From NCBI GenBank assembly GCA_023957235.1, contig JAMLHI010000003.1, positions 343,371 through 407,370 of the forward strand: DNA of 64,000 bases, read 5' to 3'. This stretch comes from Chitinophagales bacterium. GTDB lineage: Bacteria; Bacteroidota; Bacteroidia; Chitinophagales; JADIYW01. The position numbers and the translations under genes are program-made. Shown here piece by piece: positions 1 to 64,000 of this stretch; positions within the stretch are counted from its first letter, which is position 1; each line of letters starts with the position of its first letter. The notes under the pieces are model-generated. The model was not told where the DNA came from. It was given only the letters and a program-made list of their open reading frames with translations, and did no database searches.

Positions 1-2
1 AA

Positions 3-986
3 AGGTTAGGTAAGGAAAATGTCTATCTATGTACATTTGATAGTAATAGAAAATTTATCCAAACACTAGACTTTATTAATGATTCACAAGTTTTCTATAT
101 ACAAAATAAAAACTTAATACAATTTGCTACTAGCTTTTTATCTCAAGCTTTTATAATCAGGAAAAACAAGGTGAAAACTTCAGTGGACCTAGAGTTTCTA
201 AGCTATTCTTCTATCTTTTTCAGTGTAATTTCTGGAGTTCAAAATCGCCTTGCATTTATAGATGAAAATATAGATGATAGAAATAAATTAATCACTCACT
301 CAGTCTTGTATTCAAATACAATTCACGTAAGCGAAACCAGTACTTTATTAATAGAGCAATTTTTTACAGTAGAAAAATTAGATAGAGAAAAGTTGTGGGA
401 GCAGTATAAATACGATTTTAAAAACTCTCTGTACAATCAAAAAATTATTGACTCTACCAATTTAAAAATAATCATCCATCCGAACTTTATAGACCCACTT
501 CCTTTACGTTCATGGTCATTAGAGAATTATGCGGATTTAATACAACTGATACAAAAATCCTATAAATCAATATGTATTATTCTAACAGGAAGAAAAGATG
601 AAAGAGCTAAGAGTGAAGAATTTATTACAAAGTATCGGTTAAAAGATATCACTAATCTTTGTGGAGAGACTAACTGGGAAGAGCTTTTTCAATTGTACAA
701 AGAGTCAAACCTATTAATTTGTTCAGATAGTGGCCCAGCCCATTTTGCATCATTATTAGATTTAAACACAGTGGTTATGTTTGGTCCTGAAAATCCAGTT
801 TTATATAAGCCTTTAGGTAAAAACGTAGAAGTTGTCTATAAAAACTTATCCTGTAGCCCTTGCTTTAATGTGTATAATCAAAGGATAAGTACTTGTACCA
901 ATAATATTTGTATGCAACAAATAAGTGTTTCTGAAGTGATGAATAAAGTAGTACTATTGCTAGAGAAAAACAGCTCTAAAGCCTAA
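3..986 (+). CDS. Glycosyltransferase family 9 (heptosyltransferase-like), 5'-truncated by window edge
   Basis: The frame is open from base 3, so the true start lies before the window; the GTG at 171 is only an internal codon. The C-terminal half has the GT9 layout: a Rossmann-type strand (IIIHPNF), then ILTGRKDE, and the nucleotide-sugar-binding motif SDSGPAHFASLL followed by VVMFGPENP. GT9 enzymes transfer heptose or related sugars from an NDP donor onto LPS core or other lipid-linked acceptors at the inner face of the cytoplasmic membrane. Its last bases overlap the 3' end of the convergent GT2 gene. The cluster context suggests surface glycan synthesis. The sugar specificity cannot be read from the sequence. 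Confidence 0.85.
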   Translation, partial: RLGKENVYLCTFDSNRKFIQTLDFINDSQVFYIQNKNLIQFATSFLSQAFIIRKNKVKTSVDLEFLSYSSIFFSVISGVQNRLAFIDENIDDRNKLITHSVLYSNTIHVSETSTLLIEQFFTVEKLDREKLWEQYKYDFKNSLYNQKIIDSTNLKIIIHPNFIDPLPLRSWSLENYADLIQLIQKSYKSICIILTGRKDERAKSEEFITKYRLKDITNLCGETNWEELFQLYKESNLLICSDSGPAHFASLLDLNTVVMFGPENPVLYKPLGKNVEVVYKNLSCSPCFNVYNQRISTCTNNICMQQISVSEVMNKVVLLLEKNSSKA

Positions 987-1662
987 ATTTATACTTTAAC
1001 AGATCTATAAAAGTAGGAAAGATGACACTAAATTTCCCTCCGCTACCTTTACCAAAAACCCTAGGATAATGTGTTATGCTAAGTTCCTCACATTTGGTAT
1101 TCATTTGTTTTAGCTTTAGAAAAATTTCGGCATGTATAAATGCGGATGAGCTGTTTAAACTTATCTTTTCTAGTGTATTTCTTTTAACTAAAAAAATACT
1201 ATTGACATCTTTCACTCGCATTTTTGCTGCAATTGAAATCAAAGTATTATACGTCTTTGACACAAAACGTCTATAAAAATTGTCACTCCTTCTGTTTCTT
1301 ATAGCTATTACATAATCACTATCGGTGTGAACGAAGTCTAGTAGTTTTTTCACACTATCAGAACGAAATTGATTGTCACCGGATAGGTATAAAACATAAC
1401 CTGTCTTAGGAGTAGTTATTGCTTCTCGTATGGTGTAACCAAAGCCCATATTGCTCTCATGAATGACACATTGAATTCTCGGATATTTTTGGGATAATTT
1501 TTGAATAACACTTGCAGTATCATCTTGACTACCATCATCAATGAGAAGAAATGATATATTATCGCCTATACAACCTTCCTGAAATAAATCATTAACAAGC
1601 TCTTGTATAGCATACATATCATTGTATACCGCTATGCTGATAGTTATCGTTGGGTTATTCAC
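976..1662 (-). CDS. GT2 family glycosyltransferase (DPM1-like)
   Basis: This 228-residue GT-A fold enzyme has an N-terminal TISIAVYND strand, the nucleotide-binding LLIDDGSQDDT motif near residue 40, and an SGDNQ segment at the DxD position. That is the layout of dolichyl-phosphate-mannose-synthase-like GT2 proteins, which move a sugar from an NDP donor to a polyprenyl phosphate or a glycan. It has no C-terminal membrane domain, only a hydrophobic, basic tail. Its start overlaps the upstream GT2 stop by 4 bp, so the two are translationally coupled. The acceptor and sugar are unknown. Confidence 0.85.
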   Translation of the reverse strand: MNNPTITISIAVYNDMYAIQELVNDLFQEGCIGDNISFLLIDDGSQDDTASVIQKLSQKYPRIQCVIHESNMGFGYTIREAITTPKTGYVLYLSGDNQFRSDSVKKLLDFVHTDSDYVIAIRNRRSDNFYRRFVSKTYNTLISIAAKMRVKDVNSIFLVKRNTLEKISLNSSSAFIHAEIFLKLKQMNTKCEELSITHYPRVFGKGSGGKFSVIFPTFIDLLKYKFRL

Positions 1663-2366
1663 GATTGCTTTGGAAATTTCAATACAATAAGGTACAATTT
1701 AAACAGCTCATACATAGCTTTTTTTAATGTTTTCCAGCTTCCACCTTTAGCTTTTCCATATACTCTTTGATGATATTGAGAAGGATAATCTATATGTACA
1801 TATCCTCTTTTAATAAGCTTGGCGGTAATTTCAGACTCAACTAATGAACTATTTAACTCTCTAAATTCAGGTTTTATTTGATGCTTTCTATATACCTTTA
1901 TCCAATTAACATCTGAGATATCTATCTTTAAAAAATATCTATTGAATAAGGTATTCATTTTCGTTAAAAAGCCTCTATACCAATCGTAATTATTTTGAAC
2001 TCGATAAAAAGTTACAAATTCATTTTCTAAAAATGCACCTACTTGTGCTAATTCCTTTATGTCAAATTGACCATCCCCAGGAACTGCACAAATATAATCT
2101 CTAGTAGCATTGTGATAGCCTGTATTCAATGCATTACCTATACCTTTATTTTTGGGTATATTTATGATTTTTAAGTTTGAAAACTTCCCTTCAAATTGAT
2201 TAATTTCACGTGCTGTATCATCTGTACTTCCATCATTTACAATAATAATTTCCGAATTATTGTAAGTGGAATTTTGCAAAAAACTGATAGTGTTTTGAAT
2301 CACTTTCGTGATATTTCCCTCTTCATTATAACAGAAAATTATTATACTCCACTCCATTCTATACAA
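1659..2366 (-). CDS. GT2 family glycosyltransferase
   Basis: This 235-residue GT2 enzyme shows WSIIIFCYNEE at the N-terminus, IIVNDGSTDDT near residue 45, and PGDGQFD in the DxD position, again close to dolichyl-phosphate-mannose-synthase-like proteins. The paralogue 976-1662 overlaps it by 4 bp, so both probably act in one pathway. The start used here reads MYRMEWS; the methionine three codons later is equally possible. The tail is lysine-rich and hydrophobic and may touch the membrane. It is divergent from the chimeric oxygenase locus at 2516. Confidence 0.83.
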   Translation of the reverse strand: MYRMEWSIIIFCYNEEGNITKVIQNTISFLQNSTYNNSEIIIVNDGSTDDTAREINQFEGKFSNLKIINIPKNKGIGNALNTGYHNATRDYICAVPGDGQFDIKELAQVGAFLENEFVTFYRVQNNYDWYRGFLTKMNTLFNRYFLKIDISDVNWIKVYRKHQIKPEFRELNSSLVESEITAKLIKRGYVHIDYPSQYHQRVYGKAKGGSWKTLKKAMYELFKLYLIVLKFPKQS

Positions 2367-2515
2367 ATCGAAAATCTCTATTAGAAGTATAAATATACAT
2401 TTTTGTATTTGAACTGCATCTTTTGATATAAATTACAAACATTATCAATCTGTTTTAAGGTCGATTTTTCTAAAAAATGATTATATTTAAGTTTGCTTAT
2501 CAAGACAACTGAAAA

Positions 2516-3767
2516 ATGCGGGACAAAGTTTCAAAGACGAAAAATATAATGATACAGTTCGTGACAAAGGGTATATTATTTTAAATCACAAAACTGATAA
2601 TATTTCGGAGGATATCATGAAAGTATATTATAGATATGCTAATGAGAATGTCAATCATGGATTTAATACTAATCATTTTAGTTATAATAAAAAATACAAA
2701 GAAGAAGTATTAAAACTGGCTAACAATATCTTTTACAAAACTTTGCTCACTTATTCAACGATTACAAAGTTTGCTTTGCCAACTTCATGATAAAAACTCC
2801 AGGAGACAATCATGTACTACTTGTTCATGCGGATTGGGTTTATTTAGATGAGCAAAAACACACTTGTATCTCTTTATGGATACCTGCAATCGATATTAAT
2901 GAGAAAAATGGCACTTTCGGAGTTATTCCACAATCTCATCTTTGTATGAAGAATTTGAAAAAAAATGGATTTTTCGTGGTCGATTTATTAGATGAACAAA
3001 ATCTTGAAAAGTTAAGAGATATTTACAAGCAGCACCATCTAAATATGCCTCAACACTTTTATTCCACCTCCTTTTTACAAGATGAATTACAACGAAAAAC
3101 TATAAGTCAAGAAATACAGGCTATTGTACGTTATAAAATTAATTTGCTGCTACAAAATCACCAAGAACTTGGAGCTGTGTTTTTAGTAAAACCTAGCGGT
3201 GAAAATACAGCTATGCCTATACATCAAGACTGGATAGTCGCAGAAGAACCAGAGCATTATTCTATTACAGCATCGATTTTACTACATGATACTACTGTCC
3301 AAAATAGTGCGATTACAGATTTACCTCAAAGTCACAAACTAAGTACAGGGTTACGCTCTCCAAGTTTGTTGGATCCTCTGAAAGATATTAAAGATACAGC
3401 GGCTACGATGATTCAAACTCTTGAAATGAAAGCCGGGCAAGCATTTATTTTTTCACATGCGCTGATTCATGCGTCACATGCTAATCAATCAGAAAATAAC
3501 AGAATAGCTGTTGCCTATGGAGTCTTGCATCAAGATACAGAATTGGTCTATTATCACAAGCCTAGCAATGGAGCTAAAGTTCAAAAATTATCTATTCCAA
3601 AAGACTTTTTTATCAGCTATCCCAAACCAGGAGAACAACCTGAAAATTCTACGTTAATTAAAGAGTTTGATTACGATGAAAAAGCAATGGGCATTGATGA
3701 GTTTAATCAATTTTACCGATTAAATCAATCCACTTTTTTACAGAAAGTAAAGGCTTGGTTCAACTGA
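2516..3767 (+). pseudogene. Chimeric, frameshifted PhyH-like oxygenase (fusion of two paralogues)
   Basis: The 5' part (2516 to about 2945) resembles the gene at 12263-13129 and the rest resembles the gene at 11392-12252; those two genes are neighbours in the same relative order on the other strand. Reading from the ATG at 2516, the first part needs one base restored at a T run near 2529-2531 and one at an A run near 2737-2740. After that the frame is open to 3767, and an internal ATG at 2787 would give 326 residues. The junction is near 2943-2960, where the 12263-type half loses its distal His and joins the 11392-type domain close to its start. The second half keeps H146, D148, H228 and R239, but the usual WxPLxD...NG stretch has changed (ASILLHD...NS), which suggests relaxed constraint. 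Confidence 0.75.
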
Positions 3768-3777
3768 GCGTCTGAAG

Positions 3778-4623
3778 TTATTTAAGTCTCAAACGTTTTA
3801 AAACTTTAATTAAAAAACCTTTTGGTTCTGATGTAGGAGCTACTTCTTTTTGTTTTTCAGCATATCTCACTATTCGATTTAACTTCAAGCTTTTAGGTCC
3901 TTCAAAAATATTTCCATATAGGAAAAAATCTGTATTAGATTCATATTCTTCAATATCCCCATTCTCATTTTTATGATAATAATACATCTGTGCTCCTTCT
4001 GGTATGATTCCAAATACACAGGCTAAACGAATTTCATCTGTATGATTTTCAGGAGAGGCATGTATTAGACGATGGTCATAAATTAATGCTTCTCCTGCTT
4101 TCATCCTTAGACTTAGCATGTCTTTCCATAAATATTCTTCTTTTTCAGGATATGCAAATGGAATATTGGCAGAACGATAATTAAAATCCCACAAATGACT
4201 GCCTGGTTCTATCATTAAAGCACCATTGTTTTCGTTCAAGTCCACAAGAGGCACCCAGATATTGAAAGAGCGATATACTGTTTCATCTACTATGTTCCAA
4301 TCTTGGTGAGGTACCAAAGCACCCTTTGCTCCTTTGCCTTTAGCTATATAAGAACCTCCTAAAGGATTGCAATTTTGGAAGTATTGGTCGATGCCTTTTT
4401 GAAACTTCTCTTTGATAAAATCATTCATTTTCATTCTGAAAGCGATATCACTCACATGTGCAGTTGCATACATACCTTCATGACCTTGAGGATGATTTTC
4501 ATAGTAAAAACTTTTTAGTTCAGATACAGTCTGCTCATCTAAAAAAGGAACAATAACGTAGCCTTTTTTAAGAAGCTGAATATCTAATGTATTGTCTTTT
4601 AATATTTCTTGATGAGTAGTCAT
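3778..4623 (-). CDS. PhyH family Fe(II)/2-oxoglutarate oxygenase
   Basis: This 281-residue protein has the double-stranded beta-helix active site of phytanoyl-CoA-dioxygenase-like enzymes: iron ligands H106 and D108 (VPHQDW) and H188, then R199 ten residues on for the 2-oxoglutarate carboxylate. The family signature IWVPLVDLNENNGAL and EPGSH lies between them. Such enzymes hydroxylate (or otherwise oxidise) small molecules, lipids or carrier-bound substrates. A Pro/Ser/Glu linker leads to a basic amphipathic tail (FLIKVLKRLRLK). It is the last gene of the minus-strand oxygenase run, 22 bp after the preceding gene. The substrate is unknown. Confidence 0.85.
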   Translation of the reverse strand: MTTHQEILKDNTLDIQLLKKGYVIVPFLDEQTVSELKSFYYENHPQGHEGMYATAHVSDIAFRMKMNDFIKEKFQKGIDQYFQNCNPLGGSYIAKGKGAKGALVPHQDWNIVDETVYRSFNIWVPLVDLNENNGALMIEPGSHLWDFNYRSANIPFAYPEKEEYLWKDMLSLRMKAGEALIYDHRLIHASPENHTDEIRLACVFGIIPEGAQMYYYHKNENGDIEEYESNTDFFLYGNIFEGPKSLKLNRIVRYAEKQKEVAPTSEPKGFLIKVLKRLRLK

Positions 4624-4645
4624 TTACTAGTCTTTTTATAATATT

Positions 4646-5464
4646 TTATGCCCAAAAATAGATTTTACCGTCCTTACCTTTTGCAATAAAACACCCAATG
4701 GTTATCCTAGGTTGAGCACCTCCTATCTTGTTAATTCCATGCCATATTTGCGCAGCCCTAAAAAATATAGCCTCCCCATTTTGTGGTGGAAAAGATTGAT
4801 GTGTTATGTTCTCTACACCTCGCTTTTTAAACATAGCTCCATCTATATCATGTCTATCTTCATAGGATTCATGCCCAATTAAAATAGGTAAATCGTCCCA
4901 TTCTTTATTAAAAAGAATTAACTCACCATGCTCATTTGGAGCTTGAAGAACCAATAAGAAAGAAAGTGCATTTTTCAAATCCATGATACTTTCCATCCAC
5001 TCAGTCATAGCTGGATTGAGTTGAGGTATAAATGCATTTTCACAATGTATATCTATACCATTTTTTTTAGCATGAAGTATTCTGCAATTAAATCTAGAAA
5101 ACTCTAAGTTGCCATAATGGATAGGGAACAACTCTACTCCTAAAGCTTCTTCAAGTTTATTTTGCAATAAATCTATCAACCTTTTGTGCTTGTTTTCAAA
5201 ATCTTCACTCGAAGTAAAATAGGGATGCGAGTTATCAAAGCTCGCCTTATCATGTATTGTAGAATAAGGAAATGGATAAAAATAACCATCGTCCATTCTA
5301 ACGTTATAAGTACTATCCTGAGGATGCGATTTCAATTTAGCTAGAAACAAGCTGATTTCATCTTCTGAAAGAAAACTTTGAATACTACTAATATCTATTT
5401 CCTTATCAAAGAATCTTTGAATTTTGATATAATAATTAGATATGTCAGAATCAGAATAATTCAT
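4646..5464 (-). CDS. Putative Fe(II)/2-oxoglutarate oxygenase, divergent (HxE type)
   Basis: This 272-residue protein is not an obvious PhyH member. It shows H140-C-E142 and H242 followed ten residues later by R253, the spacing expected for the distal iron His and the 2-oxoglutarate-binding Arg of a cupin-fold oxygenase. Glu in place of Asp in the first motif occurs in a minority of such enzymes. The gene starts directly after the stop of the gene at 5465-6382 and is followed 22 bp later by another PhyH gene, so it is embedded in the operon. It lacks the basic C-terminal helix of its neighbours. The assignment rests on motif spacing and context; the substrate is unknown. Confidence 0.6.
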   Translation of the reverse strand: MNYSDSDISNYYIKIQRFFDKEIDISSIQSFLSEDEISLFLAKLKSHPQDSTYNVRMDDGYFYPFPYSTIHDKASFDNSHPYFTSSEDFENKHKRLIDLLQNKLEEALGVELFPIHYGNLEFSRFNCRILHAKKNGIDIHCENAFIPQLNPAMTEWMESIMDLKNALSFLLVLQAPNEHGELILFNKEWDDLPILIGHESYEDRHDIDGAMFKKRGVENITHQSFPPQNGEAIFFRAAQIWHGINKIGGAQPRITIGCFIAKGKDGKIYFWA

Positions 5465-6382
5465 TTATAGAAGATTCAATTTAGTAAGTAAATTTTTAAA
5501 GAAACTCTTTCTTTCTTTAGGATAGGTATAAGCAAAACCTGCTTCTTTTGTGTTTTTTTCTATCGTATCCAAAAGCTTTGTTTTTTCCAACTGTGGAGAT
5601 TGATAGGATTTAAAACCAACACTCTCCCCTAAATAAGGCCTTTGACCAATATCATTAGCAAAATCATTAAAAGATATTAGAAAGTCATCATCCATTGCAA
5701 AAACTTCCAACTCATCTTTTTCTGGAACTTTATAGTGAAAATACATTTGAGCTCCTTTAGTTTTTACACCAGCAGTAATTGCTTTTCTAATAGTATCACT
5801 TTTGTTGGGGGCTGAACCGTGAATGACACTTTGATTGAGTATGACAGCTTCACCAGCTTTGACATACATAGGTATCGCAGCTTGAAGTACTAGTTCATCA
5901 TGACCAGAAAAGAAAAAAGGGATAGTCGGCGAACGTAAAGTTTTGATCTTGTCATAATGAGTGCCTGGCACTATATGCAAAGCTCCATTTGTCTCATTAA
6001 TATCTTGTAATGGCACCCAACAGTTGAGTGCTACAGCTTCCTCTTCATTGACAATCGTCCAGTCTTGATGGATGGGTAAATCTTCCCCAAATCCAGGAAC
6101 TTTATATAAAAAAGCTGCTCCAAAAGGAGTGAAATTAGTGAAGTATTTCTCATAAGCTTTTTGAAATACATCCACAATCTTATCACTTGCTTCTTTCTTA
6201 TATTTCAAGTCTTGACTATAGCTTCCACTAAAAAATCCGCCTTGTTGTAGATTTGGGTGTAGGTCATCGAATAGTTTATTGAGATATGCGATATCTTCTT
6301 TTTCAAGAAAAGACAAAATCAAGAAGCCCTGTTTGTCAAAAGCTGTTTGATGTTCATCAGATTGAAAGATACGTTGACTCAT
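5465..6382 (-). CDS. PhyH family Fe(II)/2-oxoglutarate oxygenase
   Basis: This 305-residue protein has H105 and D107 (LPIHQDW), H188 (VIHGSAPN) and R199, a complete Fe(II)/2OG set with the usual H-x10-R spacing. CWVPLQDINETNGAL and VPGTH mark the PhyH core. After the catalytic domain, about 55 residues lead to the tail SFFKNLLTKLNLL. Its start overlaps the stop of 6379-7332 by 4 bp, so the two are translationally coupled. The oxidation substrate cannot be inferred. Confidence 0.85.
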   Translation of the reverse strand: MSQRIFQSDEHQTAFDKQGFLILSFLEKEDIAYLNKLFDDLHPNLQQGGFFSGSYSQDLKYKKEASDKIVDVFQKAYEKYFTNFTPFGAAFLYKVPGFGEDLPIHQDWTIVNEEEAVALNCWVPLQDINETNGALHIVPGTHYDKIKTLRSPTIPFFFSGHDELVLQAAIPMYVKAGEAVILNQSVIHGSAPNKSDTIRKAITAGVKTKGAQMYFHYKVPEKDELEVFAMDDDFLISFNDFANDIGQRPYLGESVGFKSYQSPQLEKTKLLDTIEKNTKEAGFAYTYPKERKSFFKNLLTKLNLL

Positions 6383-7332
6383 GACGCAAATACTTTAAAT
6401 AGTTTTTGATACCATTTTAAAGAGTCAGAACTAGAACTTACTTCTTCTTTTTTCGGTGCAACATTTTCTATCAGAGCTCTCGCATTCGATTTTTCAAAGT
6501 GTGTATTCAAAAACTGTATATCTATTTTAGGAAAATCATAATCCACCAGACCTAAAGATTTTCCTATTTTAGGTCTATCTCTAATATTAGCGCCAAACTG
6601 CTCAAAGTTGAGCATAAAGTCTTTGTCTTGCTCAAAAACTTCTATCTTATTTGGAGTTTCTCCATCCCAGTAATAAGTTCTAAACTCTGTATCCTGATGA
6701 GTAAAATAGGTATTTGTGACAATCCTTGGTCGGTCTGAAAAGTTAGGTGGAGAAAAGTGAATGATACTTTGATCAAAGAAAACTGCTTGTCCAGCTTTGA
6801 TAAGTACTGGTTGCAGATAATCTATAATCTCATTCATCACGGGTGAGAAAAACTCAGGAATAGAACTCCCTCTATAAGTCGGGAACAATCTATGACTACC
6901 CGGTAAAACAAATAAAGCACCATTCTCTATTGTCAAATCTGTCAGTGGTACCCAAATATTGATGCCAGTATATTTACTTTCATCAACCAGGCTCATGTCT
7001 TGATGTACACACATTCCACTTTTAGGACTGGGAGTTTTCACAATAAAAGCTCCATTCATCACACGAAAGTTTTGACAGTAATGTTCTATATGTTTTTGAC
7101 AGATTCGTCTAATCTCACTGTCTGCTACTTTTCGGTATTCATGGTCAGATGAAAATGTACTAGGGAAAAAGCCTAAATCTTCCTCAGGGTGCATTTTAAA
7201 ATACAATGCTTCTAATTCAGCTATCTCTTCAGGCGTATAAAATGGTAAAATCACATAGCCATTTTTTTCAAAATCAGCTTGAATCTTATCATCTTTAAAG
7301 ACTTTGAGCATTTTATCTGGGAATTGAAACAT
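6379..7332 (-). CDS. PhyH family Fe(II)/2-oxoglutarate oxygenase
   Basis: This 317-residue protein has iron ligands H110, D112 and H192 and the 2OG-binding R203. IWVPLTDLTIENGAL and LPGSHR form the family core. The residue after HQD is Met, where most paralogues here have Trp, so the pocket differs. A Lys/Glu/Ser-rich linker ends in SLKWYQKLFKVFAS, an amphipathic basic tail. The gene lies 8 bp after the GIY-YIG gene and overlaps the next PhyH gene by 4 bp. Confidence 0.85.
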   Translation of the reverse strand: MFQFPDKMLKVFKDDKIQADFEKNGYVILPFYTPEEIAELEALYFKMHPEEDLGFFPSTFSSDHEYRKVADSEIRRICQKHIEHYCQNFRVMNGAFIVKTPSPKSGMCVHQDMSLVDESKYTGINIWVPLTDLTIENGALFVLPGSHRLFPTYRGSSIPEFFSPVMNEIIDYLQPVLIKAGQAVFFDQSIIHFSPPNFSDRPRIVTNTYFTHQDTEFRTYYWDGETPNKIEVFEQDKDFMLNFEQFGANIRDRPKIGKSLGLVDYDFPKIDIQFLNTHFEKSNARALIENVAPKKEEVSSSSDSLKWYQKLFKVFAS

Positions 7333-7340
7333 AGGCTAGC

Positions 7341-7952
7341 TTATTTTTCTAATTTTTCGGTTTTATGGTCATTGAGCTTGTCGAAATGACTATTTGTTCC
7401 TTCGACATTTGTATCCGTTCCTTCGACAAGCTCAGGCACTAGTATCTGGTCATTGAGCCTGTCGAAATGACCGTAACCTCGTGTGGTTTTAACATTAGTG
7501 TTCGTGCCTTCGACAAGCTCAGGCACCAGTGTCTGGTCATTGAGCTTGTCGAAATGACTATTGTTATTTGTGGTTTCGATAGGTGATACAGTGAGCTTGT
7601 CGAACTGCTCAACCACTAGTTCGCTGGACACTGAGCCTGTCGAAGTGTCGAAATGACTATCTCTCGGAAACTGCGTATAATTCTTTGATAACAATGGCAG
7701 TTCTTTTGGTTTGTTATTTATTAAAGCTTCTTTTTTCTTTTTACTCCAACCTTGTATTTGTTTCTCTCTATAAAAAGCATCATCAATTCTTAAAAACTCC
7801 TCATAATAAACTAACTCTATAGGTAATCTTTTACTTGTGTAATTTGCCCCACATCCACTTTGATGCTCAGAGAGCCTTCTTTCTATATTGTTAGTACTTC
7901 CAGTATAGTAACTCCCATCTCTACAAAGTAATATGTACACGTAACTGTTCAT
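7341..7952 (-). CDS. GIY-YIG nuclease-domain protein with repeat-encoded tail
   Basis: Residues 1 to about 85 are a small GIY-YIG domain of the UvrC-like/YhbQ type: the YVYILLCRDGSYYTGSTNN segment, ERRLSEH with the conserved Arg, then the family end motif REKQIQGWSKKKKEALI. The remaining 115 or so residues are translated from REP-like DNA repeats, giving recurring SHFDKLND and LVPELVEGT blocks. The nuclease domain looks intact. It sits between two oxygenase genes, 8 bp before the next one. A role in DNA processing at the surrounding repeats is an inference by analogy with REP-associated transposases. No role in the oxygenase pathway is suggested. Confidence 0.8.
   Translation of the reverse strand: MNSYVYILLCRDGSYYTGSTNNIERRLSEHQSGCGANYTSKRLPIELVYYEEFLRIDDAFYREKQIQGWSKKKKEALINNKPKELPLLSKNYTQFPRDSHFDTSTGSVSSELVVEQFDKLTVSPIETTNNNSHFDKLNDQTLVPELVEGTNTNVKTTRGYGHFDRLNDQILVPELVEGTDTNVEGTNSHFDKLNDHKTEKLEK
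7366..7665. repeat. REP-like palindromic repeat block, part 1
   Basis: The block has several copies of two complementary half-sites, TTCGACAAGCTCA and TGAGCTTGTCGAA (some with GCCTGTCGAA), about 20-25 bp apart, so each pair can form a hairpin. Examples lie at 7371-7386, 7421-7469 and 7507-7556. The block lies inside the 3' part of the GIY-YIG gene and stays in frame there. It is typical of short interspersed palindromic elements rather than CRISPR, because spacers are themselves similar and irregular. Confidence 0.85.
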
Positions 7953-8261
7953 TTAATTTGATTTTTTAGCAGTGCTAGTGGTTTCGAGATTCGTACTTGT
8001 GCTTTCAATTTTCTTGTCTGTGCCTTCGACAGGTGATACAGAGAGCTTGTCGAAATGCTCAACCACCAGTACCCGGTCATTGAGCTTGTCGAAATGACTG
8101 TTGTTATCTGTGGTTTCGATTTTCGTGTCCGTGCCTTCGACAAGCTCAGGCACCAGTTCTCTGAACAATGAGTGCTTCGACTGAGCTCTGCAACCACTTG
8201 TCGAAGTGTCGAAATGCTCAGGCTCCAGAGAGTATTTGATATTTTTAGAAGACGAAAACAT
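7953..8261 (-). other. Short ORF made mostly of REP-like repeats, coding status doubtful
   Basis: An open frame of 102 codons fills the gap between the oxygenase gene ending at 8271 and the GIY-YIG gene. After about 16 unique residues (MFSSSKNIKYSLEPEH) it consists of the same FDKLND and LVPELVEGT blocks as the GIY-YIG tail. No domain is recognisable. Openness probably follows from the repeat sequence, so translation is doubtful, although it would keep translation running through the operon. Confidence 0.3.
8016..8226. repeat. REP-like palindromic repeat block, part 2
   Basis: This has the same half-sites as the block at 7366-7665, for example near 8018-8060, 8080-8096 and 8134-8150. One degenerate stretch (8165-8215) has half-sites in mixed order. 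The GIY-YIG coding domain (7670-7952) lies between the two blocks, so the nuclease gene is flanked by its repeats. Confidence 0.8.
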
Positions 8262-8270
8262 ATCGAAAAT

Positions 8271-9323
8271 TTATGCTCTTATCAATCTTTTGACAAGACC
8301 TTTTAATTTACCCACAAAAGATACATTCCCTTCTTGAGAATCATTGCTTTGTTGCTTATCACTTTGACTTTCCTGATTACTTCCATATTGGTTATTACCC
8401 ATAGAAGCCATGTATTGGTAAAACCCTTGTAGATATTGATCTAAAACAGGATCTTTTTGTAAACCAGCATCTATTGCCATTTTCTCCAACTCTTCTTTGC
8501 TGCAGATATGAGGGTCATTAATGACAGTGCCCGCTTTTTCATATCCCTCAGGAAACTTACCCTCTGCTTGCATACCGTATAAAATCTTATTACTATATTT
8601 AAAGAAATAATCTCTATCGACATGATAAGCTTGAAGTTGCTGTGGTTCAGAACCAGGTATAACATAATAGTGCAATAATGGAGCCTCTTTTTGCGTGATT
8701 CCAATTCCAGCTCCAATTCTAGCTACTTTGGAATTGTTAGGTGGAGAAGCATGTAATGTCTTATTTTCAAAAATTAATGATTGACCTGCCTTCATGGGGA
8801 TGAGTTTCATAAAAGGAAACAAGTCCATGCCATGTGCCTGAAAAGGTGTTTTATATCCTGGAGATGGGGAGGCTCGAGGTCCAGTAAACCATTTGTGACT
8901 ACCTGGCAAAACTGCCATAGCTCCATTGTTAATGTCAGTATCTTGAAGTGCTGTCCAAACGGTCACAGAATTGTATTCGACATCATTTGTAAATGACCAA
9001 TCCTGGTGTGGAGGGACAAAACTATTAACACGAGGTTCTTTTACAACAAATGAGGCAGTAAACATTTTGCAGGGAACAAAGTATTTTTCTGCTTTTGGAA
9101 AGATAACAGCTTCTAATTTGTTAATTACTCCACTCACAAAATCATAACTTCTATTATCCATACTCACATGAAATCCATACTCATTGACATGGTCATTGTT
9201 TAATTCACTATAGTATTGACTTAAATCTTGAACATCTTCTGAACTTAACATGTCTTCAATAAGAAGATATCCATTTTCTTCAAAAAATGCTTGGTGTTCT
9301 GGGTTTGAGAATAAAGGTCTCAT
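8271..9323 (-). CDS. PhyH family Fe(II)/2-oxoglutarate oxygenase with long tail
   Basis: At 350 residues this is the largest paralogue. Ligands H106, D108 (PPHQDW) and H191 with R202 are all present, and LPGSHKW marks the core. The catalytic part ends near residue 300. A Gln/Ser/Asn-rich linker of about 30 residues follows, then the basic amphipathic tail FVGKLKGLVKRLIRA. That design suggests a flexible tether to a membrane or partner. It lies 21 bp downstream of the gene at 9345-10310. Confidence 0.85.
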   Translation of the reverse strand: MRPLFSNPEHQAFFEENGYLLIEDMLSSEDVQDLSQYYSELNNDHVNEYGFHVSMDNRSYDFVSGVINKLEAVIFPKAEKYFVPCKMFTASFVVKEPRVNSFVPPHQDWSFTNDVEYNSVTVWTALQDTDINNGAMAVLPGSHKWFTGPRASPSPGYKTPFQAHGMDLFPFMKLIPMKAGQSLIFENKTLHASPPNNSKVARIGAGIGITQKEAPLLHYYVIPGSEPQQLQAYHVDRDYFFKYSNKILYGMQAEGKFPEGYEKAGTVINDPHICSKEELEKMAIDAGLQKDPVLDQYLQGFYQYMASMGNNQYGSNQESQSDKQQSNDSQEGNVSFVGKLKGLVKRLIRA

Positions 9324-9344
9324 ATTTATATTTTTTAAAATAAA

Positions 9345-10310
9345 TTAAATAGGTTCTGATACTATATTTGAAGAATGATGAGCAATCAATTTAGAAATAG
9401 AAAGTTTTGGAATTTCATTTTCTTTCATAAGCTGAGTAAACTCATCTTTATTTAATGCTTTTATATTCCAATTCACTTTCTCTTTCAATTCGCCAGTTTC
9501 TGGTCTACATGTACAGTCGTGAAAGAAATTTTTAAATGTGAGTAGATAATCATCAGCTTGTTCAAAAATTTCTATTTCATGGTTTTTTTGAGTAACATCT
9601 TTATAACATGAAATCAACTTTGCTTCTTGAGGGAAAATTCCTGACATGACTACGATTCTTTCAGCGTCAGAGTTATTAGGGGGAGAATAATGGACAAGTC
9701 TATTATCAAAAATTAAAACATCTCCAGCCATTAAATTGATGGGTTGTAAATAGTGTCTTGCCTCATCATGAACACTTTGGAAAGGTTCGGGGAAGGAAAT
9801 TCCTCTATAAGGAGAGAATAATTTAAAACTTCTTGGAATGACTGTTAAGCAACCGTTTTCAATGGTAGTATCTTGTAATGGTATCCAAACTGATAAAGGT
9901 GAAAATTTCATTTCATCTAGTCCTGTAGAATCTTGGTGCAAACCAAATTCACTATCTGGTCCATTGACTTTCACGATAAAGGAATTTAAAACTATCTTAT
10001 ACTCATCAAACAATTTGTTATAAGTATCTTTCAATATGCTTCCAATTGTTTCATGGACTTTTGCTCTATAGTTCAAATCTCCAGAATAAACACTATAAAA
10101 CATTCCTCCTTTTTGAAGATTGAACTTGTGTGTTTCATGATAAAGTTCTCTTAGTTGATTTAATGTATGCTCATCTAATCTTGTTGGAATGCTATATCCT
10201 ATAGAATCTACTTCGTCACGTATATGATTGTTTTTTATAACAAAATGAGGAATTGGACTCCAGCTTTGAGAAGGTTTATTATTAAAAATATTTTTTAAAG
10301 TATTCAACAT
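9345..10310 (-). CDS. PhyH family Fe(II)/2-oxoglutarate oxygenase with N-terminal helix
   Basis: This 321-residue protein has H125, D127 (LHQDS), H207 and R218, a full Fe(II)/2OG set. VWIPLQDTTIENGCL is the core signature, but the usual PGSH is changed to PRSFK. Unlike its neighbours, the short amphipathic segment is at the N-terminus (MLNTLKNIFNN), followed by a Pro/Ser-rich stretch. The C-terminus has a different, less basic end. It lies 6 bp after the stop of 10317-11228. Confidence 0.85.
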   Translation of the reverse strand: MLNTLKNIFNNKPSQSWSPIPHFVIKNNHIRDEVDSIGYSIPTRLDEHTLNQLRELYHETHKFNLQKGGMFYSVYSGDLNYRAKVHETIGSILKDTYNKLFDEYKIVLNSFIVKVNGPDSEFGLHQDSTGLDEMKFSPLSVWIPLQDTTIENGCLTVIPRSFKLFSPYRGISFPEPFQSVHDEARHYLQPINLMAGDVLIFDNRLVHYSPPNNSDAERIVVMSGIFPQEAKLISCYKDVTQKNHEIEIFEQADDYLLTFKNFFHDCTCRPETGELKEKVNWNIKALNKDEFTQLMKENEIPKLSISKLIAHHSSNIVSEPI

Positions 10311-10316
10311 AAATTA

Positions 10317-11228
10317 CTAAGATATTATTTTATCAAATGTCAATTCAAGAAGACCTCTCTCGTGAACAGCTTTCCTCTTCATCATTTTTTTATATTTTTC
10401 ATAGTCAATATCTACTTTTTTATAGTTGAAAGTATCCACCAATTTTTGTCCTTTGGGTTTCAGCCATGGGTGAAAATTCATATAAAATTCTTGATCGACT
10501 TCGTATACTTTTATCTTTTTCTGACCATCTTCTTCTGTCATGTGATAATGAATTGAAGGAACTCTAGGCGGTATCATAATAAGCTGAATTGCTAACCTTA
10601 ATCCGTCAGTCATGTTAGGTGCAGAATAATGTATAATGCTATCGTCTAAAATAACTGCTTGACCAGCTTTTATGGACATAGTGACCATGTCATTTTTTAT
10701 GATGTCTTCTTTGAGATGTTCTAGCTCCCATGGGATAAGTGGGCCTCTTACTGGAGCAAATCGTTTGTGACTGCCAGGGACGACTTGTAGGGCTCCATTC
10801 TCTTTGAAACTATCAACTAATGGACACCATACAGAAATTGATGAATATTTCCATTCGTCAACAAAAGCCCAGTTTTGATGCATAGGCACCTCACCTTTAT
10901 AGGAGGTTTTATGAATATAATTTGCAATAATTGGCTGAAAATCAACTAAATATTTGTCAACTAAAGGTTTGAATTCTTGAACTACTTTGTTGAAAACTTT
11001 TTTCTTATATTCTACACTTGCATCTATAAATGTGAATTCATAAGTTATTTCTTTAGGTTTCTCAAATTTGATGTCATAGTCTTCTTTGTTACCCTTTCGT
11101 TCAGATTCCATATCAAAATATTGTTTAATAAAGTAATCAACTTGTTCTTTTGATAATAAATCAATGATAACATATCCATCTCTGTCAAATTTCTTCTGAA
11201 TTTCAGAATCATGAAACATTCCTTTCAT
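10317..11228 (-). CDS. PhyH family protein with altered iron site (HQN)
   Basis: This 303-residue paralogue retains the distal H200, R211, WCPLVDSFKENGAL and VPGSHK, but the first metal motif reads H117-Q-N119 where all the others have HxD. The DNA at about 10870-10880 reads CAT CAA AAC on the coding strand, so Asn is real in this sequence. Loss of the carboxylate ligand may change or abolish normal hydroxylation. The change is not the Gly/Ala seen in related halogenases. The gene lies 6 bp upstream of 9345-10310 and after a 163-bp gap. Confidence 0.8.
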   Translation of the reverse strand: MKGMFHDSEIQKKFDRDGYVIIDLLSKEQVDYFIKQYFDMESERKGNKEDYDIKFEKPKEITYEFTFIDASVEYKKKVFNKVVQEFKPLVDKYLVDFQPIIANYIHKTSYKGEVPMHQNWAFVDEWKYSSISVWCPLVDSFKENGALQVVPGSHKRFAPVRGPLIPWELEHLKEDIIKNDMVTMSIKAGQAVILDDSIIHYSAPNMTDGLRLAIQLIMIPPRVPSIHYHMTEEDGQKKIKVYEVDQEFYMNFHPWLKPKGQKLVDTFNYKKVDIDYEKYKKMMKRKAVHERGLLELTFDKIIS

Positions 11229-11391
11229 TTTAAGTTTTTCTTAGGTTTGGCAAATGTAATAACTTGTATTATTATAATAAATATAATACTTAATTGCGTA
11301 TTTATTTTGTTAAGAAATCTTTTTAACATAAAAATAGACATTATTGTCCTATTTTATTATATTCTAATTTTGAAATTACATTTGAATATAA

Positions 11392-12252
11392 TTATCTATT
11401 AAAAATCTCTTTTAGTTTGCCCCAAAAAGTAACTGCCTTGATACCATAAAACTTTATGAATTCTTCTTTTCTGACGGGAGTTTCATTATAATCTATTTCT
11501 TCAATAAATATAGAATCTTTAGGTTGCTTGCCTGGTTCAGGATAGTTAATGAAGAAGTCTGTAGGTGTGGATAGTTTTTGCAACTTAGTATCCTCTGCGG
11601 ATTTATGATAGTATATTAAATCAGCATCTTTATGTGCAAATCCATACGCTACTGCTATTCTGTTATTTTCTGATTGATTAGCATGTGAAGCATGAATCAG
11701 CGCATGAGTAAAGATGAAGGCTTGACCAGATTTTATTTCAAGTGTTTCCATTCTTTCAGCAACTAATTCTTTGATATCTTTTAGAGGGTCAGCTAAACTA
11801 GGTGAGCGAAGTTTATTACTCAAATAATGACTTTTAGGTAATACTGTAATGGTTCCATTTTGAATTGTAGTGTCTTGTAGTGGAATCCATGCAGTGAAAG
11901 AATGGAATTCAGGTTCTTCGACAACTGTCCAGTCTTGATGGATGGGCATAGCCGTATTTTGCCCAGTGGGTTTAATTAGAAATACAGCACCTAATTCTTT
12001 GTGATTTTGCAATAAGTTATTGATTTTAGGTCTTACTATCTCTTGAATTTCTTGACTAATCTCTCGTCTTTCTTCTTTGCTTGCTAAAAAAGAGGTAGAA
12101 TAAAAATGCTCAGGAGAGGGAATAGAATGCTTGTTAAAAATATTTTTAAGAGCATCTGTATCAGATTTTTCTAATAGATTGATGACAGAATAACCATTTT
12201 TTTCTATTTCATCGAATAGTTGTTTATCAACAAAAACATTTTTCATAAACAT
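11392..12252 (-). CDS. PhyH family Fe(II)/2-oxoglutarate oxygenase
   Basis: This 286-residue protein has H105, D107 (MPIHQDW), H187 (LIHASHAN) and R198. AWIPLQDTTIQNGTI and LPKSH form the core. The tail is FWGKLKEIFNR. It is the closest visible relative of the second half of the chimeric locus at 2516-3767, for example in the shared stretches EHFYSTSF/QHFYSTSF and ALIHASHANQSENNRIAVAYG. It starts 10 bp after the gene at 12263-13129. The 163 bp downstream are AT-rich with no gene. Confidence 0.86.
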   Translation of the reverse strand: MFMKNVFVDKQLFDEIEKNGYSVINLLEKSDTDALKNIFNKHSIPSPEHFYSTSFLASKEERREISQEIQEIVRPKINNLLQNHKELGAVFLIKPTGQNTAMPIHQDWTVVEEPEFHSFTAWIPLQDTTIQNGTITVLPKSHYLSNKLRSPSLADPLKDIKELVAERMETLEIKSGQAFIFTHALIHASHANQSENNRIAVAYGFAHKDADLIYYHKSAEDTKLQKLSTPTDFFINYPEPGKQPKDSIFIEEIDYNETPVRKEEFIKFYGIKAVTFWGKLKEIFNR

Positions 12253-12262
12253 TGCTTTTATT

Positions 12263-13129
12263 TTATCTTTTAATAAACTGCATCACTTTTTCCAAATAGG
12301 ACTTTTTTACCTTTTCTTCTTCCAAATGATAGTAATGGATGATTTCTTCATCACAGATTTGTTGTAGATATTCTACCTCTTCATCAGCTTGAACTTGTTC
12401 AGGTATTTGGTGTGCATGATAGTTTAAGAAAAAAGTATTATCTAAATGCTTGTATTTGCATATTTTGTTATTCAGAAAAGAGTAATGAAAAATCTCCGCT
12501 TCTTTAGGAACGATTACTATATTAATAGCAATACGAGTTTGATTAGTAGTGTTAGGTAAGGAGTAATGAAGTAATCTCAAATCATAAATAATAGCTTCCT
12601 TATTTCCGATGGGTAGCAATTTTCCTCTCTTCTCTTTGAGTAAATTATCGTATTTCCTATAAGAAGATACGATTTCTGGACCTCTCATTTTTTCAGCTAG
12701 TTGATGTGAATGAGGTATGATTCCAAAGGCTCCATTCTCGTAATCCGTTTGTATCGCAGGCATCCATATAGATATTGCTGTATATTGAGTTTCATCGACA
12801 TAAGCCCAGTCTGCATGGACGGGAAGTAAAGCATCGCTACCAGGTGTTTTAATCATCAAATTTGAAAAAAGAACTTTATAGTCTATAAATAAATGAGTGA
12901 AGTATTCATTGAATAACTCGATGCCCATTTCTGCAATTTCTTTTTTATAAGCTTTGTTAAAGCTAAAGTGTGTAGTGTTAAATCCTAGATGAGTGCATTC
13001 ATCTTGATACTTTATACCAGCTTCTTGAAGCTTTTTTCCAATATCTTGTGTGTTATGAGCATATAGGACATGTCCATCTTTTAAAAATTGAGTGTTTAAA
13101 TGAGCGTCTCTGAAAACTTGCCTTTTCAT
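12263..13129 (-). CDS. PhyH family Fe(II)/2-oxoglutarate oxygenase, first gene of the array
   Basis: This 288-residue protein has H105, D107 (LPVHADW), H188 (LLHYSLPN) and R199. The core is IWMPAIQTDYENGAF with IPHSH, somewhat diverged from the other paralogues. The C-terminal tail is SYLEKVMQFIKR. It is the counterpart of the first half of the chimeric gene at 2516. As the 5'-most gene of the run it should follow the operon promoter; a -7-like TATATTTG lies at 13276-13283 on this strand, without a clear -33 element. Confidence 0.85.
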   Translation of the reverse strand: MKRQVFRDAHLNTQFLKDGHVLYAHNTQDIGKKLQEAGIKYQDECTHLGFNTTHFSFNKAYKKEIAEMGIELFNEYFTHLFIDYKVLFSNLMIKTPGSDALLPVHADWAYVDETQYTAISIWMPAIQTDYENGAFGIIPHSHQLAEKMRGPEIVSSYRKYDNLLKEKRGKLLPIGNKEAIIYDLRLLHYSLPNTTNQTRIAINIVIVPKEAEIFHYSFLNNKICKYKHLDNTFFLNYHAHQIPEQVQADEEVEYLQQICDEEIIHYYHLEEEKVKKSYLEKVMQFIKR

Positions 13130-13343
13130 TAAAAGTCTTTTTGCTTAATGCTTATTAGAACAAATTACTAATTAATTTTGAAGATAGTATAAAGAAGTAC
13201 TTAGATATTATAACTTTATATTTATCCTTACTTATTACTATCGTTAAATTTAGTAATAGCGATATTGTATTGGCTCAAATATAACTAACTTTTCAGTACT
13301 TTATTATTCAGTACAAATTGATTGACAGTTTTGAAGAGAGAAA

Positions 13344-14555
13344 TCAGCATTTGTCCTTAAACTCTTGATTTATCCAGTTCCAAAAATCCCATGTGTTATC
13401 ACCATATCTATGATATATATGAACAAAATCAGGAAAAGAATACTTTTTCTGATTTTTTGTGATAGCACCATCAGCTTCTCTATACCCAAAAAGTTTGTTG
13501 TTGTCATCGCAGATATAGTTCCATTTCTCATTTAGAGTGGGGTGATTTTGTAGATTGTATTTCCAAGCTGTTGCAATTAAAGTACCTTGGTCTCTAGTTT
13601 TCCATAGCGGATCATTAAATATCTCCATGGTCAATTCATACCATGTATCTAAAAAACTGTGAGATGTATCTCCAAATAAGAACACTCCACCATTCCAGTG
13701 TTGCCAATTAGCATTTTTTACTTTTATATCAAACTTGTTATCGATATATGCTTGAAGATGATCGCATTGGTTGATCCATATTGATCGTCCTTTCTTATCT
13801 TTTATTGTATTACTGAAAATATTATATCTAAACCCAAATTTTTTAGAAACTTTTTTCCAATTGACTTGTGTCATGATGGGTTGGTCATCTGTATTATACC
13901 AAATTTTATTTTTACGGTTAAACTTATAATCTTTATCTAATTGAAAGATAGGCCAACTAAAAAAAGCTCTTATTCCTGTTTTTAGAAACTCTTTTTTATT
14001 ACCCATGATGAATAACAACCTCCGTTTCAGTATATCTCTTTGCTTTAAAATCTTTTCATCATTGGTCGTTTTGCAATAGTCAAATTGTACAACATAATCT
14101 TTAATAGATTGCATGAGTTTATCATAAGATTCCTGACAACCACAATGAACAGCTGCAGGACTAAAAGCTGGCATTATGCAATGGTCAGCACCAAATCGGA
14201 TAGGAGGGATATATTCTTCAAAAATTGCATCACAGTTTTTTCCAATGGCTAAAATATCGCTGTCCATATACACATACATCTTCCCTTTTGGGAGGTATCT
14301 ATGTAGTGAGGTTTTTAGAAAAATAGAAGCTTGGTGATGATCAAAGTGTTTAGGTGTTTTGATGTCTATCACATATTCATGTTGAATAGCAATCTCATTT
14401 CTACTGCTATCAGTAATGACGATTTGAGGGAGTTTTGTATTCTTTTTAAAAGATTTTAATGAGTGATGTAGTGTGTCTATATGTACTTTGACACCGCAAA
14501 CAACAAACACATAAAACTTATCACTTGTTTGATAAATAGAATCTTTTTCCGACAT
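13344..14555 (-). CDS. Putative nucleotide-diphospho-sugar transferase (GT-A fold)
   Basis: This 403-residue protein has no match I can name precisely. It shows a GT-A-like pattern: an N-terminal strand with FYVFVVCGVKVHIDTL, then YVYMDSDILAIG, where D98-x-D100 fits a metal/nucleotide-binding DxD. A later NGGVFLF and RDQGTLIATAW stretch resembles the acceptor half of GT8-like enzymes. There is no signal peptide or membrane segment. It precedes the oxygenase array on the same strand, 214 bp away, so it may belong to the same pathway. Confidence 0.65.
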   Translation of the reverse strand: MSEKDSIYQTSDKFYVFVVCGVKVHIDTLHHSLKSFKKNTKLPQIVITDSSRNEIAIQHEYVIDIKTPKHFDHHQASIFLKTSLHRYLPKGKMYVYMDSDILAIGKNCDAIFEEYIPPIRFGADHCIMPAFSPAAVHCGCQESYDKLMQSIKDYVVQFDYCKTTNDEKILKQRDILKRRLLFIMGNKKEFLKTGIRAFFSWPIFQLDKDYKFNRKNKIWYNTDDQPIMTQVNWKKVSKKFGFRYNIFSNTIKDKKGRSIWINQCDHLQAYIDNKFDIKVKNANWQHWNGGVFLFGDTSHSFLDTWYELTMEIFNDPLWKTRDQGTLIATAWKYNLQNHPTLNEKWNYICDDNNKLFGYREADGAITKNQKKYSFPDFVHIYHRYGDNTWDFWNWINQEFKDKC

Positions 14556-15078
14556 TATTATAATTCCTTACTTCGAGTTTACAGCCTATAAAAGTAAGAT
14601 TATTTCTTGTGTTTTTATTTTTAGGATGAACTTATGTGCCTCTGTTACTCTGCGGTCATTCTGAAAGAATCTTATTCCTCAACTGTATCACATATAGATG
14701 CTTACAGCATGACATCCTACTACTGTCACCCTGCGGTCACTGAGCAGTTTGATAAACTCACTGTACCACCTGTCGAAGCGTAAGGGTCTCATTGTTAATC
14801 TGTATTCTATATAGATGCTTACAGCATGACAAGCTCAATTTACGCATGACATTCGTGAGGATTAGTTTTAAAGTACAAAGTTAGGAACACAAAATAAAAG
14901 TTTTCTTTGCACCCCTTGTTCCAATAAATTCGGAATTATGGTTAAGTAAGCGAGCCATCTAACTTTTTATCACTCGATCCATATACTTCCATAAAAAACA
15001 GAGCTTGCTTTTATTCGATATTTTACTTTTGAATTAATCAACAGATTTTTTATCTTCATTTAAATAAATGAATAAGCT
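14556..15078. other. Non-coding, repeat-containing region
   Basis: This stretch of about 520 bp holds no supported gene. The middle (14655-14831) carries a short interspersed repeat described separately. The rest is AT-rich and should contain the upstream regions of the divergent genes at 14555 (minus) and 15079 (plus). Confidence 0.6.
14655..14831. repeat. Interspersed repeat with 23-bp direct repeats
   Basis: ATATAGATGCTTACAGCATG plus ACA occurs identically at 14692-14714 and 14809-14831. Each copy is preceded by GTCATTCTG- or GTCACCCTG-like sequence, giving imperfect inverted ends (GTCAnnCTG and CAGnATGAC). A half-site TGTCGAAGCG at 14771-14780 links it to the REP-like family at 7366-8226. 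It looks like two tandem copies of a small palindromic, non-autonomous element. Confidence 0.7.
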
Positions 15079-15252
15079 ATGGTAATGGTACTTAAAAAAG
15101 GAGCTGACTCTGAATCCATCCGTAAATTAGGGGAAAAGATACGCGAAAGAAAAAAAGGTAAACGAATGAATACAAAGGAATTTGTTGGTATTCTTAATCT
15201 TGAAGCCGATGCCCTTGATATTCAAAAGAGACTAAGAGATGAATGGCAATAA
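15079..15252 (+). CDS. vapB: Probable VapB-type antitoxin
   Basis: This 57-residue ORF (ATG at 15079; a second in-frame ATG at 15085) overlaps the PIN-domain gene by 14 bp, the classic antitoxin-toxin arrangement. The protein is charged and helical (GEKIRERKKGKRMN), ending QKRLRDEWQ. VapB-like antitoxins bind and mask the PIN nuclease and repress their own promoter. The call rests on size, order and overlap more than on a DNA-binding motif. Confidence 0.65.
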   Translation: MVMVLKKGADSESIRKLGEKIRERKKGKRMNTKEFVGILNLEADALDIQKRLRDEWQ

Positions 15253-15610
15253 AATCTTTATTGACACAAATATAGTTCTTTATCTATTTGGTGGAGATCT
15301 AACAATAGCAGAGTTTTTAGACAATAAGGAAATATACATATCTATTATTACTGAAATAGAATTATTAGGGTTTAAAAATTTAGATTTCGAGGAAGAAACA
15401 AAAATTAGACAGTTTATAAATAAATGCTTTGTAATTCCTCTTAATGATTTTGTTAAAGAACAAGCGATTGAATATCGAAAAAACTATTCTCTTAAACTAC
15501 CTGATTGTATTGTTGCTGCCTCTGGTGTCTATCTAGACTTGCCAGTCATGACATCGGACAAAGAGTTTGAAAAGCTTAGAGAATTGGATTTAATTCTGTA
15601 TAAAAAATAA
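15239..15610 (+). CDS. vapC: PIN-domain ribonuclease toxin (VapC-like)
   Basis: This 123-residue PIN domain has D9-T-N11 at the N-terminus (FIDTNIVLYLF), an acidic residue in IITEIEL near 39-41, D89 in LPDCIVAAS, and D107 in MTSDKEF. These are the acidic metal-binding residues of the family. VapC toxins cleave RNA, often tRNA or rRNA, when freed from VapB. It forms a two-gene module with the overlapping ORF at 15079 and sits between glycosyltransferase genes, so it was probably acquired as a cassette. Confidence 0.85.
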   Translation: MNGNKIFIDTNIVLYLFGGDLTIAEFLDNKEIYISIITEIELLGFKNLDFEEETKIRQFINKCFVIPLNDFVKEQAIEYRKNYSLKLPDCIVAASGVYLDLPVMTSDKEFEKLRELDLILYKK

Positions 15611-15619
15611 CTTTCAACA

Positions 15620-16453
15620 TCACTTAGTCCTACTCCTAATCACTCGACCTACATACTTCAACATATAAAAAATGGAGCTGGCTTTTATTCGGTATTTTAT
15701 TTTCGATTTAAAATCAGAAATTGCAAAGCCCAATTCTGCCTCTTGATACAGTTGCCCTAATACACTATCCGAAATAAAATGTTCCTTGGATATATTGAGT
15801 GTCCTAAACTCTTCGTTCATCCAATGTATTGCTGACCATGTTTCAGGATATACTGAATGCAAAAGTAAGGGGCAGACTGTAGTCCATCTGTCTTCGTTTG
15901 AAAATGTATAAACATACTGGGTGAGGTTTTCTTCATGAATATGCTTATTCAGAATATTGATAGGGAGCATCCAATCACTATTGTCAGCATTGACCGAATC
16001 TTTTGCTTCTTCATAACACTTTTTCATTAATGAAGAACCTTGTGGAACGTGCATAATATTACCAACTATATAATTCTCATCTTCCTTGCTTTTCCTAAAA
16101 ACATAAGGTGTATCCAACTTAAATTGCTTTAAACAGGTAACATCCATATCCACCCACCATCCTCCGTATAGGTAAAGTAGACGATATCTAAAGATATCGG
16201 AAAAGCCGGCGTAGCTGCCTTGACCATGACCAAACTGATTAGGGTATTTATATTTGAAAACTTGATTTTCGGGAATGATTTCACGTGCATCTTTAACTTC
16301 TAATCCAGCAATATATGAATAATGCGTAAAGTCATCATAAGTCCATAAAATAAAATGATAGCCATGTTTTAAAAACGAAAGAATTGTCAACTTTTCCATG
16401 GAGGAAAGTTCGCCTTTTATCCAAAGTCCATGTACTGTGTTGCGTGTATCCAT
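15620..16453 (-). CDS. Glycosyltransferase with DXD motif (GT32-like)
   Basis: This 277-residue protein has GFSDIFRYRLLYLYGGWWVDMDV, the hallmark of Gly_transf_sug/GT32 enzymes; D102-x-D104 binds the metal and nucleotide sugar. These enzymes add sugars to capsule, glycolipid or glycan acceptors. The C-terminus ends in a basic, hydrophobic segment (MLKYVGRVIRSRTK) like the oxygenase tails. It lies 16 bp downstream of the asparagine synthetase gene and is the last gene of the run 20256-15620. Confidence 0.85.
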   Translation of the reverse strand: MDTRNTVHGLWIKGELSSMEKLTILSFLKHGYHFILWTYDDFTHYSYIAGLEVKDAREIIPENQVFKYKYPNQFGHGQGSYAGFSDIFRYRLLYLYGGWWVDMDVTCLKQFKLDTPYVFRKSKEDENYIVGNIMHVPQGSSLMKKCYEEAKDSVNADNSDWMLPINILNKHIHEENLTQYVYTFSNEDRWTTVCPLLLHSVYPETWSAIHWMNEEFRTLNISKEHFISDSVLGQLYQEAELGFAISDFKSKIKYRIKASSIFYMLKYVGRVIRSRTK

Positions 16454-16469
16454 TTGTCAAATCTACTTT

Positions 16470-18239
16470 TTACATCCACGCTCTCCACCAATGTTCTAAA
16501 ACAAATAACTTCCACAATCTCCAATGATCTTTTAGGAAGAAAAGTTTTTGTAGATAGGAGGAAGATATGACTTCATCTTGAATCAATCGTCCATGTGTTA
16601 GCGCCTCTTTATATAAATTGAAATCTTTGTAAAACTTATCTGGTCCTACAAATCCCTGTTTGGGTCGATTTAATATTTTTTCAGGTAATCTATTGCGTAA
16701 AATATTTTGTAAAAGTGGTTTCTGCACACCACTTTTCATATAAGCATCTTCTGGCAACTGAAATAAATATTCTACCAATTCATGATCTAAAAAAGGTACT
16801 CTGACTTCTAAACTATTAGCCATAGAAGCACGGTCAACTTTTACTAAAACCAATTCGCCCATAAAGCGGTGCATATCCAATAATTGAATCTGTTTCAGTC
16901 GAGAAAGTTCAGGTTGCATCAGTTTATCTAAATGTCCGAAAACATCTTTAGGCATTTCAGCTAAAAATTCATTTTGCAGACACTTTTTGAGTTCTTTGTT
17001 GTCGTATAGACCCATGCTCATCGCTTGGATATAATGCTTCTTCATCTCTTTTTGAGTGTTGGGAAAAAGCTTAGAAGGCCATTTTGAAAAGAATTGATTT
17101 TCGGTATAAAAATTTTCTGGTTTCTGCCATGAATATCCACCTAAAAACTCATCTGCTCCTTCGCCTGAAATAACAGCTTTTACATTTTGACTAGCCAATT
17201 GACTAACGAAATAAGTAGGTAAAATAGATATATCGGCAATTGGGTCATCATAATGAACCATCAATTTGGGCATTACCTCAAAGTCGATTTTTTCTAGAAG
17301 CAAAGTTTTGAGATTTGCTCCCGTTTCATCAGCGACCATTTGAGCATATTGATGTTCGCTTTCATTCCATCCATTAAAACCTATAGAAAAAGCTTTTGTA
17401 TCGTATTGTAGCTCTTTTTGCATCAGCAGGACAGTCGTTGAAGAATCTAAGCCACCACTCAAAAAAGCCCCGATGGGCACATCACTTCTTAGATGTTGTT
17501 TCAAGGAGTTTTTCAATAAAAATTCGAACTGTTCTTGTACTTCTTTAGTATGTACTTCTGCTTTTGTATTAAGAATTGACCAGTATTCTTCCACTTGATA
17601 ACTCAAATCTTGAGTATTGATTTTCATATAATGAGCTGCTGGCAGTTTATAGATATCCTTCCACATTGTTTGGTTGTCTGAAACAAATCTATTGGCTAAA
17701 AAAAGTGCGACAGATGATGCTTGGATTTTGCGTTTGAAACTATCGAATGCAAGTATAGCTTTTACTTCACTACCAAAATAAAAGTTATTATTCTGAAAAC
17801 TATAGAAAAGCGGTTTGATGCCAAATCTATCTCTTGCAAGAAATAGTTCGTTTTTCTTTTCATCCAAAATGGCAAAAGCAAACATCCCTTTAAATTTGGA
17901 TAGACAAGCTGCTCCCCAAAACAAATATGCCCACAGTATCACCTCTGTATCAGAACTGCTTCTGAATTGAGCACCTTGACTTTCTAACTCTTTTTGAAGT
18001 TCGCGGTAGTTGTAGATTTCACCATTGAAAATGATAGTGAGATGCTGAACAGTCATAGGTTGATGACCTGTCTTACTGAGATCTATCAATGAAAGCCTCC
18101 TATGAGCAAGACCAATATGAGAATTGTTTGATATATAGATTCCTTGATCATCAGGCCCTCTATGGCTTAGTGTTGAAGCAGATTTTTTCAAGCCTTCTTC
18201 TTCAACTTGATGAGATATGATTCCGCTAATGCCACACAT
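16470..18239 (-). CDS. asnB: Asparagine synthetase (glutamine-hydrolysing) family
   Basis: This 589-residue protein has an N-terminal Ntn glutaminase domain starting MCGISG, with C2 as nucleophile after Met removal and LSHRGPDD. A C-terminal synthetase domain carries the ATP pyrophosphatase loop LSGGLDSSTTVLL near residue 265. It makes asparagine from aspartate, glutamine and ATP. Homologues in polysaccharide clusters instead amidate sugar acids or other carboxylates. Its place between a prenyltransferase gene (7 bp away) and a GT32 gene makes the specialised role plausible, but the sequence cannot decide it. Confidence 0.85.
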   Translation of the reverse strand: MCGISGIISHQVEEEGLKKSASTLSHRGPDDQGIYISNNSHIGLAHRRLSLIDLSKTGHQPMTVQHLTIIFNGEIYNYRELQKELESQGAQFRSSSDTEVILWAYLFWGAACLSKFKGMFAFAILDEKKNELFLARDRFGIKPLFYSFQNNNFYFGSEVKAILAFDSFKRKIQASSVALFLANRFVSDNQTMWKDIYKLPAAHYMKINTQDLSYQVEEYWSILNTKAEVHTKEVQEQFEFLLKNSLKQHLRSDVPIGAFLSGGLDSSTTVLLMQKELQYDTKAFSIGFNGWNESEHQYAQMVADETGANLKTLLLEKIDFEVMPKLMVHYDDPIADISILPTYFVSQLASQNVKAVISGEGADEFLGGYSWQKPENFYTENQFFSKWPSKLFPNTQKEMKKHYIQAMSMGLYDNKELKKCLQNEFLAEMPKDVFGHLDKLMQPELSRLKQIQLLDMHRFMGELVLVKVDRASMANSLEVRVPFLDHELVEYLFQLPEDAYMKSGVQKPLLQNILRNRLPEKILNRPKQGFVGPDKFYKDFNLYKEALTHGRLIQDEVISSSYLQKLFFLKDHWRLWKLFVLEHWWRAWM

Positions 18240-18246
18240 ACTCTAC

Positions 18247-19308
18247 TTATTTGCCAATCTTTTCTCTAATATAACAATGTATCAAGTCTATACGTATCCA
18301 CAACTCTTTTTTTGTGCGCTGTAAGTCATTAATTAAAGTATTTACAGTTGAAGGAAACATGAAAACATGTAAAAAAAACAAAGCTAAAAATACTGGGTTT
18401 TTAATAATACACCACAAAATGAAATAATAAGGAAGGTAGATTTCGTAGAAATTGTTGATGAAATAAACGTTTAAATGATTTGTGGAAGAGGTTGAAAACC
18501 AGTTGATATTCCTAAGCAGTCCGTGGCCTAAAATGTAGATGAGTAGATATATGATAAAGTAAATCCAGACAGAGCTAAAAACTCCTGAAATAGAAGACAT
18601 AAATCCAAATAAGGATAAAAACTCCAATGGCAATACCACTCTTAAAATGTGAAGTGTGATGTATTCTTTCCCTTTTGATGTTGTTAAAGTCTTTATCCCA
18701 GCAAGAATGTCATTTTCATAGTCTTCTAATTGATGCAAAAATATATTCCTTAAACCTTTAAAGAACTGCCAAGCAAATAAACTTGCAAAAAAGAAGAACT
18801 TGGAATAAGGTATTTTATCTAAATACTGCTGATAAGTCAGGCAAGCTATTATAATCGGTACTGCATGACCATATAGACTATCACAAATGGGTCCCCAGAT
18901 AGATTTCTCTTTTAAACGGGTGGCTGGATGAGCATAAATAAAAAAAAGAAAAACCTGAAATAACAAGGTCGCCCAAATAAAAGGATAGGACTTAAGATAC
19001 AGCCATGGAGACCATGCAAAAATTTGTAGCACTATAAAAACATTGAGAATAAATAAGTGAGACTTCCCCTCAAAAGGATTTTTCTTGCCTGCTTTTTTAT
19101 CTGCTTCTATATCGTAATAATCATTGATAATATAACCAAACCCCGCTATACCTACAACTGTAATTGCAGACATCAAAACAATGAGAGCGGTATCTAAATA
19201 ACTGTGGTTAAAAAAATAGATATAAAAATACGTGAAGCCCAAAATGGGAGCAGCTTTAAAGCCCCACCATTGATTAGCTCTGACGTATGATTTCCATTTT
19301 TCTAACAT
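18247..19308 (-). CDS. UbiA family prenyltransferase
   Basis: This 353-residue integral membrane protein has about eight hydrophobic helices. The first Asp-rich motif is N62-D-Y-Y-D66-xxx-D70, and a second acidic loop has EDYENDILAG near residue 200. These bind the Mg-prenyl-diphosphate. YAHPATRLKEKSIWG resembles the loop after motif 1 in the family. UbiA enzymes transfer a prenyl chain to an aromatic or sugar-phosphate acceptor; decaprenyl-phosphate-ribose synthesis is one precedent. It lies 6 bp after the methyltransferase and 7 bp before asnB. Confidence 0.8.
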   Translation of the reverse strand: MLEKWKSYVRANQWWGFKAAPILGFTYFYIYFFNHSYLDTALIVLMSAITVVGIAGFGYIINDYYDIEADKKAGKKNPFEGKSHLFILNVFIVLQIFAWSPWLYLKSYPFIWATLLFQVFLFFIYAHPATRLKEKSIWGPICDSLYGHAVPIIIACLTYQQYLDKIPYSKFFFFASLFAWQFFKGLRNIFLHQLEDYENDILAGIKTLTTSKGKEYITLHILRVVLPLEFLSLFGFMSSISGVFSSVWIYFIIYLLIYILGHGLLRNINWFSTSSTNHLNVYFINNFYEIYLPYYFILWCIIKNPVFLALFFLHVFMFPSTVNTLINDLQRTKKELWIRIDLIHCYIREKIGK

Positions 19309-19314
19309 TTTTGC

Positions 19315-20256
19315 TTACTGTGCTTCTGGTTGATTCATGTGATAGAGATGTTTGTTGAAATCTATCATAAAAGGTGGCTTTTGAACTTTTATTTCTAAAA
19401 AATCTATCGGAAAAATATAGTTCTCCCAGCTGTTGATTTTTGATATATCAAATAAGTTTTGGAAGTCATTGGAGATGGTCAAATGTTCAAATAAATCCAT
19501 GTCCACTTCTGGAGTTTTCACAGATGTAAAAATAAAACCTTTCTTTCTGACGATGGAAATAATTTCATGTAAATCAGCTATTGCATAATGATAGGCTTTA
19601 TTGATTTCTTCACAAATTTCTTTGATTTTCTTCATGTCTTCATCTCCTCCGGCTTCTCGTTCAAATAAATCTTTGATATATAAAAAACCTCCTGGTTTGA
19701 GTACTTCCCAAGCAGCTTCTATCAGCATTTTTTTATCAGGAGAATGGCCAAAAGATTCTAAAAAAATCACCCTGTCAAAATGGTCTTTCGGGTAAATTTT
19801 TGCCATATCGTGATAGTCTGCTCTTTGAATATGCACTTTATCTTGTAGTTGAGCTTCTTCAATCAATTTTTTACCCATTTCAGCTTGATAATCCGAAATG
19901 GTACAAGCTTCAATTTGAATATCTAATTTGGAAGCAAAGTATTTAGAAGGTCCACCTATTCCACAGCCTGCATCTAAAATAGTTTGCCCATCTTTTAAAT
20001 CTGCACTTTTTATTGTGTAGTCCAAATAGTCCTCAACATTTTTAGTGCGAAAAGCTTGTATGATATCTCCATAAACTTTTCTAAACTTTTCTGTCGTTTC
20101 ATTATAAAAAGTTCTTACACTTTCAGCGTTCAATGGATTGGATTTTAAATTAGAATTTTGAAGAGCATCCTCTATTTGAGCTGTCTGTTTATTTTTGAAA
20201 AGTTTATATATCAACAATAAAATGATTAATGAGAATAAGAAAATAACTCCTTTCAT
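19315..20256 (-). CDS. Membrane-anchored SAM-dependent methyltransferase
   Basis: This 313-residue protein has an N-terminal transmembrane helix (residues 3-17), then a class I methyltransferase domain: ILDAGCGIGGPSKYF is motif I, FDRVIFLESFGHS motif II and LKPGGFLYIKDLF motif III. The pattern is close to sterol/tocopherol-type C- or O-methyltransferases. Together with the adjacent UbiA protein it suggests modification of a lipid or prenylated substrate at the membrane. A -7-like element (TATTTTTG, minus strand, 20286-20293) lies about 30 bp upstream. Confidence 0.78.
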   Translation of the reverse strand: MKGVIFLFSLIILLLIYKLFKNKQTAQIEDALQNSNLKSNPLNAESVRTFYNETTEKFRKVYGDIIQAFRTKNVEDYLDYTIKSADLKDGQTILDAGCGIGGPSKYFASKLDIQIEACTISDYQAEMGKKLIEEAQLQDKVHIQRADYHDMAKIYPKDHFDRVIFLESFGHSPDKKMLIEAAWEVLKPGGFLYIKDLFEREAGGDEDMKKIKEICEEINKAYHYAIADLHEIISIVRKKGFIFTSVKTPEVDMDLFEHLTISNDFQNLFDISKINSWENYIFPIDFLEIKVQKPPFMIDFNKHLYHMNQPEAQ

Positions 20257-20572
20257 AATTTATTTATATACAATTGATAAAATTACAAAAATATACTTTT
20301 AAGACCAATTGGAATGGCGTTTTTGATAATAATATACAACAATATAAAGTGTCATAGATTACTATTTCATTTTTTGGTTGTTGAAAATAGCTTATTGTAA
20401 TTTTTTTACATTGTTATTAGAAGCAAAATCAGATGAGAGTCAAAAGTATATAGGAATGAAGATGCTTAAGATAGTAGTTTTCTAATAATACAAAATTACA
20501 TTCTAAAAACTAGAAGGGCTATTAAAAATAAATTGAAGTATAGAATAATTATGCTACTATTTTTTTATCACT
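20257..20572. other. AT-rich intergenic region, no gene seen
   Basis: This gap separates the accessory methyltransferase operon from purD. Apart from the possible -7 element at 20286-20293 on the minus strand I see no gene, repeat or clear hairpin. Confidence 0.5.
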
Positions 20573-21847
20573 TTATTTTAAATCAAATCCAATATCCCTT
20601 CTATAGTATTTATGATAAAATTGAATCGTTTCTGCCGCTAAATTGCTTTTGTTCAAAGCTTTGAGCCAATCTTTATCCAAAGAAGTAACTGCGATGACAC
20701 GACCACCGCTGTTGACTAATTTCTCATCTTTCAGTTGAGTCCCAGCATGGAAAACCAGCGTGTCTTTTACATTTTCTATTCCAGTGATTTCATATCCTTT
20801 TTCAAAATCTCCCGGATATCCACCAGAAGCTAAAATGACTGTTACAGCCGCCTGGTCAGAGATTTTCAATTCAGCTTTGTCTAATGTGCCATCGGCGACA
20901 TGCTGCATCAGCTCCATAAAGTCAGTTTCTATTCTCGGAAGCACTGCCTGAGTTTCAGGGTCGCCCATACGGCAGTTGTATTCCACGACTTTAGGAATAT
21001 CTCCCGGAGTATTCATCAGTCCGATATAGATAAATCCTTTGTAAACAATATTGTCTTTTTGTAGACCTTTTATGGTAGGGAGAATGACTTCCCTTTCTAC
21101 ACGTTCTATGATAGCAGGTGTCACAAACGGAGGCGGAGATACCGCACCCATACCGCCTGTATTCAGCCCTGTATCGCCTTCACCTATTCTTTTATAGTCT
21201 TTTGCAACAGGCAAGATTTTATAATTTTTCCCGTCAGAAAGCACAAAAACAGAAAATTCTATTCCTGACATAAATTCTTCAATCACAACTTTATTGCCAG
21301 CATCTCCAAATTTTCCTCCCAACATCTCTCTGAATTCTTCCTGTGCCTCTTTTATACTGTTGCAAATCAATACACCTTTTCCTGCTGCCAATCCATCTGC
21401 CTTGAGTACTATTGGAGTACTTTGGGTAGAAATATAGGCTAATCCTTCTTCAATATTTTCTTCTGTAAACTCTTGGAATGCCGCAGTCGGAATCTGATGC
21501 CTGAGCATAAATGCTTTTGAAAATGCTTTGCTACCCTCCAGCATGGCTCCTTGCTGAGATGGACCTATGACAGGGATAGATTTTAATTCATTATCTGCTA
21601 GAAAAAAATCAAAAATTCCCTCTACTAATGGTGCTTCAGGACCTACAATGACAATCTGAATAGCATTTTCTAATACAAATTGTTTCAAGGCATTAAAGTC
21701 AGTAGTAGAAATGGTGACATTTTGTCCAAAATAGGCTGTTCCTGGATTGCCTGGTGCTATGAATAATTTTTCACATTGATGGCTTAAAGAAATCTGTCTG
21801 GCAAAAGCATTTTCTCTTCCCCCTGAACCGATTAAAAGAATTTTCAT
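20573..21847 (-). CDS. purD: Phosphoribosylamine-glycine ligase
   Basis: This 424-residue enzyme of de novo purine synthesis joins phosphoribosylamine and glycine using ATP. It starts with MKILLIGSGGREN, followed by GPEAPLVEG, and has an ATP-grasp domain (VLKADGLAAGKGV) and GMGAVSPPP with YNCRMGDPETQ near the C-terminus. The length matches the family. It stands alone, facing away from secA. Confidence 0.96.
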   Translation of the reverse strand: MKILLIGSGGRENAFARQISLSHQCEKLFIAPGNPGTAYFGQNVTISTTDFNALKQFVLENAIQIVIVGPEAPLVEGIFDFFLADNELKSIPVIGPSQQGAMLEGSKAFSKAFMLRHQIPTAAFQEFTEENIEEGLAYISTQSTPIVLKADGLAAGKGVLICNSIKEAQEEFREMLGGKFGDAGNKVVIEEFMSGIEFSVFVLSDGKNYKILPVAKDYKRIGEGDTGLNTGGMGAVSPPPFVTPAIIERVEREVILPTIKGLQKDNIVYKGFIYIGLMNTPGDIPKVVEYNCRMGDPETQAVLPRIETDFMELMQHVADGTLDKAELKISDQAAVTVILASGGYPGDFEKGYEITGIENVKDTLVFHAGTQLKDEKLVNSGGRVIAVTSLDKDWLKALNKSNLAAETIQFYHKYYRRDIGFDLK

Positions 21848-22070
21848 GGTGCTAAGATAATACCAGTTCTAAATTTTAAATAGAATTAAATGTTTAAAAT
21901 ATCCTTTTAACCATCTTGGATACTCAAAAAATGGCTGTTTTTTCAGTCGTTTTCTCAGGGTATAATTTTTTAAGAAAGAAATAATGTCAGTATTATTGAT
22001 TTGGTATTGGTTTTGTCTAAAATTAATCCACATAAATTTTAATTTTACATCGCTTAAAAGCAATTTTTTA

Positions 22071-25000
22071 ATGTTAGATATATTTGCAAAAGGCTTAGCC
22101 AAGTTATTTGGCAGCAAATCCAATAGAGATATTAAAGAAGTGATGCCATACGTTAATGCTATAAATGAGCATTTCGAGAAACTTCATTCTTTATCAAATG
22201 ATCAATTGAGAAATAAAACTCAAGAGTTTAAAGAAATTATTAAAAATCATATTGCTGAAATTAATACTAAAATAGATGAATCTAAGTCTATTGCGGAGAA
22301 TGAAGAAACTGATTTTGATGAGAAAGACAGATTATTTAAAGAAATCGATCAATTAGTCAAAGACAGGGATAAAGCAATTGAAGAGGTTTTATTTACAATT
22401 TTACCTGAAGCTTTTGCTGTCATGAAAGAGACTGCACGGAGATTTAAGGAAAATGAATATTTGCTAGCTACTGCGACAGACTTAGATCGAGATTTGTCAG
22501 TGAGTAATAACTATCTCAAAATTGAAGGGAATCAGGTTTCTTATAACACAACTTGGACTGTAGCTGGTGCTGAAATCAAATGGGAAATGGTTCATTATGA
22601 TGTACAGTTGATTGGTGGGATTATCTTGCATAAAGGAAAGATTTCTGAAATGGCTACTGGTGAAGGTAAAACACTAGTAGCGACATTGCCTTCTTATTTG
22701 AATGCGCTTGCAGGTTTAGGAGTGCATATCGTAACTGTCAATGATTACCTTGCCAAGCGAGATTCTGAGTGGATGAATCCTATTTTCAATTTCTTAGGAT
22801 TGAGAATTGATTGTATTGATAAACACCAACCTCATACCGAAGGAAGAAAAAATGCGTATAGAGCTGATGTGACCTATGGGACGAATAATGAATTTGGTTT
22901 TGACTATTTGAGAGACAATATGTCAAGAACAGCTGATGAGCAAGTGCAAAGGAAACATCATTATGCAATGGTGGATGAGGTGGACTCAGTATTGGTAGAT
23001 GATGCGAGAACGCCTTTAATTATTAGTGGACCAGTGCCGAAAGGTGATGAACAAGAGTTTGAAGCGCTCAAACCAAGGATTGAAAAACTAGTTGACACAC
23101 AAAGAAAAGCAACTGCCAAATTTTTACAGCAGGCCAAAGATTTGATAAATGATGGTAGAACTGGATATAATGAAGGAGATGGAGGCTTAGCTTTATTGAG
23201 AGCGCACCGAGGTTATCCTAAATATACTCCATTGATTAAATTTTTGAGTGAATCCGGAATACGCCAGATTTTGCAAAAAACTGAAAACCACTATATGGCA
23301 GACCAAAATAAGGAAATGCCTAAAGTGGATAAGGAGCTTTATTTTGTGATTGATGAGAAAAATAACCAAATTGATCTTACTGAAAAAGGTATAGACTTGA
23401 TTACTTTGGCTTCTGAAGAAGATGATTTCTTTGTGCTTCCAGACTTAGGGGGGCTATTAGCTGAAATCGAGAAGTCTTCATTGAGCCATGATAAAGTACA
23501 AGCTAAAAAGGATGAAATTATCAGAGACTTTTCTATCAAATCTGAAAGATTACATACTGTCAATCAACTTTTGAAAGCATACTGTCTGTTTGAAAAGGAT
23601 ATTGAGTATGTTGTTTTAGATAATAAAGTTAAAATTGTAGATGAACAGACTGGCCGTATCATGGATGGTAGGCGTTATTCAGATGGCTTGCATCAAGCAA
23701 TTGAAGCCAAAGAAAATGTAAAAATTGAAGCTGCTACTCAGACGTTTGCAACGATAACTTTACAGAATTTCTTTAGAATGTATCATAAACTTGCAGGTAT
23801 GACTGGTACTGCAGAGACTGAAGCTGGCGAGTTTTGGACTATTTATAAATTGGATACTGTTATTATACCTACTAATAGACCTATTGTCAGAGATGATAGA
23901 CAAGATTTGGTATATAAAACGAAGCGTGAGAAATATAATGCCATTATTGAAGAAATTGAAGTTCTCCGCCAAGCTAAACGCCCAGTACTTGTAGGTACTA
24001 CTAATGTGGAAGTTTCAGAATATTTGAGTAGTCAACTGACTGAGAGAAAAATCCCTCATAATGTATTGAATGCCAAACAACATCAGAGAGAGGCAGATAT
24101 AGTGGCAGAAGCGGGTATGCCTGGAAAGGTAACTATAGCTACCAATATGGCAGGTCGTGGTACGGATATTAAACTAGGAGCAGGTGTGAAAGATGTAGGT
24201 GGTTTGGCTATCATTGGTTCAGAAAGGCATGACTCCAGACGAGTTGACAGGCAGTTGAGAGGTCGTTCTGGTCGTCAAGGAGACCCGGGTAGTTCTCAGT
24301 TCTATGTATCTCTTGAAGATGATTTGATGAGGCTGTTTGGTTCAGACAGATTGTCCAAAATCATGGATAGAATGGGCTATAAAGAAGGAGAAGTGATTCA
24401 ACATTCTATGGTGACTAAATCAATAGAAAGAGCACAGAAAAAAGTTGAAGAAAATAACTTTGGTATTCGTAAACGATTGTTGGAATATGATGATGTGATG
24501 AATGCTCAGAGAGATGTAATATACAAACGTCGTCAATATGCATTAAAAGGAGAACGTATAGCTTATGATATAGATAGTATGTTATATGAATTGTGCTTCG
24601 ATCTTGCAGAATCAGGAAAGTCATCTAACGATATTGAAGCCCTCGTTTTAGATGGATATAAATTTTTAGGAATAAAAATCCAAATTGAAAAAGCTCAATT
24701 GGAAAAATGGAATGTTGAAACTCTTGCCAATCACATCTATACAATAGCTGAAGCTACTTTCAGCAGAAGGATGGAAGCTATACGCCTTCATAGTTTGCCT
24801 GTGTTAAAAGGAATTTTGCATAGTAGGGGTGGGCAGATTCAGAATATTATTGTACCATTTTCAGATGGAGTGAAAACAATAAATGTAATTGCCAATCTAC
24901 AAAAATCAGTAGATTCTGAAGGTAAAGAAGTCATTAAACTCTTACAACAAAATATGATTCTTTCTTTTATCGACCAGATATGGAAGGAGCATCTTAGAAA

Positions 25001-25394
25001 AATGGACGAATTGCGTCAATCTGTACAAATGGCGGTGCATGAGCAGAAAGACCCTCTATTGATTTATAAGTTTGAAGCATTTAAGTTGTTCAAAGATATG
25101 TTGAGAGAAGTCCATGAAAATATCATCTCTTTTCTTGTTAAATGTGAATTGCCTTCATCTAATGAAGAAGAACTGAGATTGGCACAACAGAGAGCAAGAT
25201 TAGCAACTCAACCTACTGAAAAAACTAGAGAAAGTAGAGGAAATGATGATAATGCTGCCAGAGAAGCTGGGGAAGCAGTCAGCCGTCCTGAAAAGCAGAT
25301 GCCAATTAGAAAGGAAGTTAAAATAGGACGTAACGATCCTTGCCCTTGTGGAAGTGGTAAGAAATTTAAACAGTGTCATGGTCAAGGAGTATAA
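22071..25394 (+). CDS. secA: Preprotein translocase ATPase SecA
   Basis: This motor ATPase drives proteins through SecYEG. The start chosen is ATG 22071 (MLDIFAKGLAKLFGSK), which matches SecA N-termini; the frame is open further upstream but those codons look non-coding. It has 1,107 residues. Walker A is in MATGEGKTLVATLP, DEAD box is VDEVDSVLVDDARTPL, and motif VI region is RQLRGRSGRQGDPG. The C-terminus has the SEC-C zinc motif (CPCGSGKKFKQCH). The length exceeds that of proteobacterial SecA and fits Bacteroidota, which carry insertions between the conserved motifs. Confidence 0.97.
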   Translation: MLDIFAKGLAKLFGSKSNRDIKEVMPYVNAINEHFEKLHSLSNDQLRNKTQEFKEIIKNHIAEINTKIDESKSIAENEETDFDEKDRLFKEIDQLVKDRDKAIEEVLFTILPEAFAVMKETARRFKENEYLLATATDLDRDLSVSNNYLKIEGNQVSYNTTWTVAGAEIKWEMVHYDVQLIGGIILHKGKISEMATGEGKTLVATLPSYLNALAGLGVHIVTVNDYLAKRDSEWMNPIFNFLGLRIDCIDKHQPHTEGRKNAYRADVTYGTNNEFGFDYLRDNMSRTADEQVQRKHHYAMVDEVDSVLVDDARTPLIISGPVPKGDEQEFEALKPRIEKLVDTQRKATAKFLQQAKDLINDGRTGYNEGDGGLALLRAHRGYPKYTPLIKFLSESGIRQILQKTENHYMADQNKEMPKVDKELYFVIDEKNNQIDLTEKGIDLITLASEEDDFFVLPDLGGLLAEIEKSSLSHDKVQAKKDEIIRDFSIKSERLHTVNQLLKAYCLFEKDIEYVVLDNKVKIVDEQTGRIMDGRRYSDGLHQAIEAKENVKIEAATQTFATITLQNFFRMYHKLAGMTGTAETEAGEFWTIYKLDTVIIPTNRPIVRDDRQDLVYKTKREKYNAIIEEIEVLRQAKRPVLVGTTNVEVSEYLSSQLTERKIPHNVLNAKQHQREADIVAEAGMPGKVTIATNMAGRGTDIKLGAGVKDVGGLAIIGSERHDSRRVDRQLRGRSGRQGDPGSSQFYVSLEDDLMRLFGSDRLSKIMDRMGYKEGEVIQHSMVTKSIERAQKKVEENNFGIRKRLLEYDDVMNAQRDVIYKRRQYALKGERIAYDIDSMLYELCFDLAESGKSSNDIEALVLDGYKFLGIKIQIEKAQLEKWNVETLANHIYTIAEATFSRRMEAIRLHSLPVLKGILHSRGGQIQNIIVPFSDGVKTINVIANLQKSVDSEGKEVIKLLQQNMILSFIDQIWKEHLRKMDELRQSVQMAVHEQKDPLLIYKFEAFKLFKDMLREVHENIISFLVKCELPSSNEEELRLAQQRARLATQPTEKTRESRGNDDNAAREAGEAVSRPEKQMPIRKEVKIGRNDPCPCGSGKKFKQCHGQGV

Positions 25395-25395
25395 T

Positions 25396-25797
25396 ATGAG
25401 AAATTGGAGATTGTTATTTTTCTTTGGATTTTTTCCTTTATTAAGTATTGGTCTAGGTCAAGCTCAGACACCAAAGGATAGTACAGCCCTAAATCATATC
25501 TTAATATATAAAGACCCAAGGATAGACTACTTGCAAAAGGTTTATTCTGCTAAAAATAAAACAAAAACAGAGTCAACAAAGATTTATAGAATTCAAGTGG
25601 CTATTACAAAATCTAGAACAGAAGTGAATGAAGTTAAATCTCAATTTTCATCCAAATATCCGGGAATTCCTGTTTATATAAGTTTTGAGCCCCCAGTGTT
25701 TAAGTTGAGAGTAGGAACATTCGTTGCTAGAGATGATGCACAGACATTTTTAAGAGAAGTGCGTAAAAACTTTCCTGCAAGTTTTATTGTAGAATAG
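25396..25797 (+). CDS. Secreted SPOR-like domain protein
   Basis: This 133-residue protein starts 2 bp after the secA stop. An N-terminal signal peptide (LLFFFGFFPLLSIGLGQA) is followed by a short linker and a C-terminal domain with YRIQVAITKSR, FEPPVFKLRVGTFVARDDAQ and FIVE. That pattern resembles the SPOR fold, which in other proteins binds denuded peptidoglycan. It probably acts in the periplasm. Co-transcription with secA is likely from the spacing. Confidence 0.7.
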   Translation: MRNWRLLFFFGFFPLLSIGLGQAQTPKDSTALNHILIYKDPRIDYLQKVYSAKNKTKTESTKIYRIQVAITKSRTEVNEVKSQFSSKYPGIPVYISFEPPVFKLRVGTFVARDDAQTFLREVRKNFPASFIVE

Positions 25798-25975
25798 ATA
25801 CGTCAATAGTATTTGTTGCACCAAGACAAGTCAGATATAATTTGTACGACCTATGAATTTGCGTAGGTCTTTTTAGGTCTATCTTTTAATCTTTAATACT
25901 TTTAATTGATTTTTTGAATTGATAGATAAAAATGTGATTATTGATATGTATCTTAATCACAAATGTAAATCTGTT

Positions 25976-26836
25976 ATGTCAAATTTAGAACATCGTTTTG
26001 CTAAAGTGAATGGGATAAATATTCACTATGTGATACAAGGTTCAGGAGATGAACTTGTTGTATTGTTACATGGATGGCCAGAGTATTGGTATAGTTGGAG
26101 ATATCAGATTCCAGAATTGGCTAAAAAATATACTGTAATAGCTCCAGACCTTAGAGGGTTTAATTTGTCAGACAAACCTCATGGGGCTAAAGAATATCAA
26201 ACTAAGTATGTAATAAAAGATATTTATGAATTAGTCTTAAGCCTTGGTTTTAAAAAATGTTTTATTGTGGGTCATGATTGGGGAGGAGCCGTAGCTTGGC
26301 ACTTTGCTACCAAATATCCCGAGATGACTCAAAAGTTAGCTATTTTGAACTGCCCACATCCAAAGTTAATGATTCATCATCTTTTGAAAAATCCTAGACA
26401 ATTAAAGAGAAGTTGGTATATGATTAGCTTTCAAGTGCCTGTAATTCCTGAATTGCTATTGGGCTTAGCTTTAGAAAAAGTATATGAAAAGAACGTGAGA
26501 GGGTGGATGTATCATCCTCAAAATATGACAGACGATGATATGAAATTGTATATTCAGGCATATAGAGAGAAAGACGCTTTGACATCTTCAATTAATTATT
26601 ATCGTGCTGGTTTGAGGTATGGCATTGCTGATGATTTGAAGGATAAAAAGGTCAAAGTGCCTACTAGAGTAATATGGGGGAAAGATGATAAAGCATTGGG
26701 GGTAGAGCTGAACGATGATTTGTCTAAAGTTGTTGAGGCAAATCATGAAGTCATTTTCTTAGACAACTGTAGCCATTGGACTCAAATTGATCAACCTCAA
26801 AGAGTGAATGAATTATTATTAGATTTTTTTGATTGA
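25976..26836 (+). CDS. Alpha/beta hydrolase, epoxide-hydrolase-like
   Basis: This 286-residue protein starts at ATG 25976 (MSNLEHRF); the frame is open upstream but without family similarity. It has the oxyanion HGWP motif (HGWPEYWYSWR), the nucleophile elbow GHDWGG with Asp, and a terminal catalytic His in NCSHWTQIDQP. An Asp nucleophile with HGxP points to epoxide hydrolase or haloalkane dehalogenase chemistry, with epoxide hydrolase more likely from PDLRGFNLSDKP. It is cytoplasmic and stands alone. Confidence 0.85.
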   Translation: MSNLEHRFAKVNGINIHYVIQGSGDELVVLLHGWPEYWYSWRYQIPELAKKYTVIAPDLRGFNLSDKPHGAKEYQTKYVIKDIYELVLSLGFKKCFIVGHDWGGAVAWHFATKYPEMTQKLAILNCPHPKLMIHHLLKNPRQLKRSWYMISFQVPVIPELLLGLALEKVYEKNVRGWMYHPQNMTDDDMKLYIQAYREKDALTSSINYYRAGLRYGIADDLKDKKVKVPTRVIWGKDDKALGVELNDDLSKVVEANHEVIFLDNCSHWTQIDQPQRVNELLLDFFD

Positions 26837-26981
26837 AATAATTGGGATTTTTGAAAAAAGCTGAAAATTTGGTTAGCTGAATAGAAGTATCAAATAGATG
26901 AGTAATAACCTATTTTTATAGCTATTCTTTGTAGAAGTTTCAAAGGACAAAATCTTTATTTATTTTAGTAGTCGCTTTACT

Positions 26982-28634
26982 ATGCTTCAAGAAATTTATA
27001 TCCGTAACTATGCTATAATAGAGAAAGCTCAAATTCTTTTTGACCCACATCTAAATGTCATTATAGGAGAGACTGGTGCGGGAAAATCTATTTTGATGGG
27101 TGCAGTTTCATTGGTCTTGGGAAATAGAGCTGATACGCAGGTATTGAAAGATAAGGAAGAAAAATGTATTGTTGAGGCTCATGTGAATATCAAAGAATAT
27201 CAGCTTCAAGATTTTTTTGAGGAGCAGGATTTAGACTATTCAGATATATGTATTATTAGGAGAGAAATCAATCCAAAGGGAAAGAGCAGAGCTTTTATTA
27301 ATGATATTCCAGTGACTTTAGAAGTATTGAAATCATTGACTTCCCAATTAATTGATATTCATGCTCAACATGAAAATAGTCAATTGATGGATGAAGATTT
27401 TTTTATAAAACTATCAGACAAAATAACTAGAAATTCGGACTTGGTTCAATATCAGATTGATTTTGCAAAGTATATAGAGGCTAAAAAGGCACTAAAAAAA
27501 TTTCAAGAAGAAGCTCTTTCTTTTCAAAAAGAGTATGATTTTGTGAAATATCAATATGATGAATTAGATCAGATATTACTTTCTGAGGATTATTGGAATG
27601 AAGTAGAAGAGGAGATAAAAATACTATCAAATGCAGAAGCTATTATTAGGCAACTTCAATTATCTACTGAATTACTCTCTGAAAATGAAATCAATATAGA
27701 AGATCTTTTGATTGAAGTTCAGAAACAATTATTGCCTGTAACTCACTGTAATTCAATGATTGAGTCAGCATATAAAGATATTGATGAAATATTTTTAAAG
27801 TTGAGAAGCTTTGCCAGAGATTTCAAACAGATACAGAACAATATAAGTACTGATGAAAATAGATTGAATGAGCTACTTGAATATCAGACTGCTGTAAATA
27901 GATTAATGCTCAAACATCATTTTAAAGATGTTAAGGATTTGATGGCTTTGAAGATTGAACTCCAATCTAAACTAGAGAAGTTTAGTTTCTCTGATGAAAA
28001 AATTCAAGAATTGCAACAAGAAATTCAAATACATCTAGTGCAATTGACCCTTCTAGGAGCTCAGATGTCTATGATGCGAAAAAAACAAGCGGATGTTTTC
28101 TGTGCTTCTATTTCAGATGTTTTGAAAGATTTAGGTATGCCCTTTGCCAAAGTTAACTTTCAATTTGAAAAATTATCAGAGCCTAATCAATTGGGTTGGG
28201 ACAAAGTGATATTTTTATTTGCTCCAAATAAAGGAAGCCAATTCCAAAATTTGCATCAAGTGGGTTCAGGAGGTGAAAAATCTAGATTGATGTTGGCAAT
28301 TAAATCGCTTGTAGCAAAAGAAACTTCACTGCCGACTATGATATTAGATGAGATAGATACCGGAACATCAGGTGAAGTCGCTATTAAAACCGGTGAGTTG
28401 CTGAAACAAATCAGTCAACAACATCAAGTAATTACTATTACCCATTTGCCACAGGTGGCTGCAGCTGGCAAGAAACATTTCTTAGTTTATAAAGAACATT
28501 TGGATGATAAGAGTATTACTAATATTAAGACCTTGGATGCCAATGAAACAGTCTTAGAAATTGCCAAAATGCTTAGTGGGGCAATTCCTACAAAAGCAGC
28601 TATTGATAATGCCAAAAATTTGATTGGAAATTAA
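26982..28634 (+). CDS. recN: DNA repair protein RecN
   Basis: This 550-residue SMC-like ATPase acts in double-strand-break repair. The N-terminus has IRNYAIIEKA and Walker A GETGAGKS (30-37), and long coiled-coil segments span roughly 150-370. The C-terminal half has the ABC signature VGSGGEKSRLMLA and Walker B TMILDEIDTGTSGEVA, then THLPQVAAA. Length and domain order match RecN. Confidence 0.95.
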   Translation: MLQEIYIRNYAIIEKAQILFDPHLNVIIGETGAGKSILMGAVSLVLGNRADTQVLKDKEEKCIVEAHVNIKEYQLQDFFEEQDLDYSDICIIRREINPKGKSRAFINDIPVTLEVLKSLTSQLIDIHAQHENSQLMDEDFFIKLSDKITRNSDLVQYQIDFAKYIEAKKALKKFQEEALSFQKEYDFVKYQYDELDQILLSEDYWNEVEEEIKILSNAEAIIRQLQLSTELLSENEINIEDLLIEVQKQLLPVTHCNSMIESAYKDIDEIFLKLRSFARDFKQIQNNISTDENRLNELLEYQTAVNRLMLKHHFKDVKDLMALKIELQSKLEKFSFSDEKIQELQQEIQIHLVQLTLLGAQMSMMRKKQADVFCASISDVLKDLGMPFAKVNFQFEKLSEPNQLGWDKVIFLFAPNKGSQFQNLHQVGSGGEKSRLMLAIKSLVAKETSLPTMILDEIDTGTSGEVAIKTGELLKQISQQHQVITITHLPQVAAAGKKHFLVYKEHLDDKSITNIKTLDANETVLEIAKMLSGAIPTKAAIDNAKNLIGN

Positions 28635-28964
28635 CTTTTGTTATCCTTATCTCAATTTGTTTATTACATTTTATAGTAAGTATTCATCTAATAATATCAA
28701 ATCCATATTTCATTTGTTACACTGAAATTGTATTTTGATATTGCTGACATTCTCTCATGATGAAAGGATGACACTTTATTTTTAGGGTGAAAAGGTCGTT
28801 TTGACGAATAAATCAATTGTAAATCAAGCAAAATGACAAATATGATGATAATGAAAATTGTTAAGAAGAGAAAAAATCTAAGTCAGATAGCTCTAATGCT
28901 TCATTATCTCAATATTAAATTATTTAGTTTATAGGAACTATGTGAAGAAGTTTTAGCTATTTTT
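28635..28964. other. Intergenic region between recN and atpD
   Basis: This AT-rich stretch has no gene I can support and no clear recN terminator. The promoter of atpD lies at its right end and is listed separately. Confidence 0.5.
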
Positions 28965-30537
<1,573 letters not shown>

Positions 30538-30544
30538 ATAAAAA

Positions 30545-30787
30545 ATGCAATTAGATATTTTAACACCAGAAGGGAAAGTTTATAGCGGAGAGGCAGATGC
30601 AGTACAATTGCCCGGATTGGATGGTTTGTTTCAGATTTTGAACAATCACGCTCCTCTAATTGCTGCTTTGGCTGAAGGTGTTGTGAAGGTTCAAAGTAAA
30701 AATGAAAAGAAAACTTTTAATATCAAAACAGGTATTGTTGAGGTTTTTAATAATAAAATTTCTGTTTTGACTGAAGGGGTTGCTTAA
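30545..30787 (+). CDS. atpC: ATP synthase F1 subunit epsilon (short form)
   Basis: This 80-residue protein starts 7 bp after atpD. It corresponds to the N-terminal beta-sandwich of epsilon (LDILTPEGKVYSGEADAVQLPG...GLFQILNNHAPLIAAL). The C-terminal helical hairpin that inhibits ATPase activity in many bacteria is missing, as is common in this phylum. A strong terminator follows. Confidence 0.93.
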   Translation: MQLDILTPEGKVYSGEADAVQLPGLDGLFQILNNHAPLIAALAEGVVKVQSKNEKKTFNIKTGIVEVFNNKISVLTEGVA

Positions 30788-30812
30788 AGTTATTAACTTA
30801 AAATGTATATTT

Positions 30813-30846
30813 AAGGGAGATTTTAAAACAATCTCCCTTTTTTATT
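30813..30846 (+). terminator. Rho-independent terminator after atpC
   Basis: AAGGGAGATT (30813-30822) pairs perfectly with AATCTCCCTT (30830-30839) around a 7-base loop, followed by a T tract. It ends directly before the start of the next lipoprotein gene. Confidence 0.9.
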
Positions 30847-30847
30847 T

Positions 30848-31606
30848 ATGAACACGCGCTATTTATTTTTATTTATTTTTATTTATTTTTCCTTTTTAGC
30901 TTGTAAAAAAGAAAAGAGAAACGAACCTCCTGCTGTTATTAGCTATAATATTAAGACGATAATTGGTTCTAGTACATTTTTAAAATATTCATACAATGAA
31001 CAAGGTTATCTTAGTCATTTAGAAGGGAAAGATAGAGATAAGAGTATCTCTTGTGATATTATATATGACAAAGATAGAGTCTATCTCGACTATTTTAATA
31101 AAACTGCCAATGAGAAATGGTGGGTGATATTGGAAATTGATTCTGTAAGCGGATATATTCAGAAATATGATGACGGAATGTATGTCGCTACCTTTTTGTA
31201 TGATTCATTAGGTTTTAATGATGGTCAAAACAGAGTAGTGTCTAGTTTTTATCATGGAGGAAAGTATAAAGGGGATTCTCTTTGTTACCAAATAAGCTAT
31301 AACCCCAATGGTACTCTGAAATCTTGTAATTTTAGAGGAGAAGTTAGAGCTTATGATTATTATTATGATCAAGAATTTAGCTCCAATGTGATTACTTTTT
31401 ATTCAGATGCTGTCTTGGGTAGATTTGACAGAATTATCACTTACCTTCCTTATACATTTGGTCCGCCACAAAAATTTTTACCAAAATCTATGGTTCGTTC
31501 CAATGCTTTTTATACCAATTTCAAATATGATAAAGATGAGTATGGTCGTGTGAAGACTATCTTTGAAAATGGTGCAGGTACAAGTTATGAGTATATGGAA
31601 GAATAG
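30848..31606 (+). CDS. Hypothetical lipoprotein
   Basis: This 252-residue protein has a lipoprotein signal peptide (YLFLFIFIYFSFLACKK) with Cys at the lipobox. The mature part has repeated YxYNEQGYLSHLEG- and YDKDEYGRVKTI-like units, weakly like the YD/RHS-type beta-repeats seen in many Bacteroidota surface lipoproteins. No catalytic motif is visible. It starts just past the atpC terminator, so it needs its own promoter or read-through. Confidence 0.75.
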   Translation: MNTRYLFLFIFIYFSFLACKKEKRNEPPAVISYNIKTIIGSSTFLKYSYNEQGYLSHLEGKDRDKSISCDIIYDKDRVYLDYFNKTANEKWWVILEIDSVSGYIQKYDDGMYVATFLYDSLGFNDGQNRVVSSFYHGGKYKGDSLCYQISYNPNGTLKSCNFRGEVRAYDYYYDQEFSSNVITFYSDAVLGRFDRIITYLPYTFGPPQKFLPKSMVRSNAFYTNFKYDKDEYGRVKTIFENGAGTSYEYMEE

Positions 31607-31683
31607 CTGCTTTGCAAGATTCATCTAGGTTTAATAAACTTTTTTCTGATTAGAATGTCATTTTTATAGTTTAAAGATGATTT

Positions 31684-33690
31684 ATGTCTAATCAGTTATT
31701 TCGTGCTCTTTCTCCATATCTATTACAACATGCTAATAATCCTGTCCATTGGCAAGAATGGTCACCTGATGCTTTGAATGAGGCCAAAAGATTAGATAGG
31801 CTGATTATAATCAGTATCGGTTATTCTGCTTGCCACTGGTGTCATGTCATGGAGCATGAATCTTTTGAAGATGATGAAGTGGCTCAAATAATGAACAAAT
31901 ACTTTATCTCAATTAAAGTAGATAGAGAAGAAAGACCTGATATTGATCAGATATATATGAATGCAGCTATGCTGATTCAAGGGCAAGGTGGTTGGCCCTT
32001 AAATGTGATTGCTCTTCCAGATGGTAGTCCTATTTTTGCTGGTACTTATTTCCCAAAATCCAACTGGATAAATTTGTTAAACTATTTTATTGAACAATAT
32101 ACCCATCATTCTCAAAAATTAATTGAACAAGCTGAGCATATTTCAAAGGGCTTAAAACAATTTGAACAAATTCCATTAATAAAGGAAACTCATCATCTCA
32201 ATATAGATCTTCTTTCGCAACAATGGTCATTATGGAAATCTCAGATAGATAGACGCTTTGGAGGTCGAAATGGAGCTCCTAAATTTGTAATGCCCAATAA
32301 CTATGAATTTTTGTTGAGATATGCCAAATCTTCTGGTTCTGAGGAAGTGAAAGATTTTGTTCAGCTGACTTTAACAAAAATTGCTTTAGGTGGAATCAAT
32401 GATGCTATTTCTGGTGGTTTTATGAGGTACTCTGTAGATGAAAAATGGCATATCCCGCATTTTGAGAAAATGCTTTATGATAATGCTCAGCTGATATCTT
32501 GCTATGCACAAGCATATCGAGCATTTGGTGTCTCATTGTTTAAAGATGTGATTTATCAAGTTAAAGATTGGCTTCTTGAAGAGATGAAAGCTAAAGATGG
32601 TGGTTTTTATGCTGCCTTGGATGCAGATAGTGAAGGAATCGAGGGAAAGTTCTATATATGGAAATGGGAGGAATTGGAAGATATTTTAAAAGATAATCTT
32701 TATCCTTTTGCTGATTATTATCATTGTACTAAAAGAGGAAATTGGGAGCATGGATATAACCATTTGCATAGTGAGATACCTTTAGAAGAATATTGTAGAG
32801 TCAATCATTTGGAGGAGAGACAGACTAAAAATCTTTTCCAACAATGCAAAAAATTATTAAAGGCTCAACGTGAGCGACGAATACGTCCCTCTACAGATGA
32901 TAAAAGAATCTGTGCTTGGAATGCTTTACTCCTCACAGCATGGGTCCAGGCATATTGGGCCACTAAAGATGTCAACTTCTTAAATGAAGCTATTGAGTTA
33001 AGTGAGTTTTTTGAAGAGAAACTGATGGATAATGAAGAGTTATGGCATACATACAATCATAATACTTCGTATATAAAAGGTTTTTTATCAGATTACGCTC
33101 CAACTATTCAAGCATATATTCATCTTTATCAATCCACTTTTAAAGAAAAATATCTTTTACAGGCTTATCGTTGGATGGAATGGACAGTTCAACATTTTTA
33201 TGATGAAAAGTTGAAAATGTTTTCACTCAATGCGCACAATGCAGAACAGTTAGTCAGCCGTCCAATTGAAATTCAGGATAATGTGATTTCTTCTTCTAAT
33301 GCTATAATAGCTAGATGTTTGTGGCAATTAGGGGCGTATTTTGATAATACTTCTTTTAAGAATATGTCTCAAGATATGTTACAAAATGTATTGAATGATG
33401 TAAAAAAGTATCCTGCTTATTATGCTGAATGGTCTATATTGTTATGGGAACAATTGCACCCTTTTTATGAGGTTGCCTTTACTTCTGAACGACCAGATGA
33501 ACAATTGTGTCAATTGTATTCAGAACATTTTTTGCCTCAAGTATTACCAATAGGAACTGATCAAATTTTGAGCAAAATACCTTTGTTGAAGGATAAAAAA
33601 TCTCCTTATATTTATGTTTGCAAAGAAAAGACTTGTGGTCCTCCAATAAAGAGTTTGCAGGAATTGTTATTTGCTATTCAAGAGAAATAA
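31684..33690 (+). CDS. DUF255 / YyaL-type thioredoxin-domain protein
   Basis: This 668-residue protein starts MSNQLFRALSPYLLQHANNP. The N-terminal thioredoxin-like domain has SACHWCHVMEHESF (CxxC) and VDREERPDID, the signature of the DUF255/SPATA20 family. The large C-terminal part is an alpha/alpha-barrel resembling N-acylglucosamine epimerase (GGFMRYSVDEKWHIPHFEKMLYDNAQL). The physiological reaction is unknown. There is no signal peptide. Length and order match the family. Confidence 0.92.
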   Translation: MSNQLFRALSPYLLQHANNPVHWQEWSPDALNEAKRLDRLIIISIGYSACHWCHVMEHESFEDDEVAQIMNKYFISIKVDREERPDIDQIYMNAAMLIQGQGGWPLNVIALPDGSPIFAGTYFPKSNWINLLNYFIEQYTHHSQKLIEQAEHISKGLKQFEQIPLIKETHHLNIDLLSQQWSLWKSQIDRRFGGRNGAPKFVMPNNYEFLLRYAKSSGSEEVKDFVQLTLTKIALGGINDAISGGFMRYSVDEKWHIPHFEKMLYDNAQLISCYAQAYRAFGVSLFKDVIYQVKDWLLEEMKAKDGGFYAALDADSEGIEGKFYIWKWEELEDILKDNLYPFADYYHCTKRGNWEHGYNHLHSEIPLEEYCRVNHLEERQTKNLFQQCKKLLKAQRERRIRPSTDDKRICAWNALLLTAWVQAYWATKDVNFLNEAIELSEFFEEKLMDNEELWHTYNHNTSYIKGFLSDYAPTIQAYIHLYQSTFKEKYLLQAYRWMEWTVQHFYDEKLKMFSLNAHNAEQLVSRPIEIQDNVISSSNAIIARCLWQLGAYFDNTSFKNMSQDMLQNVLNDVKKYPAYYAEWSILLWEQLHPFYEVAFTSERPDEQLCQLYSEHFLPQVLPIGTDQILSKIPLLKDKKSPYIYVCKEKTCGPPIKSLQELLFAIQEK

Positions 33691-33793
33691 ATTTGACATC
33701 AATTTATTGGATTTTTGAGTTCAAATGAAAATGGATTCTTTTACTCTTATAATTTTGGTATGCTTTTTATGACTTTGTTTATAAATTGATTGA

Positions 33794-34984
33794 ATGAGAA
33801 TATTTTACATCTATGTGGTTATAGTTTTGTTGTTAGGAGCTAATTCGTGTACAAGTGCTCTTAAAAGTTTTGATAGAAAAGATTATGACTCTTCTGTAGC
33901 TATTATTATTGATAAAATCGCTAAAAATAAAAAGGTAAAAGATGATGATGTTCGACTTTTGGAAGAGGCATATCTTCGTGCTGTTGAGAAAGATAAAACC
34001 AAGATTCAACAACTGAAAGCTTCCAACTACCAAGGGCAAAATTGGATAGAGATATTTAATCTCTATTCTGCAATGATGAAAAGACAAGATGCTATATTGC
34101 GTATCTCTCCTATATATCTTTCTGATGGTCGTTCATTTACACCAGAAACTTATCCTCTCCATCCAGCCAGAGAAGAAGCTAGAGAAGGTGCAGCAGAATA
34201 TCATTATCAGATTGCAATCGAGCTAATGAAATCGGGACTGCGCTCTGATGCAAGAGAGGCATATAATCACTTGGATTGCATATTTTTTTATTACAAAGAT
34301 TATAAAGACGCAAAAGATTTATTAGTAAAAGCAAAAGATCAGGGAACGGCTTATGTGCTGATGTCAGTAGATAAAAATCCACAATTATTTCTTCCCAAAG
34401 ATTTTGAATATGAATTATTTAACTATAACTATGGCAGTGCCTTGAATAATAATTGGGTAAAAGTCCATACATCTGCCATGAATGGAGTCTCTTACAGTTT
34501 TGCTGTGCGATTGATATTATCCGAGTCTTACATTTCGCCTGAGAAGATTAAAGAAAGTTCTTATGTTGATGAAAGGGAGATTGAAGATGGCTGGAAATAT
34601 ATTTATGATAGTCGAGGAAATGTGATGAAAGATTCATTGGGTAATGATATCAAAGTGCCAAAGATTGTAAAAATAAGTGCTAGAATTGTTGAAGTTCAGA
34701 TGAATCGTTCAGCGATGGTTAGAGGTTCAATAGATTTTTATGATTTTAATAAGAAGAGAAATATCAAGCAAGAAGTAGCACAAGGAGAAGCAGTTTTTAA
34801 TCACTATTATGCGACTTATTCAGGTAATAAAAATGCATTGACAGAAGAATCTAAGAAAAAGATAACTAATGGTCCTGCTCCTTTTCCTTCTGATGCAGAT
34901 ATGATATTGTTGGCTACCAATGAATTGAAAAAGCAGTTTAGAAATATTTTTTCTGCTAATAGTAAGTTGTTTAATTATGATTAG
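33794..34984 (+). CDS. Hypothetical lipoprotein with helical repeats
   Basis: This 396-residue protein has a lipoprotein signal (YIYVVIVLLLGANSCTSA). The N-terminal half is helical and resembles TPR-type repeats (DYDSSVAIIIDKI; EGAAEYHYQIAIELMKSG). The C-terminal half is beta-rich. The homologues I recall in Bacteroidota are uncharacterised lipoproteins. It lies 9 bp before mnmH and may share a transcript. Confidence 0.7.
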   Translation: MRIFYIYVVIVLLLGANSCTSALKSFDRKDYDSSVAIIIDKIAKNKKVKDDDVRLLEEAYLRAVEKDKTKIQQLKASNYQGQNWIEIFNLYSAMMKRQDAILRISPIYLSDGRSFTPETYPLHPAREEAREGAAEYHYQIAIELMKSGLRSDAREAYNHLDCIFFYYKDYKDAKDLLVKAKDQGTAYVLMSVDKNPQLFLPKDFEYELFNYNYGSALNNNWVKVHTSAMNGVSYSFAVRLILSESYISPEKIKESSYVDEREIEDGWKYIYDSRGNVMKDSLGNDIKVPKIVKISARIVEVQMNRSAMVRGSIDFYDFNKKRNIKQEVAQGEAVFNHYYATYSGNKNALTEESKKKITNGPAPFPSDADMILLATNELKKQFRNIFSANSKLFNYD

Positions 34985-34993
34985 AACCATCAG

Positions 34994-36028
34994 ATGATTA
35001 AGCGAATATCTTTTCAGGAATACATTTCTGATTTTTCATCATTGCCTTTGTTAGATGTTCGTACACCTTTAGAATTTGACCATGGGCATATTCTTAACGC
35101 ATTGAATCTTCCTCTTTTCTCTAATGAAGAAAGGGTTAATGTTGGTACTACCTATAAGCAATCAGGAAGAGAAAAGGCTATTCTATTGGGCTTTGATATA
35201 GTTGGTACTAAATGGAGAGGTTTTATTGAGACAGCTTTAGTAATTGCACCTGATAAGAAAATAGGAGTGTATTGTTGGCGTGGTGGTATGCGTAGTGGTT
35301 CTTTGGCTTGGGCGCTAGATTTCTATGGTTTTGAAGTGTATGTGATTCAGGGAGGATATAAAGCTTATCGAAATTGGGTGTTACAGCAATTTGATTTGAA
35401 ATATCCACTTTTGGTCTTAGGAGGAATGACCGGTTCGCATAAAACAGAAGTATTGAAAGAATTTACAAAATTAGGAAGACAAGTTATTGATTTAGAAGAG
35501 TTAGCACAACATAAAGGTTCTGCTTTTGGTAGCAAAAATTATTTATCTCAGCCTACTCAAGAGCAGTTTGAAAACAAGTTGGCAACGATTTTATATCATT
35601 TTGATTTGAATAAAAAAATTTGGGTAGAAGATGAAAGCTATCGTATTGGGCAAATAATTATACCTAAGAATTTTTGGATTCAGATGCAATCTGACTTGTT
35701 GATAGAATTAAAAATTAGCCATGAAGAGAGAGTACAATATCTCCTAAAAGAATATGGAGTATTAGATAAAAAATTTTTGACAGATGCCACTTCAAATATC
35801 CGCAAAAGATTAGGACCTCAGCATTACAAAGCTGCTTTAATTGCTTTAGAGGAAGATAGAATACAAGATTTTATTGAGATTGTTTTAGTATATTATGACA
35901 AGGCTTACCAGTTTTGCCTTCTTAAAAGGGACTCGCAAAAGGTGTTAGGGATGGATATACAATATGAAAGTTCGGAGAAAGCTGCCCAACAAGTTTTAGA
36001 ATATTTACATATACACTCTATAGATTGA
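34994..36028 (+). CDS. mnmH: tRNA 2-selenouridine synthase
   Basis: This 344-residue enzyme replaces sulfur by selenium in 2-thiouridine at the wobble position of some tRNAs, using selenophosphate. The N-terminal rhodanese domain has [14 protein letters not shown] and the active-site loop [13 protein letters not shown]. The C-terminal P-loop is [13 protein letters not shown]. The stop overlaps the open frame of selD, which supplies the selenophosphate. Confidence 0.93.
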
Positions 36029-36051
36029 TAAGAAGAATAATTGATAAAAAT

Positions 36052-37086
36052 ATGGAAGATATCAGATTGACACAATATTCTCATGGTGCTGGATGTGGCT
36101 GTAAAATTAGTCCATCTGTTTTAGATAAAATTCTTCATCATACTTCTATAATTAATAAAGATAGCCGATTGATAGTGGGCAATCAAGAACGTGATGATGC
36201 CGCAGTCTATGACTTAGGTAATGGTACTGCATTAATTTCAACAACTGACTTTTTTATGCCGATTGTTGATGATCCTTTTGATTTTGGTCGTATAGCTGCC
36301 ACCAATGCTATCAGTGATGTCTATGCGATGGGAGGAAAGCCCATACTGTCAATAGCGATATTGGGATGGCCTATTCATCAATTGGCTCCTGAGATTGCTC
36401 AAAGAGTCTTAGAAGGAGCGAGGTCGGTATGTGCAAAAGCTGGTATTACCTTGGCAGGAGGACATAGTATAGATTCACCTGAACCTATATTTGGCTTAGC
36501 TGTTAATGGCTTGATTGAAATCAAAAATTTAAAGAGAAATTCTACTGCAACACTTGGGAATAAGTTGTATCTGACTAAAGCATTGGGAGTCGGGGCATTG
36601 TCAACAGCTTTGAAAAAGGGAATATTACAATCAGATGATGCTAAAATTATTTTAGATAGTATGACCTCCCTAAATAGTCTTGGCGAGGAGTTGGGGCAAA
36701 TGGAAGGAGTTAAGGCTATGACTGATGTGACTGGGTTTGGATTACTGGGTCATTTAGTGGAAATGTGTGAGGCAAGTCGCTTGACTGCAGTGATTGAGTT
36801 TGGTAAAATCCCAACAATCAGCTCTCTAAATGAATATTTAAACCAAAATTGCATACCTGGTGGCACAACTAGAAATTGGGCTAGTTATGGACATAAAATT
36901 GGAGCTGTCACAGAACGGCAAAAATTAATTTTAGCAGATCCTCAGACAAGCGGTGGATTATTAATTGCTGTAGATCAGGACTTTTCTCAAGATTTTGAAA
37001 ATTATTTAGCTCAAAAAAATATCCATCTTGTTTCTTTTGGTTATTTGGTGGAAGAGAACAATATAGAAAGAGTAAAAGTGATATAA
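36052..37086 (+). CDS. selD: Selenide, water dikinase (selenophosphate synthase)
   Basis: This 344-residue enzyme makes selenophosphate from selenide and ATP. The start is taken as ATG 36052 ([19 protein letters not shown]), which fits the family length; a TTG at 36025 would overlap mnmH. The catalytic site is the GAGCGCK stretch with Cys, not selenocysteine, followed by the ATP-binding DDAAVYDLG. The pairing with mnmH suggests selenium is used for tRNA here; no selA/selB is in the window. Confidence 0.95.
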
Positions 37087-37175
37087 TTGCCGATATTCAA
37101 ATGTTTTATTGAGTAATATTTTTATTTTTATTTAGATTGTGATTTATATCATAAATTCTATATCTTGTATTGTCA

Positions 37176-37183
37176 TATATTTG
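37176..37183 (+). promoter_or_regulatory. Possible -7 promoter element of the cytochrome c gene
   Basis: TATATTTG matches the TAnnTTTG consensus 24 bp before the ATG at 37208. The expected -33 TTTG is not present at the right distance, so this is only a partial match. Confidence 0.4.
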
Positions 37184-37207
37184 TCTTTAAATAAAACACT
37201 TTAAATT

Positions 37208-37702
37208 ATGAAAAGGAACTTATTAATTGCATTGTCTTTTGCATCTTTCTTATTTTATGTTGCTTGTTCCAACGAAAACCAATCAAGTACTTCAACTGAA
37301 ACAACAGCTCCTGTTGCTGAAGAGAGTGCATCTGCTTCTGATGAAACCCCGTATGATCCTACTCGTGGAGAAGGTAAGTATGATGAGAGCAATTTGGTCT
37401 TAGGTGCTTTGGATAAAGCAATGGCAGAAAAAGGAAAAGCAATATCTAATACAAAATGTACTTCTTGCCACAAAATGTCTGATGAGCGTTTGGTAGGTCC
37501 AGGATGGAAAGGGGTAACATCAAGAAGAACTCCTCATTGGTTGATGAACTTTATCACTAATCCTGATCCAATGATTGACAAAGACCCTGAAGTTCAATCT
37601 CAATTAGAAATTTGTTTAGTGCGTATGCCTGACCAAAATTTGGGAGATGATGAAGCTAGAAGTATTTTGGAGTATATGCGTGAAAATGACGGAGTAAAAT
37701 AA
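37208..37702 (+). CDS. Lipoprotein cytochrome c (monoheme)
   Basis: This 164-residue protein has a lipobox FYVAC with Cys20, then a Ser/Thr/Glu-rich spacer (25-50) and a class I cytochrome c domain: C84-T-S-C87-H88 binds heme and M140 (VRMPDQNL) is the likely sixth ligand. It should be an electron carrier on the outer face of a membrane. It lies between the selenium genes and a truncated hemoglobin gene. Confidence 0.9.
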   Translation: MKRNLLIALSFASFLFYVACSNENQSSTSTETTAPVAEESASASDETPYDPTRGEGKYDESNLVLGALDKAMAEKGKAISNTKCTSCHKMSDERLVGPGWKGVTSRRTPHWLMNFITNPDPMIDKDPEVQSQLEICLVRMPDQNLGDDEARSILEYMRENDGVK

Positions 37703-37753
37703 TTTTAATTTTTAAATAGTAAATCTTTTATTAGGTTTTCAAATCATTTTAAG

Positions 37754-37797
37754 GGCTGTAATTGTTGTATTATCTAACAACTTTTACAGCCTTTTTT
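37754..37797 (+). terminator. Rho-independent terminator after the cytochrome c gene
   Basis: GGCTGTAA (37754-37761) pairs with TTACAGCC (37784-37791); an inner GTTGT/ACAAC pair extends the stem. A run of six T follows. Confidence 0.88.
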
Positions 37798-37821
37798 AAT
37801 TGAATTCTGTCAAAATATCTT

Positions 37822-38193
37822 ATGAAACCTGACGTTTCTAATCGGGAAGAACTCTATCATGCGATGGTGCTTTTTTATGACAAAATAAAAGAGGATGAAT
37901 TATTAAGCCCGTTTTTTGGTGGTCAAAATTTCCCCTTTAATTGGGACAAGCATATTCAAATGATGTGTTCCTTTTGGGAAAATATATTGTTTTTTACAGG
38001 TGACTATGAGGGAAATCCGCTGGGGACTCATAAACTTGTTCATCAAAAAATGATTACTCAGCCTATTCATTTTGAGAGATGGATGGATTTGTTTTATGAA
38101 GTTTTAGAAACGCATTTTGAAGGTGATAATATAGATAAAATGAAAGGCCATGCTCAAGCAATAGCCAAAGTCATGCAACAACAAATTTTTTGA
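37822..38193 (+). CDS. Group III truncated hemoglobin
   Basis: This 123-residue protein has the trHbIII pattern: LYHAMVLFYDKIKEDELLSPFF at the start, WENILFFTGDYEGNPLGTH, and the proximal-His segment PIHFERWMDLFYEVL. Such proteins bind heme and are often linked to nitric oxide or oxygen handling. Another member is encoded at 51680-52075. Confidence 0.88.
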   Translation: MKPDVSNREELYHAMVLFYDKIKEDELLSPFFGGQNFPFNWDKHIQMMCSFWENILFFTGDYEGNPLGTHKLVHQKMITQPIHFERWMDLFYEVLETHFEGDNIDKMKGHAQAIAKVMQQQIF

Positions 38194-38550
38194 TAAATCC
38201 ATCATTGAATATTTTTAGCTTATCACTATTGATGAAATGAAGTATTCCATTCTTCAAAAGGTGATGTGAATGATTCAACAATTTTAGCAGAATGCCTTTA
38301 TTGTTATTTATCAAATTAAATGATAATATTTAATTCTTTGTAGAACTTAATTTTGTTTTGAAATATTAGGCAATGACTACATAATTAATCATCCTTTGGC
38401 ATCGTACAGTAAAAGCTACTAGTAAATATGGCTAATACCATTTGGATTAAATAGAAAAGCCGCTTTGAATGTATTGAAAAGGTGGGATTTTTGAAAAAAA
38501 TGTAGAACACAACTAAGCATCCTCCTCTGTTATTTTTTAGATGATAAATT
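38194..38550. other. Intergenic region, nothing recognised
   Basis: This AT-rich stretch lies between convergent genes. I see no ORF of note, no repeat and no clear terminator. Confidence 0.5.
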
Positions 38551-39045
38551 TTATAACTCGTAATCCATAATTGGATTGCCTATAATTGTTGTATTTTCAG
38601 AAAGCACTGCTTTGTCTCCTTTTTTGATAAGATATAACAACATTAATGGAAATAAAAACAATCCAACACCTAAACCGACACCCAAAACTTTACCTTGAAT
38701 ATTTTCAGGCTCTACTGCTACCCCTCCTCTAAGATCAATAGTTTGTCCATCAACAGCTTGTACACTCTTTAGCTTAACATCTACAACCCCGGCTTTTCCA
38801 ACAGATTTTCTATTTTTCAATTTAAGATCTACCAATACTGGAGTTCCTTCGGTAATAACCACATTACCTTTAGAATCTTTAATGTCTTTAATAACTTGGA
38901 ATTGGTAAGTTGCATTTTTTGTTTCACTTGAAATAGCTTCTACGTTTCTTATAGGAATACTTGTAGAACTTTTCAAAATACCATTTGCATATCCCATCTG
39001 AAAAATCATAAGGAATGCCATAAATAAAGCAGATAATCTTTTCAT
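38551..39045 (-). CDS. Hypothetical exported membrane protein
   Basis: This 164-residue protein has a cleavable signal peptide (LSALFMAFLMIFQMGYANG) followed by a beta-rich domain with VITEGTPVLVDLKLKNRKSVGKAG and DLRGGVAVEPEN. That pattern suggests a barrel-like sandwich, as in proteins that handle a conversion of a conduction or gating part, but I do not recognise the family. A glycine-rich transmembrane helix lies near residues 118-140. It is monocistronic. Confidence 0.65.
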   Translation of the reverse strand: MKRLSALFMAFLMIFQMGYANGILKSSTSIPIRNVEAISSETKNATYQFQVIKDIKDSKGNVVITEGTPVLVDLKLKNRKSVGKAGVVDVKLKSVQAVDGQTIDLRGGVAVEPENIQGKVLGVGLGVGLFLFPLMLLYLIKKGDKAVLSENTTIIGNPIMDYEL

Positions 39046-39345
39046 AGTTTAAATATTTATAATAAAAGAACAAGTATAAATAAATTGTTGCAGTATATAT
39101 ATAATGCGTATTTTGTTGTAGATTAATATTATTTATTAGATTATCTTTTACAAAGATAGTCGCATAATAGAAATTTACAAGTGAATATCATTAAAGAATG
39201 AAATTTATTTTTTAACCATCGTTACACAAAATAGGGAATGTAATTTGGGTATAACTCAAAATACAGAATTTGTTGAGCATTTGTATAATTAGTTTAAAAG
39301 AATAATTATTTTTGATTTGCGATTTGCGAAACGGAAATTAATTAA
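39046..39345. other. Intergenic region with possible promoter of the HTH gene
   Basis: This region separates divergent genes. TATTTTTG at 39307-39314 fits a -7 element for the gene at 39346, but the nearest upstream TTTG (39280) is 23 bp away, longer than usual. No gene is seen. Confidence 0.4.
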
Positions 39346-39855
39346 ATGAGAAAACATAATGGAATTCGACCGCACGATATAGTTATTTTATCTAAAATAG
39401 CAGTAGTATCAAATGAAGACTGGTATCTCAAAGACATTGCAAATGAATTGTTTATTAGCAATAGTGAAGTAAGTGAATCAATAAAGCGAAGTGTTTATAG
39501 CGGTTTACTATCCAACTCCAAACGGTTGATGAAAGAATCTTTTTTAGAGTATGTCATCTATGGATTAAAATACACCTTTCCTCAACGACCTATGATGATA
39601 CAACGCGGAATGGCAACATCTTATTCAGCGCATCCAATGGATAAATTAGTAGATAGTAATGAGATAGTCGTATGGCCTTTTGTCGATGGGAAAAGCAGAG
39701 GATTAGGTATTGAGCCTCTTCATCCAAATGTTCCTAAAGCATGTCTTTTAGATAATAGATTATACGAATTTCTTTCTTTAATCGAAGTTTTAAGAACGGG
39801 TAATTTAAGAGAAAATAAGTTAGCCATTGCTGAGTTAAAAAAACGATTGCAATGA
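39346..39855 (+). CDS. HTH-domain protein of an antitoxin-like pair
   Basis: This 169-residue protein has a winged-helix-like N-terminus (PHDIVILSKIA...LKDIANELFISNSEVSESIKRS). A central conserved-looking block YGLKYTFPQRPM and a later VPKACLLDNRLYEFLSLIEVLR follow. I recall this family in many bacteria paired with a downstream nucleotidyltransferase-like gene. Here it overlaps by 4 bp a truncated copy of such a gene. The role is presumably regulatory. Confidence 0.7.
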   Translation: MRKHNGIRPHDIVILSKIAVVSNEDWYLKDIANELFISNSEVSESIKRSVYSGLLSNSKRLMKESFLEYVIYGLKYTFPQRPMMIQRGMATSYSAHPMDKLVDSNEIVVWPFVDGKSRGLGIEPLHPNVPKACLLDNRLYEFLSLIEVLRTGNLRENKLAIAELKKRLQ

Positions 39856-40076
39856 AAAACACTCATATCAATCGCAAGATTATAGAAAAAGTAGCTCTTG
39901 CTTTAGGTGAGTTGAATCAAGAAGTGATATATGTTGGTGGTGCTATCGTTAGTTTTTATATAGATATTTCAGATTTCTAGAAGCAGAACTAAGCCCATTA
40001 CTGATGTTCAGAACCGATATTGTGTTTATTGGTTTGTCTTTCTCTGACTAATTTATTGAAAGATCAATGGGCTAGT
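39852..40076 (+). pseudogene. Truncated nucleotidyltransferase-like partner gene
   Basis: An ORF of 42 codons (39852-39980) begins MKNTHINRKIIEKVALAL and reaches VIYVGGAIVSFYID, which resembles the start of nucleotidyltransferase proteins (VGG...SLY). It then stops. The following bases in another frame read LSPLLMFRTDIVFIG, like the TKDID catalytic region, and then decay. The gene is therefore a relic, leaving the HTH gene without an intact partner. Confidence 0.6.
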
Positions 40077-40115
40077 TTTAGAACAATTTAAGATAGCAGT
40101 TTTACATTTATCATC

Positions 40116-40180
40116 GGGAGGAGGCTTTTTTGTTACAACCTAAAAGTAAGCCTTTAGGGTAAATTACATCCTCCCCTTTT
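40116..40180 (+). terminator. Nested hairpin with T tract
   Basis: GGGAGGA (40116-40122) pairs with TCCTCCC (40169-40175), followed by TTTTT. Inside the loop, CCTAAA pairs with TTTAGG. It may terminate transcripts from the HTH locus. The long nested form also allows a small structured RNA. Confidence 0.55.
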
Positions 40181-40248
40181 TAATGTTTAGGACACTATTG
40201 GTTATATGTGTTGAATAGTGGAATAAATGTGGATATGTGCAAAACTAA

Positions 40249-40272
40249 AAATTGGACTTATCTATCCTATTT
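40249..40272. promoter_or_regulatory. Candidate Rrf2 operator upstream of the nrdJ operon
   Basis: AAATTGGA (40249-40256) and TCCTATTT (40265-40272) form an inverted repeat with one mismatch and an 8-bp spacer. The GGA-N8-TCC core has the same spacing as the perfect palindrome before the second Rrf2 gene at 56373-56396. It lies 47 bp before the regulator's ATG. Confidence 0.5.
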
Positions 40273-40319
40273 CTATCTTTAGAGATATAATTTTTTAATT
40301 TTAGATAGAAGAATATTTT

Positions 40320-40754
40320 ATGTTTTCAAAAGCTTGTGAATACGCCATTAGGGCTATAATATATATTGCCGAGCAAACTAAATCAGGTAATCGTCCCCCA
40401 TTAAAGGATATTGCCTTAGAGATTGATTCTCCTGAAGCATTTACTGCAAAAATTCTTCAACAACTCAGCAAAAATGGTCTAGTTTTTTCAATAAAAGGTG
40501 TATATGGAGGATTTGAAATTCAACCCCAAAAATTAGATACTATTAGATTGGTTGATATTGTCTTGGCAATTGATGGAGATGATGTTTATACCAAATGTGC
40601 ATTAGGACTTAGAAATTGTTCAGAAGAACATCCTTGTCCAGTCCATCCTACTTTCAAACCAATAAAAGCAGATATCAGAAGGATGCTTGAAGAAACAAGT
40701 ATCTGGGATATGTCTGAAAGTTTCAAGAATGGCAAAAGTTTCTTGAAAGTATAG
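40320..40754 (+). CDS. Rrf2 family transcriptional regulator, Fe-S type
   Basis: This 144-residue winged-helix regulator starts MFSKACEYAIRAIIYIA and has EAFTAKILQQLSKNGLV and GVYGGFEI in the wing. Three Cys in CALGLRNCSEEHPCPVH match the Fe-S ligand loop of NsrR/IscR-type members, which sense NO or cluster status. A paralogue lies at 55893-56327. It leads the operon with nrdJ, 46 bp downstream. Confidence 0.9.
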   Translation: MFSKACEYAIRAIIYIAEQTKSGNRPPLKDIALEIDSPEAFTAKILQQLSKNGLVFSIKGVYGGFEIQPQKLDTIRLVDIVLAIDGDDVYTKCALGLRNCSEEHPCPVHPTFKPIKADIRRMLEETSIWDMSESFKNGKSFLKV

Positions 40755-40800
40755 TATTTCATAAGAATAAATTTTTCATACCCAATAAAAAACTATCACT

Positions 40801-42807
40801 ATGCTCCATTTTAAATTAGACGAAGACTTCGTCCAACAGTATGCAGGAATAACTCCTGATTTTGGTTTCAACGGCCTTGGTTTACTCACTTATTATCGTA
40901 CTTATTCTCGTTTAAAGGAAGACGGTACCAATGAACAATGGTTTGAGACAGTCAGGCGAGTAGTAGAAGGTGCTTACACTTTGCAGAAGAAACATATTCA
41001 AAACAATGAATTAGGTTGGAATAATCGCAAAGCTCAAAGCTCTGCTCAGGAAATGTATGATAGGATTTTTAAAATGAAATTTTTACCTCCTGGAAGAATG
41101 TTATGGGCATTAGGAACAGAAATTATTCATGAGAAAAAAGTTGGACAAGCTTTGTTTAATTGTGCATTTGTTTCTACTGAAAATATTGGTGTGAGTTTGG
41201 ATGAAGCTATTAAACCATTTGCTTTTATGATGGATATGAGTATGGTAGGAGTGGGAGTTGGTTTTGACGTTGAAGGAGCAAAAAAAATAGAAGTCAATAC
41301 GCCCGATAGTCATTATGTGGAGCATTATACTATTCCAGATTCTAGAGAAGGATGGGTGAAGAGTTTAGAGAAATTATTATTTAGTTATTTTGCAAAAAAT
41401 TTCGGATTTAGTAATGTCAGCAGAGTAGCATTTAATTATGATGAAATTCGACCAGCAGGATTACCAATTAAAGGTTTTGGTGGAACATCTTCTGGTCCAG
41501 CTCCTTTGGTCAAGATGCATGAGCAGATTGTTGAAATTTTAGACAATTTGAATGGAAAATTTATTTCCATTACGGCCATTGCAGATATCATGAATATGAT
41601 AGGTCAATGTGTAGTAGCTGGAAATGTGAGAAGAACTGCTCAGATAGCTTTGGGGCGGATTGATAATAAAGAATATCGCAAGTTGAAAGATTATCGATGG
41701 AATAGTGAGTTGGGAGGCTATGAAGGCTCTATGGCTCATAGAGCAGCTTGGGGTTGGGCATCCAATAATAGTGTGGTAGTGGATACTCAGTCGAATTTTG
41801 AAGAAGTAGCCAAGCAAACGGCTATCAATGGAGAGCCAGGCTATGTGTTTATGGAAAATATTAGAAATTTTTCTAGGATGAGCGAACCTGCTGATTATAA
41901 AGATATTAAAGTCAAAGGAACAAATCCTTGTGGTGAGCAATCTTTGGAATCCTACGAACTTTGTTGTTTAGTAGAAACTTTTCCTTCTCGTGCAGAGTCT
42001 AAAGAGGATTATCTAAGAACACTCAAATTTGCCTATCTTTTAGGAAAGACTGCTACTTTAGTCAATACGACTTGGCATGAAACCAATCGCGTTCAGAAAC
42101 GAAATCGCCGTATTGGAACTTCTGTATCTGGAGTGACTAATTTTATAGAAAAATACAACCTTGAAATTTTAAGAGATTGGTTAGAAGATGGTTATCATGA
42201 AATCAAGCGCTGGGATGATATTTATTCATCATGGTTGTGTGTGCCAAAGAGTATTAAAACAACAAGTGTCAAACCTAGTGGGACGGTGAGTTTGTTGGCA
42301 GGAGTTAACCCGGGTTGCCATTTCCCTGAATTTGATTATTATATCCGTAGAGTAAGAGTTTCAAAAATATCTACACTTCTTCCAGCTTTGAAGGAAGCAG
42401 GACTTAAAATTGAAGATGACGTTGTTGACCCATCTTCTGCAGTAGTAGAGTTTCCTGTTCATAATGTGGGCAAAAGCTTGAAAGATGTCACAATATGGGA
42501 ACAAGTAGCATTAGCTGTTTTCTTACAAAAATATTGGTCAGACAATCAGGTGTCATGTACGGTTACATTCAGACCAGAAGAAAGTAATCAAATCAAAACA
42601 GTGTTAGATTATTTTAAATATGACTTGAAGGCTATTAGCTTTTTACCTAAATTAGAATTAGGTGCTTATGCTCAGATGCCTTATGAAGCTATTACAAAAG
42701 AAGTTTATCAACAATCAATTAAAAATATTAAAAACATCAATTTTTCTAATTTGTCAGAAGACGTAGAAGCAGAGAAATTCTGTACGACTGATAAATGTAT
42801 TATCTAA
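40801..42807 (+). CDS. nrdJ: Adenosylcobalamin-dependent ribonucleotide reductase (class II, RTPR-like)
   Basis: This 668-residue enzyme reduces ribonucleotides to deoxyribonucleotides using a B12-generated thiyl radical. It shows LPPGRMLWALGT, the redox Cys in FNCAFVST, NPCGEQ (radical Cys) with ELCCLVET (second redox Cys), and a C-terminal CTTDKC pair for re-reduction. The arrangement matches the monomeric Lactobacillus-type triphosphate reductase. It needs no oxygen and has no tyrosyl radical. It is preceded by an Rrf2 regulator and followed 12 bp later by a ThDP enzyme. I see no cobalamin riboswitch upstream. Confidence 0.92.
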   Translation: MLHFKLDEDFVQQYAGITPDFGFNGLGLLTYYRTYSRLKEDGTNEQWFETVRRVVEGAYTLQKKHIQNNELGWNNRKAQSSAQEMYDRIFKMKFLPPGRMLWALGTEIIHEKKVGQALFNCAFVSTENIGVSLDEAIKPFAFMMDMSMVGVGVGFDVEGAKKIEVNTPDSHYVEHYTIPDSREGWVKSLEKLLFSYFAKNFGFSNVSRVAFNYDEIRPAGLPIKGFGGTSSGPAPLVKMHEQIVEILDNLNGKFISITAIADIMNMIGQCVVAGNVRRTAQIALGRIDNKEYRKLKDYRWNSELGGYEGSMAHRAAWGWASNNSVVVDTQSNFEEVAKQTAINGEPGYVFMENIRNFSRMSEPADYKDIKVKGTNPCGEQSLESYELCCLVETFPSRAESKEDYLRTLKFAYLLGKTATLVNTTWHETNRVQKRNRRIGTSVSGVTNFIEKYNLEILRDWLEDGYHEIKRWDDIYSSWLCVPKSIKTTSVKPSGTVSLLAGVNPGCHFPEFDYYIRRVRVSKISTLLPALKEAGLKIEDDVVDPSSAVVEFPVHNVGKSLKDVTIWEQVALAVFLQKYWSDNQVSCTVTFRPEESNQIKTVLDYFKYDLKAISFLPKLELGAYAQMPYEAITKEVYQQSIKNIKNINFSNLSEDVEAEKFCTTDKCII

Positions 42808-42819
42808 ATTATTTCAATT

Positions 42820-44544
42820 ATGAATGGAGGTCAAATTATTGCAAAAGTCTTACAAGACCACGGAGTAAAATTTCTTTTTACCTTATGTGGAGGTCATATT
42901 TCTCCTATTTTTGTGAGTGCAAAAGAATTAGGTATTCGTGTAATAGATACTAGACATGAGGCTAACGCAGTATTTGCAGCTGATGCCGTATCTCGCCTGA
43001 CCAGTGTGCCTGGAGTGGCTACAGTTACTGCTGGTCCTGGAATTACTAATACGATTACAGCTATTAAAAATGCGTATTTAGCTCAATCTCCATTGGTGTT
43101 ACTGGGTGGTGCTGCAGCGACAATATTGAAAGGGAGAGGCTCTTTACAAGATATTAATCAGATGAGCCTTATGCGACCTAACGTAAAGTGGGCAGTGACA
43201 ATCTCAAAAGTTAAAGATATCATTCCTACCTTGGAAAAAGCTTTTGCAATTGCTCAGGAAGGAGTGCCAGGTCCTGTATTTGTAGAATGTCCTATTGATA
43301 TTTTATATGGTGAAGAATTGGTGCGTGAATGGTATGGTATCAAAAGTAAAGATGTACCTCCTAAAAATATTCAAGAGTATGCTATTCAATGGTATGTCAA
43401 CTGGCACGCCAATCGACTATTTGAGGGTAAAAATTCTGCGGAATTTGGAAGAGTTCGGTCTTTTACTTATCCCAATCATTCGTCTTCAGAGGTAGATGAA
43501 GTAGTAGCAAAATTGAAAAAGGCCAAAAAGCCGGTAATGGTAGTCGGGAGTGGAGCAGCTATGCAGCCCAATAAGATAAATGAGTTGGCTCAAGCAGTTA
43601 AAAAGCTTGGAATTCCAGTTTATCTAAGTGGTATGGGAAGAGGACTTTTGGGAAAAGATAATGAGCTTCAAATGCGCCACAAGAGGAAAGAAGCTATCAA
43701 AGAGTCTGATTTAGTTGTTTTAGCTGGTGTTCCTAATGATTTTAGATTGGATTATGGAAATCATATTGGCCATCGTCCATTTATTTCCATCAATAGGAGT
43801 AAAGAAGATTTATTTAAAAACAAGAAGCCAACCATTGCTATACATGCCGACCCACAGGATTTTTTAGTGGATTTATCACAAAAGTTTCAAGGAAATTATC
43901 CCGATTGGCTGAGTGCTTTGAAAAGTCGCGATCTACAGCGTGAATCTAATATCGATCAACAAGCAGAGGACAATTCCAATGGAATGAATCCTATAGCTTT
44001 ATTTAGAAAATTGGATCCAAAGTTGAGTGACAATACAATTTTAGTGGCGGATGGTGGTGATTTTGTAGCAACATCTGCATATACTTTAAAAGCACGTTCT
44101 CCATTGTCTTGGTTAGATCCAGGAGTTTTTGGCACATTAGGAGTTGGAGCTGGTTTTGCATTAGGAGCCAAATTAGTCTATCCTGAGAAAGATGTGTGGA
44201 TCATTTATGGAGATGGAAGTGCTGGATATAGTTTGATGGAATATGACACTTTTGTAAGACATAATTTACCAGTGATATCTTTGATAGGTAATGATGCTTG
44301 TTGGTCACAAATTGCAAGAGATCAAATTGAAATATTAGGAAGTGATTGTGCATTAGGGCTTGCTCATTCTAATTATGAAATGATAGCTCAGGCATTCGGA
44401 GCTGAAGGGGCTAGAGTGGAAAATTTGACTGAGTTTGAAAAAGTTGCTGAGGAAGCACTAGAGAAAAGTAGGAAAGGTATTCCTTATGTTATCAATGCTA
44501 TCATTGGTAAAACAGAATTTAGAAAAGGTTCTATTTCAATGTAA
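42820..44544 (+). CDS. ThDP-dependent enzyme, ILVBL/HACL2-like
   Basis: This 574-residue protein has the acetolactate-synthase layout. The catalytic Glu is in [14 protein letters not shown], and [10 protein letters not shown] and [14 protein letters not shown] follow. The C-terminal ThDP motif is [16 protein letters not shown]...LIGNDACW. The N-terminal [13 protein letters not shown] is much closer to human ILVBL (HACL2, a 2-hydroxyacyl-CoA lyase) than to biosynthetic IlvB. A lyase that shortens 2-hydroxyacyl-CoA by one carbon is thus likely. An acyl-CoA synthetase gene in the same operon supports this. Confidence 0.8.
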
Positions 44545-44547
44545 TTG

Positions 44548-45105
44548 ATGATGAGTAGTCGAATAGGATTGTTGAAAAAAGCATCTACAACATTGTTGGT
44601 GATAGATGTTCAGGATAGATTGATGCCTGTAATTGATGGAAAAGATTTGATTTTTTCTAATGTCAATAAACTGATTGAAGGAGCTGGGATTTTAGGTTTA
44701 TCTACCTTGATAACAGAACAGTATCCAAAGGGATTAGGAAGGACTTGTCAGGAAATTTCTTTGCCAAATAATCCTACTGTGATTGAAAAAATTTGTTTCA
44801 GTTCTATGCTTTCAGATGAAGTCAAAGCGTATTTGAATAATAACAATACTTCCTCATTGATTATCTGTGGAGTAGAAGCTCATATTTGTGTGCTGAAAAC
44901 TGCCTTAGATGCTTTGGAGGCTGGCTATGATGTTCATGTTGTGGCAGATGCAGTTTCTTCGAGAACAAATGAAAATAAGCAAATTGCGATAGAAAGGATG
45001 AAACAAGTAGGAGCCTTTATCGTAAGTACTGAAATGGTGTTATTTCAATTGATGAATGAAGCTGGAACTGAAGAATTTAAAGCTATCAGCAAATTGATAA
45101 AATAA
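44548..45105 (+). CDS. Isochorismatase-like cysteine hydrolase
   Basis: This hydrolase has about 185 residues; ATG 44548 or 44551 is the start. The catalytic triad of the family is visible: Asp in LLVIDVQDRL, Lys in VIEKICFSSM and Cys in GVEAHICVLKTAL. YcaC- and ISOC1-like proteins of this type hydrolyse amides or unknown substrates. It lies between the HACL2-like and acyl-CoA synthetase genes with short gaps. Confidence 0.88.
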   Translation: MMSSRIGLLKKASTTLLVIDVQDRLMPVIDGKDLIFSNVNKLIEGAGILGLSTLITEQYPKGLGRTCQEISLPNNPTVIEKICFSSMLSDEVKAYLNNNNTSSLIICGVEAHICVLKTALDALEAGYDVHVVADAVSSRTNENKQIAIERMKQVGAFIVSTEMVLFQLMNEAGTEEFKAISKLIK

Positions 45106-45125
45106 TTTTTTAAAAATATCAAGGT

Positions 45126-46892
45126 ATGGAGGTTAAACGCATTTTTGATTTACTTACAACTCAATTAGAGATTTGTCCCAATAATCATTTTCTTTCATCA
45201 AAAGTAGATGGCTATTGGAAGTCTTATACTTTTTCTCAGACCCAGACAATAGCCAACCAAGTGAGCCAAATGCTCCTCAATCTTGGTTTGAAAAAAGATG
45301 ATAAAGTGGCTATTATTTCTCATAATCGTCCTGAATGGAATTTTGTTGATTTAGGTGCCCAACAAATCGGTGTTACTGTTATTCCAATGTATCCAACCAT
45401 TTCAGAGAATGACTATGAATATATTGTAAATGATGCTTCTATCGCTTATGCATTTGTGGGTGATGAAGTAATCTTAAATAAAGTCACACCATTATTGACC
45501 AAATGTGCTTCTTTGAAAGGTATTTATTCTTTCTATCATTCAACAACAGCATCTTATTTTTGGGATGCTCTTCCTGAGAATGTGGATATAGATGCTATCA
45601 ATAGTAGAAAAGCTACCATTCAGGAAGAGGATTTGGCAACAATAATATACACTTCAGGGACAACAGGAAATCCCAAAGGTGTAATGTTGACACATCGCAA
45701 TATCGTATCCAATGTCATGAGTGTCAAAGAAGTAGCACCATTTAGTCAGGGTGAAAAATCTTTGAGTTTTTTACCATTGTGCCATAGTTTTGAAAGAATG
45801 GGATTTTATGCTTATCTGTGTTTTGGAATTCATATCCATTATGCAGAAAGTCTAGAAACTATTGCTGACAACTTACAAGAAGTTAAGCCATATTGTTTTA
45901 CTACAGTTCCGCGATTATTAGAGAAAGTATATGAAAAAATTCTAGCTAAAGGAGCAGCTCTCACAGGAGTTAAAAAGCTATTGTTTGACTGGTCGATGGA
46001 ATTGGGAAGTCAATATAAGTTAGGAGAAAATCAAGGGTTGTGGTATAATCTGCAATTATCTATAGCTCGAAAATTGGTGTTTAGCAAATGGCATGATGCA
46101 CTGGGTGGCAATGTTCATTTTATAGTGACGGGTGCCGCTGCTATGCAACCGAGATTGATTACTTTATTTTCAGCTGCTGGAGTAAATATTTTGGAAGGTT
46201 ATGGATTGACAGAGACCTCTCCAGTACTTAGTGTCAATCAAGTAGATGAGAAGAAAAGATGTACAGGTACTGTCGGTCTGCCTATTCCAGGCGTAGAAAT
46301 TCAATTGGCTGATGACAATGAAATTATTGCTCGTGGTCCTAATATTATGAAAGGATATTATGGACGACCTGATCTTACTGCCGAGGTGATTGATGAAAAT
46401 GGATGGTTTCATACAGGAGATATTGGTACCTGGGTGGAAAAGAATGGCTATCAATTTTTAAAAATTACTGATAGAAAGAAAGAATTGTTTAAAACAGCTG
46501 GAGGCAAATATGTCGCTCCTCAAGTGATTGAGAACTTGATGAAAGAAAGTGTCTTTATCGAACAAATGATGGTTGTAGGTGGTGATGATAAAAAATTTGT
46601 TTCAGCATTGATTGTCCCTTCTTTTTTACAACTAGAAGCATGGGCTAAGCAAGAAGGAATACAATTTTCTAGTAATAAGGACTTAGTGAAGCAACCTGAA
46701 GTTATCCGTATAATTCAAGGCGAAGTAGATAAATATAATCCTCAGTTTGGAAATTGGGAGCAAGTGAAAAAATTCACTCTTCTTGCTGAAGATTGGACGA
46801 CAGAGTCAGGAGAGTTGACTCCAACGATGAAATTGAAGCGTAAAGTGATTGAGCAAAAATATAAAAAAGAAATCTCTGAGTTATATTCTTAA
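45126..46892 (+). CDS. Long-chain acyl-CoA synthetase (AMP-forming)
   Basis: This 588-residue ANL enzyme has the AMP-binding motif IIYTSGTTGNPKGVMLTH, GYGLTETSPVLS near residue 360, and WFHTGDIGTW with ITDRKKELFKTAGGKYVAP in the hinge region. It activates a fatty acid to acyl-CoA via acyl-AMP. It is the last gene of the operon that starts with the Rrf2 regulator and nrdJ; a strong terminator follows. Confidence 0.92.
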   Translation: MEVKRIFDLLTTQLEICPNNHFLSSKVDGYWKSYTFSQTQTIANQVSQMLLNLGLKKDDKVAIISHNRPEWNFVDLGAQQIGVTVIPMYPTISENDYEYIVNDASIAYAFVGDEVILNKVTPLLTKCASLKGIYSFYHSTTASYFWDALPENVDIDAINSRKATIQEEDLATIIYTSGTTGNPKGVMLTHRNIVSNVMSVKEVAPFSQGEKSLSFLPLCHSFERMGFYAYLCFGIHIHYAESLETIADNLQEVKPYCFTTVPRLLEKVYEKILAKGAALTGVKKLLFDWSMELGSQYKLGENQGLWYNLQLSIARKLVFSKWHDALGGNVHFIVTGAAAMQPRLITLFSAAGVNILEGYGLTETSPVLSVNQVDEKKRCTGTVGLPIPGVEIQLADDNEIIARGPNIMKGYYGRPDLTAEVIDENGWFHTGDIGTWVEKNGYQFLKITDRKKELFKTAGGKYVAPQVIENLMKESVFIEQMMVVGGDDKKFVSALIVPSFLQLEAWAKQEGIQFSSNKDLVKQPEVIRIIQGEVDKYNPQFGNWEQVKKFTLLAEDWTTESGELTPTMKLKRKVIEQKYKKEISELYS

Positions 46893-46913
46893 AGCATAGA
46901 TATATGAATGAGA

Positions 46914-46944
46914 AAGGACTATTTGAAAGGATAGTCCTTTTTTT
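46914..46944 (+). terminator. Rho-independent terminator of the nrdJ operon
   Basis: AAGGACTAT (46914-46922) pairs perfectly with ATAGTCCTT (46931-46939) around an 8-base loop, followed by a T tract. Confidence 0.92.
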
Positions 46945-47051
46945 ATTCTACATGCCAACTAATGCTATAGGTTTTTATTTGCCCTAATGGTGTGATGTAA
47001 AATAAGGAGTGAAGGAGGCTGAACCAACCATTTCTCAGTACATTGCCCAAA

Positions 47052-47082
47052 ATGAAAATAGGAGACGCTATGGCCTCCTATT
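47052..47082 (-). terminator. Terminator of the minus-strand respiratory/NO cluster
   Basis: On the minus strand AATAGGAG pairs with CTCCTATT (plus coordinates 47057-47064 and 47075-47082) around a 10-base loop, followed by a moderately T-rich stretch. It lies 25 bp beyond the stop at 47107. Confidence 0.7.
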
Positions 47083-47106
47083 ATAGATTATATATCAAGT
47101 CTAATT

Positions 47107-48327
47107 TTATTCAGCTTTTTTTGCTATAAGTTGAGAGATACCCAATGTTAAGGCACTTAGGAATAGTATAGATGCAACAATAAATAATGATTCATTTCCT
47201 AAAGGAATTAATGTATAAGTAAATGCAGCCATTCCTTGAATACCTAATACTGCTTCATTTAATACAACTCCAATAAGAAAACTAAATGCTGCAAATTTTG
47301 CTAATGGTGTAGCTTTTAATAATTGATTATGAAAGGCATATCCAATGATAAACAAGCTATATACTCCTAATAATATCAAATGGATATAAGCTATAACAAT
47401 AGACCTTAACCCAAATACCAAATGACTTAAAGATGGAATAATAGATATTGTCTGCAAAATAAATTTTATTGTCATTGCAAATGTGGCTCCATAGAAGAAA
47501 ATATTTGCCCATCCATTTTTATTGTGTCTAAATTGTATGATAATAGGAAAACTTTTATAGAGGATAGCCAACCAAGCATACATCTGGATAAAGGTCATTA
47601 TAACTGTAATGACATACAACCAAGTTGGCAATTTTGCCCATAAAATAGATAGGAGATAGGTCGGTATGACGGTGATAACAAAAAGGTTAAAATATTTTTT
47701 TAAATCAGGGAAGTCATTGGGTAGCCATGCAACAATCAATGCCATACTTGCAAAGAAGAACCATCCATTATATTGAAAATGTAGATAATAGTATATTGAG
47801 CCCAAATAGTAATTATGCGTAATGGTTTTTGAGGCCATCATATATGCTAAATACAAAGGACCCAAAGCCGCTATTATATTGATGAGCAATCCAGCTATAG
47901 CCCATGGTTTGAATTTTGTATTTTGAGGCAATACTTGGCTATCTTTTATGAATATATAAGCATAATAGATAGCTACAACTATAGATAAAGTTGAGAAAGT
48001 TATCGAAACTGCTTTATATCCTTGAATGGTAAATGAAATTAACATCCCAAAAGCGACAAAAAGATTAAAGAGAATAGCAAAAGTGTGTCTCTTTCTTTGT
48101 TTTTGAGTAATATATGGAGTAATAAGCATTGTTAAACCAGAATATAAAACATGGGTGATCCATCCTGCAAATGCAAAATGTGAGTGTGCATGCAATAAAT
48201 TTTTTTGCTGAAAAAGAGGGAAGTCAAATGCAATTTTGTATCTCATCAACGCGCCAAATAAGGCCACAATACTGAGGTTAAATATTCCCCATAAAATCCA
48301 CTTTCTAAATGATTGTATTTGTTCCAT
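47107..48327 (-). CDS. Polytopic membrane protein with heme-copper-oxidase-like His motifs
   Basis: This 406-residue protein has about 12 transmembrane helices. LLHAHSHFAFAGWITH near residue 45 and a later AYIHLILLGVYSLF recall the helix-II and helix-X His patterns of heme-copper oxidase subunit I, and LHFQYNGWFFF another helix. I do not see a full CuB site. It lies 4 bp downstream of the Crp/Fnr gene and at the end of the NO/respiration gene run. A heme-binding role, possibly in NO or nitrite response, is inferred. Confidence 0.55.
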   Translation of the reverse strand: MEQIQSFRKWILWGIFNLSIVALFGALMRYKIAFDFPLFQQKNLLHAHSHFAFAGWITHVLYSGLTMLITPYITQKQRKRHTFAILFNLFVAFGMLISFTIQGYKAVSITFSTLSIVVAIYYAYIFIKDSQVLPQNTKFKPWAIAGLLINIIAALGPLYLAYMMASKTITHNYYLGSIYYYLHFQYNGWFFFASMALIVAWLPNDFPDLKKYFNLFVITVIPTYLLSILWAKLPTWLYVITVIMTFIQMYAWLAILYKSFPIIIQFRHNKNGWANIFFYGATFAMTIKFILQTISIIPSLSHLVFGLRSIVIAYIHLILLGVYSLFIIGYAFHNQLLKATPLAKFAAFSFLIGVVLNEAVLGIQGMAAFTYTLIPLGNESLFIVASILFLSALTLGISQLIAKKAE

Positions 48328-48331
48328 AAAA

Positions 48332-48922
48332 CTAATAATAAAGCTTTCGATTTATAATTTCAACTTCTTTTTGTATTTCCATTTCTTTTAATGTACGAAT
48401 AACAGTTTCCACTCTAAGGCAGGTGTATTCTGCTATTTGCTGTCTGGTAAAAGGAATAATGATTCTTCCTTCAATTTGTTGACTTTTCTTATAATGTGCT
48501 AAGAATATTTTTATTTTTTCTTTAGAGTGATTGCTCAATCCAATAGTTGCAAAAGAAGAAAAATCATCAATTCGCCTAGCTTGATGTTGCATTAATTGCA
48601 ATGAAATATCGGGATAGTCGGATAAAATATTTAAAAACTTATCCATTCCTATTTTAATAATGACACTATTGGACAAGGCCTGAGCTGAATTGAGGTATGG
48701 CCGATTCAATAGTATAGAGGACTCTCCAAATCCTTCTCCTGATTGGTAGATGGCATGGATAAACATCTTTCCTTCTGGGTGCGAAGAAAATTCTTTAATT
48801 TCTCCTTGTATCACTTGAAAATAAAAATTAGCAGGGTTCCCTTCTTTGTAAACAAACTCTTTTTTTTTAATTTTTTTTGCAACACCACCGTATGCTATTA
48901 GAATATTATAATCTATTTGCAT
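48332..48922 (-). CDS. Crp/Fnr family transcriptional regulator
   Basis: This 196-residue protein has an N-terminal cyclic-nucleotide-type beta-roll (FVYKEGNPANFYFQVIQGEI; FGESSILLNRPY) and a C-terminal HTH (FTRQQIAEYTCLRVETVIRTLKEME). There are no N-terminal Cys for an Fe-S cluster, so it is not a classical FNR; heme or redox sensing as in other NO regulators is possible. It is separated from azurin by a strong hairpin. Confidence 0.9.
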   Translation of the reverse strand: MQIDYNILIAYGGVAKKIKKKEFVYKEGNPANFYFQVIQGEIKEFSSHPEGKMFIHAIYQSGEGFGESSILLNRPYLNSAQALSNSVIIKIGMDKFLNILSDYPDISLQLMQHQARRIDDFSSFATIGLSNHSKEKIKIFLAHYKKSQQIEGRIIIPFTRQQIAEYTCLRVETVIRTLKEMEIQKEVEIINRKLYY

Positions 48923-48957
48923 AAAGTATTGGAGTTTAAATACTTCTTAAAATGATA

Positions 48958-48998
48958 ATTGCACTAATCTAAATATTATCTATTTAAACTAGTGCAAT
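48958..48998. terminator. Strong nested hairpin between azurin and Crp/Fnr genes
   Basis: ATTGCACTA (48958-48966) pairs perfectly with TAGTGCAAT (48990-48998), and inside TAAATA pairs with TATTTA, leaving a small symmetric internal loop. On the minus strand a weak T-rich stretch follows. It probably ends or stabilises azurin transcripts; an operator function is also possible. Confidence 0.6.
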
Positions 48999-49040
48999 AT
49001 TTACATATTATGTTTATTCTAATTCTTCAGAAGATATCAA

Positions 49041-49544
49041 TTATTCAACGATAAATGTACCTTTCATCATAGCTGAGTGACCAGGGAATGAACACAAGAA
49101 TTCATAAGTACCTTTTGCAGGTGCAGTAAATTCAACTTCTGCAGTTTCGCCACCGCCAATAGTTTTTGTGTGAGCAATCACTTCGTCAACAAGGCTTGCA
49201 GGAATATAGTCATTGTCTTTTGCGTTAATAGCTTCAATAGCAAATTGAGCTAAATCAGATCCTTCAGTTAATAATACGAAGTTATGTCCCATTGAAGCGA
49301 TAGGTAATTTACCTACGTGGTGTAAAATAACTTTTACTTTTTGTCCTTCTTTTGCAGTGATTTCAGTAACGTCATATTTCATGTTGTCATCTGCATTGAT
49401 AGTCACTTCTAATGGTGCTAATGTTGCTGGATCTACTACTTCTGCTGTTTCTTCTGGAGCTGGAGCAGTTGAAGTTTCACTTGAGTTGTTACAAGCTACG
49501 AATAATAATGCGCTACTTGCCAAAACTAAAAATACTTTTTTCAT
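49041..49544 (-). CDS. Azurin-type blue copper lipoprotein
   Basis: This 167-residue protein has a lipobox LLFVAC with Cys18, then an acidic spacer and a cupredoxin domain with all type-1 copper ligands: H87 in SMGHNFVLL, C151, H156 and M160 in CSFPGHSAMM, the exact azurin spacing. It is an electron carrier on the periplasmic side, likely serving the oxidase or an NO/nitrite reductase. RIC is encoded 37 bp upstream. Confidence 0.94.
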   Translation of the reverse strand: MKKVFLVLASSALLFVACNNSSETSTAPAPEETAEVVDPATLAPLEVTINADDNMKYDVTEITAKEGQKVKVILHHVGKLPIASMGHNFVLLTEGSDLAQFAIEAINAKDNDYIPASLVDEVIAHTKTIGGGETAEVEFTAPAKGTYEFLCSFPGHSAMMKGTFIVE

Positions 49545-49581
49545 TTTAATAGTTGTTTTAAATGTGAAAATAAATAAGGTT

Positions 49582-50307
49582 TTATACGGTTTTAAGTTGT
49601 TCCTCTAATGCAATAGATTTAGGGAACAAGATATTATTTTCTAAGTGGATATGCAAGTGTAGATCGTCCTCAAACTCCTTTAATAATGATAAGGTAACTC
49701 TGTATGTATTACATCCATCTTCAGGAGCAGTATAATTATTTGTAAGTTGAGAAATTTTTCTAAAACGTTCTCCTTCAGTATCGTGTTCATGCATCATATT
49801 GCGTATAGGATTTTGTACTGTGCCAAATGATGCAGAGACATCAGTTTTGCTAGATTGTGCCTGAACCATCTTTCTGATATAAGGGAATAAAACCAATTCT
49901 TCCTTTTTCATGTGCATGGCCAATTCGCCTACAGAGGCTTTGAAAAGCTGTTCTACTTCTATCAATTCTGGATGTCTGCCACCATGAACTCTTGCTATCT
50001 TTTCTATGTAAGGAATGATTTCAGTGCTACGAGTTTCCACATATCTGTGATGTTTCTTTTCAATATAGTCTGCTAATAAATCCAAAGGCCATGAATTGTA
50101 ATCTATAGCACCATTAGCCTGTTGTTGCAAGGTGTTGTTCAGTTCATTTAGCACTTCTTCTGTGGAAATATTCATCTGCTGACAGACAGCATCAATGCTT
50201 CTGTTGCCATTACAACAAAAATCAATTTCTCTTCTTTTAAATACGCTTGCCGCTCGATAATCTTGAGCTACTAAGTCTCCTACGATTGTCTCTTTTGTGA
50301 TACTCAT
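49582..50307 (-). CDS. Iron-sulfur cluster repair di-iron protein (RIC/ScdA/YtfE)
   Basis: This 241-residue protein has an N-terminal ScdA_N domain (VGDLVAQDYRAASVFKRREIDFCCNGNRSIDAVC) in two parts and a hemerythrin-like His/Glu four-helix domain (HHRYVETR, HGGRHPEL, MHMKKEEL, HEHDTEG, HIHLENN). RIC repairs Fe-S clusters after nitric oxide or oxidative damage. The gene sits 21 bp downstream of the methyltransferase gene. Confidence 0.94.
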   Translation of the reverse strand: MSITKETIVGDLVAQDYRAASVFKRREIDFCCNGNRSIDAVCQQMNISTEEVLNELNNTLQQQANGAIDYNSWPLDLLADYIEKKHHRYVETRSTEIIPYIEKIARVHGGRHPELIEVEQLFKASVGELAMHMKKEELVLFPYIRKMVQAQSSKTDVSASFGTVQNPIRNMMHEHDTEGERFRKISQLTNNYTAPEDGCNTYRVTLSLLKEFEDDLHLHIHLENNILFPKSIALEEQLKTV

Positions 50308-50328
50308 TTTTGAATTTATTTAAAGTTT

Positions 50329-51099
50329 TTAATTTTTTTGTGCAATCAACACTACTGCATTCATGTGTTTTTGATATTTCTTAAATACATCTCTCATTTC
50401 TAAAATTCTTTTTCTTGCTGGTGCATTCATAATGACATTCCAACCGATTTTAAAAAATCTAAAAATTCCTTCATCGTCAATAATTCTACGATATTCTAGC
50501 AGACTCATATCATTTTTATATACCTCTAAAACTGTAAAGCCTTCTTTTTCTAAAAGGCTTTTCCATTCTGATTCGGTCAATGGTCTTGCATTGACTTTGA
50601 TGGCATAAGCCAAATCTTTTTGTATGGTCGCTTTTAGAGATTCATCTACATCAATCAGTCCTAATTCATGTATTGCATATAATCCTCCTTTCTTCAATAT
50701 TCTGTGAGCCTCTTTGATAATTTCAGATTTTCTATGATCAGCTTGCATAGTCAACATCGCCTCTCCATAAACTTTATCTTTGGAGTTTTCTTCAATAGGA
50801 GTAGAGTTGGCATTGCTATAAATAAATTGGATATGATCTCCTTTTAATTTTTGGCTGAGAGAATTGACGACTTCCTTGTCTGCATCAATACCTGTGTAAG
50901 ACAAAGGCAATTTTGCGAGTGTTAATGAAGCAGTATAACCCATACCTGGAGCAAATTCTACAATTTTATCCTGAGAGGAAATTTTTAATCCATTTACTAA
51001 TTTTTGGGTCAACTCTTTCCCTCCGGGACGTAAAACTCTTTTGCCCATTTTTGCTAGAATCCAATGTCCCTGTGCTTTTGAAAAATCTTTAACTTCCAT
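50329..51099 (-). CDS. Class I SAM-dependent methyltransferase
   Basis: This 256-residue protein has motif I IVEFAPGMGYTASLTLAK, motif II-like VYGEAMLTMQ and motif III ILKKGGLYAIHEL. The substrate is unknown. It is part of the NO-response run, between the 4-TM protein and RIC. No membrane segment is seen. Confidence 0.85.
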   Translation of the reverse strand: MEVKDFSKAQGHWILAKMGKRVLRPGGKELTQKLVNGLKISSQDKIVEFAPGMGYTASLTLAKLPLSYTGIDADKEVVNSLSQKLKGDHIQFIYSNANSTPIEENSKDKVYGEAMLTMQADHRKSEIIKEAHRILKKGGLYAIHELGLIDVDESLKATIQKDLAYAIKVNARPLTESEWKSLLEKEGFTVLEVYKNDMSLLEYRRIIDDEGIFRFFKIGWNVIMNAPARKRILEMRDVFKKYQKHMNAVVLIAQKN

Positions 51100-51236
51100 G
51101 ATTATTTTTTACTGAGTTCAAGTTCTATTTTTTCAATTAACTGCTTTTTTGTTAAATATTTGACAGTTCAACATTTTAGTCTGTTATTCTTTAACTTTTG
51201 ATTTAATAAATAGTTCAATTATCATAATTTCAATTG

Positions 51237-51683
51237 TTAATAAATAACTTTTTTTAATATTGATACGCCAAACTTTATTAAACAAGCTGCTTTTATTACT
51301 TCCATTCCTATAAACCAATAGTGCAATGTCGAAGGACTTGTATCACCACCTCCAATAACAGTTTCTGCTCTAGCATCTAAAGCGGGTAATAGCCATATCG
51401 TTTGAATAATTAGAATGAAAACTACAATAAAGTAGGCGAGATTAATTTTAGATAAGATGGCGTTTTTATTAGAGATATATAGGTTGAAGAAGATAGAAAT
51501 GGCTAACACCCATTCTATTTTGTTCAATACACCAAATACCAATCTTCCAATTCCTAATCCTAAAGGCACACTTATACCGGGAGCTTGGAATTTTAGCCAT
51601 GATTCCATGAAGCTGATAGCACCCACAAATCCCAACCATAGGAATGTAGCTGCAATAGCGATAGGTAGCTTTTGTGATTTCAT
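51237..51683 (-). CDS. Small four-helix membrane protein
   Basis: This 148-residue protein has four predicted transmembrane helices, with FVGAISFMESWLKFQAPG in the first loop and RAETVIGGGDTSPSTLHYWFIGMEV before the last helix. Similar small proteins occur beside respiratory and NO genes in Bacteroidota, but I do not know their function. Its start overlaps the hemoglobin stop by 4 bp. Confidence 0.75.
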   Translation of the reverse strand: MKSQKLPIAIAATFLWLGFVGAISFMESWLKFQAPGISVPLGLGIGRLVFGVLNKIEWVLAISIFFNLYISNKNAILSKINLAYFIVVFILIIQTIWLLPALDARAETVIGGGDTSPSTLHYWFIGMEVIKAACLIKFGVSILKKVIY

Positions 51684-52075
51684 ATAAGTGGTCTAAAAGA
51701 TGAATTGTTATATCGTTGCATTTTCATTTGAAACATTTCGGCCATTCTCTCACCTTGCCATTTGGCTTTTTCTGCTCTCTCTCCAATGAAATATTGATCT
51801 ACTGTCTCTCCAAAAAGTTTTATCCATCTTTCAAAGTGTTCAAAGGCAACTGGTAGAAATGCATGTGGTGGAAATGGTGCTCCAAAATAAGTGTGTTCAT
51901 CTAATAATACTGTCTGCCAAAAACGGTACATTTTTTCTAAATGTTCGGGCCATCTATTCTGAATGACATCATTGAAAACATCTTTTAATAAATCATCTTC
52001 TTGTACTTTGCTATAAAAATGATCTACTAACAAGCGGATATCATCAATTGTTTCTATTTCTTTTCTATCTGTCAT
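51680..52075 (-). CDS. Group III truncated hemoglobin
   Basis: This 131-residue protein starts at ATG 52075 (MTDRKEIETIDD), overlapping the previous stop by 1 bp; the longer open frame upstream has no family similarity. DIRLLVDHFYSKVQEDDLL, YRFWQTVLLDEHTYFGAPF and the proximal-His stretch VAFEHFERWIKLF fit trHbIII. Location among RIC and oxidase genes supports NO or O2 handling. Confidence 0.9.
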   Translation of the reverse strand: MTDRKEIETIDDIRLLVDHFYSKVQEDDLLKDVFNDVIQNRWPEHLEKMYRFWQTVLLDEHTYFGAPFPPHAFLPVAFEHFERWIKLFGETVDQYFIGERAEKAKWQGERMAEMFQMKMQRYNNSSFRPLI

Positions 52076-52497
52076 TAAACAAATGATTTGTACAAATCTG
52101 GTGATAAATACATGATGAGATAAAAAATTGCAAAACCACCAAATGCTATGAGCAGTGCCCATACCCAAGCTGGAATAGCCTTTGGTGTTTCTGAACCAGT
52201 TACAACAAAAATATCATTACGCTCGCTTCCGTAAGCATTGACAGTGATTGGGATATGGTCATTTACTATTTCATTATCTTTCAATCCTACTACTGCTATT
52301 GCTGGTCCGTTCCTAACTTCAAATGGTATAGACCTCACACCTTCAATATTGTCTGTAGATTTTGCTACTATCTTCAATCTATGTTTACCATCAGGGATTT
52401 TTGTCGTATCAAATACAAATTTTACTGGAGAGGCAAACTCTGCAAAAGGTTGGGGGTCGTCATCTAAAAATAGTTTTACTGTTCTATTTTCTTCCAT
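52075..52497 (-). CDS. Membrane-anchored Ig-like domain protein
   Basis: This 140-residue protein has an N-terminal part with beta-sandwich patterns (DGKHRLKIVAKSTDN; IPFEVRNGPAIAVVGL; IPITVNAYG) and one C-terminal transmembrane helix (AWVWALLIAFGGFAIFYLIM). No cofactor motif is visible. It lies 10 bp downstream of a small TM protein and may be an accessory oxidase subunit or assembly factor. Confidence 0.7.
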   Translation of the reverse strand: MEENRTVKLFLDDDPQPFAEFASPVKFVFDTTKIPDGKHRLKIVAKSTDNIEGVRSIPFEVRNGPAIAVVGLKDNEIVNDHIPITVNAYGSERNDIFVVTGSETPKAIPAWVWALLIAFGGFAIFYLIMYLSPDLYKSFV

Positions 52498-52507
52498 GGA
52501 TATTTTT

Positions 52508-52783
52508 TTATTCTACAACAATATTTTTGATGTGATCTGGTGCTGTCTCTTTGGGATTGACTAAATATTTTACACTGAGATATAAAGTAGCTAATACAAT
52601 GAATATAGCAGACCATATAATGATATAATCAGTATCTCCCTGAGGACCTACTCCGTGCGTAATGCCTTTTAAAATATCAGGTTGTTTTTCCTGACAGACA
52701 TCACAAGCTAAAAGAATAGAGCTATTCCACATTGTGAGAGATAGTATGAATAAGAATATCTTTTTCATAATTGTTCTCTTCAA
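52508..52783 (-). CDS. Small exported or membrane protein with CxxC
   Basis: This 91-residue protein has a signal-like start (MKKIFLFILSLTMWNSSILLAC; the start may be this second Met), then CDVC, and one transmembrane helix (YIIIWSAIFIVLATLYLSVKYL). The size fits an accessory subunit of the neighbouring oxidase. The function is unknown. Confidence 0.65.
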   Translation of the reverse strand: MKRTIMKKIFLFILSLTMWNSSILLACDVCQEKQPDILKGITHGVGPQGDTDYIIIWSAIFIVLATLYLSVKYLVNPKETAPDHIKNIVVE

Positions 52784-52793
52784 ATCTTTTTGC

Positions 52794-53027
52794 TTATTTC
52801 CAGTAATTATTGGCTAAAGCAATGGTTTGAAATTCAATAGCAATGACATTTGCAGAAGCGATAAGTTGTGCAGTGTCACTAGCATAGTCATTTCTTAGGC
52901 TTTTTCTGATTTCAGGATTTGTCTGAATCGCTGCAATAGATTTTCTTGCCATTTTGATAGCGAGTTCTCTTCCTTCTTGTGGTGTCTTTGTAATCAAAGA
53001 TTCTAACCAAATTTCGTTGTTTCCCAT
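52794..53027 (-). CDS. Small hypothetical helical protein
   Basis: This 77-residue soluble helical protein (MGNNEIWLESLITKTPQEGREL...) has no recognised domain. It lies 5 bp after the di-heme cytochrome gene and 10 bp before the next small gene, so it is part of the operon. Confidence 0.65.
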   Translation of the reverse strand: MGNNEIWLESLITKTPQEGRELAIKMARKSIAAIQTNPEIRKSLRNDYASDTAQLIASANVIAIEFQTIALANNYWK

Positions 53028-53032
53028 ATTAA

Positions 53033-54043
53033 TTATTTTTTAGCGGTTGAATTAATCATTTCTCTTATTTTTTTCACATCATCAGCAGTTATTGCTGGAG
53101 CATTATTTCCCCAGCTACTTCTCTCATGTGTAGCAATAGCAGCCACTTCTTCATCTGACAAATTTTCAGCAAAAGGTGGCATTACTCCATATTCTGCTCT
53201 AGCATCATATCCTTGTAGAATAATCTTAATGAAAGATTCTGGATTGGCATCATTCACTATTTTGCTTCCTGCTAGTGGAGGGAATGCACCTGGTAGCCCT
53301 TTACCATCAGCTTGGTGACAGGCAGAGCAAGTATTTGTATATAATAATGCCCCATCTAAACCAGCAGGTACTCCATTATTTCCTGCTTGAATATTATCTT
53401 TTTTGCTGGAAGGGATAAAGTCTGAGCTAGGCATTTCACCGATAGTAGCTTGCTTTAAAGAAGTTAGATAGGATACTAAATCCAAAGCTTTCTGAGTGGC
53501 AATAATTTTTTTGCTAGGGTCTTTAAGAAAATTTGTCGGAACAGGTATCACAACATCTTTATCAGTGACTTGGCTAGCTTCTTTTTCTTCAAATAGCCAT
53601 GGATATCCAGGCATGACAGATTCTTTAACTACGGTTCTAGGATTGTATAAGTGGAGTAAATGCCATTCTTTCCCTGGCTGGCGTTTTCCTACGTTGGTCA
53701 AGTCGGGCCCAGTCCTTTCACTGCCTAGCACTGAAGGAGATTGTCTCCAAATGTCAATTCTCTTTTTGCTATAGAAGTAATCTGATGGAATCGAAGGACG
53801 TTCTCCCCATACTTTATCCATTTCTATATTCCTGACTTGCTGGGTATGACAAGACATACAATTTTCTGAATTATAAATTTTTAGACCATTCAATTGCTGA
53901 TCACTGAAAGGCTCCATTGAAGGAAGGGCTTGTACTTTATCTAATTGATATGCTGGAATGACTGCTATCAATATGCTTAAAAATACATATACTGTGAGGG
54001 AGGTGATGACTAAATTTTTATGATTGTTATTTAAGTTAAGCAT
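53033..54043 (-). CDS. Di-heme cytochrome c subunit, CcoO-like with extra cytochrome domain
   Basis: This 336-residue protein has an N-terminal transmembrane anchor (LVITSLTVYVFLSILIAVIP), then a CcoO/FixO-like part with CMSCHTQQVRN, SERTGPDLTNVGKRQP and VMPGYPW. It continues into a second heme domain with CSACHQADGKGLPGAFPPLAG, like CcoP. The fusion supplies two c-type hemes as electron entry to the subunit I gene 11 bp upstream. It faces the periplasm. Confidence 0.88.
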   Translation of the reverse strand: MLNLNNNHKNLVITSLTVYVFLSILIAVIPAYQLDKVQALPSMEPFSDQQLNGLKIYNSENCMSCHTQQVRNIEMDKVWGERPSIPSDYFYSKKRIDIWRQSPSVLGSERTGPDLTNVGKRQPGKEWHLLHLYNPRTVVKESVMPGYPWLFEEKEASQVTDKDVVIPVPTNFLKDPSKKIIATQKALDLVSYLTSLKQATIGEMPSSDFIPSSKKDNIQAGNNGVPAGLDGALLYTNTCSACHQADGKGLPGAFPPLAGSKIVNDANPESFIKIILQGYDARAEYGVMPPFAENLSDEEVAAIATHERSSWGNNAPAITADDVKKIREMINSTAKK

Positions 54044-54054
54044 AGAAGTATCTT

Positions 54055-55896
54055 TTAAGCGTTTGCACTATTCGAAAATGAAGGGTTTGTATTGCTGATA
54101 TTTTTTGGTTTCCTGACCATTACATAGAAATTATATGCAAAGATGAGATGAGATACAAACATGAGTGAGCCTCCAATGGCTCTCCATACCCAATATGGCT
54201 GCATCAAAATGACTGAATCTATAAATGGCTTACCTTCTATCCAACTCAAACCTTTCAACGTACCACCTGTCATCAATGAAATCATGTAAGCAAATAGTCC
54301 TATAAATGCCATCCAGAAATGTGCACCCACCAAAAATTGTTTTGGTTCATTACCTGTCAGTTTTGGTAAAAGCACATAAATACATGCCCAAAGTATAAAA
54401 GTGATAATTCCATACATGGTCATGTGAGAGTGAGCTACGTTGAAATCGTTAAAATGCCAAACGAAATTTGTAAATCTAAAGGCTTGAAGGCTTCCTTGGG
54501 TCGAACCAACGAAGTAGAAGATTACACCAACTAAAAAGAATGGTAAAACATAGCTTTTGGATATTTCATGTCGGCTTCCTCTCATGGTCATCAAGAAATT
54601 TGTTGTTCCTGCTACTACAGGGATAAACATTCCAGCACTAAATACAATAGCTATAGTTTGTAACCACCATGGTAATGGACTAAAGATGAAATGGTGAGTT
54701 CCTATCAGGGTGTAAAACAACATTTGAGTCCAGAATGCTAAGACACCTAATGAATAAGAATAAATAGGCTTGTTAAGGGTAGATGGTAGGTAATAGTATA
54801 TTAATCCTAAAGTAAAAGTCATAAACCACATCCCAACACCCTGATGCATATAATATCCTTGAATGACAGTTTCTCCTAGTCCATTTTGAAAGAAAGGCTG
54901 ATAGGCAATGGTAACAATAGTTAATGTCCATAATAATGCCCCAAAAAGATACCAGTTGGAAATATATATTTCTTTGACAGTTCTTTTGGCTACTGTTTTA
55001 TAAAAATTGATAAAGGTAAGAATCAATCCTATGGCAAATAAAGCCATGACAGGCCAAATATATTCACGGTATTCTCCACCTCCGTTATTGATACCTAGCA
55101 TTAAACATAAGTCTCCCAAAATGACTGCTGCATTCATTAAAACCCATGCTCTCCATGCTATTTTATAACTAAATATACTTGTGTTGGATGTCCTAGAGAC
55201 AACATAATAGGCAAGTCCTACCATGGCAAAAGATGCCCAACCCCAAAATACTGTATTAGTATGTACAGGTCTTAATCGGCCAAATGACAACCATGAAACA
55301 GTATCTACCTCTGGCCAAGCTAGTTTCATTCCTGCATACTGACCGATTGCTGTGCCAAATATGAGCCAAAATACGGCAGCTCCTACATACCATATCACTA
55401 CTTTTTTGAGCTCTTCAGGTGTTTCTAAATTGAGCTTGGCTCTTTTCTTTTCATCAACTAAGGGATTATTGGGGTCGTGTGTCACTTGTGCGATGATACC
55501 TTTATCATCTATGGCAATCGTATCTCCTCCCAATTCATTTCCACTCAGTTTATAATGAAGTGCTTCTTTTCTTTTCTCTAAAAGACTGTCAATTTCATTG
55601 TCATTTAATCCAATGATTTTTTCAGTCAATTGATGCTTGTTTTGAGTTTCTTCTTTCTGCCTCATGCCGTTGAGGTAATCTGAAATTCTGATATATATAA
55701 TGACAACTGCTACCATCATGACAATGGCAATCAATAATATTGTACCTAATACTGCGGGGCTTAATTGCCAATTTTCAATATTGGGATTGGATTGTGTTTG
55801 TGCAAAAGCACTAAATCCCAAAAGTAATAAAGGGATAAGTATTGACCTTTTAAGGAGTGTTTTCTGTGGGTAAAGATTCGCAATTCTTCTTTTCAT
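54055..55896 (-). CDS. cbb3-type (C-family) heme-copper oxidase subunit I-like
   Basis: This 613-residue protein begins with a signal-like segment and an extra transmembrane helix plus soluble linker (about 1-165), then the oxidase core. H212 (RPVHTNTVFWGW), H351 (YYMHQGVGMW), H401-H402 (IGTHHFIFSP) and H489/H491 (AHSHMTMYG) match heme and CuB ligands. Y395, six residues before H401, fits the cross-linked Tyr of cbb3 oxidases. No Glu is seen at the site expected of NorB. Oxygen reduction is thus more likely than NO reduction, but the gene neighbourhood leaves NO possible. Confidence 0.82.
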   Translation of the reverse strand: MKRRIANLYPQKTLLKRSILIPLLLLGFSAFAQTQSNPNIENWQLSPAVLGTILLIAIVMMVAVVIIYIRISDYLNGMRQKEETQNKHQLTEKIIGLNDNEIDSLLEKRKEALHYKLSGNELGGDTIAIDDKGIIAQVTHDPNNPLVDEKKRAKLNLETPEELKKVVIWYVGAAVFWLIFGTAIGQYAGMKLAWPEVDTVSWLSFGRLRPVHTNTVFWGWASFAMVGLAYYVVSRTSNTSIFSYKIAWRAWVLMNAAVILGDLCLMLGINNGGGEYREYIWPVMALFAIGLILTFINFYKTVAKRTVKEIYISNWYLFGALLWTLTIVTIAYQPFFQNGLGETVIQGYYMHQGVGMWFMTFTLGLIYYYLPSTLNKPIYSYSLGVLAFWTQMLFYTLIGTHHFIFSPLPWWLQTIAIVFSAGMFIPVVAGTTNFLMTMRGSRHEISKSYVLPFFLVGVIFYFVGSTQGSLQAFRFTNFVWHFNDFNVAHSHMTMYGIITFILWACIYVLLPKLTGNEPKQFLVGAHFWMAFIGLFAYMISLMTGGTLKGLSWIEGKPFIDSVILMQPYWVWRAIGGSLMFVSHLIFAYNFYVMVRKPKNISNTNPSFSNSANA

Positions 55897-56327
55897 CGTA
55901 TTAAAATTGATTTTCCAGATTTAATTTTTGTAGCTAAGTCGTATATAGTTGTTGTCTCTAACATTCTTTTTAATTCAACTCTGATTTTGATAAACTTATC
56001 ATGCATAGGACAAGGTGCAGATGCATCACATTCGCTAAGACCCAAACCGCAGCCATTGTAAACAGAATCTCCATCTATCGCATAGACGATTTGACTGATT
56101 TTTATCTCATTCATTTTGTCTTTGGGAATTTCAAATCCTCCATAAGGACCTTTTGTTGATTGTATAATCTGACTTTTGGTCAGTATTCCCAAAAGTTTTG
56201 CAGTAAATGCCTCAGGCGAACCCGCATTTTGGGCCACATCACCTAGTTTTACTCTATTGCTTTTTAAAGATTGTGTAGCAATATAAATAGTCGCTCGTAT
56301 GGCATATTCACAAGATTTTGAAAACAT
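55893..56327 (-). CDS. Rrf2 family transcriptional regulator, Fe-S type
   Basis: This 144-residue protein is a close paralogue of 40320-40754, from MFSKSCEYAIRATIYIA through PYGGFEI. Cys in CGLGLSECDASAPCPMH form the likely Fe-S loop, as in NsrR. Its stop overlaps the oxidase start by 4 bp, and a perfect palindrome lies upstream, so it probably autoregulates and controls the whole minus-strand run. Confidence 0.92.
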   Translation of the reverse strand: MFSKSCEYAIRATIYIATQSLKSNRVKLGDVAQNAGSPEAFTAKLLGILTKSQIIQSTKGPYGGFEIPKDKMNEIKISQIVYAIDGDSVYNGCGLGLSECDASAPCPMHDKFIKIRVELKRMLETTTIYDLATKIKSGKSILIR

Positions 56328-56372
56328 ATCTTATTTTGAATGATTCTAAAAGCAAATCTAATTAAATATTTC

Positions 56373-56396
56373 ATTTCGGATAACTTTATCCGAAAT
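56373..56396. promoter_or_regulatory. Perfect palindrome, likely Rrf2 operator
   Basis: ATTTCGGATA (56373-56382) and TATCCGAAAT (56387-56396) are exact reverse complements around a 4-bp spacer. It lies 46 bp upstream of the Rrf2 ATG. The GGA-N8-TCC core is shared with the repeat before the paralogous Rrf2 gene at 40249-40272. Confidence 0.75.
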
Positions 56397-56442
56397 ATTT
56401 AAAGTTAAATTAAAATTCAAATACCCAATTGTATGAAGGGTG

Positions 56443-57375
56443 TTATAGAGATGAATGGCTGTTGTGCCAGTTTTTTATTTGACAGATGGCTGATATGAGA
56501 TGGATGTATTGTCTGATTTCATGATGACTCACTGTAGTATTGACTTTGTTCTTTAGCCAATACTGTATCGGAAGGATATCGCCAAATTGAAAATTCCACA
56601 GATCTTCAGATATATTGGTGAGAAATATCTTTTGATTCACTAGTATTTGTTCACTTTGATAATCAATATTTTGAATAGTGTTTTCTACTGGATAATCAGC
56701 GTGAACTTGAAAGTTTGCTATCTCCAATTTTTGTAAAAGTTGGATATTTCTAAGGTCTTTCCCCGATTGTACAATTTTCCAAAATGAATAGTCATCTCTA
56801 GGAAAGGGAATAAATGAACTAAGATTAGAGTTGATGAATGAAAAATTAAGAACAGCTAATGTGTAATCCAAAATATGTAATGGTGTGAAATAAGTGCGAA
56901 ATTCGTCTCGGACTTCCTGACTTTGAACAAAGCATAAATTGGTTTCAGGGGGTGTATGTCCTAAAAAATCAAGATTCAGGATTTGTGAAAATTGATCTAA
57001 AATATCAGGATTCAGATTGCTTTTTTGTATGGCTTTCTGCTTTTTGTCATGTTTAGCAATCCAAAGAGGATAACTCTTAAAACAGGTAGAAGTCAAATCT
57101 TTTGTCTGAATGGGAAGTGCTATATTTTGTGTGATAAAAGCTTTTATACTTTTGTTTTGAGGAAAGTGATGGATAGTAAAGCAATCATTGAGAAGGGACT
57201 CAGTATCAGGATGATGATTGAAAATAAAAGGAGAACAATAAAGAAGTAAATTACTTCTGCTTATCTCTAATGCAATATTTTGATTTACCTTATTAGAGTC
57301 ATGAATAGGAGTATAGTGATGGATGAATAGTTCTTCTATTGTAAATCCTTCTTTTTGAAATATGTTTATATCCAT
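56443..57375 (-). CDS. Orphan type-ISP restriction enzyme specificity-like domain
   Basis: This protein of about 310 residues starts at ATG 57375 or at 57408. Its C-terminal half resembles the target-recognition domain of LlaBIII/LlaGI-like type ISP restriction-modification proteins: FTPLHILDYTLAVLN, DDYSFWKIVQSGKDLRNIQLL, a YPVEN segment, then EDLWNFQFGDILPIQYWLKNK. The methylase and helicase-nuclease parts are absent here and in the neighbouring genes. It is either a decayed remainder or an independent protein. It overlaps the DUF3024 gene if the upstream start is used. Confidence 0.65.
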   Translation of the reverse strand: MDINIFQKEGFTIEELFIHHYTPIHDSNKVNQNIALEISRSNLLLYCSPFIFNHHPDTESLLNDCFTIHHFPQNKSIKAFITQNIALPIQTKDLTSTCFKSYPLWIAKHDKKQKAIQKSNLNPDILDQFSQILNLDFLGHTPPETNLCFVQSQEVRDEFRTYFTPLHILDYTLAVLNFSFINSNLSSFIPFPRDDYSFWKIVQSGKDLRNIQLLQKLEIANFQVHADYPVENTIQNIDYQSEQILVNQKIFLTNISEDLWNFQFGDILPIQYWLKNKVNTTVSHHEIRQYIHLISAICQIKNWHNSHSSL

Positions 57376-57392
57376 ATTCAAAGATTTTTCTA

Positions 57393-57740
57393 TTATCCAA
57401 AAAAGCAATGATGCTTATCTTCTTCAACAAGTTGAGTAAATTCAATCAAACTCTTAACTGTCGGTTGGGGTGGATAACTATGCCATTGCAAGTCTGCTCT
57501 TTTCCAAAATACTTTCCAGTGATTTTTAGCTTTTACAAATGTTGTCTTTGCAAACGGATGTTCGCGAATTACTTCAGGCTTGTTCCATTGAGGTCTGATT
57601 TCAAAAACTATGATGCTTTGGTCTTCAATTTTATATCCAATATCTAATTGGTTTCTTATATGTTCAGGCGGTCTTTTTCTTGAAAGAAAATTTTCCATCG
57701 CTTCAATAACTTCTAATGTTTGTAAAATGTTAATCGCCAT
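57393..57740 (-). CDS. DUF3024 family protein
   Basis: This 115-residue protein has a conserved-looking IRNQLDIGYKIEDQSIIVFEIRP, FAKTTFVKAKNHWKVFWKRADL and WHSYPP, which I recognise as DUF3024, a family of unknown function. It lies immediately upstream of the orphan specificity domain and may be co-transcribed with it. Confidence 0.75.
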   Translation of the reverse strand: MAINILQTLEVIEAMENFLSRKRPPEHIRNQLDIGYKIEDQSIIVFEIRPQWNKPEVIREHPFAKTTFVKAKNHWKVFWKRADLQWHSYPPQPTVKSLIEFTQLVEEDKHHCFFG

Positions 57741-58030
57741 TCTTAAAAAAGTGTTTTCAGTGTTTCAATTTTTGGATAAAAAGCCCCCTTTTGTCTCGTC
57801 CTAAAAGAGTTTACAGTTTAATTGATTTATTCTATTATAAGTTTACGATTCATTTTTAGTCATGAATTGTGCTTACAATAGTAGGACTTTTTCGATAATA
57901 ATTCCCCCGTCATCTTTCTGTTTTTGAATGATTTTTTGTTCATTTTTTAAACATTTTAGTCTAAACCTATTTTAAGACAATACAGACAGCCTTGTTCCCT
58001 CAATTGCTCCGCAATAAATTGATAAATTTT

Positions 58031-58345
58031 TTATTCAACATAAGTTTCCATTATCACAGATTTCACTGCTTGGATTTCTTTAGCTGTAAGGTTGCCTAAT
58101 TTTTTGATAATCCTTATTCTGTCCACCGTTCTGATTTGGTCTAAAACTACCCAACCTTTCGTTTTGCCTTGTTTAATTTCAACTCTTGTCGGATAAGGTT
58201 TTGAACTGCTTGTAAGCGGTGCTATGACTATTGTTTGAAGATATTTGTTCATTTCGTTTGGTGATATTACAGCACAAGGACGAGTTTTTTTTATTTCACT
58301 TCCTATAGTTGGGTCAAGACTAATCAAAACCAATTCGTATTGCAT
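58031..58345 (-). CDS. mazF: MazF/PemK-type endoribonuclease toxin
   Basis: This 104-residue protein starts at ATG 58345 (an upstream ATG at 58354 would add three residues). LDPTIGSEIKKTRPCAVISPNEMN and TIVIAPLTSS, then WVVLDQIRTVDRIRI mark the MazF fold, with the catalytic Arg and Thr of the family. It cleaves mRNA when not bound by MazE. Its start overlaps the MazE stop. Confidence 0.92.
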   Translation of the reverse strand: MQYELVLISLDPTIGSEIKKTRPCAVISPNEMNKYLQTIVIAPLTSSSKPYPTRVEIKQGKTKGWVVLDQIRTVDRIRIIKKLGNLTAKEIQAVKSVIMETYVE

Positions 58346-58590
58346 TATTTCCATTCTTCAAAAGTTTCGTCTTCAAAAATGTCGTCAATCAGCAATTGGT
58401 CATCTCCGTTTGCGTGCATCATTTTGAAAGATTTCTCCCAACCTTTTCGAGGAACAGCTTTCGGTTTTAGGACAATTCTGCCTTTTTCTAAAATCAATTC
58501 AAGCGTATCACTAATATTATACTGCTCCAAAATTGATTTTGGCAACCTAATGCCTTTTGAGTTTCCGATATTGATTACTTGGACTTCCAT
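58345..58590 (-). CDS. mazE: MazE-type antitoxin (AbrB-like)
   Basis: This 81-residue protein has the swapped-hairpin DNA-binding start VQVINIGNSKGIRLPKSIL, LELILEKGRIVLKP, and an acidic tail (DDIFEDETFEEW) for toxin binding. It overlaps mazF by one base. The pair is a type II toxin-antitoxin module. Confidence 0.92.
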   Translation of the reverse strand: MEVQVINIGNSKGIRLPKSILEQYNISDTLELILEKGRIVLKPKAVPRKGWEKSFKMMHANGDDQLLIDDIFEDETFEEWK

Positions 58591-58913
58591 AAAAATCTTG
58601 TTTGTGACTACAAAGTAATTACTTTTTTCTTAAAAAACAAATTTTTAGTACTATTTCACCCCACTGTGGTTTTTAGGTGTTCTCACTTATCTTTTATTTT
58701 TAGTAGTGTTCGTGAATACCTATCGGTTTTTATTTAGACGAATTTTCGATGATGCCGATTTCTTTTTCCGTCAAATCTTAAACCGTGGGCTATGGATGTA
58801 CACGAATATATTTACAATGGATTTTGGAGTGTAAACCTATTGCTGGTCAATGCAAAAAGGGAACTGCCAAAAAAATTTGACAATTCCCTCATCTTTAAAC
58901 ACATTTTAATACA
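58591..58913. other. Intergenic region with a small coding relic
   Basis: No intact gene is present. On the minus strand, around 58735-58781, a frame reads DLTEKEIGIIENSSK and then stops, like the last residues of a larger protein; endings of this type occur in DNA methyltransferases. Given the orphan specificity domain nearby, a decayed modification system is possible, but the fragment is very short. Confidence 0.3.
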
Positions 58914-59444
58914 CTATACTGCTACTTCGATATCTTCGGTTTTCTTGATAGTAATTTTTCCTTGAACAGGTGTAGGGTTTGAGATGATATCCAAAACTGG
59001 GCAAAATGATTCTACTAGTTTGGATAACTCTAATAGTTTAGCTGGGTCTTCATTGGAAGTGATGATAGTTTCAAATTCTACTTTACTGAAGCCAGGTCTT
59101 TCTTTTTCATCTAGTCCCAAGAAGCCTTGCAGGTTTAAATGTCCTTTGGATTTGACAGTTAAGTCTTGAATTTCAATTCCTTGTAAAGATGCTAAAGCAC
59201 GATAAACTATTGCTTGGCATGCGCCTAGAGATCCTAGTACATATTCTACTGGATTGGGGGCAGAATAATTACCACCTAATACTTCTGGCTCATCAAAATT
59301 GTACTCAAATTTTCCTGAGTGCGCTTTTACATTGAGTTGTTTTCCAAGTGTAGATGTGGCTTGGAAGATAGCATTGGATTGCTCTGGGTGACTTTTTAAT
59401 TGTCCGATGAGTGTTTCAAAGGATGCTTTAATGGCTGTTGACAT
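58914..59444 (-). CDS. OsmC family protein
   Basis: This 176-residue protein has the OsmC/Ohr fold with SAPNPVEYVLGSLGACQAIVYRALA, which includes the Cys of the CxxxxxxR-type active centre, and a second Cys in VESFCPVLDII. Members reduce organic hydroperoxides or process sulfur compounds. The mRNA leader contains a SAM-I riboswitch and a poly-Cys ORF, so expression probably follows sulfur amino acid supply. Confidence 0.9.
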   Translation of the reverse strand: MSTAIKASFETLIGQLKSHPEQSNAIFQATSTLGKQLNVKAHSGKFEYNFDEPEVLGGNYSAPNPVEYVLGSLGACQAIVYRALASLQGIEIQDLTVKSKGHLNLQGFLGLDEKERPGFSKVEFETIITSNEDPAKLLELSKLVESFCPVLDIISNPTPVQGKITIKKTEDIEVAV

Positions 59445-59640
59445 AATAATTGGTTTTTATTAATAAATGAATAAATAAATAATTTAAAATTTGATTTATT
59501 AGCTAATGATAATTAGCATGGTGTGATATATCTTAAAATTGATTTGAAAATTCTTTTTATAGGAATATTTGAAATAAAGAAGTCAAATATTAACTAAAAG
59601 GAATTCTTTCAGATGACTTAGACGATATCAGGGAAAGATA

Positions 59641-59682
59641 TTAGCAGCAACAACAGCAACACATCATAGCATTTGACATCAT
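59641..59682 (-). CDS. Poly-cysteine leader peptide ORF (13 codons)
   Basis: ATG at 59682 reads M-M-S-N-A-M-M followed by six Cys codons (alternating TGT/TGC) and TAA. Nothing else in the region explains such a run. It lies between the SAM-I aptamer and the OsmC gene on the same strand. Leader peptides of this kind couple ribosome stalling at scarce amino acid codons to expression of the next gene; here the sensed amino acid would be cysteine. No ribosome binding site is evident, which is normal in this phylum. Confidence 0.65.
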   Translation of the reverse strand: MMSNAMMCCCCCC

Positions 59683-59767
59683 TTGTTGATGAATCAAATC
59701 TTGTGTTGTGACAAGGATTGTCTGTTGGTTTGTTTCGTTGTTGCGTTTCATTCTTTTTTGTTTTTCA

Positions 59768-59866
59768 ATTTATATTTTCCTTTTTAGGGACAGGATTTGG
59801 CACCTTCATATTTCTATTGGTTGCCAGTGGGTCACAGAGCCAGTCTCTCACCACTTCTTTATAAAT
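59768..59866 (-). ncRNA. SAM-I (S-box) riboswitch
   Basis: The minus strand has the conserved aptamer parts in order: AAGAAGTGGTGAGAGACTGG, then TGACCCACTGGCAACC, then GGTGCCAAATCC. The ends ATTTATA and TATAAAT (59860-59866 and 59768-59774) pair as P1. The consensus GGCAACC and GGTGC-AA-TCC are exact. S-adenosylmethionine binding would reduce expression of the downstream transcript, which contains the poly-Cys leader and the OsmC gene. I do not see an obvious expression-platform terminator, so translation or attenuation may be the output. Confidence 0.88.
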
Positions 59867-59867
59867 C

Positions 59868-59892
59868 CAGAATTTAAAATTTTCAAATTCTG
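59868..59892. other. Inverted repeat upstream of the riboswitch
   Basis: CAGAATTT (59868-59875) and AAATTCTG (59885-59892) are exact complements around a 9-bp AT-rich spacer. It lies between argS and the SAM-I aptamer. It could be an argS terminator (no T tract), an operator, or part of the leader structure. Confidence 0.4.
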
Positions 59893-59986
59893 AAGCTGTG
59901 TTTTCTCAAACACAAAACGAATATAGAAATGTTTTTAAAATTTATATACTAATTGTAATTTTTTTTAAAAATATTTTTTTGGAGGA

Positions 59987-61873
59987 TTACATTCGTTCAG
60001 GCACTTCAATTCCTAGTGTGTTAAACCCATCTTTTATGATTCGTCCACATAAGACAGATAGGGCAACTCGCTTGTGAGTAACTTCTTGACTTTCATTAAA
60101 AATGCTCACTTCTGAATAGAATTTATTGTAGAGTTTAGCCAACTCGTATGTATAATCTATCAGTTTTGCTGGATTTAAGTCTAAAGCAGCCAATTCGATG
60201 ACAGTGGGATATTGTGCAATTTTTAATATAAGTTCTTTCTCAATGGTCTGAATATCTTGTATGTCTTGAATAATTAAATCATGATTTTCTTTTAAAAATC
60301 TTCTATAAATACTCTGAATACGTGCATAGGAATATTGTACGAATGGTCCTGTATATCCATGTAAATCAATTGATTCTGCTGGATTAAACATAATTCTCTT
60401 TTTAGGATCTACGCGTAAAAGAAAAAATTTCAAAGCACCTAATCCCAGCGTCTTATATAGATTTTGGGCTTCTTCAGAAGAAAAATCATCAGTTTTGCCC
60501 AATTCTTCACTACTTTCTTGTGCAGTTTGAATCATGTCTGAAATGAGGTCATCTGCATCTACGACTGTTCCTTCACGTGATTTCATCTTTCCGCTTGGCA
60601 GATCAACCATACCATAAGAAAAATGGTGAATGCCATCTGCATAAGGTCGGCCAAGTTTTTTCAAGACCAATTGAAGAACTTTGAAATGATATTCTTGTTC
60701 ATTGCCAACAACATAAATGGTTCTGTCCATTGCAAAATCCTTATATCTTAAATCGGCAGTGCCCAAATCTTGTGTAATATATACTGAAGTGCCATCTGAT
60801 CGTAATAAGAGTTTTTGATCCAATCCTTCATCTGTCAAATCTATCCAAACACTTCCATCTTCTTTTTTGAATAATATCCCTTTCTCCAATCCTTCATTGA
60901 CAATATCTTTTCCCAACAGATAGGTGTTAGATTCGTAATAAATTTTATCAAAGTTGACACCTAATGAATTATAGGTTACAGCAAAACCATCATAAACCCA
61001 CTGATTCATTTTTTTCCACAATGCAATAGTGTCTTCATCTCCAGCTTCCCATTCTTGGAGCATAGCTCTAGCTTCTTGCATGATAGGAGTGGCATTGCGT
61101 ACATGGGTTTTTAAGGTGTCTAATAAATCTTCTTTTTTATTGTCTTCTGCTTGCAAATATTTGAATACGCTAGCCTCAATTAATTTTTTATCTGCTTGTT
61201 GAAATGATGAAAAATCTTGTTGGATAGCCGCTTTTAACAAAGGCTGAGTTTGAGATTGTAATAATTTTTCAAATTCGACATAGAAATGACCGACTAATTT
61301 ATCACCTTTTAAGCCAGCACTTTCTGGAGTAGGCATATCTTTAGATTTTTGCCACGCAAGCATGGATTTACAGATATGAATACCTCTGTCATTGACTAGG
61401 TTACATGTATTGACCTGATAGCCTGCTGCCTTTAAAACTCCTGCAACGGCGTAACCCAAAACATTATTTCTGATATGCCCCAAATGGAGTGGCTTGTTGG
61501 TATTAGGAGATGAATATTCTATTAAAATTTTAGTCTTTTTAGTTTTGCCTTTACCAAAGTTTGGATTTTGATAGGCAGCAATAAAATAATCTTTCCAGTA
61601 ATCATCAGAAATGACAAGATTTAGAAAACCTTTGACAACATTAAAATCTTTTACAAATTCCAATTGTGCAAGTTCTTTTCCAATTGTTTGAGCAGATGCT
61701 TCTGGATTGAGACGAGTATATTTAAGCAGAGGGAAAACGACCAAAGTTAGATCACCAACAAAATTTTTAGGGGTTTCATTAAAAGTCAATTCATGACTTG
61801 AAATATCAGTATTAAAAGTTCTCTTAAAGATATCAGTAATGGATTTAACAAGTTGTTCTTTTAAATTTTCCAA
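59987..61873 (-). CDS. argS: Arginyl-tRNA synthetase
   Basis: This 628-residue class I synthetase charges tRNA-Arg. It has the HIGH-type motif in SSPNTNKPLHLGHIRNN and the KMSKS-type motif in LPSGKMKSREGTVVDADD. The N-terminal Arg-specific domain and the C-terminal DALR anticodon domain (PFVQYSYARIQSI...) are present. The length matches the family. Confidence 0.97.
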   Translation of the reverse strand: MENLKEQLVKSITDIFKRTFNTDISSHELTFNETPKNFVGDLTLVVFPLLKYTRLNPEASAQTIGKELAQLEFVKDFNVVKGFLNLVISDDYWKDYFIAAYQNPNFGKGKTKKTKILIEYSSPNTNKPLHLGHIRNNVLGYAVAGVLKAAGYQVNTCNLVNDRGIHICKSMLAWQKSKDMPTPESAGLKGDKLVGHFYVEFEKLLQSQTQPLLKAAIQQDFSSFQQADKKLIEASVFKYLQAEDNKKEDLLDTLKTHVRNATPIMQEARAMLQEWEAGDEDTIALWKKMNQWVYDGFAVTYNSLGVNFDKIYYESNTYLLGKDIVNEGLEKGILFKKEDGSVWIDLTDEGLDQKLLLRSDGTSVYITQDLGTADLRYKDFAMDRTIYVVGNEQEYHFKVLQLVLKKLGRPYADGIHHFSYGMVDLPSGKMKSREGTVVDADDLISDMIQTAQESSEELGKTDDFSSEEAQNLYKTLGLGALKFFLLRVDPKKRIMFNPAESIDLHGYTGPFVQYSYARIQSIYRRFLKENHDLIIQDIQDIQTIEKELILKIAQYPTVIELAALDLNPAKLIDYTYELAKLYNKFYSEVSIFNESQEVTHKRVALSVLCGRIIKDGFNTLGIEVPERM

Positions 61874-61953
61874 TTTATTCTAATTTAATGTGATAATCAA
61901 TCTGCAAAGTTATTACTTTTGATGGCTTGATAGATAGTGTATTAAAGTAAAAA

Positions 61954-63351
61954 ATGAGAGATAGATATATTGACCTGATTGAACAAACTTATTACTTCCC
62001 ACAAGAAGGGTTTGATTTGGATGGAGATTGGCTCCGTTTTAACAAGGTAGATTTAAAGGATCTGATTGAAAAATATGGTACTCCTTTAAAGATTAGCTAT
62101 TTGCCAAAAATTGAAGAGAATATCAATAGAGCTAGAAGATGGTTTCATGAAGCTTTTGAAAGTTTAGGATATAATGGCCATTATTACTATTGCTACTGTA
62201 CAAAAAGTTCACATTTTGCTTTTGTTTTGGATGAAGTATTGGCTAGTAATGCACAATTAGAAACTTCGAGTAATTATGATATTTATCTGATAAGAGCATT
62301 ATATAAAAAGAAAAAGATAGATAAGGCTATCCGTATTATTTGCAATGGTTTCAAAACAGATCAATACACTCAGAGTATATTGGAATTGTTTGCTGATGGA
62401 TTTAATAATATTGTCCCAATACTTGACAATATGGATGAGCTAGATGCTTTTCTCAATGTGGAGAAAGATTTGAACATTGGATTGAGAATGGCGGCTGAAG
62501 AAGAACCCAATTATCAATTTTATACATCAAGACTAGGAATCCGTCAGAGAGATATGATTCCTTTCTATTTGGAGAAAATAAAACCTCATCCAAAACTGCA
62601 TCTCAAAATGTTGCATTTCTTCATAGATTCTGGTATTAAAGATAGTGCATATTACTGGAGTGAGTTGAATAAATGCTTGAGTATGTATGTGGAATTAAAG
62701 AAAGTATGCCCTGAATTGAATAGTTTGAATATTGGTGGAGGTATGCCTATTCGCTATTCTTTAGGCTCAAAGTTCGATCATGGATATATCATCGAAGAGA
62801 TTGTCAATAAAATTAAAACTTTTTGTGATGAGGCTGAGATAGATCATCCCAATATTTATACTGAATTTGGCAATTTTACTGTAGGAGAGTCTGGAGCTAC
62901 TATATTTGAGGTAATAGGTCAGAAAAAGCAGAATGATTCTGAGCTATGGTATATGATTAATGGTTCATTAATGACGACTATTCCAGATGCTTGGGGCCTC
63001 AATCAAAGATTTATTTTATTACCCATCAATAGTTGGAATCAAGTGTATCAAAGGACTATTATTGGTGGACTTAGCTGCGATGTTTCAGATTATTATAACT
63101 CAGAAGTTCATATCAATCAAGTATATATGCCCAAAATTATGGGTGATCAGAAACTCTATATTGGATTTTTTCACACTGGAGCTTATCAAGATTCAATCAG
63201 TGGATATGGAGGTATTAAGCATTGTTTGATTCCAGGGCCTAAACATATTGTGATTGAAAAAGATGATAAGGGGAAGTTATCTCATTATGTTTTTAATGAA
63301 GAACAATCTGCAGAGAGTATGTTGAATATTTTAGGGTATAATAGGGAATAA
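61954..63351 (+). CDS. speA: Arginine decarboxylase, alanine-racemase fold
   Basis: This 465-residue PLP enzyme makes agmatine from arginine for polyamine synthesis. It has a PLP-lysine motif YCYCTKSSHF, SLNIGGGMPIRYSLG for phosphate binding and GGLSCDVSDYY near the C-terminus. It matches the shorter Bacteroidota-type arginine decarboxylases. Starting 80 bp from argS on the other strand, it probably shares the divergent promoter region. Confidence 0.88.
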   Translation: MRDRYIDLIEQTYYFPQEGFDLDGDWLRFNKVDLKDLIEKYGTPLKISYLPKIEENINRARRWFHEAFESLGYNGHYYYCYCTKSSHFAFVLDEVLASNAQLETSSNYDIYLIRALYKKKKIDKAIRIICNGFKTDQYTQSILELFADGFNNIVPILDNMDELDAFLNVEKDLNIGLRMAAEEEPNYQFYTSRLGIRQRDMIPFYLEKIKPHPKLHLKMLHFFIDSGIKDSAYYWSELNKCLSMYVELKKVCPELNSLNIGGGMPIRYSLGSKFDHGYIIEEIVNKIKTFCDEAEIDHPNIYTEFGNFTVGESGATIFEVIGQKKQNDSELWYMINGSLMTTIPDAWGLNQRFILLPINSWNQVYQRTIIGGLSCDVSDYYNSEVHINQVYMPKIMGDQKLYIGFFHTGAYQDSISGYGGIKHCLIPGPKHIVIEKDDKGKLSHYVFNEEQSAESMLNILGYNRE

Positions 63352-63358
63352 GCGAGTT

Positions 63359-63844
63359 GTTCAAATATGGCATTGGGTATCTGATATTACCTATACTAGG
63401 GTTAATGATAATTGGAATTATTTGACCACTATTATAGAACTTACCGACAGAAAGGTGTAGGATGGTCATTAAGTGAAGATATAACAACAGAAAATACTAT
63501 CCTAAAGGCTTGGATACTTACTAGGGCAAACAGATTATTGAGTGGATTTTTATGTTTCATTCAGATAGAGGAATACAATATACATCTAATAAAATGAAAC
63601 TTTTAGTGTCATTTAATAGAAAAATTATTAGAAGTATGAGTAGAAAAGGAAATTGCGGGATAATGCTGTTGCAGAAAGCTTTTTTAAACGATAAAACACG
63701 AATGGTTGTATCGCTTTAAATACACCTCCTATAATCAATTGTATGGATCTGTAGCAGATTATAAGATTGCACTCCGCCCTAGGCTACCTTACACCCTTAG
63801 AAATGGAATTAAAATTAAGAAATAGTAAAAAATACTTGGCTTGA
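63359..63844 (+). mobile_element. IS3-family transposase relic (3' part of orfB)
   Basis: In shifting frames this encodes the end of an IS3-type integrase: WVSDITYTR, FHSDRGIQYTSNKMK and RKGNCWDNAVAESFF-like parts of the DDE domain, and the final LGYLTPLEMELKLRNSKKYLA ending at 63844. Frameshifts occur near 63456 and elsewhere, and orfA and the first part of orfB are missing, so it is inactive. No clear terminal inverted repeat is seen. Confidence 0.8.
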
Positions 63845-64000
63845 AAAAATTAGTCCCAAATTTAGTAGGAATTCCAGTATTCGTAAGTCCAGATGAAGAA
63901 AGGCGAATTAAAACAGATTTAGATTTTTCCATAATTAGTTTTGGAATAAAGTCTATTGAAGATAAAGACACGGAATTTTCCAGAATTCCTTTTGCATATA
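63841..64000 (+). other. Open frame running off the window edge
   Basis: From TTG 63841 a frame stays open to the end (KKLVPNLVGIPVF...DLDFSIISFGIKSIEDKD). It overlaps the IS relic stop by a few bases. No domain is recognised, and the start is uncertain; it may be the remainder of a gene interrupted by the element. Confidence 0.3.

Follow-up and report, generated by a model that had tools for sequence, protein, structure and literature searches.

An expanded array of PhyH-type oxygenases in a Chitinophagales genome appears to be a rearranged form of a conserved six-enzyme module linked to glycan genes

The window analyzed here, a 64,000-nucleotide stretch of DNA from a Chitinophagales bacterium, carries eight intact PhyH oxygenase genes on the minus strand, six of which fall into six separate, well-separated orthogroups (N, A, B, C, D, and E) in a tree of 445 PhyH domains. 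Judged by phylogeny and gene order, the window is a scrambled, expanded, lineage-specific version of a conserved six-enzyme module that is common to dozens of mostly uncultured aquatic bacteria and is found almost only in MAGs. The reading that we favor, at a probability of roughly 0.6, is that the array is a rearranged and expanded oxygenase module that tailors one glycan or glycolipid, which the linked glycosyltransferases would make and Wzm/Wzt would export. The link to glycan genes is visible in the gene neighborhoods themselves; the substrate, the reactions, and the order of action we infer.

Results

The array and its neighbors in the window are as follows.

976-1662 and 1659-2366, minus strand: two GT2 glycosyltransferases, at the array's downstream end (PF00535, E 5e-18 and 8e-24)
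about 2516-3767, plus strand: chimeric PhyH pseudogene facing the array (tblastn, blastn)
3778-4623, minus strand: PhyH oxygenase, orthogroup E, HQDW (PF05721, E 4e-21; clade E support 0.997)
4646-5464, minus strand: WelO5-family Fe/2OG enzyme with a hydroxylase-type metal motif, HCE (PF22814, E 2e-34)
5465-6382, minus strand: PhyH oxygenase, orthogroup D, HQDW (PF05721; clade D support 0.998)
6379-7332, minus strand: PhyH oxygenase, orthogroup C, HQDM (PF05721; clade C support 0.961)
7341-8261, minus strand: GIY-YIG gene and repeat-rich ORF, an insertion between B and C (PF01541, E 1e-18)
8271-9323, minus strand: PhyH oxygenase, orthogroup B, HQDW (PF05721, E 9e-25; clade B support 0.848, 73 members)
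9345-10310, minus strand: PhyH oxygenase, accessory orthogroup, HQDT/HQDS (PF05721)
10317-11228, minus strand: PhyH oxygenase, orthogroup N, HQN replacing HxD (clade-wide Asn)
11392-12252, minus strand: PhyH oxygenase, orthogroup A, HQDW (PF05721; clade A support 0.993 with 36 members, 0.745 with 47)
12263-13129, minus strand: PhyH oxygenase, array-specific, HADW (PF05721, E 1e-9; outside the core orthogroups)
13344-14555, minus strand: GT-A-like protein (linkage)
15620-16453, minus strand: GT32-like glycosyltransferase (PF04488, E 1e-6)
16470-18239, minus strand: AsnB-type glutamine amidotransferase (PF00733, E 3e-75; TIGR01536)
18247-19308, minus strand: UbiA-family prenyltransferase (PF01040, E 2e-14)
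19315-20256, minus strand: SAM methyltransferase, MT (PF02353/PF08241)

The coordinates, strands, and families originally predicted for the array stand, and PF05721 was found in all eight proteins above its curated cut-off (E 1e-9 to 9e-25). Read in array order from 3778, the metal motifs are HQDW, HQDW, HQDM, HQDW, HQDS, HQNW, HQDW, and HADW, each accompanied by the distal histidine and the arginine; as predicted, seven of the eight have the full HxD...H and R set, and the eighth, 10317-11228, retains H and R but reads HxN. Most neighboring genes are separated by -4 to 22 bases; the exceptions are a single gap of 163 bases and an insert of 930 bases. This agrees with the mostly tiny gaps and overlaps first described. 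The inserted element at 7341-8261 has 20 matches in its own genome, all of them, other than the locus itself, short dispersed repeat copies. A ninth PhyH locus does face the array and is a chimeric pseudogene, as had been proposed: a frameshifted fragment resembling 12263-13129 (tblastn, two frames) runs into one that resembles 11392-12252 of orthogroup A (61% identical over 270 aa; blastn, 72% over 640 nt).

The divergent HxE oxygenase at 4646-5464 is likewise present, and its family is corrected to WelO5. Its HCE motif, which recurs in WelO5-family proteins of two other loci, departs from the HxG halogenase motif. The array is also larger than was first described, since PhyH and WelO5 genes continue outside the window at C11:323.7-324.6 kb and 331.0-338.3 kb. 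Counted over about 47 kb, the intact PhyH domains of this genome number 14, accompanied by three WelO5-family enzymes (two of them with the halogenase-type HCG motif) and three Asp_Arg_Hydrox enzymes. A profile search confined all PF05721 matches of the 3.0 Mb genome to one 32 kb stretch, so their clustering is not due to chance. The two upstream WelO5 relatives (L002:1923-2741 and L002:7473-8330) are both HCG, and one was aligned onto the HVG of WelO5; polytopic membrane proteins of ~550 aa that also lie upstream had no Pfam or PDB match.

In other species the order of the module is fixed as Wzm-N-A/B-C-D-E-MT-Wzt, and fusions of A-B, N-B, C-D, B-C, and E-MT are often seen, the last in five loci. 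Among the 63 N-bearing loci, N-A-B-C-D-E is unbroken in 19, while N-A-B-C-D occurs in 6, N-B-C-D-E in 7, and B-N-C-D-E in 7. Each orthogroup is usually present once per locus and has its own residue fingerprint (for example, HQDW in 51/51 members of clade D and HQDM in 51/55 of clade C), which bears out the original view that the members differ and are not interchangeable copies. The accessory enzyme at 9345-10310 clusters with 16 others from 17 loci (support 0.964). From the tree, the six orthogroups are ancient, older than the divergence of the species that carry them. All six are under strong purifying selection (dN/dS about 0.01 to 0.15 in close pairs of relatives), and catalytic residues are retained in nearly all of the 452 PhyH domains surveyed; decay of the core is thereby ruled out, as the original prediction that the array is not a graveyard had it. 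Neither varying arrays lacking glycan genes nor relaxed selection in most members was seen.

Orthogroup N is set apart by its metal site. HxN in place of HxD was found in 70/70 members, none with aspartate, and it occurs once per cluster; the remaining ligands for iron and 2OG, two histidines and an arginine, are retained. The asparagine of 10317-11228 aligns with the aspartate of PHYHD1 and phytanoyl-CoA 2-hydroxylase (PHYH), and HxN is absent from 18/18 readable unlinked PhyH domains. The scan for HxN used an HQN-containing peptide, but the 15 clade members that did not match the peptide have asparagine in 15/15, and the trait also appears in arrays recovered with no query other than the PF05721 profile. 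The HQNW motif, which the original prediction had set apart from the seven complete members, is thus neither a sign of decay nor a one-off mutation, and is a conserved trait of the whole clade. We know of no characterized Fe(II)/2OG enzyme with a His-Asn-His iron facial triad, and a limited search of open-license literature, in which absence is weak evidence, returned no description of HxN triads or of PhyH arrays.

The AF2 model of 10317-11228 (pLDDT 90) has EvdO2 as its top Foldseek match (E 2e-11) among many PhyH folds. Relatives that act on sugars or glycosides rank high in this search (EvdO2, HygX, AviO1, and KanJ), but the closest solved folds also include the non-sugar enzymes EctD, SnoK/SnoN, SptF, and GriE, and so the fold does not fix the substrate. 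The orthogroup C profile matches MysH, PHYHD1, EvdO2, and SnoK. The HxN protein also matches TIGR04324, the sporadic carbohydrate cluster 2OG-Fe(II) oxygenase family of NCBIfam, at E 1e-4, far below the curated cut-off; it shares the carbohydrate-cluster context with that family and is not a member of it.

Other species show the proposed linkage to glycan, UbiA, and MT genes as well, and more strongly than was first apparent: the module usually lies right after Wzm. In the 63 N-bearing loci, many of them on cut contigs, Wzm is present in 46, and directly before the module in 43; 32 have MT, 28 have Wzt, and 18 have UbiA. The module loci are tightly linked to genes for Wzm, Wzt, MT, KASIII, GT2, GNAT, aminotransferase, and UbiA, and across them Wzm and Wzt occur with glycosyltransferases, as in clusters for ABC-exported glycans of the O-antigen type. 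The Wzt proteins scanned (364-427 aa) have a C-terminal extension without a Pfam carbohydrate-binding domain match. In other loci an MT gene stands between orthogroup E and Wzt, and alignment shows that the MT of the window belongs to that family. Orthologues of the GT32-like protein adjoin PhyH arrays in two other genomes (64-72% identity), and the GT-A-like protein, which has no Pfam or NCBIfam match, belongs to a family that adjoins UbiA and MT in three loci and lies near UbiA in a fourth. In the genome of the window itself, Wzm/Wzt genes at C11:324.7-326.8 kb and C10:188.9-190.8 kb are not beside the core array, being about 20 kb off or on another contig, and a second locus carries UbiA, MT, Wzt, and Wzm without PhyH.

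Discussion

If the array is a glycan-tailoring module, its enzymes would all work in the cytoplasm on a single lipid-linked substrate, sequentially or assembled in complexes, ahead of its export. A different C-H oxidation might fall to each oxygenase, either a hydroxylation or the formation of an oxygen bridge as in orthosomycins, and MT may methylate the hydroxyl that E produces, a step that would account for the fusion of E with MT. Orthogroup N probably binds iron with asparagine replacing aspartate, leading to a different reaction outcome. PhyH and WelO5 enzymes can cyclize, desaturate, epimerize, and halogenate in addition to hydroxylating; an acidic residue in HxE or HxD is typical of hydroxylases, and HxG leaves a site for halide in halogenases. 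The HCG enzymes of the WelO5 type, found with several modules, could add halogen in some lineages, and the linked ones make candidate aliphatic halogenases from beyond the phyla that are the usual sources of natural products. Neither UbiA (18/63 loci) nor MT (32/63) is proven essential.

The multiply hydroxylated, prenyl-linked product of the original prediction is one form that such a molecule might take, and the oxygenases could instead act on the prenyl part itself, with UbiA prenylating, MT C-methylating, and the PhyH enzymes polyhydroxylating the chain to give a polyhydroxylated meroterpenoid glycolipid. The UbiA and MT genes adjoin each other in the window and in more than eight other loci; the UbiA profile weakly matches DGGGP synthase and archaeal UbiA; and the substrate of PHYH is a methyl-branched isoprenoid acid, which it hydroxylates. 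The MT model lies near TleD and geranyl diphosphate C-methyltransferase, but it is also near the sugar O-methyltransferases RebM and AtmM, and the fold search does not separate O- from C-methylation. We consider this route unlikely given that UbiA is found in far fewer loci than Wzm, and that fusions of E with MT and of UbiA with a glycosyltransferase (in one locus) exist but a UbiA-PhyH fusion was not found. In an alignment of 22 homologues, the UbiA protein has 17 invariant columns, including N62, D66, D70, D196, and D200, and its PDB profile matches are chlorophyll synthase, UbiA, and DGGGP synthase. A phosphoribosyltransferase of the arabinogalactan type, which was considered for it, is not among these matches.

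A further reading, in which the oxygenases modify an acyl chain that the linked AMP-ligase, ACP, and KASIII produce, so that the lipid becomes multiply hydroxylated, in some lineages halogenated, and chlorosulfolipid-like in idea, seems quite improbable. These three genes are present in the genome of the window, KASIII-GT2-GNAT lies upstream of Wzm in many loci, and Asp_Arg_Hydrox enzymes, which share their family with LpxO, the hydroxylase of lipid A acyl chains, are present. However, the DegT aminotransferase and GNAT beside KASIII suit N-acylated amino sugars equally well, and WelO5-family genes, found in 8/63 loci, are missing from most. A chlorosulfolipid analogue in the strict sense is ruled out, as the cluster has no sulfotransferase and the nearest on the contig is >120 kb upstream. 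Least credible of all is the view that tandem duplication produced the array as a side effect, leaving enzymes that are redundant and form no ordered pathway. Genomes in the family do differ in copy number, with between 1 and 18 matches each, and the window includes a chimeric pseudogene as well as members peculiar to its lineage, but the extra members surround a stable core whose orthogroups predate species divergence, keep their own fingerprints, and are held by purifying selection. Duplication is contradicted for this core and may account for extras such as 12263-13129.

Among the closest known systems are the orthosomycin oxygenases EvdO1/EvdO2/EvdMO1, AviO1, and HygX, PhyH-fold Fe/2OG enzymes that occur several per cluster and act on oligosaccharides beside glycosyl- and methyltransferases. 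The fold match of the HxN enzyme and the orthogroup C profile both lead to EvdO2. In contrast to the orthosomycin oxygenases, the module has six conserved domains in fixed order, an ABC glycan exporter, and one HxN clade, and identity is about 20%. WelO5 carrier-independent halogenases share a family with 4646-5464 and two upstream genes, but they belong to cyanobacterial indole alkaloids, whereas these enzymes are found in Bacteroidota in a glycan context and the window member is HCE. PHYHD1 and PHYH share fold and triad layout with these enzymes but have aspartate at the metal-binding position where orthogroup N has asparagine, and no CoA-pathway oxidation genes adjoin the array. In Xanthomonas citri, the PhyH gene XAC3597 (bdp11) of the LPS cluster is among the listed biofilm-defective mutants, with insertions also in wzm and wzt (PMC3130047). 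It too lies within an ABC-exporter (wzm/wzt) LPS cluster, as a single gene where the window has an array.

Six conserved, ordered, and repeatedly fused oxygenases imply that about six oxidations are programmed into one surface or secreted molecule. Among bacterial glycans and glycolipids such a molecule would stand out as exceptional, and its makers are known mostly as environmental MAGs. The array probably contributes to an unusually heavily modified surface molecule through chemistry that has yet to be described. More tentatively, orthogroup N may be an active Fe(II)/2OG enzyme that binds iron through two histidines and asparagine, with an outcome other than plain hydroxylation, in a six-enzyme line that, joined in some lineages by WelO5-type halogenases, makes a new class of heavily oxidized, sometimes halogenated exported glycolipids in uncultured aquatic Bacteroidota. 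Its 70 natural orthologues raise the question of whether a 2OG oxygenase can run without a carboxylate ligand other than by halide replacement.

Plasmids yielded only PhyH proteins with 26-29% identity. When 149 genomes of the class were sampled without bias, 8 besides that of the window proved to carry arrays, and an HxN gene stands beside Wzm wherever the module reaches Wzm. A phylum-wide search with a profile of the HxN alignment recovered one other genome of 395 at E <= 1e-20, which makes the module a rarity in well-assembled genomes.

Results

In the 3.0 Mb Bacteroidota genome, the window spans C11:343371-407370. On its minus strand, eight PhyH genes are intact and a single WelO5-family gene stands among them, in agreement with the original prediction of eight PhyH genes and one divergent oxygenase, and the inter-gene gaps are -4 to 22 bases except for one 163-base gap and one 930-base insert. 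The ninth, plus-strand locus, which had been called chimeric, is a frameshifted chimera whose pieces resemble two array genes. The window members were borne out, but the predicted set was too small, as the array continues upstream of the window. A genome-wide profile search placed every PF05721 match of the genome inside a single 32 kb stretch, and the upstream part holds five further PhyH genes, one of them with two PhyH domains. Two WelO5-family genes, both with an HCG motif, lie upstream as well, together with three Asp_Arg_Hydrox genes (the third, L005:15287-16063, assigned via similarity to the other two), B12 radical SAM genes, Wzm/Wzt, KASIII, AMP-ligase and ACP. About 47 kb contain 14 intact PhyH domains, three WelO5 domains and three Asp_Arg_Hydrox domains.

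In a FastTree phylogeny of 445 PhyH domains, six clades (N and A to E) usually contribute one member each per locus.

Array of the window in its order along the minus strand, with tree clades
12263-13129, minus: array-specific PhyH member
11392-12252, minus: clade A, 47 members, support 0.745 (36 of these at 0.993)
10317-11228, minus: clade N, 70 members, support 0.957
9345-10310, minus: accessory HQDT/HQDS clade, 17 members, support 0.964
8271-9323, minus: clade B, 73 members, support 0.848
7341-8261: insert
6379-7332, minus: clade C, 55 members, support 0.961
5465-6382, minus: clade D, 51 members, support 0.998
4646-5464, minus: WelO5-family gene, HCE motif
3778-4623, minus: clade E, 52 members, support 0.997

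In other genomes the genes run Wzm, N, A-B (fused), C, D, E, methyltransferase (MT), Wzt, with the variants B-N-C-D-E and fused N-B; the window has the same orthogroup set, but with A before N and three additional oxygenases. Fusions of A-B, N-B, C-D, B-C and E-MT indicate that the encoded proteins act together; some long fused ORFs may be assembly or prediction effects, but the A-B and N-B fusions recur across many species. Selection was gauged in the close locus pairs L037/L038, L068/L071 and L076/L084, where all six orthogroups gave dN of 0.01-0.12 and dS of 0.4-1.2 by NG86 (dS above 1 is rough). Two comparisons from other pairs, L036/L039 for C and L079/L089 for A, were left out for low identity or saturated dS.

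The insert is a GIY-YIG gene with a repeat-rich tail, and its short palindromic repeats, of the TTCGACAAGCTCA type, are dispersed across the genome; GIY-YIG genes might aid their spread. A stand-alone PIN-domain (VapC-like) gene lies amid glycosyltransferases at 15239-15610.

PhyH genes occurred in 13 of 13 family genomes searched (four genera; 1 to 18 matches per genome, differing in make-up), and clear arrays in at least three genera. Orthologues of 10317-11228, used as query against 84,980 species genomes, gave 78 loci, nearly all from uncultured Bacteroidota. Searching 149 sampled genomes of the class with nothing but the PF05721 profile revealed arrays in eight genomes besides our own (5 to 18 matches each); the remaining genomes with any match had one to five. 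Six of the eight were judged to be also among the orthologue-scan loci, while G610 and G622 came from the profile sample only. Different PhyH and WelO5 clusters, with HCG, HAD and HCE variants, occur in other families of the order (L034 and L035).

Across 452 PhyH domains, the first histidine is kept in 449, the distal histidine in 447 and the arginine in 444. The third motif position is Asp in 375, Asn in 73 and Gly in two. Asn is found in all 70 members of clade N and Asp in none; one more HxN protein in the tree falls just outside the clade. The orthologue-scan pattern included HQN, but the 15 clade N members that do not match it still have Asn. In G622, which was recovered without that pattern, one HENW gene occupies the usual position, and a second, distant protein has HQNL. 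None of the 18 readable domains (of 19) from sampled genomes without arrays has Asn at this position.

Two HQGV proteins within a PhyH array of G011, of the same genus (L016:13837-14688 and L019:240-1097), have glycine in place of the metal-binding Asp, which is the halogenase pattern.

Discussion

Alignment places the Asn of clade N on the Asp that binds iron in PHYHD1 and PHYH. The AF2 model of the HxN protein is confident (pLDDT 90), and a structure search matched it to EvdO2, EctD, SnoK/SnoN, HygX, AviO1, EvdMO1 and KanJ. We infer that Asn binds iron in this clade. A lone HQNW protein of Sphingomonas deserti GL-C-18, 29% identical to the query and with no array nearby, is possibly the HxN protein most readily studied in culture, coming from a named alphaproteobacterial strain.

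Most full-length sequences among 34 WelO5-family entries have HCG, a halogenase-type pattern; HCE occurs in window 4646-5464, L035:3174-3998 and L067:16706-17596. The upstream gene L002:7473-8330 has WelO5 structures among its matches (E 5e-15), its HCG aligning with HVG of a WelO5 relative. Judged by these motifs, the HCG enzymes may halogenate. Such halogenation, supposing it is present, would be lineage-specific, because no PF22814 match was found in the other sampled genomes of the family.

Many loci have KASIII, GT2, GNAT, GT-A-like and DegT aminotransferase genes before Wzm. UbiA and MT are frequent neighbours, a UbiA-glycosyltransferase fusion exists, and our genome has a second UbiA, MT, Wzt and Wzm set with no PhyH (C10:187-191 kb). 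Taken together, this gene content suggests that the product is a glycolipid or a lipid-linked glycan. We put at about 0.6 the probability that the oxygenases share an exported glycan or glycolipid as substrate; the oxidised carbons may belong to a sugar, a prenyl or an acyl part, and the prenyl and acyl readings are treated as rivals. Oligosaccharide tailoring by PhyH enzymes is established for orthosomycins. A Xanthomonas citri LPS cluster contains a PhyH gene (PMC3130047). In the literature searched, we found no description of a module of six conserved orthogroups flanked by exporter genes or of a conserved HxN clade. These findings open an active-site question, and a proposed new glycolipid pathway, to direct testing.

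The second UbiA set (L171:14994-18835) includes no oxygenases and adjoins giant surface proteins. Four polytopic membrane paralogues of ~550 aa (L001:4293-5912, 8062-9750 and 17303-18958; L002:8439-10112), with no Pfam or PDB match, are candidates for a membrane glycosyltransferase-type family; their kin lie near PhyH/WelO5 genes in L035, L068, L071 and L073. Upstream of the window, at a distance of about 53 kb, lies one polyketide synthase module (L004:11667-14939; C11:286.7-289.9 kb), which by eye looks KS-AT-ACP-like.

Follow-up and report, generated by a model that had tools for sequence, protein, structure and literature searches.

On the minus strand of the window, as we call the whole 64-kb stretch of DNA that was analysed, a gene for an OsmC-family protein of 176 aa (osmC, 58914..59444) stands behind a three-part leader, made up, in order of transcription, of a SAM-I (S-box) riboswitch aptamer (59767..59867), a short open reading frame (ORF) of 36 codons (59641..59751) that closes with six consecutive Cys codons, and a gap of 196 nt from the leader stop codon to osmC (59445..59640). 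All features of the locus described below are on this strand. The leader region comes after the end of an ORF that, judged by eye, is arginyl-tRNA synthetase-like, and just upstream of the leader is a putative -7 element (TATATTCG, 59918..59925), a weak candidate that is identical in another genome of the same genus, L012 (the Bacteroidota consensus is TAnnTTTG, as quoted in PMC9723704). Because an intrinsic terminator, recognised from the sequence as GGGAATTGTC..GGCAGTTCCC followed by T5, lies 3' of the gene at 58854..58890, osmC is probably monocistronic. The encoded protein matches PF02566 with 62.3 bits (cut-off 27.5; E 6e-17) and, when aligned, has both conserved cysteines (in GACQ and FCPV), as is characteristic of the OsmC/Ohr family; it scores far under the Ohr equivalog cut-off and, at 90.2 bits, under the cut-off of 95 for NF041052.

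The aptamer is the sole Rfam match within the window. It spans the full RF00162 model (positions 1-108) at 79.1 bits, E 5.9e-17, where the gathering cut-off is 44.4, and so bears out the first-pass annotation, which had placed an S-box aptamer ahead of an OsmC gene. Immediately 5' of the aptamer is a hairpin (CAGAATTT..AAATTCTG, 59868..59892; from sequence and folding) whose stem is kept in L012. That annotation had further described a 13-codon ORF with six Cys codons; the ORF and its six Cys codons are real, but its length is 36 codons, the 13 being the in-frame 3' tail. The leader ORF reads MKRNNETNQQTILVTTQDLIHQQMMSNAMMCCCCCC up to its stop, that is, MKRNNETNQQTILVTTQDLIHQQMMSNAMM followed by CCCCCC, and its ATG is about 15-16 nt downstream of the 3' strand of P1, the closing stem of the aptamer. 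The Cys run, TGT TGC TGT TGT TGC TGC (59644..59661), directly precedes the TAA stop and is the proposed cysteine sensor. The locus has in common with known SAM-I riboswitches a full-length aptamer above the Rfam cut-off, and genus- and order-level relatives have SAM-I in front of metH, metX and metY; the present case differs in that a poly-Cys leader ORF, rather than the target gene or a terminator, comes first downstream.

Aptamer, 36-codon ORF and osmC occur together in L012 as well. There the leader ORF aligns to that of the window with zero indels, in the same frame, and with all six of six Cys codons kept, despite amino-acid changes at ten codons; the synonymous differences are one TGC/TGT exchange in the Cys run and a TAG in place of the TAA stop. 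Over the roughly 190 nt behind the leader ORF, alignment of the two genomes requires 22 gap runs. This is the anatomy expected of a Cys-responsive leader, namely a short ORF with a run of control codons that is kept in relatives. The genome that contains the window has 41 CC-x-CC sites, against 5 for the mirrored pattern, and when the first 30 of the 41 were checked, those in ORFs of less than 80 codons were only the leaders of osmC, sfnG and cysM and one chance site. The sfnG leader (MKNTFFLKTNTDTIARHHHLLDACICCCICCMCCFMPMC, L003) is a second SAM-I aptamer with a Cys-rich leader, standing before an LLM monooxygenase gene, and this arrangement is kept in a third genome of the genus (L033), where the protein, L126, is dimethylsulfone monooxygenase SfnG by NCBIfam (equivalog, 529.9 bits vs 382.95). 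In both of these aptamers a core AGTAACC..GGTACT replaces GGCAACC..GGTGCC; the change is compensatory and kept in both species, and the variant may differ in ligand affinity. The genome's third SAM-I aptamer stands before metH and has no Cys leader. Across this genome and 59 relatives, a Cys leader is found behind 5 of 48 aptamers: the genome's own two, the same-genus orthologs of both, and one before cysH in another family (L046).

A scan of 84,980 genomes, which demanded a SAM-I core and, 105-135 nt further on, four or more Cys codons, but no start, frame or stop, yielded 96 loci, and in 93 of them the Cys run lies inside a short ORF with an ATG start (14-49 codons, most 30-42). The other three (L071, L115, L120) are false matches and were set aside. 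Among the 92 loci analysed for its position, the Cys run is at the stop codon in 48 and no more than four codons from it in 86. Of 17 loci sampled, 16 score above the Rfam cut-off, at 67.7-82.7 bits. Taxonomy was taken from 80 of the 96 record titles, of which 75 refer to Bacteroidota (Sphingobacteriales, Cytophagales, Saprospiraceae, Chitinophagales and, in a few cases, Flavobacteriales), two give no more than 'bacterium', and three point to other phyla, two of these failing the ORF test. Outside the Cys run the leader peptides are unrelated, with 36 of 3655 pairs being similar, so that the run is their sole common feature. Because at least four Cys codons were demanded at one spacing, the scan count is an undercount from which no distribution of run lengths can be derived; and since the 93 loci share ancestry within genera, they are not phylogenetically independent.

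Short runs of Cys codons do arise by chance elsewhere in genomes, and one might suppose that those behind the osmC aptamer are accidental and that the aptamer alone matters. The conservation and recurrence of the run make this explanation negligible, as does the location of the run within an ORF at 93 of 96 loci. A permuted control in 395 Bacteroidia, with GTY in place of TGY, gave no independent match, all that it returned being one genuine Cys run read with a shift, whereas the true TGY pattern was present in 6 genomes. By this strict pattern the arrangement occurs in about 1.5% of the Bacteroidia species sampled; judged from these genomes, SAM-I followed by a poly-Cys leader is widespread, not common. 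The first-pass annotation had proposed a search for poly-Cys ORFs behind S-box aptamers in relatives and had named loss of the Cys run there as evidence against its idea; the 93 loci answer the former, and the latter did not occur.

The genes downstream of these leaders fall into clusters of O-acetylhomoserine sulfhydrylase (OAH sulfhydrylase, metY; 54), RimK-like ATP-grasp proteins (9), 4Fe-4S ferredoxin (8), the sulfite/nitrite-reductase family (6), CysH (5), OsmC (3), TonB receptors (2), MetX (1), SfnG (1) and others (3). By gene content, then, the targets of SAM-I plus poly-Cys leaders are a sulfur-assimilation regulon, which is the pathway expected of a Cys-responsive leader; sulfur-assimilation genes stand at nearly all loci, and OsmC is linked to the pathway by association only. 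Because the other targets are sulfur-assimilation genes, OsmC is a plausible member of the regulon. It had been regarded initially as an unusual target of S-box control, a view that does not hold, since there is precedent. In Pelagibacter, a SAM-V riboswitch precedes osmC, and no transcript is induced more strongly than that of osmC when sulfur is limiting (PMC5069961); the likeness is that of an osmC gene behind a SAM riboswitch, and the differences are that the riboswitch is of another class and that no Cys leader is reported there. Within Bacteroidota, SAM-I directly precedes osmC and a PLP gene at two loci (L011, L031) and precedes osmC by way of a poly-Cys leader at two more (L065, L095).

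Several members of this collection deserve separate mention. TonB-dependent receptor genes behind SAM-I and poly-Cys leaders (L067, L138) are candidate organosulfur importers. RimK-like ATP-grasp ligases, candidates for thiol-peptide synthesis, stand behind such leaders in Hymenobacter, Pontibacter and two Flavobacteriaceae (L055, L061, L064, L082, L098, L102, L108, L124, L133), the Hymenobacter leaders being merely 14-15 codons long (MRRAGMGCCCCC..). At a metY locus with the same aptamer subtype (L021), a 9-codon leader, MTYLRCRMR, follows just after the aptamer and has no Cys run; possibly another codon is sensed there, or the leader has decayed.

Cys leaders also occur in this lineage apart from an aptamer. 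In the genome of the window, the leader MKNKLQLFRNLAVCCCCCCTITDR (L165; C12:138304-138378, minus strand) has no aptamer and precedes a cysM/JAMM/ThiS/ThiF-like operon, the layout of which recalls mycobacterial CysM-Mec-CysO. An antiterminator strand overlapping the leader stop, AGGTGAGG, can pair with CCTCACCT (-14.2 kcal/mol), and the latter doubles as the 5' arm of an intrinsic terminator (-12.1 kcal/mol). A ribosome stalled at the Cys codons would leave the antiterminator free, and one that reached the stop would cover it. The same switch is present in L166 and, in another genus, in L167, and a similar one precedes a sulfite-reductase-like gene in L168. Because a textbook attenuator with Cys codons as its only sensor precedes cysM, poly-Cys leaders in this lineage are, by their anatomy, cysteine sensors. 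At two further loci (L068, L092) the aptamer is followed by two tandem poly-Cys leaders and then by an intrinsic attenuator before a gene of the sulfite/nitrite-reductase family; a terminator with a competing antiterminator is thus found at all six of the loci L165-L168, L068 and L092. At L046 a terminator lies between aptamer and leader. Given the intrinsic terminators of L068 and L092 and the aptamer-leader terminator of L046, the wiring is not uniform among loci.

These attenuators also bear on whether the poly-Cys peptide might instead be a functional small protein, a ligand of thiols or metals that is co-regulated by SAM and senses nothing. Runs of cysteines could bind metals or thiols, and OsmC, as its aligned cysteines indicate, is likewise a thiol protein; yet the N-terminal sequences of the peptides are unrelated among loci and the run alone is kept, the Cys-only leaders of the same genome lie in complete attenuators, and the targets are genes of sulfur assimilation, all of which render this explanation very unlikely. 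The two-sensor reading offered by the first-pass annotation, in which Cys codons report cysteine supply and the aptamer reports SAM, is strongly supported by the comparison, through its 93 loci, their sulfur-assimilation targets and a Cys run that is the only feature the peptides share. That the osmC leader is a cis-acting sensor of both SAM and Cys we regard, from its sequence and that of its relatives, as highly probable.

How the two sensors would be coupled is suggested by their spacing. At 14 of the 16 loci sampled, 6-15 nt separate P1 from the leader ATG, and the same geometry puts metX directly after P1 in L008 (+9) and L023 (+12); there are known translational SAM-I riboswitches in which the 3' strand of P1 contains the ribosome-binding site (PMC2258182). 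It is conceivable that the SAM and Cys devices merely act independently in tandem, the aptamer by itself controlling transcription or RNA stability with no gating of the leader. Independent tandem control does exist, as L046 has its own terminator between the two, but a leader ATG at 6-16 nt after P1, as seen in the window and at 14 of the 16 loci sampled, gives no room for one, and we consider independent action improbable here. Gating of leader translation by P1 is, from this geometry, probable.

The output step is less easily assigned. No intrinsic terminator was found in the osmC, cysH and sfnG leaders, and with neither terminator nor antiterminator between leader and gene, a classical intrinsic attenuator was rejected for osmC. 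The gap itself is C-rich and G-poor (28 C, 11 G) and contains a hairpin predicted by folding (AATATTTGA..TCAAATATT, 59564..59591), the arms of which are kept in the L012 alignment. One alternative retains both sensors and supposes that base pairing is the output, such that a stalled ribosome refolds the RNA and thereby frees the osmC start, after the manner of mycobacterial poly-Cys leaders, or avoids an unrecognised AT-rich terminator. Cys attenuators with intrinsic terminators, in the genome of the window and at the sulfite-reductase loci, lend it some credit, as do the metY leaders of Mucilaginibacter, which have a hairpin just past the leader stop with some compensatory changes and whose Cys codons, TATGTGTT, hardly vary at the nucleotide level. 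Set against these are the missing terminator in the osmC, cysH and sfnG leaders, a predicted accessibility of the osmC start of 0.67-0.70 at every ribosome position, by which folding reveals no start sequestration, and a pairing potential between the Cys run and the gap, the leader start or the gene start that is near chance across 86-92 loci (mean z -0.3 to +0.2). We therefore rate base pairing as a rather unlikely output. Two individual pairings were also examined. That of leader start with Cys codons, GCAACAAC/GTTGTTGC, is striking by eye but was dropped because it did not exceed shuffled sequence in 92 loci; that between Mucilaginibacter Cys codons and the gap behind them, TATGTGTT/AACACGT, is suggestive, is missing from the osmC leader and, being nearly invariant, gives no covariation.

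The position of the Cys run points elsewhere. From run to stop there is a median of 0 codons in SAM-linked leaders versus 5-9 in leaders with intrinsic terminators (p 1e-4). The C-over-G skew of the gap is positive at 92% of loci and exceeds that of other SAM-I leaders only slightly (p 0.013), and Rho is encoded in the genome. Given a Cys run immediately before the stop and a C-rich, G-poor gap behind it, Rho is the output that we favour, with that gap as proposed Rho-entry region; as the output of the osmC leader Rho remains a tentative assignment, somewhat short of an even chance, and the rut site a candidate. E. coli tnaC is a Rho-dependent attenuator in which ligand-induced arrest takes place at the end of the leader ORF. 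The osmC leader resembles tnaC, which is cited as a model in PMC1262725, in having its proposed stall site, the six Cys codons, at the extreme end of the leader, followed by a terminator-free gap, and a Cys run that abuts the stop would suit the masking of a site just behind it, as in tnaC. The two differ in that the stall in tnaC is a ligand-induced arrest, whereas the cause proposed here is a lack of Cys-tRNA, and the rut is a candidate only. Work on Rho in Bacteroides leaders (PMC10294740) has no bearing on this leader.

Combining P1 gating with a Rho output, we propose that bound SAM would close P1 over the leader start site and so block leader translation. When SAM is low the leader would be translated, and a shortage of Cys-tRNA would stall ribosomes on the six terminal Cys codons, the stalling being inferred from the sister attenuators. 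A stalled ribosome would let transcription run into osmC, most likely by masking a Rho-entry site just past the leader stop; if SAM were high, leaving the leader untranslated, or cysteine plentiful, releasing the ribosome, Rho would terminate transcription in the C-rich gap. It follows from these steps that osmC is predicted to be on only when SAM and cysteine are both short. On balance we favour this full reading, a two-input leader for sulfur status with a P1-gated leader ORF, stalling at Cys codons and a Rho-type output. Its extension to the phylum, whereby Bacteroidota SAM-I aptamers would directly gate the translation of poly-Cys leaders as a hierarchical AND gate (low SAM, low cysteine) that is read out by Rho and forms a phylum-wide layer of sulfur-assimilation control, could well be correct but has, in our estimate, marginally less than an even chance.

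Each element has known relatives. Mycobacterial poly-Cys sORFs (Canestrari et al. 2020, as cited in PMC13236596) are leaderless, and stalling on them releases a sequestered downstream start; leader peptides with Cys runs have been described in Actinobacteria (PMC1262725). Like the osmC leader, these are short ORFs that end in a Cys run before sulfur or cysteine genes and have no conserved intrinsic terminator. They differ in belonging to another phylum; moreover, the osmC leader ORF sits behind a 101-nt aptamer and starts right behind SAM-I, which rules out a leaderless sORF of the mycobacterial type, and predicted folding reveals no sequestration of the osmC start. Attenuators of the trp/his type, exemplified for Cys by uORFC-8-2, a Cys-Cys uORF before cysS in Rhodobacterales (PMC8632094), likewise have leader peptides with codons for the sensed amino acid. 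The cysM leader of the window genome is of this type; the osmC leader, with its Cys run abutting the stop and neither terminator nor antiterminator, is not. The SAM-I riboswitch of Xanthomonas also binds uncharged initiator tRNA (PMC7270179) and so is a SAM-I leader with a second input and translational control, but that input is tRNA-fMet binding to the expression platform, whereas here it would be a translated Cys leader. In F. psychrophilum, leader-peptide attenuation before amino-acid operons receives a general mention only (PMC9723704).

A search of the open literature, with most subscription papers outside its scope, turned up neither a SAM riboswitch coupled in series to a Cys leader nor any description of poly-Cys leaders from Bacteroidota, which agrees with the initial impression that the arrangement is undescribed. 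SAM-I followed by a poly-Cys leader looks like an undescribed two-input form of sulfur control. Riboswitches and leader-peptide attenuators are usually regarded as separate devices, and in many Bacteroidota, as here, they are joined in series, so that one transcript would read both the end product (SAM) and the precursor amino acid (cysteine) before a sulfur gene is expressed. It would be a concrete example of a sensor peptide that is itself under riboswitch control, would explain how methionine and cysteine supply are coordinated in a phylum with little known sulfur regulation, and would bring into a sulfur regulon OsmC, SfnG, enzymes of the RimK-like ATP-grasp type and certain TonB receptors whose role is unknown.

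Two minor observations concern the genus and the surroundings of osmC. At the tRNA-Cys locus of the window genome (L202) no poly-Cys leader was seen; in a genome of the same genus (L171, 409-950), a tRNA-Cys(GCA) gene (810-882) and a peroxiredoxin-like gene are preceded by two poly-Cys leader ORFs in succession, each with a hairpin resembling an intrinsic terminator behind it, and tRNA-Cys may there be under attenuation by cysteine codons. Downstream of osmC in the window, two small ORFs (58031-58590) resemble, by eye, a MazE/AbrB-type antitoxin and a MazF/PemK-type toxin, and an ORF of 321 aa (56443-57408), whose match to type ISP restriction-modification enzymes is confined to their C-terminal specificity domain (PF18135), is likely a remnant or fragment of such an enzyme.
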